Below, one piece after another: positions 1 through 40,107 of a DNA stretch of 40,107 nt. The notes beneath the pieces are model-generated. The model was not told where the DNA came from. It did not search any database and was given only the letters and a program-made list of their open reading frames with translations. Source of the DNA: a virus; the IMG/VR virus record IMGVR_UViG_3300010354_000204, positions 1-40,107 of that record. One strand, 5' to 3'. The position numbers and the translations under genes were made by a program. The number at the start of each line of letters is the position of its first letter. Within the stretch, counting starts at the first letter, position 1.

Positions 1-854
1 CTTTCTGCTTTCATAAATTCCGCAGATACATCAATAGCTTCTGCTACTTTATCTAAAAGTTTACTAGACTCTACTATATTTCTATCCTGTATTGTAAGTA
101 CTTCAGAGTCAGTTAAAGCTCTAGCTATTTTCTGAATACCTAACCTGGATCTAACCATTTGAAGAATAGGTACCGCAGCATTACCGTGTCTACTTATAGA
201 ATCTAACTCAAACTGAGCATATTTTTCTTTGGAATATATACCTTTAAAGTTGCCTGCAATAGAATCCGCTATATCAGTAGCAGTAATATCGTAATGAGCT
301 AGCTTATCACGTAGGCTATTCTCTATATCCATGCGTCTAAATTTATTTAAATCTGATTTGAAATCTAAAGACTTGAGGCTAACAGAAGCAACCTTCTCTA
401 CGTAGCTAGCTGCCTTTAATCCTATATCATCTAATGAGAAATCTGAGTCAGACTCATCAGATATTTCAGACTTATCGTATTTATCTGACCCACCTATATC
501 ATCGAAAAACATAGATGTGTCATTGTCTGATGGGTCAAGCTCTTCAATCTCAATAGACATAACTCCTTTAGCAGGTGCGTTGTCTGGAGTAGTAGAGTAA
601 TATTTTTTAATAACTACTCCAGGATCTGCAACTTTAAACTCAACCATTCTATCGTCACCGCTAGTATTCTTGAACATCTCCAAGAATGCCGAAGTATTAG
701 CCATTTCAGTAAGACGTTTAATCTGCTCAGAGTTTAAAAGATTATCTTTAGCTGACTCTAATATCCCATCTTCTAGTGAAGTATTGTTATTTATAAACTT
801 GTCTACTAGAGACTTAGCCATATCCTCTAAGTCGCTTCTATTAAATGATCCCAT
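1..854 (-). CDS. Partial hypothetical protein, probable virion-associated (C-terminus off window)
   Basis: A minus-strand reading frame stays open from ATG at 854 to the window edge, giving at least 284 residues. It begins MGSFNRSDLEDMAKSLVDKF. The start is supported by an AAAGGGGTG ribosome-binding site four bases upstream, and the previous gene's stop lies in the same few bases, so the two are translationally coupled. The protein is hydrophilic and acidic in the middle (a D/S/E-rich stretch around residues 110-135), with no signal peptide or membrane segment visible. I do not recognise the family. It is the most downstream member seen of the minus-strand block that holds virion-like proteins and RNA polymerase, so a structural or head-associated role is an inference from position only. 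Codon use is AUA/AGA-rich, like the rest of the block. Confidence 0.75.
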   Translation of the reverse strand, partial: MGSFNRSDLEDMAKSLVDKFINNNTSLEDGILESAKDNLLNSEQIKRLTEMANTSAFLEMFKNTSGDDRMVEFKVADPGVVIKKYYSTTPDNAPAKGVMSIEIEELDPSDNDTSMFFDDIGGSDKYDKSEISDESDSDFSLDDIGLKAASYVEKVASVSLKSLDFKSDLNKFRRMDIENSLRDKLAHYDITATDIADSIAGNFKGIYSKEKYAQFELDSISRHGNAAVPILQMVRSRLGIQKIARALTDSEVLTIQDRNIVESSKLLDKVAEAIDVSAEFMKAE

Positions 855-857
855 GTG

Positions 858-1583
858 TCACCCCTTTAAATCTTGCATTATATCTGATGCAGGAACTGTT
901 TTAGCAATACTTAGTAATTTTATCTTAACGCTCTCGGCTTCACTACTAAGTTGCTTTATGCTCTTAGAAGCCATGCCAGCCGCGCTTAGCGCTGCAGGTA
1001 TCCAGGTTCTAGATTCTTTAGTTAGTTCCATGCTATTTTTTATTTTCATTTCATTGAACTTCCAGTAAGAATCTTTCATCATATCCACTACAACTGTATC
1101 AGGCATAGTGTCATTGTCCTTTGATAGTCCTAGTTTCCAATATACGTAATTAGGTCCTAGCTGCAGAGCTGCTGACATCAAACCTTTATCAAATTCTTCC
1201 TGCTTGGTAGATGATCCTAGCTGCCTAACAAATGCCATACGTATTAGCTTATTGTTAAACACAGATGTATCAAAGAATAGTTTAGCGTACAAAAGTATAA
1301 CTTCCTCATCTTCTTCTATTCTTCTAGCTATGTTGTACATATTATCCCCTGCTAATAGCAAGGCATTTATAGTACTTCTAGTGAATGGTATATAGTACAG
1401 AGTATAAGCTTTGTCTATATTAGAGTCTTTAGTATTTCCTACTAAGTATTCATTAAGCAAATTCTGATAAGCACAAGGCCACTGCTTTGCTGATTTATTT
1501 GATTCAAAATAATTAAATACTTCGTTAGATCTCCAAGCCGGAGAATCGGTCTTAGTAGGAGCTGGAAGTATATCGTAGTTCAT
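858..1583 (-). CDS. Hypothetical protein, virion block
   Basis: This 241-residue protein is mostly alpha-helical in appearance, with no membrane segment and no motif I recognise. A short alanine/glycine-rich patch (IPAALSAAGMASKS, about residues 194-207) precedes a charged C-terminus. The start has AGGCG five bases upstream. Its stop TGA overlaps the ribosome-binding site of the next gene, and it starts 18 bases after the previous gene ends, so it sits inside a tightly packed transcription unit. Function unknown. Location between a repeat-rich virion-like protein and another acidic protein suggests a structural or assembly role, but nothing in the sequence proves it. Confidence 0.75.
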   Translation of the reverse strand: MNYDILPAPTKTDSPAWRSNEVFNYFESNKSAKQWPCAYQNLLNEYLVGNTKDSNIDKAYTLYYIPFTRSTINALLLAGDNMYNIARRIEEDEEVILLYAKLFFDTSVFNNKLIRMAFVRQLGSSTKQEEFDKGLMSAALQLGPNYVYWKLGLSKDNDTMPDTVVVDMMKDSYWKFNEMKIKNSMELTKESRTWIPAALSAAGMASKSIKQLSSEAESVKIKLLSIAKTVPASDIMQDLKG

Positions 1584-1601
1584 TTTACGCCTAACTTGCT
1601 A

Positions 1602-3830
1602 TTAAGAAATACCCTCTGGAAGAGATGTCATACTCTTCTGCTTATGTAATGATAGTATAATATCGCCTAGACCTCCTAGAACTTTTCTAAGATTACCCTC
1701 TAATTCATTATAAGCATCCTGTCCTATCTGCTGAGCTAACTCAGCTTCCCTCATTTGCACAGAAACAAGTATTCTAGCAGTACTATCTAAAGCCTTTTCT
1801 ATGTTAGGCAGTTCTTGAGCTACGGCTTCATTAAGTGGATTGTACTGTAGAAGTGAGGCTGCCGCACTAGCATTAAAGATACTCTCATCATTTAAGTTAG
1901 ATGCAGCTTCCATGGTTTGCTGAGCTTGTGGAGCCATACCTGGCTGGCCTGGCATACCTTGAGGAGGCATTCCCCCCATTTGATCAGGAGGCATTCCCCC
2001 CATTTGATCAGGAGGCATACCTTGAGGAGGCATTCCCCCCATTTGATCAGGAGGCATACCTTGAGGAGGCATTCCACCCATTTGATCAGGGGGCATACCT
2101 TGAGGAGGCTGTGCGTCTGGGCCAAATATACTACTTAGTTTAGTTAAATTAGTAGGTGTAAAGGACTTAAATAACTTACTAGAGTTATATGGTATCTTAG
2201 CTATAGAGCTATTAGCTACTTCCACATTTATATTAGCTGACCCCATTTTCTTAAGAAGACTTGTCTTGTCTTCACAGTAGCTGCCATTAAAAACCCAGCT
2301 ACCGTCAGAGCTTCTTTTTACTCTAACTTCCTTAGAAGCTAAGCTAGATATTTTCTCAGTGACTGTAGTTCTCAACTGGTCTGGATCAGTTATGTAATCT
2401 GATTCTTGAAGACTACCCGAAACAGATACTGGTCTAAAAGATATAGGCACTATTATTACGGTATTACCTTCTGAAGAAAATGGGGAGTAGCCTGAAGAAG
2501 TGCTTACAGACTTAGGAACCTTTATTGCCTTAGAGGTAGTAAACACCACTTTTTTACCCATGTATGTAGCATATATATCCCCAGAGCCACTATTTGTTAC
2601 ATTTGATATTCCTTCTGGAAAATATGCAGCATTGGTTATATCTCCACCTCTCATAGATAAAAATAACTTATCGCCATTTCTTGGGTCTCTCTCTGACATA
2701 AGTTCTTCCATAACAGAAGACGTATCTATAGTTTCTGTAGTAGTCATAGCAACTATCTTAGAGAAGTAACCTACTGACTTGCTAGGAGTTATTACTAAAT
2801 ATGTTCTACCTCCAAAATTTCTCTTTGTACTAGGCCCATAATCACCCTTAGTACTAACCATACCACTAGCGCTATCTGATATGGGCATTAAGTCACTTCC
2901 AGCCATAAATGGATTAGGGACAATATAAACCTTTTCGTTAGTACCACCTAGTTTAGATATATTGTACACCCCAGGAAAGTTAGGTTCTGTAATTCCTGAT
3001 CTAGCCATAACCGTTGAGTCCAAAGGAATCTCAGAGTCAACTAGTATCTCTGCAGTTTTTCTAAAGTCCTTAACTGCGTAGCCAGACTTTAAAGAGCTAG
3101 AGAATGCGTCTTGGAACTTGTTACCAAAATAAGTAACATAGGACTCTTTACTAGACTTAGGATCCAGGACAGCCCATTTGCTAACAGAAGCTACCTTAGC
3201 TGTATAGTTATACTTTGGTCTAAGCAGCTCAACACTACTAGCTCCATTGTACTTAACATATGACTTAAGTATTTTGCTGCTCTTTTTTAACATCTCTGCG
3301 AAAGCTACTTTTGTCAGGTTATCACAGTTGTCTATTACTCTGGGTAAATCTATATTATTAAAGCTAGCATACACGAATCTACCTGTTGTTGGAGGTAGTG
3401 TAAGAGCTCTAATATCTACATCACTAGACAAACTTTCTGGTGCTTCCACGGCTTCACCTAGATTATTAGACTCTGCTTTTTGTATCTCTTCCATCCACTT
3501 GTTATTTAGAGGTAAAAAAGCGTCTTGTTCCTTAGTATAAAAAACCTCAGGAGGCTTAACCTTACCGTCAGACATCACTATAGGGATCATAACTGATTTA
3601 CCGTTAAGATCTATACTAAAAGCTCCCACAGCTTTATTGCTATCTAAGTCTAATTCTATCGGCTTAAATGATGTTATGTAGGGTATTAAGTTAGGCGCCT
3701 TACTCTGTAGCATGGAATAAGCCATTTGAGATAACAATTCTTTAAGTTGATTCTCTTCGGGAGTAGAAGCTCCCTCTTGCCCACCCATAGACACTATAGT
3801 CTTTGGTGATATTGCTGATAGTTTAATCAT
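1602..3830 (-). CDS. Large probable virion structural protein with P/G/M/Q/D repeats
   Basis: This 742-residue protein has a long N-terminal part (to about residue 570) rich in beta-type residues, K, S and T, with no enzyme motif seen. Next comes a low-complexity region built from PPQGMPPDQMGGM units, and then a helical C-terminal domain. The DNA under the repeat (about 1950-2110) shows 39-base units plus one 24-base unit, so copy number can change by slippage or recombination. Start: ATG at 3830 with AAGGA upstream; the ATG overlaps the previous gene's TGA (ATGA). The same kind of repeat recurs in the 4463-4837 protein. Size and neighbours suggest a virion, head or internal protein; that is inference. 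The family is unknown to me. Confidence 0.8.
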   Translation of the reverse strand: MIKLSAISPKTIVSMGGQEGASTPEENQLKELLSQMAYSMLQSKAPNLIPYITSFKPIELDLDSNKAVGAFSIDLNGKSVMIPIVMSDGKVKPPEVFYTKEQDAFLPLNNKWMEEIQKAESNNLGEAVEAPESLSSDVDIRALTLPPTTGRFVYASFNNIDLPRVIDNCDNLTKVAFAEMLKKSSKILKSYVKYNGASSVELLRPKYNYTAKVASVSKWAVLDPKSSKESYVTYFGNKFQDAFSSSLKSGYAVKDFRKTAEILVDSEIPLDSTVMARSGITEPNFPGVYNISKLGGTNEKVYIVPNPFMAGSDLMPISDSASGMVSTKGDYGPSTKRNFGGRTYLVITPSKSVGYFSKIVAMTTTETIDTSSVMEELMSERDPRNGDKLFLSMRGGDITNAAYFPEGISNVTNSGSGDIYATYMGKKVVFTTSKAIKVPKSVSTSSGYSPFSSEGNTVIIVPISFRPVSVSGSLQESDYITDPDQLRTTVTEKISSLASKEVRVKRSSDGSWVFNGSYCEDKTSLLKKMGSANINVEVANSSIAKIPYNSSKLFKSFTPTNLTKLSSIFGPDAQPPQGMPPDQMGGMPPQGMPPDQMGGMPPQGMPPDQMGGMPPDQMGGMPPQGMPGQPGMAPQAQQTMEAASNLNDESIFNASAAASLLQYNPLNEAVAQELPNIEKALDSTARILVSVQMREAELAQQIGQDAYNELEGNLRKVLGGLGDIILSLHKQKSMTSLPEGIS
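1950..2110 (-). repeat. In-frame tandem repeat encoding PPQGMPPDQMGGM units
   Basis: Near-identical units recur with TTTGATCAGG (plus-strand text) starting at about 1979, 2003, 2042 and 2081. Spacing is 24, 39 and 39 bases, all multiples of three, so the frame is kept. The repeat creates spurious open frames on the other strand and in other frames. It is a coding minisatellite, not a CRISPR array: there are no unique spacers. Confidence 0.9.
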
Positions 3831-4435
3831 TTAAAATCCTTACTAGTTAAAGCGTGCATAGATAAATAGGTTAATGGAGCAGTCCCATCACTAAGCATAT
3901 GGGAAACCATCCCTGGAGTAACTTTAATTCCAGTCATGATAGGTGTATCGCTGTGCCTCATAGCATAGCCTGAGGCAGCTAGCTCCTCAAGTATATTAGG
4001 GGCACCTATAATAGCTGACCCTATTGCTAATTTTCTAAGAATATCTCTTCTAGAGTCTAGTGATTGATTCTTGTTTAGAGCAACTAAAGAAGCTAGAGGC
4101 ATAGCTATCAAGTTATTGACTCTGGCTAGTCGTTTACTAGTGCCAAGTAAAGCCTTATAAAGATCAGATGAATCAGATAATCTAGCAGCATGCCCTAACT
4201 CGTGTGACATTACGTCAGGTGAATCAGTTGCTACTCCTACTCTGTTTGAAGAGAAATCGTAGAATGATCCCCCTGAAGATCTACCAATTCTAGTATCGCG
4301 AATATGCGGATTAGAATTTATAAAACTTCTAGCTATTCTTTGAGCTCTAGTTAACTTAGCTAAATCTTGAGTACCAAGTACTCTACTTATATCTGACTTA
4401 GAATTAGAGAATTGATCTACGCTTACAGAACTCAT
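3827..4435 (-). CDS. Putative HExxH zinc metallopeptidase-like protein
   Basis: This 202-residue protein contains HELGHAARL at about residues 79-87, the HExxH zinc-binding motif of zincin metallopeptidases. A possible third ligand lies downstream in EELAASGYA (about residues 154-162), the spacing expected of a gluzincin-type enzyme. Between them are a basic segment and a moderately hydrophobic stretch. The stop overlaps the next start (ATGA). It sits among virion-like genes, so it may be a virion or maturation protease, or help in cell entry or lysis. The motif is seen directly; the substrate is unknown. A catalytically dead structural relative is possible. Confidence 0.7.
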   Translation of the reverse strand: MSSVSVDQFSNSKSDISRVLGTQDLAKLTRAQRIARSFINSNPHIRDTRIGRSSGGSFYDFSSNRVGVATDSPDVMSHELGHAARLSDSSDLYKALLGTSKRLARVNNLIAMPLASLVALNKNQSLDSRRDILRKLAIGSAIIGAPNILEELAASGYAMRHSDTPIMTGIKVTPGMVSHMLSDGTAPLTYLSMHALTSKDFK

Positions 4436-4462
4436 ATTATGCCTACTCGCCTACAGTCTAAA

Positions 4463-4837
4463 TTACATAGGTGGCTGCATCATACCTTGAGGAGGCATTC
4501 CACCTGGTTGTTGAGGTGGCATACCTTGAGGTGGCATACCTTGAGGTGGCATACCGCCCATCATCTGATCTGGCGGCATACCTTGCTGTGGAGGAGCACC
4601 AGCTCCAGACTGCTGCTGGTACATTTGAATCAACTGACCTAGCACATCTAGTATTTTAGCTAGTGAATTTAGGTCATTTGGTGTTATGTAGTCACCGATT
4701 GTTTGAAATTCTTGTGGGGTTGCTTGAGCAGCTATATCGGCAGCAGCAGCTATTTTAGAAAACGGTACACCACTAGGGAGAAGACCATAGTCTACAAATG
4801 CCTTGTGCATGCCTAGTATATAGTGGGACCTTTTCAT
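4463..4837 (-). CDS. Small probable virion protein with PPQGMPP repeats
   Basis: This 124-residue protein has two parts. Residues 1-80 are a helical domain (starting MKRSHYILGMHKAFVDYG) and residues 80-124 are low-complexity sequence built of PPQGM and MPPDQMMGG units, ending QGMMQPPM. The tail closely resembles the repeat in the 1602-3830 protein. The N-terminal pattern (aromatic, x, x, G, then A/F and V, ending G-x-L/I-P) resembles the start of the 4839-5933 protein. It starts one base after that gene's stop, so the two are probably translationally coupled. Function unknown; virion or scaffold-like role inferred from location and composition. Confidence 0.75.
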   Translation of the reverse strand: MKRSHYILGMHKAFVDYGLLPSGVPFSKIAAAADIAAQATPQEFQTIGDYITPNDLNSLAKILDVLGQLIQMYQQQSGAGAPPQQGMPPDQMMGGMPPQGMPPQGMPPQQPGGMPPQGMMQPPM

Positions 4838-4838
4838 T

Positions 4839-5933
4839 TTACCATCTACTTCTTTGTTGTCTTACTGATCTTGACTTTTTACCTAGACCTAGTTGTCTAA
4901 GAACATAAGAAGCTTTTTTTTCTTCAGAGGATTGGGACTCTTCTTTAGACTCTTCATCTGAATCTTCAGTGTCATCCATTTCTTCTTCGTCTACTTCCTT
5001 AGCTTCTTCTTCTTCCATAGCCCATTTAATACGTTGGATATAGTTAGCTCTTTCTTTATTGGACATGCCAATCATAGCTCTTAATGCAGCTAACTTATCT
5101 CTGCTATTAAGTCTCTTGGGTAAGTATTTGCCAACTTCAGAAGCTGTTTTTTGAAGTAAGTAATTATAAGCACTAGACTTTTGCATGTCGCCTGTGAATG
5201 GTGCAGTGTCATTAAAAGCACCATCGCCTTGATCAAAGTTAGCATAGGCTTCTGGTCTAGGATCTTCTTCAATATTATCTGGGTCCGCTACTTCAGGCCC
5301 AACATTATAAGCTGCATCTTCAGCTAGCTTACGTAGCAAATAACTAGCAGTCTTAGCGTCTAAGCTAACACCCTCACTTAGATCTTTCATACCGCCTGTA
5401 AATGGTTCTGCATTAGCCATTGGGTCAGCCAAGCCTTGACCGCCAGAAAGATGTGCATAGCCTTCACTGGCTCTATCTCCAGCTTCAGATTCATAATCAT
5501 CTAGAACAGCTGGAGCTGGATTAGCTACGCCGCCGCCAAATATATCATTTTCAGCAGCTCTTTTTAACATAGCTACAACTTCTCTTGCTGAGTCTTCAGT
5601 ATCAACATCTTCATCGGTATCGGTGTCACTATCTTCTTCATCAGATTCAATAGCTTCTGCAGCTTCCTCAGGAGAAATAGCTTCATCAGATTCATCAGAC
5701 ATAATTGCTTCTTGCTCTTCTGGGCTTAACTCATCTTCAGCCCCAGAAGCCATAGCAGCCATAGCTTCTGCTACATCTTCATCAGATGCTAACTTCCAGT
5801 TTCTAGGTAAGGCATATGAAGCTACTTTAACTGCTAAGTCAGCTTTTAATTCTGTTCTATAAGGAGGTATAGCGCCGCTGTTAACTAAAGCGTTTTGGCA
5901 ACCTCTTAAAAATGCTAATTTAAGTAATGACAT
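4839..5933 (-). CDS. Acidic low-complexity protein, probable virion or scaffold protein
   Basis: This 364-residue protein is very acidic. It has two D/E/S-rich stretches (about residues 70-120 and 308-340) and a basic C-terminus with several R and K residues, ending RQQRSRW. A degenerate internal repeat is visible: EPFTGGMKDLS around residue 177 and APFTGDMQKSS around residue 243, each followed by a SYLL/NYLL-type helix. The start ATG at 5933 has GGGAG eight bases upstream and follows a 71-base gap, making this a likely first gene of a minus-strand unit. Acidic internal scaffold or core proteins are common in phage heads, which fits but is not proven. No enzyme motif is visible. Confidence 0.75.
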   Translation of the reverse strand: MSLLKLAFLRGCQNALVNSGAIPPYRTELKADLAVKVASYALPRNWKLASDEDVAEAMAAMASGAEDELSPEEQEAIMSDESDEAISPEEAAEAIESDEEDSDTDTDEDVDTEDSAREVVAMLKRAAENDIFGGGVANPAPAVLDDYESEAGDRASEGYAHLSGGQGLADPMANAEPFTGGMKDLSEGVSLDAKTASYLLRKLAEDAAYNVGPEVADPDNIEEDPRPEAYANFDQGDGAFNDTAPFTGDMQKSSAYNYLLQKTASEVGKYLPKRLNSRDKLAALRAMIGMSNKERANYIQRIKWAMEEEEAKEVDEEEMDDTEDSDEESKEESQSSEEKKASYVLRQLGLGKKSRSVRQQRSRW

Positions 5934-6004
5934 AGTTTAATCTCCCAACTACTCATAGTTTATATATACGAAGTAAGTATATACATGTTAAGTTAAATGT
6001 AAAG
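5934..6004 (-). promoter_or_regulatory. Candidate promoter region for the 5933 minus-strand unit
   Basis: This 71-base AT-rich gap is larger than any other within the minus block. Read on the minus strand it contains GTATATACTTA about 40 bases before the 5933 start. The same 11-mer occurs on the minus strand upstream of the RNA polymerase gene (14365-14375). Two sites at similar distance from two starts suggest a promoter element, but the sample is tiny. Confidence 0.35.
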
Positions 6005-6670
6005 CTAAAGTAAAGCCCTTGTTGCTGCAAGATTAGGATTCTCTAGAGGATCCCTTTCTTTCTTTTTACTATCAAAAAGCTTACCTATTGAAGATCCTAT
6101 ACGCTTACCTACATAGGAAGAAGCCATACCTAATGGTAAGCCGTAGTTATTGGCGAGTAAGAACCCAAGACCACTTCCTAGGGCAGCTCCAGTTCCTTCA
6201 CCAACCCTATCTCCATACTCTTCGGACTCTCCTTTGTATGCTTCGCGAGCCTCCATTATTGGTAGACCTACATTGAAACCTACATTAAGCAGATTACCAG
6301 GAGTTCCTGATATCAAAGTTTTAGCATCACTGCTAGTAAATTTTTTACCAGACTTTGCAGGATCAATAAGATAGTCTTTGAATTTTATAGCACTATCAAT
6401 GTATTCATCGCTAGGTGCTAGCTCCCCGAGTATCAAACCACCTTTGCCTATAACACCACCCTTCAAGTACCTCGCCTTTGTTATCTGAGGAGCGTGTTCA
6501 CTGCCTAGTAGTAAATTTTTAAAAAACCCCCTATTACTTACTAGATTAGGATTGACAGCTCCATACTCAGTTATGTACTTCTTAATTAGAGAGGATTGGG
6601 CTCTAGATAAATTTTTACTACCACTCAAAGCTTTAGCAGCTAGATCAATCATGTTAGACTGTTTATACAT
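6005..6670 (-). CDS. Glycine-zipper protein, possibly membrane-inserting virion protein
   Basis: This 221-residue protein has a C-terminal glycine/alanine-rich segment (about residues 155-195: GEGTGAALGSGLGFLL, then GMASSYVGKRIGSSIG) that looks like a glycine zipper able to pack in membranes. The tail is charged. The N-terminal half is basic and hydrophilic. It starts with TGATG overlap to the stop of the beta-prime-C RNA polymerase gene and has AGGAGAG upstream, so it is co-translated with it. Similar glycine-rich segments occur in the 8450-8872 and 8877-9734 products. A genome-ejection or membrane-channel role is an inference. Confidence 0.7.
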   Translation of the reverse strand: MYKQSNMIDLAAKALSGSKNLSRAQSSLIKKYITEYGAVNPNLVSNRGFFKNLLLGSEHAPQITKARYLKGGVIGKGGLILGELAPSDEYIDSAIKFKDYLIDPAKSGKKFTSSDAKTLISGTPGNLLNVGFNVGLPIMEAREAYKGESEEYGDRVGEGTGAALGSGLGFLLANNYGLPLGMASSYVGKRIGSSIGKLFDSKKKERDPLENPNLAATRALL

Positions 6671-8448
6671 CAGTACTCTCCTTTTGGTCCTCGTTTAAAT
6701 TCTTTACCTATAGCTAGAGCTGCTAGAGGGTCATAGCCGTGTATATCTGCTTTCTGACCAAATGTAGCTGCATCTATAAGTGTGTCTTTTTGGTACCTGT
6801 AACCAAGCCTTTGCAACCAATTTGGATTTAGCAAAGGAGTTCTAGTAGCAGCAACCATAACGGGTTTAAACACAGGCTTTGAGTCAGTTACAAAAACTTC
6901 ATTCTTGCCTTTGTCTAATATATCCTCAGCTATTCTTTTAGTTATTAAAGTACCTGGTATATGTTCAAACACTGGCTTAGCTAATACTTTGCCAACAGAT
7001 GACATTACGCTAGACTTTTGACCTGTTAAGCCCATTTGCTTAACAACAGAAGACACTGGAACCACATCACCCTCTAGCATGTCCCCAACAGGCTTATCTA
7101 ATTTTACAAAGTTAAGCTGTGTCTTAGCTAGAACTTCTATGTTTCTTTGGTCTATTTTTATACCGCTGTCTTCAAAAGACTCTCTAATAGACTTAACCAA
7201 GTACTCTCTACCTGACCCCATACCCTTGTGTTTTAGTACTTCGTCAGGAGCTGGTACACCTGTGCTAAGCAAATCTCCAGCTTCTACTTCCTCCCCTGAT
7301 TTTACTTTAATATCTCTTCCAGGGGGAACATAGTGATGCTCTTTATTTATGTAGACATCAAACCCACCTTGTGGAGCTTCTTTAATACTCTCTACTTTAC
7401 CTGCTGAGTTAGCAAGTGTAGCCTTGTAGAAAAAGTTCTTAGGTATTTCCACGAATTGCTTAAAGGCTTTTAGCCCCCTTGGTTTATTAGCGTCACCTTT
7501 AACCAAGCTAACGCCGTGCTTGGCGCTTAGCTGCATTTGTGTTAATGGTTCAGATAAAGCTTGAGCAGACCTAAGACCTAGAGATGTACCTATATCATAG
7601 TCACCGCCCTTTACGCTCGTGCCTGAGCATTTCTGGCATACGCCTTTCTCAAGCTCACAAGTCATTGGTGACCTTACTAATACAAACCCACCTCTCTGAC
7701 TTAGCTGCGCAGCTTTCTGAGAAGTTACTAACTCACCAGTAGCTGCCAAATATCTACCCTCTATACTAGGGTCATCTACTTTAAGTCTAATGCCGTTATC
7801 TGTACCGCAGTCATTCTCTGATACTACAGCTGAAGACATAACAGAGCTGAGAACTTTCTGCATTTCCCCAGGCTCTGCGGTACCTAGCTGACCCTTAATA
7901 ACTTGGCTTCTACTTTCATCGCCTGCTATCCAAGCCTCAGCGGGGCTTAGCCCCTCAGCATAACTACGCTTTATTAAAAAGGGCACAGGATTACCATGAA
8001 AATCCCCAACCACTACAGGCGTAGCTATGATCTTCATTAGCTGGGTAGTATTACCTCTACTACCAGATCTGGCAGTCATCGCCATATCGCCTTTATGTCT
8101 CTTAGTTAAGTCCATAACTTTTTCTTGGGCAGACATAAATGCATCAAAGGCTTGCTTGGACTTTGCACCGTAGGTGTCAACTACTTTCTGGGCTGAGTTT
8201 ATTATTGAGTCTCTCTCAGCATAGTCCGGCTCTATATCATCTAAGCCAACAGTAATAGACTCGTAAGTAGAAAACTCATCACCTAGCTTTTTAATCTTTG
8301 GAGCTACGAACTTATATTGCTCTGGGGCATTTTTAGCTAGCTTTACTAAGTTGCCCTTCATTTTTTTAAGATCTAAATCGCCTTCAGACCTATAGTCTTT
8401 TGGCATAGCTGAATTTATTAGTACTGTTCCTAACTTTCCAGATATCAT
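6670..8448 (-). CDS. RNA polymerase beta-prime subunit, C-terminal part (phage-encoded)
   Basis: This 592-residue chain carries the C-terminal half of a multisubunit RNA polymerase beta-prime. Visible landmarks in order: ARSGSRGNTTQL (about 121-132), matching the SGARGSAAQIRQL region; a bridge-helix-like segment, SYAEGLSPAEAW onward (about 160-200); a zinc site made of ENDCGT (about 212) plus CELEKGVCQKC (about 263-273), all four cysteines kept; and the trigger-loop region GTSLGLRSAQALSEPLTQMQ (about 288-307), equivalent to [21 protein letters not shown] in bacteria. The start ATG at 8448 has GGAG eight bases upstream and lies one base after the preceding stop. Its catalytic partner, with the DxDGD motif, is the 9966-14318 product. 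Both are needed for an active site, so they should assemble into one phage polymerase. Confidence 0.95.
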   Translation of the reverse strand: MISGKLGTVLINSAMPKDYRSEGDLDLKKMKGNLVKLAKNAPEQYKFVAPKIKKLGDEFSTYESITVGLDDIEPDYAERDSIINSAQKVVDTYGAKSKQAFDAFMSAQEKVMDLTKRHKGDMAMTARSGSRGNTTQLMKIIATPVVVGDFHGNPVPFLIKRSYAEGLSPAEAWIAGDESRSQVIKGQLGTAEPGEMQKVLSSVMSSAVVSENDCGTDNGIRLKVDDPSIEGRYLAATGELVTSQKAAQLSQRGGFVLVRSPMTCELEKGVCQKCSGTSVKGGDYDIGTSLGLRSAQALSEPLTQMQLSAKHGVSLVKGDANKPRGLKAFKQFVEIPKNFFYKATLANSAGKVESIKEAPQGGFDVYINKEHHYVPPGRDIKVKSGEEVEAGDLLSTGVPAPDEVLKHKGMGSGREYLVKSIRESFEDSGIKIDQRNIEVLAKTQLNFVKLDKPVGDMLEGDVVPVSSVVKQMGLTGQKSSVMSSVGKVLAKPVFEHIPGTLITKRIAEDILDKGKNEVFVTDSKPVFKPVMVAATRTPLLNPNWLQRLGYRYQKDTLIDAATFGQKADIHGYDPLAALAIGKEFKRGPKGEY

Positions 8449-8449
8449 C

Positions 8450-8872
8450 TTAGTACTCCGTAGGGTTATTTCTAAGAGAAGCTAACTGGTATGCCATTTC
8501 TGTGCTATATGGGTACTCTAGGCCAGGCTGCTTTAGTAGTAAGTCAGGTCTACCCTCTTTTGTAGCATCTGATAAGCCGTATAAACCACCTGCTAAACCA
8601 CCTAGTAAGCTTAGTCCTAGGCTATCCATAGACTTTAGTTTAAGTAAGTTAGATGCAATTCTACCAGCTCCAAACCCAGCTCCTGCTTTTAGTCCTATCC
8701 CTCCATAGGTAGAAGAAGCTGGGTGTAGTGGGTCCCTAGATGGATTCTCTCTCCTAGTAAGTCCATAAGCAGTTCCGGCTAGTCCACCTATGGCAGTAGG
8801 TACTATAAACTTACCAACAGAAGATCTCTTTTCTAATCTACCAAGAGTGGCATAATATTTTTCTAAATTCAT
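8450..8872 (-). CDS. Small glycine-rich membrane-like protein between RNA polymerase genes
   Basis: I chose the ATG at 8872 (MNLEKYYATLGRL...), giving about 140 residues. It lies four bases after the upstream stop and has AAGGA about ten bases before it. A longer frame back to 8959 would overlap the upstream gene by 83 bases and looks spurious. Two glycine/alanine-rich hydrophobic segments (FIVPTAIGGLAGTAYGL and LGLSLLGGLAGGLYGLS) could form a glycine-zipper hairpin in a membrane. The stop TAA is followed by one base and then the beta-prime-C start, so translation is coupled. Function unknown; a role in virion or membrane delivery is inferred. Confidence 0.7.
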   Translation of the reverse strand: MNLEKYYATLGRLEKRSSVGKFIVPTAIGGLAGTAYGLTRRENPSRDPLHPASSTYGGIGLKAGAGFGAGRIASNLLKLKSMDSLGLSLLGGLAGGLYGLSDATKEGRPDLLLKQPGLEYPYSTEMAYQLASLRNNPTEY

Positions 8873-8876
8873 TTTA

Positions 8877-9734
8877 CTAAAATCCTTCATAGTATGGGTT
8901 GTAGATATTACTTGGTGTCTGAGCCCTCTTAGGTACAAACTTATTGGATACAGACTCACTTACATTTAGCACTGGTTGGTGTACCGCACCTACTAGTGCA
9001 AAGCCACCCCCTACGCTACCAACAGTCTTTAGTGTTTTACTAGCATAGTACTTAGCCCTAGCCGAGGCTTCGCTCTGTGAGAATTGTGCCTTAGCTATAT
9101 CTTTAGCTTGTTCTCTAGCTTTATTTAACCCTGCTGTGAAGCTATCAGATACGTAATTATTCTTTGACGTAGATATACCCTCATCAACTAGGTCTCGGTA
9201 CTCCTTGGCTAGATCTTTGTACTGTGAAGTTCCTCTATAATTCTTAAGTTTAGCTACATTACCCCCAGACTCCGAAAGAATATGGTCTATGTAATTAAGC
9301 TCATTCTTATTTGATAGAGCTCTGGCAGCATCATCATTAAATCCTAGAGTAGAATATCTAGACACGTTTCCCCTTCTCATAAATGGATTAGCTATTCTAG
9401 AACCTATAAAGCCTGCTTTATTGCCTATAAAGCCTATAGTAAGCCCACTTAGTGACCCAGCAGCAAAGGCATTCATCCTGTTTCCCTCTTCCGCAGAAGA
9501 AGCTCCAATAATTCCTCCGCCTAACCCTGCACCTACAGTAGAAGAAGGCATGTACTTATAAGCAAAGCTGCCCTTAGAGCCTATTCTACCTCCCATACCA
9601 GTAAGGTAACCAAGAGCTTTACGTGGGGCACTATTCCATAGTCCCTTAGCTAAGGCCCCTATAAAAGCCTGTTTCTCGAACTCTAGTTTTGCTAAGTTTG
9701 ACCCGGTGTTATAGTAGTCAGAGTAAGTACTCAT
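8877..9734 (-). CDS. Glycine-rich probable virion/membrane protein between RNA polymerase genes
   Basis: This 285-residue protein begins MSTYSDYYNTGSNLAKLEF and continues EKQAFIGALAKG. A glycine/serine-rich hydrophobic region (about residues 68-110: GAGLGGGIIGASSAEEG and then AAGSLSGLTIGFIG) looks membrane-active. A second GSVGGGFALVGAV segment lies near residue 238. The middle is helical and charged (about 150-225). The start overlaps the previous stop (ATGA) with GGGAG upstream. With its neighbours it forms a set of glycine-zipper proteins encoded between the two polymerase genes. A genome- or enzyme-ejection role is an inference; no homologue is recognised. Confidence 0.7.
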   Translation of the reverse strand: MSTYSDYYNTGSNLAKLEFEKQAFIGALAKGLWNSAPRKALGYLTGMGGRIGSKGSFAYKYMPSSTVGAGLGGGIIGASSAEEGNRMNAFAAGSLSGLTIGFIGNKAGFIGSRIANPFMRRGNVSRYSTLGFNDDAARALSNKNELNYIDHILSESGGNVAKLKNYRGTSQYKDLAKEYRDLVDEGISTSKNNYVSDSFTAGLNKAREQAKDIAKAQFSQSEASARAKYYASKTLKTVGSVGGGFALVGAVHQPVLNVSESVSNKFVPKRAQTPSNIYNPYYEGF

Positions 9735-9979
9735 CTTGATGGTACTCCCATATTACTTGGCATAAATAGCTCTACTTTGTGACCCCAGGAATCTCCGTTT
9801 TTATACTCAGAGTCGCCAGTCATTAAGCTAGTACTATCTGGGACTTTCTCGTTTAAATTATCTAGCTCTTTGTTATCTTGCTTGTTCATTGCTGCAGCTA
9901 GTTGGCTAGCATTGTTAATCTCCGCTAGCTTACAGCCTATAAGGTAGGCGTTGTATATTGCTTTATTAGTCATTCTCAT
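9731..9979 (-). CDS. Small hydrophilic protein downstream of the RNA polymerase fusion
   Basis: A reading frame of about 82 residues with MRMTNKAIYNAYLIGCKLAE near its start. I chose ATG at 9979 because GAG lies seven bases upstream; ATG at 9973 (MTNKAI...) is a close alternative, and the frame extends in principle to 9994. The start overlaps the last codons of the RNA polymerase fusion gene, so translation is coupled. The N-terminal part is helical and the rest is polar with no known motif. Its N-terminal pattern (A/Y-x-x-G-C/x-x-x-A) resembles other proteins in this block. Function unknown. Confidence 0.65.
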   Translation of the reverse strand: MRMTNKAIYNAYLIGCKLAEINNASQLAAAMNKQDNKELDNLNEKVPDSTSLMTGDSEYKNGDSWGHKVELFMPSNMGVPSR

Positions 9980-12900
9980 TATCAATCTCAACATGGTCTA
10001 TTAAAGATACTTCGCCACGCCTATAGGCTTGCTTAGCTTCTCTTACTGTATTAAATTTAAACTTTTTCCCAGACTCGCGTTTATCTTCTGCGACTCTTGC
10101 GATGCCTGCAATAGCTTCGTGCTTAGGATAAGCTAGTAATTGCTCTCTAGTTCTATCGCCAAATACGTTGTTAGACAGTAACATCTTTTTAGTATCTTTA
10201 ACAGCATCTTCAGTAGCAGGTAAATGTATCTGTAGTGCGTCACCATCATAATCGAGATTCATACCATCTTCCATAAAAGGAGAAACAGTAATTGTTTTAC
10301 CAGAAGTTGGTTTAGGAAATGCAGCTATCATGTTAAATCTATGTAGTGTAGGAGCTCTGTTTAAAAATACAGGCCTATTCTTTGATTCTATCATTAGTTC
10401 TTCTCTAGCTTGGGAAGTTCTCTTATCTACCATTTCTTTCGCAGATATAGCATTATAGCCCCGCTTAACTAAGCTCTTCATGATAAAAGGCGCATACATA
10501 CCCCACATCATTTCTTCTGGTAAACCTACTTCGTCCATACCTAAATCTGGGTCAGGTGCGGCAGAACCACGACCAGTTAAGTCTAGCCTTCTGGCTAAAA
10601 CCTTTCCGTTAAAAAATCCAGTCTTAGTTCCTGTAATAGTATTAACAATACCCTTAACTTCGCTTTGTACTAGCTTTTGAGATACTGGTGGATTAACACC
10701 TATAACAGCACCGGTAGCTTGCTGAAGATGAGACCTCATTTCTTTAATGTCATCGTCAGGTAGATCTAGGTCCTTTGCTTCTTGAAGCTTTTCTTTAGCT
10801 AGCATTAGGTCTTTGTACATATGATTAACATCTGAAACTAATAAATCATTACCTTTACCAGGAACTATAGGTCTAAACTGTGGAGGTATAACTGGGAATG
10901 TCTTAATCATATAAGCCTCTCCTGGCTTATGATTATTCTCTTTTAAAGCGTTTATAGCTTTTATCTTCTTGTAGGCGTTATCTTTGTCAGCGCCTTTTAA
11001 ACTACTCAAATCCTTCTTGGCTTTTTCTAGCTCTGAATCTAAATCTAGAGAATTAAGTTTCTTACGTATCTCATCTCCACCTTTTTCTAGTATTTCTTTT
11101 TTTAGATTTGTTTCAGAAGTTCCTAGTAATCTTCTAGCTGCATCGCTAAATAGTGGGTTTAATACTGACTCAGGTAACTCTATATGCGAATACCTAGTTC
11201 CTTGTAAACCGCCTGTAGTTACTATATCAAACAAGCCATCTCTCTCTGGCATTAGATTCTTAGCGAATACCATCTTAGCGTTTTTGATTTCACCGCTAGA
11301 CATCTTCTTAACTTCTTCATCTAGCAATGGAGCTATTGTCATATTGTTTTCTTTTCTATCTAATCTAAGTCCAGCACCCGCTAACATGTGCTTAAACTTA
11401 TCAAAAGCAAAGCTGCTTTGAGGTGGAGGAACAGGTCTACCTAGCTGTACAGCTCTCCAGTACTCAGTGTTCTTTGTACCTTTTATTACTGCGTTTTCTT
11501 TTAATATATCTCTAGCATCGTGAGCAAGAAGAGCATTTATTTCCATAGCCCCTGTACCCTTTGCACCTTCCTCACCGCCTTTACTAGGAGCACCGTTTAT
11601 ATCGTAGCCACCATCTATACCTCTAGCTGAGAAGTTAGTATCTGTTGTTTTAAATAAACGGTAGGTATACTGCGGGCCAACCATAATACCTTTAATAGTC
11701 TTACCAGTTACTGGGTCATAAACATCTTCCTTGTCCTTTATTCCAGCTTCTTTTAGGGCCTGCCTAGCCATTTTAATATTGTTAACTTTTTGGAAATTAG
11801 GGATTACATATTCTGTCCCCTTTTTCTGAGCAGCTTTCGCCATAGCTACTTCTATAACCTGCCCAGGATTAATACGTGAAACAACGCTTAGACTAGACCA
11901 CAATATATCTATAGGCTTACCAGACTCGTCTTGCACCATACTCTCAGTAGGAACTATTTTAGATATAACCCCCTTACCACCGTATCTATTACTAACCTTG
12001 TCGCCTATTCTTAGTGGCTCTTCTGACTTAGTAACAACAGTTATCTTATTACCCTGTTGTTGAACGTCTACTACTTCAGCTTCTGACTCCCCTGTCCAGG
12101 TTTCAGTTTTGTCTGAGTATTCAGACCTTAGGGATTTGTGTATCTTACCAAGTATTTGATTCTCTATACTTGGTGCTTTTTTCTGAAGAACAGTTATTAT
12201 AGGATCACCTGGCTTTAATATAGTTCCTTTTTGTACTATCCCATCTTTCATCTTAGCGTACTGATCTTTAGTGAATTGCTTTGGGAAGTTAGCTGCATGT
12301 TTATAGTGATCTATTCTAGTGTCTTTATCTACCTCAACTACGTACTTACTCATCTTAACCGAGCGCATCTTATGGGCGGCTTCCTCTGATACAACCACAG
12401 CGTCATTTGAGTTCAAACCATGGTAAGCCATGTAGGCCATTTTAAGATTCTTGCCAAGTGCAAGCTTGTCTCCCTTAGCATAGTTACTCTCCGCAAGTAT
12501 CTGGCCCTTAGTAACTTTATCACCTACCTTAACCATAGGAGTATGGTGATAAAATGTTTTAGAGGCCATGGGTACATTATTAGCTAAAGGTATAACTTTC
12601 TCACCTTCTTTAGTTTTTAAGACTATGCTGTCTGGATTTACCTTAGAGACTACACCATCCTCTGAGGCAGAAGGGGAGCTTATCTTAGCAACTACATTCT
12701 CCATGCTAATAGAGGTATTCTTGTCATTAAGAGAAGGCCCAACTAATGGGGTCTCTCTTTCAACTAAAGGTACAGCTTGACCAACCATCTTGCTACCCAT
12801 GATTATACGATTACCCTGAGTACCATCTAAGAAAGGAACCATATTAGTACTAAGAGTGTACATATCTTTTACGCTATTAACTATATAGTCAACTTCTCCT

Positions 12901-14318
12901 GGCTTTATCTTTGATACCTTACCTTTAGCCATAGCATCCACTCTACCCTTGTCTGTATCTTGCTGAGGGAAAGCTATATTTAAGTCCCTTATTTTCCTAG
13001 CAGGAACCCACTCCATCTCGTTAGTTTTAGCATTCTTTAATTTAGTATATAAGTACCCATCTTTATCTCTACCTGCTCCTAGAGTAAACCTAACGTCTAC
13101 CCCTGCATGCCCAGATTCTGGGGTTCTAAATGGATCTATTATACCCATCTGTGTAGGGTGTAATTGTCGGACTTCGCCAGGAATAGCTCTATCACTACCA
13201 ATACCACCTTCGCCAAGTCTAGTTACAGATAGAGAGCTATCTAGTAATTCTACTGGGTTAATTTGAGAAGGTATCATTGATAGCTGTGACGTAGATATAT
13301 ACTGCTTTAACATTGGGGTTATAGCCGTGCTTGGCATGACTTGCGATACCTTAACTTCTTTAGCTAAGTCTAACTTTGTCTTTATTTTATATCCAAGTTC
13401 TTTACCCTTTAGCCTTATTCTCTCTTTGAACATGTCCTCAACCCCTAGAACTCTCTGAAACTCAAGAGAATCTCTATCGTCCGGGGACTCATCGCCCTTG
13501 TATACTCCTACTAGTTTTTTACTAGCTAACAATATAGACTCTGGAGTTACTTTGCTAAAGCCTTTACCGAGCGTTCTTTCTGTAGTTTTCTCAGATAGAA
13601 CAGTGCTGTCATAGTGGGCCTGAATAGCTTGAACTCTTTCTTGGTGGCTAGTAGCTGTTCTTTTATTCTCAGGAACTAATTTCTCATACAGCTTTTGTAT
13701 AGCAGCTTGACCTTTATTTCCGTACTCAGAAGCATTTCTTTCTGCTAGATCTTTACCTAAGTAGTTAGCTATGTCAGAGTGCTCCATGCCTAAACTTCTT
13801 AGAACTGGATACATTGGTATTGAAGTTGTTCCATACTCCATATTAAGTAGACCTTTTGCAGGATCCATATTGACTCTAAAGTTGCTTCCTTTAGCCAAGT
13901 TAAAAGAAGCTTCTAGCTCCTCGTTCTCTCTTTGTCTAGTATAAACCCCTGGCATAGTTCTTAATTGGTTCTTAAATGCATACTCATTTCCGTTTATTAA
14001 AAATGCGTTATTCCAAGATAATCTAGGTAGGTGTAGTACTGTGTGCCCCTTTTTCTGGTCAACCACATTTCCCTGTTTGTCCTTTATTATTACATCTGCC
14101 TTAACCGGTTCGTATAGAGTACCTCTTTTGTATAGAGCATCTTTGTGTGTATTATAGTCTACCGGCTTTTCAATTACTCTGAAATTGTTAATTTCAACAT
14201 CATGGTGAGTACCTACTATCGGGAACATACCCTCTAGACCTTCTATAGTCTTTTCTCTAATAGATTTTTGCTTTTCTTCTACTGACTGCATCAGTGGTCT
14301 TACTTCTGGCTGAGACAT
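9966..14318 (-). CDS. RNA polymerase beta plus beta-prime N-terminal fusion (phage-encoded)
   Basis: This 1450-residue chain reads as a full beta subunit joined to the N-terminal half of beta-prime. Beta landmarks: FLINGNEYAFKNQLRTMPGVY (cf. [20 protein letters not shown]) near 100-125; HPTQMGIIDPFRTPESG (cf. HPTHYGRICPIETPEG) near 385-405; GDKLALGKNLKMAYM near 630; and GDKVSNRYGGKGVISKI near 770-787, the conserved GDKxxxRHGxKG element. Beta-prime landmarks: TRYSHIEL, KTFPVIPPQFRPIVPG, NRPVFLNRAPTLHRF, and the metal-binding MNLDYDGDALQIHLP near 1351-1365, equivalent to NADFDGDQMAVHVP with all three aspartates. The usual N-terminal beta-prime zinc finger is absent. The chain stops before the bridge helix, which is in the 6670-8448 product. 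Start: AGGA eight to nine bases upstream. No alpha or omega gene is seen here. Related phiKZ/AR9-type phages split beta and beta-prime; a beta/beta-prime-N fusion is different. Confidence 0.95.
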   Translation of the reverse strand: MSQPEVRPLMQSVEEKQKSIREKTIEGLEGMFPIVGTHHDVEINNFRVIEKPVDYNTHKDALYKRGTLYEPVKADVIIKDKQGNVVDQKKGHTVLHLPRLSWNNAFLINGNEYAFKNQLRTMPGVYTRQRENEELEASFNLAKGSNFRVNMDPAKGLLNMEYGTTSIPMYPVLRSLGMEHSDIANYLGKDLAERNASEYGNKGQAAIQKLYEKLVPENKRTATSHQERVQAIQAHYDSTVLSEKTTERTLGKGFSKVTPESILLASKKLVGVYKGDESPDDRDSLEFQRVLGVEDMFKERIRLKGKELGYKIKTKLDLAKEVKVSQVMPSTAITPMLKQYISTSQLSMIPSQINPVELLDSSLSVTRLGEGGIGSDRAIPGEVRQLHPTQMGIIDPFRTPESGHAGVDVRFTLGAGRDKDGYLYTKLKNAKTNEMEWVPARKIRDLNIAFPQQDTDKGRVDAMAKGKVSKIKPGEVDYIVNSVKDMYTLSTNMVPFLDGTQGNRIIMGSKMVGQAVPLVERETPLVGPSLNDKNTSISMENVVAKISSPSASEDGVVSKVNPDSIVLKTKEGEKVIPLANNVPMASKTFYHHTPMVKVGDKVTKGQILAESNYAKGDKLALGKNLKMAYMAYHGLNSNDAVVVSEEAAHKMRSVKMSKYVVEVDKDTRIDHYKHAANFPKQFTKDQYAKMKDGIVQKGTILKPGDPIITVLQKKAPSIENQILGKIHKSLRSEYSDKTETWTGESEAEVVDVQQQGNKITVVTKSEEPLRIGDKVSNRYGGKGVISKIVPTESMVQDESGKPIDILWSSLSVVSRINPGQVIEVAMAKAAQKKGTEYVIPNFQKVNNIKMARQALKEAGIKDKEDVYDPVTGKTIKGIMVGPQYTYRLFKTTDTNFSARGIDGGYDINGAPSKGGEEGAKGTGAMEINALLAHDARDILKENAVIKGTKNTEYWRAVQLGRPVPPPQSSFAFDKFKHMLAGAGLRLDRKENNMTIAPLLDEEVKKMSSGEIKNAKMVFAKNLMPERDGLFDIVTTGGLQGTRYSHIELPESVLNPLFSDAARRLLGTSETNLKKEILEKGGDEIRKKLNSLDLDSELEKAKKDLSSLKGADKDNAYKKIKAINALKENNHKPGEAYMIKTFPVIPPQFRPIVPGKGNDLLVSDVNHMYKDLMLAKEKLQEAKDLDLPDDDIKEMRSHLQQATGAVIGVNPPVSQKLVQSEVKGIVNTITGTKTGFFNGKVLARRLDLTGRGSAAPDPDLGMDEVGLPEEMMWGMYAPFIMKSLVKRGYNAISAKEMVDKRTSQAREELMIESKNRPVFLNRAPTLHRFNMIAAFPKPTSGKTITVSPFMEDGMNLDYDGDALQIHLPATEDAVKDTKKMLLSNNVFGDRTREQLLAYPKHEAIAGIARVAEDKRESGKKFKFNTVREAKQAYRRGEVSLIDHVEIDNEND

Positions 14319-14416
14319 CTTTTCTATCCTACATTATGGCACAAATTATACATAAATACTGTTATAAGTATATACCCAATCAAGGGTAGTTACAAACCTT
14401 AAACAGGAGAAAAAAA
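14319..14416. promoter_or_regulatory. Divergent intergenic promoter region
   Basis: These 98 bases separate the divergent RNA polymerase fusion gene (minus) and the 14417 gene (plus). On the plus strand CTGTTATAAGTATATAC lies at 14359-14375, matching motifs at 18020 and 30474. On the minus strand the overlapping GTATATACTTATAACAG resembles the element before the 5933 gene. No consensus TTGACA/TATAAT pair with normal spacing was found. A phage-specific, possibly bidirectional, promoter is the best reading. Confidence 0.45.
14359..14375 (+). promoter_or_regulatory. TGTTATAAG motif, copy 1
   Basis: CTGTTATAAGTATATAC, about 42 bases before the TTG start of the 14417 gene. The core TGTTATAAG is shared with 18020-18036 and 30474-30490, all on the plus strand upstream of a transcription unit. 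Confidence 0.45.
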
Positions 14417-15493
14417 TTGGGCAAGAATCTCAATTATAATGGACCCAAGGTCCAAGTTAAAGCTACTGAATTAAACACCAGCTTTGGTGGTTCAGATAGC
14501 AAAGTTAATACAGCTACAGCTAAAGATAGCAAAATCGCTTTCAGCATTCCTTTGTCATTTGTCAAAGGTGGTAAAGTAGATATCGAAAAGCTAGTAGTTA
14601 ATTGCGATTTCAGCGAAGAAGTCGCAGGTACAGTATATAATAGCTCAGTATCACTAAAAGATGCTAATGCTATTATTACAAAATTGCATGAACACATGCA
14701 AGATATTGCTACGTGCTTAAATAAAGATGCACGTAGAACCGGTAGCTATACAGTAGCTATCGGAGGAGCAAATTTCGGCTTGGTGGCAACAGAAAGAGAT
14801 GCCAAGCAAGAAGAGGCTTCACGCTTAATGAGCCTAGGTAAGTGGGTAGCTAGAGAAGGTGATTACCTCACCGCAGGTAGCGCAAAGATACCAAGTTACC
14901 TATACTTGCTTGAAAGGCCCTCGGTTGTATTCGAATGCCAGGGTCATAAGGTAGAGCTCTCTAGTAGGAAAGCTATGTTAGAGCTAATGGATTATGCAGA
15001 CGGTGACTTGCAAGAAGGTAACGTATTTGATCAACTAAAAAGTAAGATCAAAACCCCTTTGCAAATTAGATCAGAGAAGGAAGCGAAAATGCAGGATGAC
15101 ATTCTTAAGGCACTAGATGTCGAAATGAAGAAGGTAAGGGAGGAACAAGAGAAGGTAAGGGAAAAGCAGGAAAGGGAGGAACTAGAGAAGGAAGTAGGGT
15201 GGATCAAAACGGAAGTTATTTCAAATGCTGCGCGTTACGAGGCGCTGATTCGCAGGTTAAAGGATAAGGTGGATCTTATCAATTCTATCAAGACCAAGGG
15301 TTACCAAGCAATGTTAGAGTTGAGGGAACTCATGGTGGCCCAAGATAATGATGGAGCCATTATGCTAGCATTTGAAATAACCTCGGATAAATTAGCTTTC
15401 TTAAAGCTATGCTCTGAAAATAAAAACAACCTTAAATGGATGGTTGATAATAAGGGTTTATTTACAAAAAAGGATGATGAGGCCGCACAATAA
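14417..15493 (+). CDS. Hypothetical protein with coiled coil, probably highly expressed
   Basis: This 358-residue protein starts at TTG (14417), six bases after AGGAGA; no ATG lies suitably close, so the TTG start is well supported. Residues 1-190 are globular and mixed. A charged coiled coil follows (about 205-265, with repeated KVREEQEK-like heptads), then a helical C-terminus ending KKDDEAAQ. Isoleucine codons are almost all ATT/ATC, unlike the ATA-rich virion and helicase genes nearby, which suggests strong expression. It is the first plus-strand gene after a divergent promoter region. I do not recognise the family. A structural or nucleic-acid-associated role is possible but unsupported. 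Confidence 0.75.
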   Translation: MGKNLNYNGPKVQVKATELNTSFGGSDSKVNTATAKDSKIAFSIPLSFVKGGKVDIEKLVVNCDFSEEVAGTVYNSSVSLKDANAIITKLHEHMQDIATCLNKDARRTGSYTVAIGGANFGLVATERDAKQEEASRLMSLGKWVAREGDYLTAGSAKIPSYLYLLERPSVVFECQGHKVELSSRKAMLELMDYADGDLQEGNVFDQLKSKIKTPLQIRSEKEAKMQDDILKALDVEMKKVREEQEKVREKQEREELEKEVGWIKTEVISNAARYEALIRRLKDKVDLINSIKTKGYQAMLELRELMVAQDNDGAIMLAFEITSDKLAFLKLCSENKNNLKWMVDNKGLFTKKDDEAAQ

Positions 15494-15505
15494 AGATGCG
15501 GCGGT

Positions 15506-15520
15506 AGGCGGATCTAATCC
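15506..15520 (+). other. Short perfect hairpin between genes
   Basis: GCGGAT-CTA-ATCCGC forms a six-base-pair GC-rich stem with a three-base loop, 12 bases after the stop of the previous gene. No T-run follows, so it is not a classical terminator; it may stabilise or attenuate the transcript. Confidence 0.4.
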
Positions 15521-15543
15521 GCTAAGCTGGACGTGGAGGTATT

Positions 15544-15786
15544 ATGTCCAAGGAAGAAGGTATAGACCCCGCAGGGGAAGATATTACCAAACAAGGTATA
15601 CTAGCTGAGGTGGGAGCAATCTCACTTGTAGCATTAGGTGCTTTCATAGGTAAACTGTTATTTAGCGATAGCAATACCGCTAGAGATACAGTAGTTATAA
15701 CCAACACCCCTGAGCATAACAGACAGGGATATAGACGCAGGAAAAATGATAACAGACAGAAAAAATTACTTAGATCCAGACGATGA
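15544..15786 (+). CDS. Small single-pass membrane protein with basic tail
   Basis: This 80-residue protein has an acidic N-terminus, one clear hydrophobic segment (about residues 19-40, ILAEVGAISLVALGAFIGKL) and a strongly basic C-terminus (GYRRRKNDNRQKKLLRSRR). GGAGG lies about six bases before the ATG. The size and layout would fit a holin, spanin-like or other small membrane protein, but there is no lysis enzyme nearby, so this is only one option. A second acidic reading frame (15746-15823) overlaps its 3-prime end. Confidence 0.6.
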   Translation: MSKEEGIDPAGEDITKQGILAEVGAISLVALGAFIGKLLFSDSNTARDTVVITNTPEHNRQGYRRRKNDNRQKKLLRSRR

Positions 15787-15823
15787 TGACGATTTCGATT
15801 TCTTCGGAGGATTCCACTTCTAA
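15746..15823 (+). CDS. Possible 25-residue acidic micro-protein (or frameshift extension)
   Basis: ATG at 15746 opens a 25-codon frame with an aspartate run and an aromatic/glycine end (DDDDDFDFFGGFHF), stopping at TAA 15821-15823. It overlaps the previous gene in the +1 frame. Only a weak GCAGGA lies upstream. The composition is striking against the basic tail of the overlapping product. It could be a separate small protein, a +1 frameshift extension, or chance. No convincing slippery site was found. Confidence 0.35.
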   Translation: MITDRKNYLDPDDDDDFDFFGGFHF

Positions 15824-15832
15824 TAAAAGTGG
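15814..15832. terminator. Hairpin at the end of the plus-strand unit
   Basis: CCACTT (15814-15819) pairs with AAGTGG (15827-15832) around the stop codon of the 25-residue frame. It lies between convergent genes and is followed by an A-rich repeat and a T-run near 15875-15881, so it may be a weak terminator. Confidence 0.4.
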
Positions 15833-15837
15833 CAGAT

Positions 15838-15875
15838 AAAAGTTAAAGCTAAAGTTAAAGCTAAAGTTAAAGTTA
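15838..15875. repeat. 12-base tandem repeat, about three copies
   Basis: The unit GTTAAAGCTAAA repeats from about 15842 in the gap between convergent genes, ending GTTAAAGTTA just before a T-run. A related AAGCTAAAGTAAAG lies at 6002-6015 beside another gene end. It may be part of a terminator or a slippage tract. Confidence 0.7.
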
Positions 15876-15879
15876 TTTT

Positions 15880-16239
15880 TTAGGTATTAACTAGCTCTAG
15901 CCATTCTATGTATACCTTGAATGCTGCTGTGTTTCTAACATCAGCAACTTCTTTTTTAGCTATCATAACTTCTCCAGAAGCACCTCGCTTTAGTAACTCA
16001 TCAAATTCAGGGCAGCCTTCAGGTGCAATCCAGAATACTCTAGCATGTGGTATATATTTATATTCCGACTTTACTTTATCTTTAGCATAGTCAGCCACTG
16101 AGCTAACTCCATCTGTTTTTATAGGATTCTTCTCTGGATTAAATCCTGGAGGAGGATCTGGAATTTCTGGAAATGGATCTAAGTCCAATGGCTTCTGTGT
16201 TTGAGACAGCTTAGTTATAAAATCTGAGTTATTATCCAT
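15880..16239 (-). CDS. Small hypothetical protein downstream of portal
   Basis: This 119-residue protein has a proline-rich N-terminal third (DPFPEIPDPPPGFNPE) followed by a small mixed domain. AGGAT lies about seven bases upstream of the ATG at 16239, within the end of the portal region (portal stop at 16249), so the two genes form one minus-strand unit. Position next to the portal suggests a head-tail connector or portal-associated function, but I see no recognisable motif. It ends against the 12-base repeat region between convergent genes. Confidence 0.7.
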   Translation of the reverse strand: MDNNSDFITKLSQTQKPLDLDPFPEIPDPPPGFNPEKNPIKTDGVSSVADYAKDKVKSEYKYIPHARVFWIAPEGCPEFDELLKRGASGEVMIAKKEVADVRNTAAFKVYIEWLELVNT

Positions 16240-16248
16240 TTGTATATC

Positions 16249-17991
16249 CTACATAGGTGTCTGTTGTTGCATCTGGGCATAAGCTTGATTCTTCTGGTCT
16301 AGCTGCATTTGTTCTAGTCTTTGTATAACAACACTATACATAACATAGTCTTCAGCTTGCAAACTAGCTAATTGAGACTTCCTAGTGCCAGGATCCATCT
16401 GCAAGAATTGTTGAGCTATACCATCAGCTTGACCTATAACTGCTTGCTGATCATAAGTCAAACCGCCAGATCCCATTTGTTGTTGCTGTTGTTGAGTAGC
16501 CATTTGTCTAGCTTGCATACCAATGTCTTGCTGCATAGCTTGCATTTCTAGATCTAGACTCTTCTGGTTTCTAGCATCTGACAACTGCTCATTTTTTATC
16601 TTTTCCCGTTCTTCGTTGATATCTATACCATTCATTTCTGCCAATGTAGTCTTAGATATAACCCCAGACTGCCATAGCTGCATAGCCATTTGTCTTTGCT
16701 GCATATCGTCGATCATTCTAAAGTCGCCGAGACTTACTTTAATCTTCTCCCACCCTAAGAAACTAGAGCATTTATCTGATATCCATTTCAATAATTGATT
16801 TAATTGGAAAGTACTAGGCTCTAATTGATTCTCCAACATTCTGAGAGTAACACTTGAACCGCTAAAACTTAAACCGCCATATATAAATTCTTTAGGTATA
16901 CCCATGCTAGCAATAATATTGTCTTCTACTTGGCTTATCTCTTGCGCTACCATTAAAGATCTACCTTCTCCTCCTACTTGAGCTACACCTATAGCTACTG
17001 GAGACATCATGATATGGTTAGGATCTCTACGCCATCTCTTTATGTTCTCTTCCACTTCACCCATAAACTTACCCATAGATAGACTCATAATAGGGTCTGC
17101 AGCTCCTGATATAGCTTGAGGATGCATAACTCTAAGAGGTACTATTCTTTCTAGAGCTATAGCTTCATTAGCTTTTCTTAGAATACTAGCATGGTAGAAA
17201 AGATGTATGGCAGATACCAAGCTAGGGTATCCCCAGCCACTTTCAAGACCAGAAGGGGAGTCAGATTTCATATGAAATATCTCACCTGGGTTAAACTTGA
17301 ATAACTCATCCTCCGCCATAGTTTTTAATAAATTAATAGGAGTAGTTTCTATTAGATGTCTATCCCCATTATATACGGCTGACTTCATATCTGAGGGAAC
17401 ACTAAAGAAATACTCATTGTCTCCTGTTACTATATTCGCAGCTATATCTATCAGCTTAGGATCCCAGCGTATAATATTAATCTTTTCTGGTTCTAGTATT
17501 AGCCTGTCTATTACTTCTACTAAATCGTTTACACCGCACTCACCGCACTTATTTGAAAACTCAGCCGAAGTAGGTTTGTAAGTATAATCGCATACAGATA
17601 CGTGTGCCTCGTAGCCGCAAGCCTTGCATTTTAAGAATCTTCTGAACGGCAAGTGTATGCTAGTAAAAGAGTTGCCGTATACTTGTAAATCCAAGCTAGC
17701 TCTAATCAAAGCTCTCTTTATACCTAGAATATCTTCCAACAGTCTTTTATTAGCAGATACTAGTTTATCACTATCACTTAGATAATTAATTTCTGTGATT
17801 GGGTATTCAGCAAATTTTTTAACACCAGCATATATCTGAGCACTGTTATAGTATAAGTATTCTGTCCATCTAAATAACTGCTTTAAATCTCTTGGAGAAA
17901 ATGAGTGTACCCATAATCTCATAGGATCCGCAAAGTTACTAACACCCAATCCACTAGAATCTGTGAAGTCATTAAAACCTAAAGAACTCAT
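16249..17991 (-). CDS. Portal protein
   Basis: This 580-residue protein is read as the dodecameric portal at the head vertex through which DNA is packaged and ejected. Evidence: the size; an N-terminal LFRWTEYLYYNSAQIYAGVKKF-like portal start; the MGIPKEFIYGG / SGSSVTLRMLENQLEP segment typical of portal stem regions; and a long glutamine/methionine-rich C-terminus (about 500-580). Unusually, it carries a zinc-ribbon-like insert near residues 121-155: CKACG, then a further C, then CGECG. GGGAGGG precedes the ATG at 17991. The terminase large subunit is about 15 kb away at 33106-34620 rather than adjacent. Confidence rests on motif pattern, not a database hit. Confidence 0.85.
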   Translation of the reverse strand: MSSLGFNDFTDSSGLGVSNFADPMRLWVHSFSPRDLKQLFRWTEYLYYNSAQIYAGVKKFAEYPITEINYLSDSDKLVSANKRLLEDILGIKRALIRASLDLQVYGNSFTSIHLPFRRFLKCKACGYEAHVSVCDYTYKPTSAEFSNKCGECGVNDLVEVIDRLILEPEKINIIRWDPKLIDIAANIVTGDNEYFFSVPSDMKSAVYNGDRHLIETTPINLLKTMAEDELFKFNPGEIFHMKSDSPSGLESGWGYPSLVSAIHLFYHASILRKANEAIALERIVPLRVMHPQAISGAADPIMSLSMGKFMGEVEENIKRWRRDPNHIMMSPVAIGVAQVGGEGRSLMVAQEISQVEDNIIASMGIPKEFIYGGLSFSGSSVTLRMLENQLEPSTFQLNQLLKWISDKCSSFLGWEKIKVSLGDFRMIDDMQQRQMAMQLWQSGVISKTTLAEMNGIDINEEREKIKNEQLSDARNQKSLDLEMQAMQQDIGMQARQMATQQQQQQMGSGGLTYDQQAVIGQADGIAQQFLQMDPGTRKSQLASLQAEDYVMYSVVIQRLEQMQLDQKNQAYAQMQQQTPM

Positions 17992-18063
17992 TAAACCCTC
18001 CCTAAATATTCACGTTATTGTGTTATAAGTTTAAGCATCACCGCTTTACATAGGAGTACTAGT
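17992..18063. promoter_or_regulatory. Divergent promoter region between portal and helicase
   Basis: This 72-base gap separates divergent genes. It contains GTGTTATAAGTTTAAGC at 18020-18036 on the plus strand, 28 bases before the helicase ATG, and AGGAG at 18052-18056 as ribosome-binding site. No clear host-type -35/-10 pair is present. Confidence 0.45.
18020..18036 (+). promoter_or_regulatory. TGTTATAAG motif, copy 2
   Basis: GTGTTATAAGTTTAAGC shares the TGTTATAAG core with 14359-14375 and 30474-30490. It lies just upstream of the first gene of the replication operon, as expected for a phage promoter. Confidence 0.45.
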
Positions 18064-19920
18064 ATGCAACCAATAGTTATAGCTAACAAGGCTATATGCC
18101 TAGCTAACTTAGATACTAAAGATATACCTCTTATTAAGACGTTATACGGGGCAACGTTTAATAAAGCAAACGGTAATTGGTACTTGCCTGCTTTCTATCC
18201 TTTCGGGTTGAAAGCACTAGAAGATTTAGATGCTATAAAGAATATAGTATACTGGCAAGAAACAGAAGATATAAAAGCCTTGAGGATATACTTAGCTAAA
18301 TGTAAAACTAGTATAGAAACTCTAGATATAGATAGCTACTCACCCGTGCTAGCACCCTACTCTCACCAAGTAGAAGGCTTAGCTAATGCTATAAATAATC
18401 TTAGGTTAGGTTTATTCTATGATCCTGGACTTGGCAAAACTAAGATAGCTTGTGATTTAATAAGGTACCTACACAAGAAAAATAATAATATAAAGGTTCT
18501 TGTGTTAGCCCTTAGAGTTAATTTATTTACCTGGAAAAAGGAGATGAAATCTAACAGCAACTCTGAGCTAGAGATACAGCCAATAGTAGCTAGTAGCCCA
18601 GCTCACAGGTTAAAGCTAATAGCTAATGCCTACTCTAGTAAATGCGGAATGGTTATAACCTATGACTCCGCAAAGATGTGCATAGATGAGCTTATGAAGT
18701 ACAAGTTTGACTTAATAGTAGCAGACGAAAGTCATTCTTTGAGAACTCCTGACTCAGCTAGAACTAAAGCTATATTAAAGTTAGTAGAAGGACCTAATGC
18801 CCCAGTAAGAAGGCTAATACTAAGCGGAACTCCCTCTCTAGGTAGTCCCATACATTTGTGGGCTCAGCTACGATTTCTAGGAAAATTCATAGTGCCAGAT
18901 TCTTGGAAATTTAGAGAAACGTACTTAACTTTTAGCCCGTATAATAAACATATAGTTACGGGTCTTAAAAATATAGATAGACTGAATGCCATAGTATCCG
19001 AGTGCTCAATACGAAAGAAAGCTATAGAGTGCTTAGATCTGCCAGACAGAATTATTCAGACTATAGAGATAGAAGCTAGCCCTGCAACATCAAAGCTATA
19101 TAACAAGCTAGTTAACTATGAGTCTATTACTGTAAATGGGGAATACATACCAGAACCTGAGAATGCAGTTACTGCCATGACTAGATGTGCTCAGGTATCT
19201 TCAGGGTTTGTATATAAATCTCTGGCAGATAAAACAATATGCGATACTTGTGTTCATATGCCTAGCTGTGTAGCTAATAGTATAAAACCGTATACCTCTA
19301 AATGCCAAATTAGTACTTCTGACCCAGGTAGAATAGTAGTAGACACTGGGGATAATACTTTACTAGATAGCGTCTATGACTTAGTGGAGAATCATGTTCT
19401 ATCTGGTAAGTGTATAGTATGGGCTAAGCACCATGAAACTCTAGATAGATTGTATACCAGTTTATCTAAGATAACTAAGGTTCTAAGGTATGACCATACT
19501 ACTACAGAGCCTCAAGTTATAGAGCAGCAATTTAATGACTCAGAAGATAACATAGTTATATTAGCACAGATATCAATGGGTATAGGTGTTACTTTCAAAG
19601 CCCCAGTCATGGTATATGCCGAGCTTAGCTTCTCTCTAGATCATTGGTTACAAAGTCTTGATAGAAACTATGGCTTAAGGGCTAAGGGCTTCTCGAATTT
19701 ACTAGTACAGGTAGTAGTTATAAAAGACAGCATAGCGCATAGTACAGTTAACTTACTGGCTAATAAGATAGATGTGAGTAACTTATTATCTACAAGACCT
19801 AATTGTGTAACTTGTGATAATGTGCTAAACTGCATGGCTAATAACATAAAGCCATTTGATACCCAGTGTATATTGCCCAGAAACAGCAATAAAACAACAA
19901 TACCCCTAAAGGAAATATAG
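18064..19920 (+). CDS. SNF2/SF2-type DNA helicase with duplicated Cys4 modules
   Basis: This 618-residue protein is a DNA-dependent ATPase of the SNF2/SMARCAL1-like type. A HARP-like N-terminal region (about 15-60, ATFNKANGNWYLPAF) precedes motif I DPGLGKTK (about 120), motif II ADESHS (about 220, DExH-type), motif III LSGTPS (about 253) and motif VI QSLDRNYGLRAKG (about 529). Two copies of a cysteine module, C-x2-C-x5-6-C-x-AN-x-IKP-x4-C, occur at about 393-414 (inside the C-terminal helicase lobe) and about 581-601 (at the C-terminus), probably zinc or Fe-S sites. It probably remodels forks or branched DNA during replication. AGGAG is seven bases upstream. Isoleucine codons are mostly ATA. 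It is first in the replication operon; the next gene starts right after its stop. Confidence 0.9.
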   Translation: MQPIVIANKAICLANLDTKDIPLIKTLYGATFNKANGNWYLPAFYPFGLKALEDLDAIKNIVYWQETEDIKALRIYLAKCKTSIETLDIDSYSPVLAPYSHQVEGLANAINNLRLGLFYDPGLGKTKIACDLIRYLHKKNNNIKVLVLALRVNLFTWKKEMKSNSNSELEIQPIVASSPAHRLKLIANAYSSKCGMVITYDSAKMCIDELMKYKFDLIVADESHSLRTPDSARTKAILKLVEGPNAPVRRLILSGTPSLGSPIHLWAQLRFLGKFIVPDSWKFRETYLTFSPYNKHIVTGLKNIDRLNAIVSECSIRKKAIECLDLPDRIIQTIEIEASPATSKLYNKLVNYESITVNGEYIPEPENAVTAMTRCAQVSSGFVYKSLADKTICDTCVHMPSCVANSIKPYTSKCQISTSDPGRIVVDTGDNTLLDSVYDLVENHVLSGKCIVWAKHHETLDRLYTSLSKITKVLRYDHTTTEPQVIEQQFNDSEDNIVILAQISMGIGVTFKAPVMVYAELSFSLDHWLQSLDRNYGLRAKGFSNLLVQVVVIKDSIAHSTVNLLANKIDVSNLLSTRPNCVTCDNVLNCMANNIKPFDTQCILPRNSNKTTIPLKEI

Positions 19921-20703
19921 ATGTCGTATAATCTACCAAAAAGCTTCTTATCAGCTTCACAGATAAACAAGTATCTATCATGCCCTAAGCAGTATGAACT
20001 AGAATACGTATTAAATACTAAAACAGAAGTTAAGAGACCATACGCCATGTCGCTAGGCAGCTCTGTTCATAAGTATGTAGAGACTCATATCAAAGAGATG
20101 TTAGCTACAGAGCTAAAGCCTCAAAAAGATTCAGACATCATAGTACTAGCAGAACCAGATGTTAATTCTATTTTATCTGATGAGACAATTGAGTACGAAG
20201 ATAACTTTAACATAGATACCCTAAAGGTATATGCACAAAATTTGTACAAAGTGTGGTATAAGGAACTGTCTCCTATACTCCTGCCTTCAAAGTCAGAGTC
20301 AAAGTTTGAATCCTTTGTTGGTGATGTACCTGTAATGGGATTCATTGACTATGTAGATAGTAGCGCTGGCTACACAGAGATTTGTGACTTAAAAGTGGTA
20401 GATAAGTCCAAGTCCGAAGCTGACGCTAGAGACAGCATACAACTTGCAATGTATGCCATTGTTGAGTCTAACCCATATGTTAGGTTTGACAGTGTAGTTA
20501 AAAATAAACTACCAAAGTTAAATCAAGTCAGGTATAAATACTCTCCCGGAGAGCTACAGTATTTTACCGACTTAATTGGAGAGGTAGCTACAAACATCTC
20601 TCAAGGTAATTTCCCCCGTACTGCACCTAACACCTGGATGTGTACAGCTAAATGGTGCCAGTATTTCTCACAATGTAGAGGTAAATATGATGGAAAAGAA
20701 TAA
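19921..20703 (+). CDS. PD-(D/E)XK nuclease, RecB/Cas4-like with Fe-S cysteines
   Basis: This 260-residue protein shows the RecB/Cas4-type nuclease order: SASQINKYLSCPKQYELEY (about 10-28, first cysteine), GSSVHKYVE (about 44-52, the histidine), GFIDYV (aspartate), CDLKVVDKSKS (the D-x-K catalytic pair, about 155-165), QLAMYAI (QxxxY motif), and a C-terminal CTAKWCQYFSQC cluster (about 240-251) that would complete a 4Fe-4S cluster with the N-terminal cysteine. It should act on DNA ends as an exonuclease or single-strand nuclease. The ATG follows the helicase stop directly, and it overlaps the ParB-like gene by 17 bases. A similar enzyme lies at 23375-24160. Role in recombination or host DNA processing is inferred. 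Confidence 0.85.
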   Translation: MSYNLPKSFLSASQINKYLSCPKQYELEYVLNTKTEVKRPYAMSLGSSVHKYVETHIKEMLATELKPQKDSDIIVLAEPDVNSILSDETIEYEDNFNIDTLKVYAQNLYKVWYKELSPILLPSKSESKFESFVGDVPVMGFIDYVDSSAGYTEICDLKVVDKSKSEADARDSIQLAMYAIVESNPYVRFDSVVKNKLPKLNQVRYKYSPGELQYFTDLIGEVATNISQGNFPRTAPNTWMCTAKWCQYFSQCRGKYDGKE

Positions 20704-21787
20704 TTTCCCAATAATAGATATTTCAGATGCTAGACGTACTTACAAGCTAGTAGATGTAGATAAGTTAGATTTCAAGGAACCAAATAGCTCAGATTATTTG
20801 CAATCCAGAGAGTTCTATGGCGATCAAGAAACAATCGATAGCTTGAAGTCCTCTATCAAAGAAAGAGGATTACTTGAAAGCCCAATAGTTATGGAACCAG
20901 ATACCCAAGAAGGTAAGTTAAGAGTATTAGAAGGTAATAGACGATGCTATGCTGTGTCTTTACTTCTAAAAGAAGGTGTGACCTCAACTAATAATGGTAA
21001 AGCTCTTACTAAGATTAGATGCGAAGTTAGACCCTCTAAGTTAACCCTTATCGAAGAATGCTTCGAAGAATGGGTAGCACTTAATGAAAGTGCTGATGAT
21101 AAAGAAAAAGAAGAAGTAAGGAACTATATTACAAAAGAAGTTCTTAGCCAGTTAGGTTCTGATGCTTTGGTTAGAAATACCCAAAGACTTAACTGGAATG
21201 CAATGGAGCAAGCTAGAGCAATCAAGCAATTGTTAGATGCTGGGCTAAGTATGGAACAAGTATGTAAGAATTGCTCTTTGGCTGAGAATACCATCAAGGC
21301 AAGACTTTCTTTGTTATCCAGAGAAGAAGAAATGCCTGAGGTTATTGAAGCTATTGACAAAGGTGAAATTACTTTTCATGTTGGTAAGATCTTAGCTAAT
21401 GTCTCTGATGAAGAAACTCGTAAAGAGATTCTAGAAGAAGCAAAAGCTGGTGCTTCTGGCTCTGAAATCAAAGAGAAGATTAATAAGAAGCAAGAAGAAG
21501 CAGAGAAAGAAGGCAAGTCCGTTAAAGCTCAGCATCGCAAGAAGGATCCAAAGCCTGCCAACAAGTTAGCCAATGCGCTAGGAATTAGAAAAGATAGCGA
21601 GATCTTAGAGGCAGTAGCTAAGTTATCTGCAGAGAGAAGCACTCTACAGGAATTTGATGACGAGGTATCAGCCAACTCTGTGCTAGACATCGAAATCTCC
21701 TTAAAGACACTTCAATGGATCTTAAACCCTGCAGATACTACTAGCATTGTTAATTTGATTTTAGGATTAAACGAAGACAAAGCCTAG
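20687..21787 (+). CDS. ParB/Srx-fold DNA-binding protein
   Basis: This 366-residue protein has a ParB-type N-terminal domain: SLKSSIKERGLLESPIVM (about 57-74) and the box-II-like LEGNRRCYAVSLL (about 88-100, where chromosomal ParB has GERR). A helix-turn-helix-like segment follows (AGLSMEQVCKNCSLAENTIK, about 184-203), then charged helices with a basic linker (about 250-290) and an acidic C-terminus. ATG at 20690 is a good alternative start because AGAGG is eight bases before it. Codons favour ATT/ATC. Phage ParB-like proteins can act in partition, transcription regulation or as nucleases; no ParA is seen here, so simple partition is not supported. Confidence 0.75.
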   Translation: MMEKNNFPIIDISDARRTYKLVDVDKLDFKEPNSSDYLQSREFYGDQETIDSLKSSIKERGLLESPIVMEPDTQEGKLRVLEGNRRCYAVSLLLKEGVTSTNNGKALTKIRCEVRPSKLTLIEECFEEWVALNESADDKEKEEVRNYITKEVLSQLGSDALVRNTQRLNWNAMEQARAIKQLLDAGLSMEQVCKNCSLAENTIKARLSLLSREEEMPEVIEAIDKGEITFHVGKILANVSDEETRKEILEEAKAGASGSEIKEKINKKQEEAEKEGKSVKAQHRKKDPKPANKLANALGIRKDSEILEAVAKLSAERSTLQEFDDEVSANSVLDIEISLKTLQWILNPADTTSIVNLILGLNEDKA

Positions 21788-21788
21788 T

Positions 21789-22490
21789 CTAGAAAGCACA
21801 CCATCTGTGTAACTTCTTTACCGCTTCTGTCTTTAATTGCCTAACTCTCTCAGAGGATAATTTAAGCTTCTTACCTATTTCTCTTAAAGACTTAATTTGT
21901 CCTGACTCAGATAATCCATGAGAGTACTCTACAATATATCGTTCTCTCTCAGTTAAAAATCTCATCCAAGTTCTTAAAGAATCTAAATCATGTGATTCTT
22001 CTAGGACTTCATACAGATTAACTTCATAAACCTCTCCCGGAACTGCTTCCTCTGGAAGTATTTTAGGGACGGCTTTGTCAGCAGGTAATCTTAGAGGACC
22101 TTTCTGTACTTTACGCATACACATTAAAATCCAATGGCCTGCATACGTACAGAACCTAACCTTATACTTCGGATCGTATCTATCCATTGCTATAAGAAGG
22201 CCTTCGTTACCTGCTGCTATTAATTCTTGCAATGTTTCTTTATCTTTATCTTTCCATAGATACTTAGCTAATGAAAACACTAGCTTTAAGTTGCTTTCTG
22301 CAACTTTTTGGCGTATAGTTATCTTCCTTGAATCAGAGGTTCCCGCCCTACAGTACTCTTCCATGTACTTAAATTCTAGTTCTTTATCTAGAATGGTTAC
22401 CTCTGCCAATTGGTTATAGTAAGAGTCCAAGCCATCTTCTGGCTGCTCTGCTAAGTTATTCCCTTTACCATTTTTTGGAGTATTAGACAT
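21789..22490 (-). CDS. Sigma-70-family RNA polymerase sigma factor
   Basis: This 233-residue protein has sigma-70 organisation. Region 1.2-like: ILDKELEFKYMEEYC. Region 2 (about 57-125): SNLKLVFSLAKYLWKDK, LIAAGNEGLLIAMDRYDP, VRFCTYAGHWILMCMRK, matching the core-binding and -10 recognition helices. Region 4 (about 175-230): LTERERYIVEY, SLREIGKKLKLSSERVRQL, a helix-turn-helix for -35 binding. Region 3 looks short. It would direct the phage or host core polymerase to phage promoters. It is the only minus-strand gene inside the plus-strand replication operon; its start codon abuts the next plus-strand ATG, so it is fully antisense to an operon transcript. Its own ribosome-binding site is weak. 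Confidence 0.9.
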   Translation of the reverse strand: MSNTPKNGKGNNLAEQPEDGLDSYYNQLAEVTILDKELEFKYMEEYCRAGTSDSRKITIRQKVAESNLKLVFSLAKYLWKDKDKETLQELIAAGNEGLLIAMDRYDPKYKVRFCTYAGHWILMCMRKVQKGPLRLPADKAVPKILPEEAVPGEVYEVNLYEVLEESHDLDSLRTWMRFLTERERYIVEYSHGLSESGQIKSLREIGKKLKLSSERVRQLKTEAVKKLHRWCAF

Positions 22491-22493
22491 ATG
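22488..22493. promoter_or_regulatory. Abutting divergent start codons (CATATG)
   Basis: The sigma-factor ATG (minus, 22490-22488) and the SSB-like ATG (plus, 22491-22493) sit back to back with no base between them. The plus gene's GGAG (22477-22480) is inside the sigma coding region. No separate promoter can fit in a gap here. Confidence 0.9.
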
Positions 22494-23285
22494 GATATCA
22501 GTTCCGAATTGTTAGCTAAGTTAAGTAGTGATGATCAAGCCAAGTTACTTGAATTGATCGAGTTAGTCAAGCCTGGTACAGAAGGCTTAGTTGGTATGGA
22601 GAGCAACAGACTCCGTATTCCTACAGTTAAGATTGTACAACCAACAAGTTTGTCTAAGTCTGATTGCCCTGAAGGTAGCAGAATTGGTCAGTTATACATC
22701 CCAGGTGTTAATCTAGGTACTTCAATTGATATTATCCCAGTGTTTGCCTACAACTCACGCACAATGTTTGTTGTTGGAGAACAATCAGGTATGATCGAAT
22801 GTAGCTCCTTAGATGGTGTTACAGGTAGCAAGTATGGTAAATGTGCTGATTGCCCAAATCTCCCTTGGCGTAATGATCAAAGAACAGCTTGCATGGATAA
22901 TATCAATGTATTTGCTCTCACCGCAGATATGTCCAGATTTGTTAAGATTATCTTTGCAAAGACATCTGAGAGTTCAGGTAAATTCCTAGTTAGACAAGCA
23001 GCTAGAACTAGAAAGATCTGGAATACTCAGTTCACTCTAGCTACTGAAGCTAAGAGCAAAGCTGGTAAGAACTGGCATCAGTTCAAAGTATCTGTTGCTG
23101 CAAGCATGCCAGCAGCTACTACAGCTATTGCTGCTGAAGCCTTTAATCAATTAGTCAGAGATGACTTCAATTCTTTAAAGAGCCTAAGCTCACAAGATAA
23201 GCTATTACAAGTTGAAGAGAGAAGCTCAAAAGCATTACCCTTTGACTCTGATGATGATGGAAGCGCTCCAGATTTTAATATGTAA
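22491..23285 (+). CDS. Probable single-stranded DNA-binding protein or replication accessory protein
   Basis: This 264-residue protein has a mixed globular body, a CADCPNLPW...C cysteine cluster (about 119-135) that could hold zinc, and an acidic, phenylalanine-containing C-terminus (PFDSDDDGSAPDFNM) of the kind used by phage and bacterial SSB proteins to recruit partners. The RIPTVKIVQPTS segment (about 43-54) resembles a family of phage replication-associated proteins. All 15 isoleucine codons are ATT or ATC, none ATA, consistent with a very abundant protein. GGAG lies ten bases upstream. Its position before a nuclease, primase-helicase and polymerase supports an SSB role, but sequence homology was not verified. 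Confidence 0.65.
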   Translation: MDISSELLAKLSSDDQAKLLELIELVKPGTEGLVGMESNRLRIPTVKIVQPTSLSKSDCPEGSRIGQLYIPGVNLGTSIDIIPVFAYNSRTMFVVGEQSGMIECSSLDGVTGSKYGKCADCPNLPWRNDQRTACMDNINVFALTADMSRFVKIIFAKTSESSGKFLVRQAARTRKIWNTQFTLATEAKSKAGKNWHQFKVSVAASMPAATTAIAAEAFNQLVRDDFNSLKSLSSQDKLLQVEERSSKALPFDSDDDGSAPDFNM

Positions 23286-23299
23286 TTATCGTATTTCTA

Positions 23300-23328
23300 T
23301 TGACATTTAATATAAATTAGTGTAATAT
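23300..23328 (+). promoter_or_regulatory. Host sigma-70-like promoter
   Basis: TTGACA (23300-23305) is a perfect -35 consensus, followed by a 17-base spacer and TAATAT (23323-23328), a four-of-six -10 match. It lies 46 bases upstream of the 23375 ATG in an 89-base gap. It would allow the host polymerase to transcribe the nuclease, primase-helicase and polymerase genes. Confidence 0.6.
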
Positions 23329-23374
23329 ATTATACCGCCAATGTATAGGCGGATTATAAACTAGGAGAATACAC

Positions 23375-24160
23375 ATGCCTTTTTTTAGCCCTGCTGCATT
23401 AAAGCTAGGAGCCTGGAGCCCAAGTAAAGCGTCAATGCTAGACGAATGTGCTTTAAAGTTTCATAGACAATATGTAGATAAGTTAAAGTTAAGTGAAGAA
23501 GAACTTCATAAAACAGACGATACTGCTCTAACCTTGGGATCTTCAGCCCATAAATATGCTGAGCTATTAAACTCAGGCATGCCTAAGCAGGAAGCTGCTA
23601 AAACTTCTGAAGAAGGTATTGTACTAACTAATGCTAATAAATCTAGGTTAGATAGTATGCGTAAAGGCGTAGATAATCTACATGAAAGAATACAGAGTTT
23701 AAAGTCACAAGGTCACGAATGGGACTTGAGTGAAATTAGACTATCTGTAGATAAGGAGCTATCGCCTGTAGATTTCTTTAGTTACAAATCAGCTCTAAGA
23801 GGAGTAGTAGATAGAGCTATAATGATGTCTAGAGATGGTAAAAAACATATCATAGCTGTAGACATTAAAACAGGTAGGCCTGGAGACCTTAAATCATATG
23901 CTTTACAACTTGAAAGTTATGGGATACTGTTACACTCCACATACCCAGAGATATCTAGCGTACAGCCTTGTTTATTCTTTACTGACGATAACAGCTTGCT
24001 TTGGCACTCTAGGAAAATTTTCAAGAAAGATATAACACAGGATAATCCAGTGTTTGCTGAGATAAATAAACTAGCAGATCTATACACACCCAATCCAGAA
24101 CCAACGAAAGGGTCTCACTGCAACTGGTGTCAGTATAAAAAGATCTGTAGCAAAGGATAG
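23375..24160 (+). CDS. Second PD-(D/E)XK nuclease, RecB/Cas4-like
   Basis: This 261-residue protein has the same layout as the 19921-20703 product: WSPSKASMLDECALKFHRQY (about 14-33, first cysteine), GSSAHKYAEL (about 54-63), GVVDRAIM (aspartate), VDIKTGRPG (D-x-K pair, about 168-176), QLESYGILL (QxxxY), and CNWCQYKKICSKG at the C-terminus for a probable 4Fe-4S cluster. AGGAG lies about ten bases before the ATG. It is the first gene after the sigma-70-like promoter at 23300. Two diverged nucleases of one family in the same operon suggest separate tasks, for example host DNA degradation and recombination, but this is inference. Confidence 0.85.
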   Translation: MPFFSPAALKLGAWSPSKASMLDECALKFHRQYVDKLKLSEEELHKTDDTALTLGSSAHKYAELLNSGMPKQEAAKTSEEGIVLTNANKSRLDSMRKGVDNLHERIQSLKSQGHEWDLSEIRLSVDKELSPVDFFSYKSALRGVVDRAIMMSRDGKKHIIAVDIKTGRPGDLKSYALQLESYGILLHSTYPEISSVQPCLFFTDDNSLLWHSRKIFKKDITQDNPVFAEINKLADLYTPNPEPTKGSHCNWCQYKKICSKG

Positions 24161-24168
24161 GACTACAA

Positions 24169-27100
24169 ATGGACAAGATCTCCCAGGTAAGGAAAATATG
24201 GGATGAGATACACCTAAGTGCTTGGAAAGACATACTAACAGAGTCTGGCTCTTCTAAGTGGGAAATCCGCGGTACTTCTTTAAAAGGGTGTTGTCCCTTC
24301 CCAGGACACACAGATAGCAGTCCTTCCTGCTACATAGTTACTAGTAAGAAATTTGTAAAGTGTTTTGGCTGCGGCTCTTACGAAACAAATCCTATTAAAT
24401 TCGTAGCTATGGTTACAGGCTCTAGCTGGGCTAATGCAGTTAAGATGCTGCGAGATAAAGGAGTTAAGTCCCTACCAGCAAAAGCCGTACAGGAAGTTCA
24501 AGAAGCGGAGATAAGAGATGAAGTAAAATCAATGCTAGCTCTAGCATTTAATACTGTTCTAGTGGAAGCTATAGATAAGAAAGATGATCCTGAGTATGCA
24601 TTTGCTAAAGAATGTGTTGAGTATATAGAGTCACGTGGTATTAAGTTAGATAAGGATCTAATAAAGTGGTTACCTATAGGCATTCTACCTCCCTGGGTTA
24701 TGCTGAGAAAGCATATAGTAGCAAATAGCGAAAGATGCTATGACTACATTAAAGACTGGATAACCGCTGACTATGTTGGCTCTCTAGTATTTTTCTACCA
24801 TAAAACTCCTACAGAGATTAGTAGATTTAAACTAAGAGCGGATCATTTAAGAAAAGATAAAACAAGTAAAGATATAGTATATGTAAAAGACGAGAATGAA
24901 GAGGGGCTAGGTTTCTTCGGCTTGTCTAACTATCGTTCTAAGTATAGTAAGTTTGATAGTGTAACTGAGGCTATACTAGTTGAAGGCGAGTTTGACTGTT
25001 TACAACATCTAGTTAATTTCTACCAGGATGGTGTAACTTGGGATATTGTTCTGGGTATAGGTGGTGCTGCTTCTTCTTCTCCTGACTTGCTAAGCGAAGT
25101 TTGTGGTGTTGAGAGAGTACTATTTGTAATGGATCATCCTGAACATAGAGGAGATGAGATAGCTAAGACAGTATTAAAGCAGACAAAGATACCTGTTAAG
25201 ATATTCAGCTGGCCAGATTCTATTAAGGAAAAAGACCCAGACGAAGCTATCAAGACTCATGGTTGGAAGACATGGCTAAAGACTATAACAGAACTAGATA
25301 CTTCCGATATAAGAAGTACCTCAAGACTTCACTTTGAAGTAGCTCATAAGTGGCTAGTAAGACAAACTGTTGTAGAGCTAAATGCTGCTGACCCAGAAGA
25401 CTTAGCTAGATTTAGGCAGATAATATCTGAAGATGGCGGATGTCTTAGAGATCCAGACTCTCAGAGATTGTATGCTACTGAAGTAGCTAAGAAGTGTACT
25501 AGCCTTAGCTTATCTACTATATTAGAACTAATACTAGGAAATGACACCAGCGAGGAAGGCCTTGTAGCTAGAATACTTCAAGCTCTAAGACAAGAGTTCT
25601 TCTTCATAGGCATGGATGGCAGAGCCACAGAGGCAGTTATCAAGGCTTGGAATAGAAAGAAAAGAGAGCCTAGAGAATGGCGTATTTCTAAGTCAAGTGA
25701 GATGTTTGGTTTATTAGCTATTGATCTAGGACCCGCAGTTAATTGGGTTAGAGATAATGTAGGCGTACCTAGCTTCATAACTAGAAAGCCTAAAGCAAAT
25801 AACCAATTCATGGATGTACCTTTGATAGAACAAAATACAAATCTAAAGAAGTACATGGAGTTTGCTATAGACTCCTTAGCTAGCGAGCTACCAACAGTAG
25901 ATTCTCTACAAGAAGCTAAGGCGGGCTCTCACTTTCTAAAGGCTACGTTTGGAGATACTGAAGAAGATGTCTGGGCTGTTGTCAATGGCCATGACGTTTA
26001 TCTAGGTAGATTCACAGCTACAGGACTTAGATGGTCTTTATTAGACGGGCCAAGAATAGGTAAGTACTACTTTAATATTTCAAGGCAACCATGGTCTAGA
26101 GAGATATCAAGTATCAGAGACCTAGAGCAAGGCACTGAGTATAGTCCTAAAGAAACATATGAAGAGCTAGTTAAGTTAATACAAACAGGCTGGAGCTTAG
26201 CTGATGGTATTACAGATTGTAAATACTTAGCTGCGGCAATGATGATTAATGCCATATCTTCTTGTTTACCTAGACAGCTATACACTCTTCTTAACGGTGC
26301 TAGAGGTACTGGTAAATCAAAGCTACTGGATATAATAGCTGGTAACAACCCTCAGTTACGGTTAGTAGAAAGCACCTCAGATGTGCAGCAGGCTTATACC
26401 AGCGCAGGCTTCCGTAAAGATATGAATAACTGTGCGCTTGGTGCAGCTCTAGACGAGTTTGAAGACGACAAAGACGACTCACACTCTTATCAAGTTAGAG
26501 CTATTCTTAGGGATATTAGAGGTTTAACCAATGCCCCAGAAGCTAGAATAACTAGAGGTAATGTAGAAAATTCCAATGCTACAGTGTATACTCTAAAGTG
26601 TCAGATCTGGGCATGTGCTATTAATTATCTAAGAGAAGAAGCAGATATCTCAAGATTTATGCAAATACATACTATCAAAGAAGATGACAAGTCTGACCCT
26701 CATACTGTTATATTAGATAAGTATGAAGAAAGCGACTTAACTAAAATACGTAGAGGTATTAGCGTAGGTTTGTTTCATCACGTAAAAGAGTTTCTAGCTA
26801 ATGTATCAGAACTAAGAACATTCTACTCTGACCCTGCGCAGATGGATAAGTTATCAGTAATTTCTGGGGTGTCTGTACCATCAAGATTTCTAGATGGTGT
26901 AATTATCACTGCAGCTATGGTTAAACTAGCTGGTCAAGATGCCCATGCCTACATACAAGAAGTTATATGTACTAAGATAGGATTGTTAAACATTATCACA
27001 GAGTCAACTCACGATAAGGATTTAATTGATCATATATTATCATCTAAAGTAGAGCATAAAAGAGAAGGTATAACAGCTAGAAATACTACTGTTCGTACAA

Positions 27101-27465
27101 TCCTTGCTACTCCTTCAGAGCGTAGAAGTCTGCATGAGCTAGACTGTGGTGTTAGCTATGCTGAGGTTTTAAATACAAATAAAGCTAAGGGAGAGCATTA
27201 CCAAAAGTGGTTAATAGTTATGTGGCCTGATTGCTTGAGAACTTTACTAAGCAAATCGCCAAGATACTCAAGAGAAACAGCAGATAGATTAAAACGTATG
27301 GGTGACTCTAGCTCTAATAGTGTGCCTTACAATACTGCTAGGAAGAAGGCTAACGGCATAAAGCAATTCCTTCTTCCTGGTATATCTGCTTCAGATATAA
27401 CTATTTTCGATATAACAGACATGATAGATGACTGGGATAACAGAGGAAAAGAAGATGGCGAATAG
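24169..27465 (+). CDS. Primase-helicase (CHC2 zinc finger, TOPRIM, P-loop ATPase)
   Basis: This 1098-residue multidomain replication protein starts eight bases after the nuclease stop. A DnaG-type zinc finger (about 42-70: CCPFPGHTDSSPSC, then KCFGCG) is followed by a TOPRIM-like domain: EAILVEGEFDCLQ at about 268-280 and LFVMDHPEHRGDEI at about 317-330, where the usual D-x-D is altered. The C-terminal half has a P-loop, GARGTGKSKLL (about 711), and an acidic Walker B-like ALDEFEDD (about 760). The order matches phage primase-helicases that prime and unwind at the fork. The altered TOPRIM aspartates leave priming activity to be tested. Its end overlaps the polymerase start by 11 bases. Codons are ATA-rich. 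Confidence 0.88.
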   Translation: MDKISQVRKIWDEIHLSAWKDILTESGSSKWEIRGTSLKGCCPFPGHTDSSPSCYIVTSKKFVKCFGCGSYETNPIKFVAMVTGSSWANAVKMLRDKGVKSLPAKAVQEVQEAEIRDEVKSMLALAFNTVLVEAIDKKDDPEYAFAKECVEYIESRGIKLDKDLIKWLPIGILPPWVMLRKHIVANSERCYDYIKDWITADYVGSLVFFYHKTPTEISRFKLRADHLRKDKTSKDIVYVKDENEEGLGFFGLSNYRSKYSKFDSVTEAILVEGEFDCLQHLVNFYQDGVTWDIVLGIGGAASSSPDLLSEVCGVERVLFVMDHPEHRGDEIAKTVLKQTKIPVKIFSWPDSIKEKDPDEAIKTHGWKTWLKTITELDTSDIRSTSRLHFEVAHKWLVRQTVVELNAADPEDLARFRQIISEDGGCLRDPDSQRLYATEVAKKCTSLSLSTILELILGNDTSEEGLVARILQALRQEFFFIGMDGRATEAVIKAWNRKKREPREWRISKSSEMFGLLAIDLGPAVNWVRDNVGVPSFITRKPKANNQFMDVPLIEQNTNLKKYMEFAIDSLASELPTVDSLQEAKAGSHFLKATFGDTEEDVWAVVNGHDVYLGRFTATGLRWSLLDGPRIGKYYFNISRQPWSREISSIRDLEQGTEYSPKETYEELVKLIQTGWSLADGITDCKYLAAAMMINAISSCLPRQLYTLLNGARGTGKSKLLDIIAGNNPQLRLVESTSDVQQAYTSAGFRKDMNNCALGAALDEFEDDKDDSHSYQVRAILRDIRGLTNAPEARITRGNVENSNATVYTLKCQIWACAINYLREEADISRFMQIHTIKEDDKSDPHTVILDKYEESDLTKIRRGISVGLFHHVKEFLANVSELRTFYSDPAQMDKLSVISGVSVPSRFLDGVIITAAMVKLAGQDAHAYIQEVICTKIGLLNIITESTHDKDLIDHILSSKVEHKREGITARNTTVRTILATPSERRSLHELDCGVSYAEVLNTNKAKGEHYQKWLIVMWPDCLRTLLSKSPRYSRETADRLKRMGDSSSNSVPYNTARKKANGIKQFLLPGISASDITIFDITDMIDDWDNRGKEDGE

Positions 27466-30454
27466 TCAAAAACCAAGTAGTTGCTTAGGATGTCCCTCAT
27501 ACAACTCAGATAAGATGGTTATAGGTAGCGGAGTTAGGCCAGCAGATGTAGCCTTTGTTAGCTCTACACCACCCCCTTGGGGAGGTTTGTATACAGACAA
27601 AGGTGGTAACATTCTAAAGTACCTTCTAAAAACTATGCCTAAAGAAGGTAGCGAAGAAGAGCAACGGGCTTGTCTAAATATGCAAGCTAGGCACTTCATG
27701 ATGTATGCTGCTTGCTGCCCTGGTAGTAAGGTAAATAGCACCATAGATAAGTGCAGAGGTTCTGTATCTGGTAGTATGCTGTCTCTTGCTAATCCCAAGA
27801 TAGTAGTTGCTTTCGGGGTAGAAGCATGCCACTTTCTAGGCGTATCTGGCAACATTACAGATATCAGAGGAACTATACATACAGTTAAATTCGAGGGTAA
27901 AGATCTGAAAGTTATACCTACTCTACCTCTAAGTATGCTAGAAGATAAGCCAGGTTTATTTGCTATTGTAAAAAATGATCTTAGAAAAGCAGCTATGTCT
28001 GCTGTGGATAAGAAGCTAGATGATATAGATGTCCCAACATTGATATCTGGGTATGACCTACCTCTTGAGTTGAATGACTCTATAGAAGTACTTAATAAAT
28101 ACAGTAATTATGTAGAGCCTGACAAGACAATAGAAAACACTATGATGTCAGTGGACTTCGAAGCTGATACTCTATTTCCTTGGAATAAAAAGGGTAGGGT
28201 ATTAGCAATGTCTGGCTGTGTTGGGCCTGGCAAGGCTTTCTCTATACTAGTAGACCATAGAGATTCAAAGTATAAATTCGAAGATATAGTTCCGTATGTA
28301 GTTAAGCTACTTAATAGCCCACATCCAAAGTGCTGGTGGAACTATAAATACGACTATGGCATGGCTAGATTTTGTTTAACACAAAGAATAGTTGAGCTAT
28401 GCGAATCTAAAGGTAAAGAGTATCAGCTAAAATTTGAAAGCATAAGCGGTATTACTATACAAGATCTTATAGCTAGGGGGCCTATAAATAACACGAAATG
28501 GGATGGCATGCTTGGCGAGCATATGTTACATGAGGATAAGAAGGGGTTTTACTCACTAAAAGAAGTAGTAACAGAAAGCTATCCAAGCTTAGTAGGCTAT
28601 GAGGAAAAACTACATGGCCTACTAGACGAAGCTAGAAAGTCTAAGCTGGACTTAGAAATAGCTAGCTATATGTCTAGAAATCCTAATGAGTGTTATGGTA
28701 TTGAGTTATTTGATAATTCACCTATACATGCAGGGTTAATTATAGATAAGTACCCTGACATAGAAGCTACTATAAAGTCTCTCAAAGCTAAAGCAAGACT
28801 TAAGAAAACTCCAGAAGTAGAAAAGAAAGCTATTGAAGTAGCTGTTGATATATTCTCTAACTGGAATGACACAGCTAAAGAAGAAACAAAGATAGGTAAA
28901 GATAATATAAAGTCTTGGTTTAATAAGTTAGATAATGCAGCTAAGGATGCTGGGGATCCAAGACTAGAGGCGGTAACCTTTGAAGATGTTGATATATCAG
29001 TGATGCTACCCTATGCTGCTATAGATGCAGATCTAACTTGGCGTATATCTAATAAACAAAGAATAGACTGTGTTAAAGAAGATCCTATAAAGAAAGCCGC
29101 TCTAGAGAATAGACCTCCTCTTATTAAACTAATGAACTCTCACTACATACCATTAACTGAAGTTCTAAGCGAAATGCAAGTAGAGGGTGTAAGAATAGAT
29201 AGAGAGTTTCTAGCTAAAAATCTAACTAGACTAACTATAAAAGAGCAAGAGCTTGAAACTCAAATCCTAGAGAAGCTAAAGCAGGACTTAAATAAAGACT
29301 ATGACGTTAGCGCTTTGTCTAGCAATAAAGAGCTATCTAATATATTCATAGGTGGGTATGGCTTACCAAAAGTAAAGTCTACTGATGGCGGAGATGCTAG
29401 TACTGATAAAGAAACTATGGATAAATACAAAGAGATGGGAAACCCAGTAGCTAGCCTTATAGTAGACTATAGAGATATAGCCAAAGCTAAGTCTACTTAT
29501 GTAGGAGCTTTTCTAGACTTGAGTTCTTATGATAATAGAATACACGGTGCCATACATCTCAATGGCACGGCTACAGGTAGAGCTAGTTCTAGTAGTCCTA
29601 ATCTACAGAATGTAACAAGTAGCATAGCTGGTATGAGTATTAAACAAGCCTTTGTACCTACTTGCACTAAATCAGGTGGGTACGAAGAGCATCTAAGAAA
29701 TAAATACAAATGGCAGTATGGTGAGGAACTTGTTATGGTGGATATTGACTTTTCTGGGGCAGAGATACGCGGGTTAACTGCGTATGTAAAAGACACTTCT
29801 CTTATTGGTGCCTTAGAAAAGAATCTAGACATACATTCTTGGATTGCCTCGGTAATATTTAACGAAGATTATGATACAGTTAATAAGCTAAGAAAAACTG
29901 ATGACAGATACCACCAGATGAGGCAGAAAGCTAAGACAATTGTGTTTGGCTTAATATACGGCATATCTAATGTTGGTTTGTCAGACAGGCTTAGCATAGA
30001 TATTAGCGAAGCAGATACCTTAATGGTTACATTCTTTTCTAGATTTCCTAAGATAAAAGAATACATTGATGCTACTAAATTACAGGTAACTAGGGAAGGA
30101 TTGCTTAGGACTCCTACAGGTAGAGTTAGGAGATTTCCGCTAGCGCAGATGGGTGGGCAATTCGAGAGTAGAAATCATAGGCAAGGTATTAACTATTTGG
30201 TTCAGAGTTTTTGTGCTGAAATTGTTCTAAGAATAATAAACCATTTACATAAGAACATACATAAGATACGAGGTAGACTTGTACTAACAGTGCATGACTC
30301 AATTGTTTTGGAAATGCCTAAGACAGAGATAGATAATCTAAAGGCGTTCTTGAAAGATAATATCGATACCTTTATAGCTAGCAACTTCCCGCAGCTTCCA
30401 GTTAATATGCCATACGATATAAAAATAGGTAGGTCATATGGAGAAGCAGAATAA
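27455..30454 (+). CDS. Family A DNA polymerase with N-terminal UDG-like domain
   Basis: I chose ATG at 27455 (MANSQKPSSC...), seven bases after AGAGGA, giving 999 residues; a frame from 27428 exists without a good site. Residues about 1-180 resemble a family-4 uracil-DNA glycosylase: CLGCP, then ACCPG and DKC (four cysteines for 4Fe-4S) and PKIVVAFGVEACHFLG. The catalytic GEAPG and HPS motifs are changed to SSTPPPW and LPLSMLE, so activity is doubtful. SPO1-like phage polymerases carry a comparable domain. The 3-prime to 5-prime exonuclease is seen as VDFEAD (about 233), NYKYDYG (about 295) and AAIDAD (about 520). Polymerase motif A is DIDFSGAEIRG (about 762), B is RQKAKTIVFGLIYG (about 822), and C is LTVHDSIV (about 945), with serine where HDE is usual. 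Confidence 0.93.
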   Translation: MANSQKPSSCLGCPSYNSDKMVIGSGVRPADVAFVSSTPPPWGGLYTDKGGNILKYLLKTMPKEGSEEEQRACLNMQARHFMMYAACCPGSKVNSTIDKCRGSVSGSMLSLANPKIVVAFGVEACHFLGVSGNITDIRGTIHTVKFEGKDLKVIPTLPLSMLEDKPGLFAIVKNDLRKAAMSAVDKKLDDIDVPTLISGYDLPLELNDSIEVLNKYSNYVEPDKTIENTMMSVDFEADTLFPWNKKGRVLAMSGCVGPGKAFSILVDHRDSKYKFEDIVPYVVKLLNSPHPKCWWNYKYDYGMARFCLTQRIVELCESKGKEYQLKFESISGITIQDLIARGPINNTKWDGMLGEHMLHEDKKGFYSLKEVVTESYPSLVGYEEKLHGLLDEARKSKLDLEIASYMSRNPNECYGIELFDNSPIHAGLIIDKYPDIEATIKSLKAKARLKKTPEVEKKAIEVAVDIFSNWNDTAKEETKIGKDNIKSWFNKLDNAAKDAGDPRLEAVTFEDVDISVMLPYAAIDADLTWRISNKQRIDCVKEDPIKKAALENRPPLIKLMNSHYIPLTEVLSEMQVEGVRIDREFLAKNLTRLTIKEQELETQILEKLKQDLNKDYDVSALSSNKELSNIFIGGYGLPKVKSTDGGDASTDKETMDKYKEMGNPVASLIVDYRDIAKAKSTYVGAFLDLSSYDNRIHGAIHLNGTATGRASSSSPNLQNVTSSIAGMSIKQAFVPTCTKSGGYEEHLRNKYKWQYGEELVMVDIDFSGAEIRGLTAYVKDTSLIGALEKNLDIHSWIASVIFNEDYDTVNKLRKTDDRYHQMRQKAKTIVFGLIYGISNVGLSDRLSIDISEADTLMVTFFSRFPKIKEYIDATKLQVTREGLLRTPTGRVRRFPLAQMGGQFESRNHRQGINYLVQSFCAEIVLRIINHLHKNIHKIRGRLVLTVHDSIVLEMPKTEIDNLKAFLKDNIDTFIASNFPQLPVNMPYDIKIGRSYGEAE

Positions 30455-30470
30455 CGCAAAAATATGCGTT
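30453..30470 (+). terminator. Weak hairpin after the DNA polymerase gene
   Basis: AACGCA (30453-30458) pairs with TGCGTT (30465-30470) around the polymerase stop codon. Only a short T-tract follows, so termination is uncertain. It separates the polymerase gene from the TGTTATAAG motif at 30474. Confidence 0.35.
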
Positions 30471-30473
30471 TAT

Positions 30474-30490
30474 CTGTTATAAGATAATAC
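30474..30490 (+). promoter_or_regulatory. TGTTATAAG motif, copy 3
   Basis: CTGTTATAAGATAATAC lies directly upstream of the large noncoding region. It shares nine consecutive bases with the motifs at 14359 and 18020 and is the best candidate promoter for the structured RNA. Confidence 0.5.
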
Positions 30491-30629
30491 CTAATGCTCC
30501 CCTGCTATTAGGTAGCTAAGTAGTTACTGTCTTTTACTATAAAAGAGTACTATATACACAGATAGATAAATGTCATGCAATTCAGCTTATTTCTAGCTAA
30601 ATAGCATAACGTAACTACTGGTACTTAGC
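30488..30629 (+). other. RNA structural domain 1 of the large ncRNA candidate
   Basis: TACCTAAT (30488-30495) pairs with ATTAGGTA (30507-30514). Immediately after, AGCTAAGTAGTTAC (about 30514-30527) can pair with GTAACTACT...TAGCT (about 30611-30629) with a small bulge, closing a roughly 80-base domain that contains a CTTTT/AAAAG hairpin. Confidence 0.5.
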
Positions 30630-30704
30630 TAGGTATTACTAGGTGCAGCTATTAGCTAGCTTAAAGCTAGCTCACTTAAGATATATGTAGCAATACTAAA
30701 TAAG

Positions 30705-30811
30705 GTGCTGTTCTGCAGAACCCGGAAAGCTTCTGTCATCTGTCTGGCTACACGGCTACGCCATTTCTCCAGACATATGACAAATGCACTTCCAGTTCTA
30801 CTGCTCAGCAC
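30705..30811 (+). other. RNA structural domain 2 (rod-like arm)
   Basis: Nested pairings: GTGCTG (30705-30710) with CAGCAC (30806-30811); AGAAC (30717-30721) with GTTCT (30795-30799); GGAA (30724-30727) with TTCC (30790-30793); TGTCAT (30734-30739) with ATGACA (30777-30782); TGTCTGG (30741-30747) with CCAGACA (30769-30775). All are in register, giving one long interrupted arm. Confidence 0.7.
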
Positions 30812-30911
30812 TTATATTTACTATTTCATAAAGTGCACTTAGTTAAAAGTTAATGTAGGTAGAAATATGTTGGTATAATATCAACGTACTAAGTATTCTG
30901 AAGAATACACA

Positions 30912-31042
30912 ATAATACTTCATCCCCGTGCTTCGGCCCAGGAAGTAGTGGCTACTGGTTTAGACCAAGACTCTACGCGTCTTTAGTCTAAACCCAGATA
31001 GACCTCACTTCCCAGCCGAAGAGCGCGGATCTAATGTATTAT
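30912..31042 (+). other. RNA structural domain 3 (long rod-like arm)
   Basis: Nested pairings: ATAATAC (30912-30918) with GTATTAT (31036-31042); TTCGGC (30932-30937) with GCCGAA (31015-31020); GGAAGT (30941-30946) with ACTTCC (31007-31012); GGTTTAGAC (30957-30965) with GTCTAAACC (30986-30994); AAGAC (30967-30971) with GTCTT (30979-30983). The whole 131-base segment folds as a single extended arm. Confidence 0.8.
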
Positions 31043-31090
31043 ATTCCTATAGTACCTACTAGGTATAGTTATTAAGCTAGATAGAATACT

Positions 31091-31107
31091 GCTTGATAAA
31101 CTCAAGC
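31091..31107 (+). other. Small hairpin in the ncRNA candidate
   Basis: GCTTGA (31091-31096) pairs with TCAAGC (31102-31107) around the five-base loop TAAAC. Confidence 0.6.
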
Positions 31108-31145
31108 GTACTAATATTACCGTTAGGTGATAAACTTAGATTCGC

Positions 31146-31238
31146 GGAAGCGTCGAGAGCGATTTGAAATGCAGCCTAAGTCGTTTCGTTACACTCTCGA
31201 CATCAGGCACGCAACTCAAAACCGCTACCGACGCTTCC
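31146..31238 (+). other. RNA structural domain 4 (multi-branched, overlapping stems)
   Basis: GGAAGCGTCG (31146-31155) is perfectly complementary to CGACGCTTCC (31229-31238). GTCGAGAG (31152-31159) is perfectly complementary to CTCTCGAC (31194-31201). The two stems share bases 31152-31155, so they either split the overlap in a junction or exchange as alternative folds. Confidence 0.8.
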
Positions 31239-31286
31239 CTAAATCTTCAAGTCTTCTACAAGTATCTAGTAAGCTACACAGATATG

Positions 31287-31303
31287 GGCAGTATTATACT
31301 GCC
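31287..31303 (+). other. Near-perfect inverted repeat in the ncRNA candidate
   Basis: GGCAGTAT (31287-31294) and ATACTGCC (31296-31303) are separated by one base; as RNA the top of the stem would open into a small loop. Confidence 0.7.
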
Positions 31304-31332
31304 AAACTACTTAGTATATGTATGTACAATAC

Positions 31333-31381
31333 CTAGTGGGACAGGGCAGCCTCGACCTAAAGAACAAGGCTTTGTCACTAG
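31333..31381 (+). other. RNA structural domain 5
   Basis: CTAGTG (31333-31338) pairs with CACTAG (31376-31381), ACA (31341-31343) with TGT (31373-31375), and AGCCT (31348-31352) with AGGCT (31367-31371), giving a bulged hairpin. Confidence 0.7.
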
Positions 31382-31424
31382 ATATTATTACTTATTGTGT
31401 GAAGCTTAAAGTTATGATACAGTT

Positions 31425-31566
31425 AGTATCTCGGCAGAATTAAGCTATAGATTATCTATAGTAACTAAATTTCTGAAAAGAAAAATCAACTAGTACTACC
31501 AGGTACCTGCCGTTTCAGGCTGGTACCTGAGAACGCACTACCTTGTTTCATTAGTGCCGAGATACT
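31425..31566 (+). other. RNA structural domain 6 closed by a 12-base-pair helix
   Basis: AGTATCTCGGCA (31425-31436) is perfectly complementary to TGCCGAGATACT (31555-31566). Inside are CTATAGAT/ATCTATAG (31445-31461) and CAGGTACC (31500-31507) with GGTACCTG (31522-31529), the latter capped by GCC/GGC after a T-T mismatch. This is a closed multi-hairpin domain. Confidence 0.8.
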
Positions 31567-31612
31567 TAAATCAGTTTGCTTGCGCCTTACTATTTGCTAT
31601 GGAGCAATCAAT

Positions 31613-31629
31613 ATTGAGCTAAGCTCAAT
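31613..31629 (+). other. Inverted repeat in the ncRNA candidate
   Basis: ATTGAGCT (31613-31620) and AGCTCAAT (31622-31629) flank one base; a small TTGCT/AGCAA hairpin lies just before (31594-31607). Confidence 0.6.
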
Positions 31630-31665
31630 TAACTATAGACAGTATGTTATACATATTATTCTCGC

Positions 31666-31790
31666 AGCCCTGCTGGTTATGAGCTTAGACTATTCTTGGA
31701 CTTCCCCACAGGTTTGTAAGCCCCTATGGGGCTGTTTAACCTGTATGGAATTACCAAGAACTAGTACTAAAGCTCTTAACCAGCTGGGCT
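31666..31790 (+). other. RNA structural domain 7 (125-base arm)
   Basis: Nested pairings in register: AGCCC (31666-31670) with GGGCT (31786-31790); GCTGGTTA (31672-31679) with TAACCAGC (31777-31784); GAGCTTAG (31681-31688) with CTAAAGCTC (31767-31775, one bulge); TTCTTGG (31693-31699) with CCAAGAA (31754-31760); ACAGGT (31708-31713) with ACCTGT (31739-31744); AGCCCC (31719-31724) with GGGGCT (31728-31733). Symmetric T-T mismatches join the outer helices. Confidence 0.85.
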
Positions 31791-31893
31791 CCTTGTATAT
31801 TAATTTACTTGTGCATACGCACTATAGTTAGGCCTAGGCTTTCGCTAGGTAGTTAGTTATATAGTTATTACTTTACAAACATGAGGATTATCC

Positions 31894-32613
31894 ATGGCTA
31901 GAAAATATTCTAATAAAGTTACATATGTTCCTTACTCATCTGAGGAATTTGATAGACGCATAGCTATTGCTTCACAAAATATTGAGGCAATAGAATCAGT
32001 TATTTCCAGCAATAAAAGCAACAAGGCTAAAAATAGAGATATGCGGTTTTTGCTAGCTGCTATCTTTGGGTTGCTAGATGAAAGTTTAATATCTAGAAGA
32101 CAACCAGCCCAAAGACATGTTGAGCCCCTTGAGTACATCGAAAGAATCAATAGGGGCTTAAGTTCGTTCTTCTTCTCTTCTTATGAAGAAGAACCAGAGT
32201 TAAATAGACGATCTCTTGCATTAATTGATTGTCTAGGTAATAATGCTGAATGGTTCTTGAGAACTAAAAGATTAAAGTCAACTACCATTGAGCCAGCACA
32301 GGTACAAGAAGAACCTACTATCGAGGTAAAGGCAGATCAAAAGCCAGAGCTAGTAGTAGAAGTTAAAGAGGAAGAAGTTATGGAAACCAAGATTAAGCAA
32401 AAGACACCTGCTACTCCAAGGATTACAGAGTCAGATGTATGGTTAGCTATTCAGCGAGAAGAAGATTTCAAGCAACTTAGAACAGAGATTAAGTCTATGT
32501 TTCCGGAAGTAATTGAAGATCCTACTGGGGTTGTGGTATTAGCTAATAAGCTAGGCTTAGCTGATTTGTTAGCTAGAGTTAGAAGAAGTTACATTTTCAA
32601 TAGCAAGGATTAA
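31894..32613 (+). CDS. Hypothetical protein with acidic linker
   Basis: This 239-residue protein has an N-terminal helical domain (about 1-130), a charged K/E/V-rich linker (about 135-175, with VEVKEEEVMETKIKQK) and a small C-terminal helical domain (about 180-239). GAGG lies about seven bases before the ATG, in the 3-prime flank of the structured RNA region. The next gene starts one base after its stop codon, so the two are co-translated. Isoleucine codons are mostly ATT. I do not recognise the family. Its pairing with an SspB-like protein might suggest a shared task, but this is only context. Confidence 0.75.
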   Translation: MARKYSNKVTYVPYSSEEFDRRIAIASQNIEAIESVISSNKSNKAKNRDMRFLLAAIFGLLDESLISRRQPAQRHVEPLEYIERINRGLSSFFFSSYEEEPELNRRSLALIDCLGNNAEWFLRTKRLKSTTIEPAQVQEEPTIEVKADQKPELVVEVKEEEVMETKIKQKTPATPRITESDVWLAIQREEDFKQLRTEIKSMFPEVIEDPTGVVVLANKLGLADLLARVRRSYIFNSKD

Positions 32614-32614
32614 G

Positions 32615-33112
32615 ATGCGAGAAAGATTACCAACTCCAGAACTACTAAGTGAGTTCTTAGATCAAGGTACTGTATCAGTTAGCCTGAATTTACTACATGA
32701 AGATGCAATGCATGACATTGTTACTGAGGATGGCCAAGACAGTATTGTTCTAAAGTTAGACAATAGTGATGCAGCTAAATTCAGAATGGATATTGTTAAT
32801 CTGTACATCAATGGTACAGATAGAAAGGGAAATTCTTTCAGCGGTATATTCCCTTTTGATGCAGTGTACAGGGTAGAGTTAAGTTCTCCGGCAGGTGATG
32901 CGGTTAGGGATTATCCCCTAAATACACCAAAGGCCTACATTATTATCAATGAGGCTCTTGATGCTTATAGAGAACATGAGGATAAGGTGAGAGATATCCT
33001 AGGTATTAATGAGTTACTAGCTAAAGCAGATGAGCTTACACAATCTGCTAGAGATATATTAAATAATGTTATCTCAGGTATAGAAGAAGACTTCTTTAAT
33101 AATAATCAATAA
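32615..33112 (+). CDS. SspB-like protein, diverged paralogue
   Basis: This 165-residue protein appears to share the SspB beta-fold layout with the 39140-39811 product: LLSEFLDQGTVSVSLNLL near the start, DSIVLKLDNSDA (cf. GQIVLNIAPRA in SspB) and GIFPFDAVYRVE (cf. VSVPLAAVLAIY). SspB dimers deliver substrates such as ssrA-tagged proteins to ClpXP. Here the match is weaker and the typical C-terminal ClpX-binding tail is not evident; the protein ends EEDFFNNNQ. It could be a non-canonical adaptor, a decoy that blocks one, or only a structural relative. AGGA lies five bases upstream. Its stop region overlaps the convergent terminase stop. Confidence 0.5.
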   Translation: MRERLPTPELLSEFLDQGTVSVSLNLLHEDAMHDIVTEDGQDSIVLKLDNSDAAKFRMDIVNLYINGTDRKGNSFSGIFPFDAVYRVELSSPAGDAVRDYPLNTPKAYIIINEALDAYREHEDKVRDILGINELLAKADELTQSARDILNNVISGIEEDFFNNNQ

Positions 33113-34620
33113 AAAGTTAGATCATGAGATAATATTTTACAGGCGACCCATGCAAACACAGAAGAATGCAGGCAGTCGTCTGGAGAGTTTGGAGAGTGCC
33201 TCCAAACTTTTTTACCTGACTGAGTTACTTCCTCGTACTCCGCTAGGTAATCTTCAAAGCATAATTTCATTTTCTCGTAAGGCGGAAATTCTATTCCGCC
33301 TTTTTTTATTGTATGAAAGAAGCAATCTATTAATGTGGTTCTATCGGCTGTATACCTATCTACGTTATTCCAAGTTAGTGGTTTGTTTTGCGATCCGTAT
33401 TGGAGCTGGTAAAGCGGTTTTCCTTCTAGCTTGGTTCTTAGCAAAGAGTTGGCTAAGGCGCCTTCTCCGGCGTCTCCGATTACTAGAGTAACATTGTGTC
33501 TAGTTATTTCATTAGCTATTGAGTCAACTGCATCTACGGGGTTTATGTCGCTGTAAATCTTGTAATCTACAAAGGTAAACTTAGATCCTGGATGTAGAGA
33601 CATAATGGTTAGTACTGTTCTGGATAAACCCTGCGTTCCACCTCCAGACCAGTCAACTCCTGCACAGATAAAACCCATAGGCTTTATATTAGATACACAG
33701 CTAGCTTTAAGCTCGTCTAATGAAATTAATCTAGAGCCTATGGAATCAGATACTCCCATTACTTCATTCTTAAACTTAGAATCAGAATAAGTGTTCTTTT
33801 TATCAACTATTCTCTTCCAGCGATGTGGTTCTTGATTAGCTGGTAGTATAACTTGTGGTACGTGAAATGCTTGTACTATAGACGACTCGGGTGACTTCAT
33901 ATCAACCCAGATCCCATTACGAGGATTAACGTGCTTACTACAATGTAAGCATAGGAGAGCATCTTTACCGATGCCTCTGTCGTCCCTATAAAACGAGTAT
34001 TTACTACACGCATCACATTTAATACACCACTCAGATTGAGTGCTATGCTGCCATAGGTATTCTATGGTATTCTCTTGGGTTTTAGGCGTACCCATGTACG
34101 TTATGTAACCGTAAGGAGAATTAGACATGCACTCATTAACTACAGGAACAACAGCTTCGTAGTTAATATCTTGAACCTCATCGTAAATGACCCTATCTGC
34201 AGAGATACCACGTACTCTGTCTGGGTCATCTTGGGCATAGTTAAACAGTAATTCAGAACCATTGCCTAGCACTTTTAAAAATACATTATCATTGATAACG
34301 TCTCCCATCATCTGCTTTAGGAGAGGTGAATGTCTAATTAGTTTAGATATACGTGTATTACTAAAAGTGCTAGTCTGCTTAGAACTGGGACTAAGGTATA
34401 AAGATTTAAAATGAGGTATAGCTATAGCTTCGCATACGGAGAAGCTAGCTGCAGATACGGACTTACCGACTTGTCTGCCGCACATAAGCAATGTTTGAGG
34501 CCATATGCCTTCATACAGAGCATCGTAAAAAGGATATTCGTGTAAGCTGAACTGCTTACCATCAAGCGTTAGTAGAGACTCTGCTAACTGCTTTCTAGAT
34601 AAAGAAATAGGGTCTATCAT
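33106..34620 (-). CDS. Terminase large subunit
   Basis: This 504-residue protein is the DNA-packaging motor and nuclease. The ATPase domain has Walker A CGRQVGKS (about 47-54) and Walker B RVIYDEVQD (about 140-148), followed by an MGTPKTQE coupling motif. A zinc-ribbon-like insert, CIKCDACS ... CLHCSKHV (about 197-235), sits between the ATPase and nuclease parts. The RNase-H-fold nuclease has acidic residues in AGVDWSGGG (about 320), VIGDAGEG (about 378) and DDCLHS (near the C-terminus). AGGTGA is just upstream of the ATG. Convergent overlap with the plus-strand SspB-like gene at the stop codons. The small terminase subunit is not recognised in this window. Confidence 0.93.
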   Translation of the reverse strand: MIDPISLSRKQLAESLLTLDGKQFSLHEYPFYDALYEGIWPQTLLMCGRQVGKSVSAASFSVCEAIAIPHFKSLYLSPSSKQTSTFSNTRISKLIRHSPLLKQMMGDVINDNVFLKVLGNGSELLFNYAQDDPDRVRGISADRVIYDEVQDINYEAVVPVVNECMSNSPYGYITYMGTPKTQENTIEYLWQHSTQSEWCIKCDACSKYSFYRDDRGIGKDALLCLHCSKHVNPRNGIWVDMKSPESSIVQAFHVPQVILPANQEPHRWKRIVDKKNTYSDSKFKNEVMGVSDSIGSRLISLDELKASCVSNIKPMGFICAGVDWSGGGTQGLSRTVLTIMSLHPGSKFTFVDYKIYSDINPVDAVDSIANEITRHNVTLVIGDAGEGALANSLLRTKLEGKPLYQLQYGSQNKPLTWNNVDRYTADRTTLIDCFFHTIKKGGIEFPPYEKMKLCFEDYLAEYEEVTQSGKKVWRHSPNSPDDCLHSSVFAWVACKILSHDLTFY

Positions 34621-34659
34621 AAGTCACCTAAAAAATAAACAAACAAACTAGAGGAATCT

Positions 34660-35802
34660 ATGTCATTAAACAACAATAAGCAAAGTTTTGCAGATAAGCT
34701 AGGGATACCAACTACAAACATCTCTGTTTGTATCCCAGAAGTTATGAGAATCTTAAAGACAGGTAAGGTACCATGCTTACATGGCGAAGCTGGTATTGGT
34801 AAAACAGCTAGTATGTCTCAGTTAGCTAAGATGCTAAATAAGCCTATTTATACATTTATCTGCTCTCACATGTCAGAGACAGATATGGGTATTCCTTTCA
34901 GAGGTGAAGGTAATGTTAAGTATTTTGATATGCTTCCTCCTGAACAGGTATACAATGCTATTACATCTAAAGAAGGTGCTGTACTGTTCTTTGACGAAAT
35001 TACTAGAGCAGATAAAGCTACCTTGAATGCTATCTTTGCAGTTATTTCAGAACGTAAAGTAGGTAATGTAGAGCTAGGGTCTAATGTGGATATCGTCTGT
35101 GCTTGTAACCCTGATGATGGAGAATATTCAGTTAATGATATTATCTCCGATCCAGCATGGCGACGCAGATTAGTGCACATGTGGCTTGAGACTGATGCTC
35201 TCAGCTGGTCAAGATATGCTAGAGACAAAGGACTAAACAAGCATGTTGTTGAATATATTGAATCCAAACCTGATTGCTTAATTGGCTATGAAGCTAGAGC
35301 CGCTGGTAAAGTATATGCTAACCCAGCAGCTTGGGAATCAGTAGCAAAGTACCTAGATGTAAATTCAAACCATCTTAGTACTATTGCTTTGTCAGGTATG
35401 ATTGGCTTTGACACAAGCAGGGATCTAGTTAGCTTTATTATTAACACCGAATATAGAGTTAACACTATAGATCTTATTAAGTCCTTTGACACTCAGAAAG
35501 CTACTATTGATAAGATAATCTCAGATGGTAGAGGCGATATTCTAAATGAGGTAGTTAGATCAGTAGCTATAGCTATTTCTCTTCATAAAGTGATGCCAGA
35601 TATTGCTGCATCAAGCATTGTTAAATTCTGGGATTGCTTGCCAGAAGAATCTGCGGTGTTGTTTAACAATGAACTTGAGAGACAAAACAGAGGAGAATCT
35701 GCTACATACTTTGGTAATTTGTACTCTGAATTTCAGAAGCAAAAATCCTGGTCAAAAATTCTTCAGAAGATCAAGAATATTACTAGAGTAGGAAAGAACT
35801 AA
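34660..35802 (+). CDS. MoxR/CobS-type AAA+ ATPase
   Basis: This 380-residue protein has a single AAA+ module near the N-terminus: Walker A GEAGIGKT (about 43-50), Walker B LFFDEITRA (about 109-117), sensor 1 VCACNPDD (about 146-153) and the arginine-rich DPAWRRRLVHMW (about 166-177). Pattern and length match MoxR/CobS ATPases, which often act with a VWA-domain partner; such a partner lies at 37455-39104. CobS-like genes are common in T4-like marine phages, with unclear purpose. AGAGGA lies six bases before the ATG. Isoleucine codons are ATT/ATC-biased. Its stop overlaps the convergent 35799-36446 gene by four bases. Role: protein remodelling or assembly, inferred. Confidence 0.88.
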   Translation: MSLNNNKQSFADKLGIPTTNISVCIPEVMRILKTGKVPCLHGEAGIGKTASMSQLAKMLNKPIYTFICSHMSETDMGIPFRGEGNVKYFDMLPPEQVYNAITSKEGAVLFFDEITRADKATLNAIFAVISERKVGNVELGSNVDIVCACNPDDGEYSVNDIISDPAWRRRLVHMWLETDALSWSRYARDKGLNKHVVEYIESKPDCLIGYEARAAGKVYANPAAWESVAKYLDVNSNHLSTIALSGMIGFDTSRDLVSFIINTEYRVNTIDLIKSFDTQKATIDKIISDGRGDILNEVVRSVAIAISLHKVMPDIAASSIVKFWDCLPEESAVLFNNELERQNRGESATYFGNLYSEFQKQKSWSKILQKIKNITRVGKN

Positions 35803-36446
35803 TTAGACCTTAGATTCTTAAGTTGTTCTCTACGTATATTAGCTAAGCTATTACAGTAGGCTTCTACTTCTTGATGTTTTCTAGTTTCCAGACTACTGGC
35901 AACTTCAGTTCTTAAATCAGGCTCTCTTAGGTTGAAAAACCTATGATATACCTTTTCGCACGCATCCATTTTTTTAGGTGGGCGAATAAAGCCATTTATT
36001 GCGCAGGTGGCTCCCATGTATATTAGCGGAGAGTCTGAATATAGTGGGGATAAATCTTTAGCACCTTGATACTCATCGTGTAAAGCATCTATCTCATCCA
36101 TTGCGTAAGATACTTTAGCTGGAGATAGCTGCTCCCATATATGTGTTGCAGCTATGCTACCGTTTAGGGATTGGCACATACTTTTAAACACCCCAGCATC
36201 CCATAAAAAAGCTGGGTTATGTAGAGCAGATATAGAGGCCATTAACTTATCTCTGTTTTGATCTGTTGGTAGGCACTTATTGTCTTCTAGCTCATCAAAT
36301 ATAGTTTCGTATTCCCAAGTTAAGGCACCACCATTAGTAACTATATCTGCAGCTATTAATAAAGGTGTAGCTGCTACAAAGTTAGAAGAAGATAATAACT
36401 GTCTAGCGTAATCTACATTTTTGTATTCGTTTAATTTGGATTCCAT
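35799..36446 (-). CDS. Hypothetical protein, probable virion or assembly protein
   Basis: This 215-residue, mostly helical protein starts exactly after the stop of the 36447-37436 gene (TAA then ATG) and has AGG about eight to nine bases upstream, so the two are a minus-strand pair. No membrane segment or enzyme motif is visible. Codons are ATA-rich like the other virion-type genes. The pair is embedded between two plus-strand genes that probably work together (MoxR-type ATPase and VWA protein). Function unknown. Confidence 0.75.
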   Translation of the reverse strand: MESKLNEYKNVDYARQLLSSSNFVAATPLLIAADIVTNGGALTWEYETIFDELEDNKCLPTDQNRDKLMASISALHNPAFLWDAGVFKSMCQSLNGSIAATHIWEQLSPAKVSYAMDEIDALHDEYQGAKDLSPLYSDSPLIYMGATCAINGFIRPPKKMDACEKVYHRFFNLREPDLRTEVASSLETRKHQEVEAYCNSLANIRREQLKNLRSN

Positions 36447-37436
36447 TTACAAACCTAGCTTTTGTACTAGTAAGTCCTTCATGTCTTTTGGCAAGGTAGC
36501 AAATACTTCTCCCATTTTTCTCTCATCTAACTGACCAGAAGAATCGCAGATTTCTTGCTTAACATCTTGGCCTAAGATATCACCAAAGACATTTGGATCC
36601 ACAGCTAGTAACTTGGTTAATGGTACTTCTTTACCTCCAAGATCTATAGTATTTTCCATAGCTGTTTTAGTACTAAATACAGTTGATACAGGGTCGGGTA
36701 AAGACTTGCCGTAGTATCTTTTTATATTAGCTTGAGAATCTAATTTGTCTAGTGTTTCGGCTATCTTAACTAAATCTTCTCTGCTAGTACTACCTGGTAA
36801 ATTAGATACAGTCTTAGCTAGCCATCTATATGCCGAAGCCAGCTTTTCATTACTAGTTGCATAGCTTCTCGCATCTATCCAAGAAGCTGTTTTTTCAGTA
36901 TCGCATTTAGTAACACCAGCTAACTGTAATATATCTGAACTAACATCTTCGTTATGTACTGCTGCATGTTTAGTTAACTTAACTGCAGCAGAAACTAGTT
37001 CAGTGGGTTTAAGTTTAGACTTAACAGATAGAAGTCTTTCTTGAGCTAATTTAATATCAGATCTGCTTCTAATAGGAAGTTGCTTTCTGTCTTCTAATAA
37101 ATAATCTGGCTCACGTTGTGAAGCCACTTTAGTAACTTTTCTAGCTTGAAATATAGATCTATCAACGTTGTATATATCAAGAGCATTGTCTATTGCATTA
37201 ACTACATGGCTCGCAATATTTGCCATTTTTGTGGTATAAGCTTTAGACAGTATCGCGTCTGCTTTCGTATGTATAGGGTAAAGCCTATTATCAGGATCTG
37301 CAAATGCGTGCTTAGATAAGGTATTTCTGACTTCTTCCCCAACACTGGCAGTCTTAACATGCTCAGCTATTCTAGGAGATTCAGAAACAATTCTGTGTAA
37401 TACATGGAAAGTTATATCGGTATTTTGATCCAACAT
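36447..37436 (-). CDS. Probable virion protein
   Basis: About 329 residues from ATG at 37436 (MLDQNTDITFHVL...), which has GAGG ten bases upstream. A GTG nine bases earlier is possible but badly spaced. The segment FADPDNRLYPIHTKADAI (about residues 46-63) resembles the FADP-x-N-x-x-YPI-x-T signature seen in many phage head-region proteins. The rest is lysine-rich helices. Location next to a second virion-like gene on the same strand supports a structural role. The ATG is only 18 bases from the divergent plus-strand VWA gene. No enzymatic motif seen. Confidence 0.7.
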   Translation of the reverse strand: MLDQNTDITFHVLHRIVSESPRIAEHVKTASVGEEVRNTLSKHAFADPDNRLYPIHTKADAILSKAYTTKMANIASHVVNAIDNALDIYNVDRSIFQARKVTKVASQREPDYLLEDRKQLPIRSRSDIKLAQERLLSVKSKLKPTELVSAAVKLTKHAAVHNEDVSSDILQLAGVTKCDTEKTASWIDARSYATSNEKLASAYRWLAKTVSNLPGSTSREDLVKIAETLDKLDSQANIKRYYGKSLPDPVSTVFSTKTAMENTIDLGGKEVPLTKLLAVDPNVFGDILGQDVKQEICDSSGQLDERKMGEVFATLPKDMKDLLVQKLGL

Positions 37437-37454
37437 AGGAGACACACCTCTATT

Positions 37455-39104
37455 ATGAGTATGAGAAGAAATTTTACTGTACCTAATCTTACAGTAAAGA
37501 TAGAGATAGAGAAGAACTTTCGACTCTATCTAGCTAACCTAATGACCCACAGTAACAGCACTATTGCAGTGTTTGCTAACATCTGTGCAGGCCTAAAGAT
37601 AGTAGAGAATAAATCTATTCCTACAATGTGTGTTAGTATTAGTAATGGGCATTACCTATTACAGTATAACCCAAGCATGGTAGAAGAGCTAGATCTATTT
37701 GGTACAAGTATTGTATTGTGCCATGAGATGGCTCATTTATCGCTAGGTCATACAGCTAGAATGCTTAGATTCTTTGAAGCTATTGAAGATAAAGAATTAC
37801 TATTCAAGTATAAGCAAGTTGTTCATCAAGCTGCAGATTATGCAGTTAATTCTTGGCTTATTGATAGTCTAAGGCTATTCACTACTGATGACCTAAAAAC
37901 AAAAGTAGGTAAGATGATGCCTTCTGGTAAGTCTAGCTATGCAGGTATACACCCCTCTGATATTGGTCTAGAGGTAGGTAGAAGCTTGGAATATTATGTA
38001 TATGAATTAGCTTCTAAGATAGAGGATATTGATGTAGAAGATCTAATGAAAAAGCTGCAGGAATCTTCTGATATGACAAAGGAAGAGATTGAAGATTTAA
38101 TCACTAAAGCTTTGTCAGGTAATTGCGATGGGGATGGGGAGGAGAATGATAGCGGTGACCAAGAGGAAAATGATTGTGAAGGCGGCTGTAGCTCCCCTCA
38201 GCAGAGTGGTAATAAGCTAGGCTCTGGTAAGCTGAGAATACTGAAGAATATACCAAAAGAGATACTCGAAAAGCTAGGTGCAGAAAGCAATAATCTGCAA
38301 AATGCTGAGGAATCTATGAGGGAAGATTCAGTACCTGCAGATAGAAGCGCAGCAGAGGTTGCGCAAGATTTGGAAATGCAGGCAGGAGAAAAGTTAGGTA
38401 AAGCTATAGAAGATAGAAAGAGGTCTAAGGGTGATGTAGCTGGTGGTATGCAAGAGCTATTTGACTCTATATACAAGAAGCCTTCTGTAAGATGGCAGGA
38501 TGTATTGCAGAGATTCTGCAAGTCCTCTAGACCTGCTGAGAAGGATAGGACAATTGTTAAGCCTAAGAGAAACTATGCTGATCTAGGTAGTTCTTTCAGG
38601 ACTAGCCAGTTTCCAGGTAAGAAGAAAAATCCTCAGTATAATATTGTGTTTGCCGTAGACACTTCTGGCTCTGTATGTAACGATGACATTCAGCTTATAA
38701 TGGCTGAGCTAGATGAGCTTGCCAGAGATAAGACAGTAACTGTAACAGTTATTGAGGCGGACACTCAAGTGCATAAGGTGTACAATCTAGCAGACACTAA
38801 GGTAGGGGATAGGAATGTGGCTGGTAGAGGTGGTACAGATTTTAACGAAGTCTTTAAGCTAGTTAAAGATGGTAGCATAAGAAATGGAGCTTACACCCTA
38901 GAGGGCAAAGCTGATTTGCTTATATATGCTACCGATGGTGAGTGCTATAATCCCACCGAAGATAACAGAATACCCTCAAGAAACCTCATATGGTTATCTA
39001 CAACAAGTAAAGTACCCTGCAATAAAAGCTGGGGGTCAGTTGTTAGTGATGGTATCAGGTATGGAGAAGCCGAATATGGCAGATTCATACTAATAGGTAA
39101 ATAG
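37455..39104 (+). CDS. VWA-domain protein with N-terminal HExxH metallopeptidase-like domain
   Basis: About 549 residues from ATG at 37455 (MSMRRNFTVPNL...); AGGAG lies 13 bases upstream, and a longer frame from 37404 would run antisense into the divergent gene. The N-terminal domain has CHEMAHLSLGH (about 89-99), a zincin HExxH. An acidic low-complexity linker follows (about 210-250), then a von Willebrand A domain: AVDTSGSV (MIDAS DxSxS, about 401), GRGGTDF (the MIDAS threonine, about 460) and YATDGE (about 492). This architecture matches putative metallopeptidase/VWA proteins that partner MoxR-type ATPases, such as the one at 34660-35802. A chaperone or protein-remodelling job is likely; the substrate is unknown. 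Confidence 0.85.
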   Translation: MSMRRNFTVPNLTVKIEIEKNFRLYLANLMTHSNSTIAVFANICAGLKIVENKSIPTMCVSISNGHYLLQYNPSMVEELDLFGTSIVLCHEMAHLSLGHTARMLRFFEAIEDKELLFKYKQVVHQAADYAVNSWLIDSLRLFTTDDLKTKVGKMMPSGKSSYAGIHPSDIGLEVGRSLEYYVYELASKIEDIDVEDLMKKLQESSDMTKEEIEDLITKALSGNCDGDGEENDSGDQEENDCEGGCSSPQQSGNKLGSGKLRILKNIPKEILEKLGAESNNLQNAEESMREDSVPADRSAAEVAQDLEMQAGEKLGKAIEDRKRSKGDVAGGMQELFDSIYKKPSVRWQDVLQRFCKSSRPAEKDRTIVKPKRNYADLGSSFRTSQFPGKKKNPQYNIVFAVDTSGSVCNDDIQLIMAELDELARDKTVTVTVIEADTQVHKVYNLADTKVGDRNVAGRGGTDFNEVFKLVKDGSIRNGAYTLEGKADLLIYATDGECYNPTEDNRIPSRNLIWLSTTSKVPCNKSWGSVVSDGIRYGEAEYGRFILIGK

Positions 39105-39139
39105 ATAAAACAACAAAAACACAGGATATATAAACTAGT

Positions 39140-39811
39140 ATGACTACTACAATAAATGTTAAAGAGTTACTAAATAATTATTTAGAACAAGGTAAAATTC
39201 TTATTGCTGTTGATAGCAATATCGAAGGTACAGTTCTTCCAGACTATTTGAAGAATAGTATTCAAGTTAAGTTAAATCTGAGTCATAAGTTCGATACAAC
39301 AGTATTTGAAATTGGTGAAGATAAAGTTACTGTGGATCTTTCCTTTTCTGGAAAGAAGTTTATGTGCAGTATTCCATTTGCTGCTATTTACTATGTAGCT
39401 ATGGCTGAAGATCCACTAAATGGTGTTGAAATCATTGAAAATATGCCATTTGAGTTATTAAAGTTATCCTATGAAATTACTCTAGCAGCTGAAGCTGAAA
39501 GAGAAATTGAAGATAAAGATATAGATTTTCTTTCTAATATTCCTGCTGAAAAAGCTGATAGTATCAATAAGAATCTAGGCTTAGATGAGAGAGCTGCAGA
39601 GCTAACTAGAAGAGGTAAACCTATGCCCTCTAAGTCAGATGCTATTGATAAGATGTTTGATGAGTTCATGGAATTAGTTAAGCATGATGGTATTAGAGAA
39701 TCTCTATCTGATATTTCTGGCAAGATTCATTCCCCAAAAGCTAGAACCAAGAAGAAAGCTACTAATGAGATAAAGCTCAGTAAGAAGCACTTCAACAAAG
39801 ATAAGAAATAG
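39140..39811 (+). CDS. SspB-like ClpXP-adaptor-fold protein
   Basis: This 223-residue protein resembles SspB across its first 110 residues. LIAVDSNIEGTVLPDYLK corresponds to SspB LVVDVTLPGVQVPMEY, IQVKLNLSHKF to IVLNIAPRA, GEDKVTVDLSFSGK to ANDEVRFNARFGG, and CSIPFAAIYYVAM to VSVPLAAVLAIYA. SspB delivers tagged proteins to ClpXP. Here the C-terminal third is highly charged and basic, ending SKKHFNKDKK, and no clear ClpX-binding LRVVK-like motif is seen. It might redirect, block or add substrates to host ClpXP. It follows the VWA gene by 35 bases; the ribosome-binding site (AGGA) is rather distant. A paralogue-like protein is at 32615-33112. Confidence 0.7.
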   Translation: MTTTINVKELLNNYLEQGKILIAVDSNIEGTVLPDYLKNSIQVKLNLSHKFDTTVFEIGEDKVTVDLSFSGKKFMCSIPFAAIYYVAMAEDPLNGVEIIENMPFELLKLSYEITLAAEAEREIEDKDIDFLSNIPAEKADSINKNLGLDERAAELTRRGKPMPSKSDAIDKMFDEFMELVKHDGIRESLSDISGKIHSPKARTKKKATNEIKLSKKHFNKDKK

Positions 39812-39826
39812 TATATAAATTGCCGC

Positions 39827-39839
39827 TAGTAAAACTAGC
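39827..39839 (+). other. Small hairpin between genes
   Basis: CTAGT and ACTAG flank AAA in the 47-base gap before the last reading frame. It could be a weak attenuator; nothing more is visible. Confidence 0.3.
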
Positions 39840-39858
39840 TGATTAAACACTGAATGAA

Positions 39859-40107
39859 ATGACACTTATTAAATTAGAAGGTAAAGATTTATTAAATAAA
39901 GTTCTAGACCTACCGCCAGTAAGCGCTATCTATTTCACTAACTCCAAAGAAGAGCTTAGTGACATGATATGTTCGCTAAGGTGGTCTTTGGTATTCAAAA
40001 TTAAAACTTCTCTTTTAGGTGAGCTGCTACTAGACAAACTTGGAAGAGCTAAAGCTGTTATAGAAGAGGATATCAAGGGTAGGCGAACTATAGAAAAGCA
40101 GTTAGGC
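39859..40107 (+). CDS. Partial hypothetical protein (C-terminus off window)
   Basis: A plus-strand frame stays open from ATG at 39859 to the window end, 83 codons, beginning MTLIKLEGKDLLNKVLDLPP. No strong ribosome-binding site precedes it, so the start is uncertain, although the reading frame has codon use like its neighbours. The visible part is helical and charged (GRAKAVIEEDIKGRRTIEK). No family is recognised. Confidence 0.55.
   Translation, partial: MTLIKLEGKDLLNKVLDLPPVSAIYFTNSKEELSDMICSLRWSLVFKIKTSLLGELLLDKLGRAKAVIEEDIKGRRTIEKQLG

Follow-up and report, generated by a model that had tools for sequence, protein, structure and literature searches.

The DNA studied here is a 40,107-nt viral sequence (IMG/VR record IMGVR_UViG_3300010354_000204; hereafter the window), in which a noncoding spacer follows the gene for a family A DNA polymerase (polA; Table 1). 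The spacer fills exactly the gap between the polA stop (30454) and the start of the next gene (31894), as the first-pass annotation had placed it. That annotation had also seen no credible protein gene, which is borne out: ORFs within the spacer reach only 69–83 aa and are not conserved in the nearest relative (L001), and no ORF with a plausible start, or conserved reading frame, is shared across the spacers of the family. A protein-coding region was rejected on these grounds. The predicted minimum free energy of the spacer is -488.0 kcal/mol, compared with a mean of -354.3 (sd 9.2) for dinucleotide shuffles (z -14.6), and the reverse complement gives z -15.9, both strands folding about equally well. 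For comparison, 19 further stretches of 1,439 nt taken from the window scored from about 0 to -5, vs. -15.3 for the locus. The 131-base rod (30912–31042) and 125-base arm (31666–31790) noted in the first pass are present, together with at least four further arms. A search against Rfam, which had been proposed at that stage, gave no match at the gathering score for the locus in the window or in seven relatives, and a permissive scan of the locus returned chance hits only, none of them GOLLD, ROOL, OLE or HEARO. ARAGORN detected no tRNA or tmRNA in the window or the contig pieces that carry the locus, and no tRNA fold at the locus; the only tRNAs found lie elsewhere in genome G002, away from the locus.

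Table 1. Features of the hairpin-rich spacer and its neighbors in the window.
Feature	Positions	Strand	Basis
Family A DNA polymerase (polA)	27428–30454	+	PF00476, E 6.6e-77
Hairpin-array locus (noncoding polA-terminase spacer)	30455–31893	+	MFE z; absence of Rfam matches and of a conserved frame; synteny of hairpin-rich spacers in ~20 relatives
Promoter-like CGCAAAAATATGCGTTTATCTGTTATAAG (-35-like CGCAAA, extended -10 TGTTATAAG)	30455–30483	+	Gap-free alignment in 13 of 20 family spacers
Arm 1 (30488–30543 with 30590–30658)	30488–30658	+	Symmetric inverted-repeat alignment
7-3-7 hairpin TCTTTTA-CTA-TAAAAGA	30530–30546	+	Hairpin scan
7-3-7 hairpin GCTAGCT-TAA-AGCTAGC, 8 bp when extended	30655–30671	+	Hairpin scan
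Rod 2 (30692–30756 with 30760–30825)	30692–30825	+	Inverted-repeat alignment
7-3-7 hairpin GTTGGTA-TAA-TATCAAC, one G-T pair	30869–30885	+	One-mismatch scan
Rod 3 (30887–30971 with 30979–31061), the 131-base rod of the first pass	30887–31061	+	Folding and inverted-repeat alignment
Rod 4 (31105–31183 with 31198–31275)	31105–31275	+	Inverted-repeat alignment
7-3-7 hairpin GGCAGTA-TTA-TACTGCC	31287–31303	+	Hairpin scan
Arm with perfect 12-bp closing stem AGTATCTCGGCA/TGCCGAGATACT	31425–31566	+	Inverted-repeat alignment
7-3-7 hairpin CTATAGA-TTA-TCTATAG	31445–31461	+	Hairpin scan
7-3-7 hairpin ATTGAGC-TAA-GCTCAAT	31613–31629	+	Hairpin scan
7-3-7 hairpin AGTATGT-TAT-ACATATT, one G-T pair	31641–31657	+	One-mismatch scan
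Rod (31654–31724 with 31728–31802), the 125-base arm of the first pass	31654–31802	+	Folding and inverted-repeat alignment
239-aa gene without assigned function, only in the window and L001	31894–32613	+	Domain searches and relatives
Terminase large subunit, convergent to polA	33106–34620	-	PF05876, phrog_675

Searches of IMG/VR with polA, primase, and terminase, following the homologue search suggested in the first pass, recovered about 20 distinct viral contigs of up to 194 kb with syntenic, hairpin-rich spacers. One further relative is a contig in an Archaeoglobales MAG (L068, QMZE01000001.1), a placement that reflects either mis-binning or an archaeal host. The relatives share the gene order PDDEXK-primase-polA-spacer-terminase, and the terminase is convergent to polA in all of them. 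The family consists of uncultivated large marine phages; no close cultured phage was found, the terminase being at most ~32% identical to those of named phages, and the spacers match no named phage at the DNA or protein level.

The spacer is hairpin-rich in every member folded, and all spacers compared with shuffles are over-folded (z -3 to -16 for most; L018 is weaker, at approximately -2 to -3, and polA controls range from -0.3 to -2.7; the L044, L059, L063, and L066 spacers were folded without a shuffle z). The first-pass description of one giant ornate RNA, longer than GOLLD or ROOL, is not supported by the relatives, whose spacers range from 128 to 3,219 nt, have almost no sequence in common, and are built from small hairpin modules whose copy number rises and falls. 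The polymerase of L001 is 97% identical to that of the window and the flanking DNA ~89% identical, yet the two spacers cannot be aligned past their first 60 bases, which indicates a hypervariable locus rather than a conserved giant RNA. Downstream of the array, two genes (window 31894–33112) encode products of 239 and 165 aa that are only ~50–63% identical between the window and L001, against ~89% for the flanking DNA; these genes thus form part of the hypervariable block. The L014, L015, and L022 spacers consist of three-hairpin units repeated in tandem, each ~70–116 nt long (most 100–115), with five units in L014 vs. three in L015; a covariance model of this module matches no spacer outside the group. 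A CTAG/ACTAGT linker was discarded as a family-wide motif because it is not enriched over shuffles in most spacers, and a mobile element was rejected because pieces of the window, L001, and L020 spacers are not repeated elsewhere in their own genomes.

One conserved feature is a promoter-like element at the polA stop. The pattern CGCAAAAAT-N11-TGKTATAAG occurs there in 13 of 20 spacers, gap-free and with identical spacing, with small variations in the first block (CGCAAAAAT); it is absent from the seven distant spacers among the 20 checked, and the polymerases of genomes bearing it are as little as 43% identical. The 5′-edge motif that the first-pass annotation had linked to two other operon fronts corresponds to TGTTATAAG, located at 30475–30483 and recurring at 14360 and 18021, ahead of a 358-aa ORF and a helicase operon, respectively, both on the plus strand. 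The 358-aa ORF (14360–15493, +) has a TTG start and no assigned function, and its beginning is unusually structured (z -6.7). In several genomes, including L006, L011, and L014, the polA strand has no plausible gene between the element and the convergent terminase, and the element would therefore drive expression of the spacer alone. The window and L001 have two genes behind the array, and in these genomes the array could double as a leader for them. The window encodes a sigma-70-like factor with regions 2 and 4 (21789–22490, -) that is a candidate for recognizing the CGCAAA/TGTTATAAG element. Two proteins encoded at 6670–8448 and 9966–14318 (-) match beta subunit families of phage multisubunit RNA polymerases (phrog_3295, 2987, 3015, and 25354). 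The lineage thus seems to have a multisubunit RNA polymerase of its own, which together with the sigma factor may read the conserved element.

Within the spacers, the recurring module is a 17-nt hairpin with a 7-bp stem and a triloop ending in A (consensus G-UWA-C; 7-3-7 hairpin). When perfect hairpins were counted over a grid of stem and loop sizes in 18 spacers, the class with exactly 7 bp and 3 nt numbered 41, where 0.8 would be expected; triloop hairpins fell off sharply on either side, with 13 having 6-bp stems and 5 having 8-bp stems. A separate scan found 48 perfect copies vs. 1.07 in shuffles; the window alone holds five, a number above two being reached in none of 2,000 shuffles. Among 56 distinct copies, the last loop base is A in 48, the closing pair is G-C in 34, and the first loop base is T in 32, with triloops mostly UUA, UAA, CUA, and GUA. 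One window copy (31641–31657) has a last loop base other than A and overlaps the foot of the adjoining rod. The distant members L019 and L088 show these hairpins at the corresponding location, and scans of the window, G001, and G002 revealed no comparable cluster outside the spacer. Across these sequences the geometry (7 bp, a 3-base loop, and the last loop base) is kept while the stem letters vary freely. A structured stretch of G002 (109000–119000) was considered as an equivalent array and rejected, being an early-type region of small genes with their own repeated promoter-like (CTTATGCCATAAAA) and terminator-like (AAAAAACCG...CGGTTTTCTTTTT) sequences. In L019, a GC-rich 194-kb relative, about nine 7-3-7 hairpins lie in tandem at positions 10700–12400, which may make this array the most suitable starting point for experiments.

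Covariation, proposed as a test in the first pass, is evident in the stems. In L014, L015, and L022 the 7-3-7 hairpin is 100% paired although five of seven pairs have changed on both sides, a covariation score reached by none of 500 shuffles; the separate nine-hairpin array of L019 behaves alike (0 of 500). Between L013 and L020, seven orthologous hairpins carry 14 compensated pair changes and one broken pair. Some covarying hairpins were picked by eye, so percentages of paired cells lean upward; the stem/loop grid count is unselected and unaffected by this. Mismatches point to a strand. 7-3-7 hairpins with one internal mismatch contain 27 G-T and 6 A-C pairs, vs. 2.6 and 2.2 in shuffles, and the ratio is ~25:6 (p ~0.0004) once repeated copies are removed. 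Changes between relatives likewise run from Watson-Crick to G-U in 14 cases and to A-C in five. This bias, in line with the promoter-like element, favors an RNA on the polA strand. The long rods differ: in the window (30887–31061 and 31654–31802), L001, and L006 they hold 54 A-C and 25 G-T mismatches, a bias that would favor the minus strand or DNA; these rods may serve a different function or be expressed from the opposite strand. The first-pass argument for RNA, drawn from T-T mismatches and G-T pairs, therefore fails for the window rods; it is the 7-bp triloop hairpins, absent from that annotation, that provide the strand evidence. A mismatch test on long noGU folds was dropped because it did not discriminate; an E. 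coli rRNA control failed as well, showing that the test has little power on long folds.

The locus, the promoter-like element, the hairpin geometry, the covariation, the change in copy number, and the strand bias of the small hairpins are each supported by these comparisons, and the locus probably encodes a functional structured RNA. We infer that a promoter directly 3′ of polA would drive a noncoding transcript from the same strand as polA. This RNA would be a chain of hairpin modules in which the recurring 7-bp stem with its G-UWA-C triloop is interspersed with longer rods. Because the stem sequence is free while stem length, the number of loop bases, and one of those bases are constant, the hairpin looks like a site that a protein would read by shape, and the presence of many copies on one RNA suggests titration or scaffolding. 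The RNA would then most likely be a multivalent protein-binding molecule (a sponge, decoy, or scaffold) resembling CsrB-type RNAs; that it sequesters or scaffolds a protein is the leading proposal, with somewhat less than even chances. The array would grow and shrink through duplication of modules, with whole alleles swapped. Such replacement of alleles and turnover of units are suggestive of diversifying selection, which makes a counter-defense decoy attractive but unproven. A more specific version, in which only geometry is selected and a fast-diversifying decoy array confronts a hairpin-sensing host protein in this large phage lineage, is possible but doubtful.

Several known systems offer partial parallels. 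CsrB, CsrC, and RsmZ are protein-sequestering RNAs with many copies of a binding hairpin, and the arrays resemble them in having many hairpins that share a short fixed signature, weak sequence conservation, and variable copy number. They differ in that the signature is a 7-bp stem with an NNA triloop in place of the GGA loop motif, and units of the L014 group are ~110 nt and include rods. RNA anti-CRISPRs and ToxI-like repeat decoys copy host RNA sequence; they are likewise fast-evolving phage RNA decoys of repeated short structures, whereas the array stems vary freely. An analogy for the reading of geometry is provided by the coat-protein operator hairpins of the RNA phages MS2, PP7, and Qbeta, in which stem length and loop are recognized and stem sequence is variably tolerated (PMC7952577). 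Those operators are single, bulged, and found in RNA phages, and no coat-like RNA-binding protein was identified here.

Other readings must account for the same evidence. The spacer could act as DNA, its hairpins extruded in single strands for replication, recombination, or packaging, and the equal folding of both strands, the lack of G-T preference in the rods of the window clade, and the adjoining polA and terminase are all compatible with this. We nonetheless regard it as unlikely, as the small hairpins tolerate G-T but not A-C, their loop consensus (third base A, first base T) is strand-asymmetric, the promoter-like element is directed into the spacer, and neither sequence nor length is conserved. 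Somewhat less probable is an insulator or 3′-end element, whose hairpins would stop or stabilize transcripts from polA and terminase while the details drift. The convergent arrangement in all relatives suits such a role, as does the ability of hairpins to function on both strands; however, the spacer greatly exceeds a terminator in length, a clear stem followed by a T-run was not found in it, it opens with a promoter-like element, and terminators are not characterized by an exact 7-bp/3-nt geometry combined with a constant A in the loop.

GOLLD and ROOL are giant ornate RNAs of phages and prophages (PMC12286853), and the locus resembles them as a large, phage-encoded, highly structured noncoding RNA without assigned function. 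A self-assembling RNA of this sort (a cage or scaffold) under very fast sequence drift would fit the many helices and the lack of Rfam matches to other kinds, but it is improbable given spacers that cannot be aligned, vary in length over the range given above, and show no conserved 3′ core or common secondary structure, the one module model being limited to its group. The locus is instead an array of small modules whose units are gained and lost, its unpaired bases are not A-rich, and it does not adjoin tRNA genes, of which the window has none. A by-product of mutation, such as template switching that creates palindromes in noncoding phage DNA, would explain the slight constraint on primary sequence and the tandem duplications, but is disfavored as very improbable, since the 7-bp/3-nt preference, loop-base bias, and G-T tolerance are not expected from it and no similar cluster occurs elsewhere in the three genomes scanned.

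A strict hairpin shape kept while nearly every letter changes suggests a class of phage RNA not described before, and the preferred reading is a multivalent hairpin-array RNA. We group the locus with the large structured phage RNAs, among which it would be unusually modular and hypervariable. Structured RNAs are normally discovered through conserved sequence or one conserved fold, and searches of that kind would miss it; the signature described here (7-3-7, loop NNA) can be counted and used to hunt for similar arrays. It also raises a testable question, namely what protein recognizes hairpins with a 7-bp stem and a triloop, and whether it belongs to host defense. If the array is indeed a decoy, it would represent a new route of phage counter-defense. 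Elsewhere in the window are genes for a ParB-like protein (20687–21787, +) and for an SspB-like protein (39140–39811, +) that scores barely above the Pfam cut-off; SspB is a ClpXP adaptor in bacteria.
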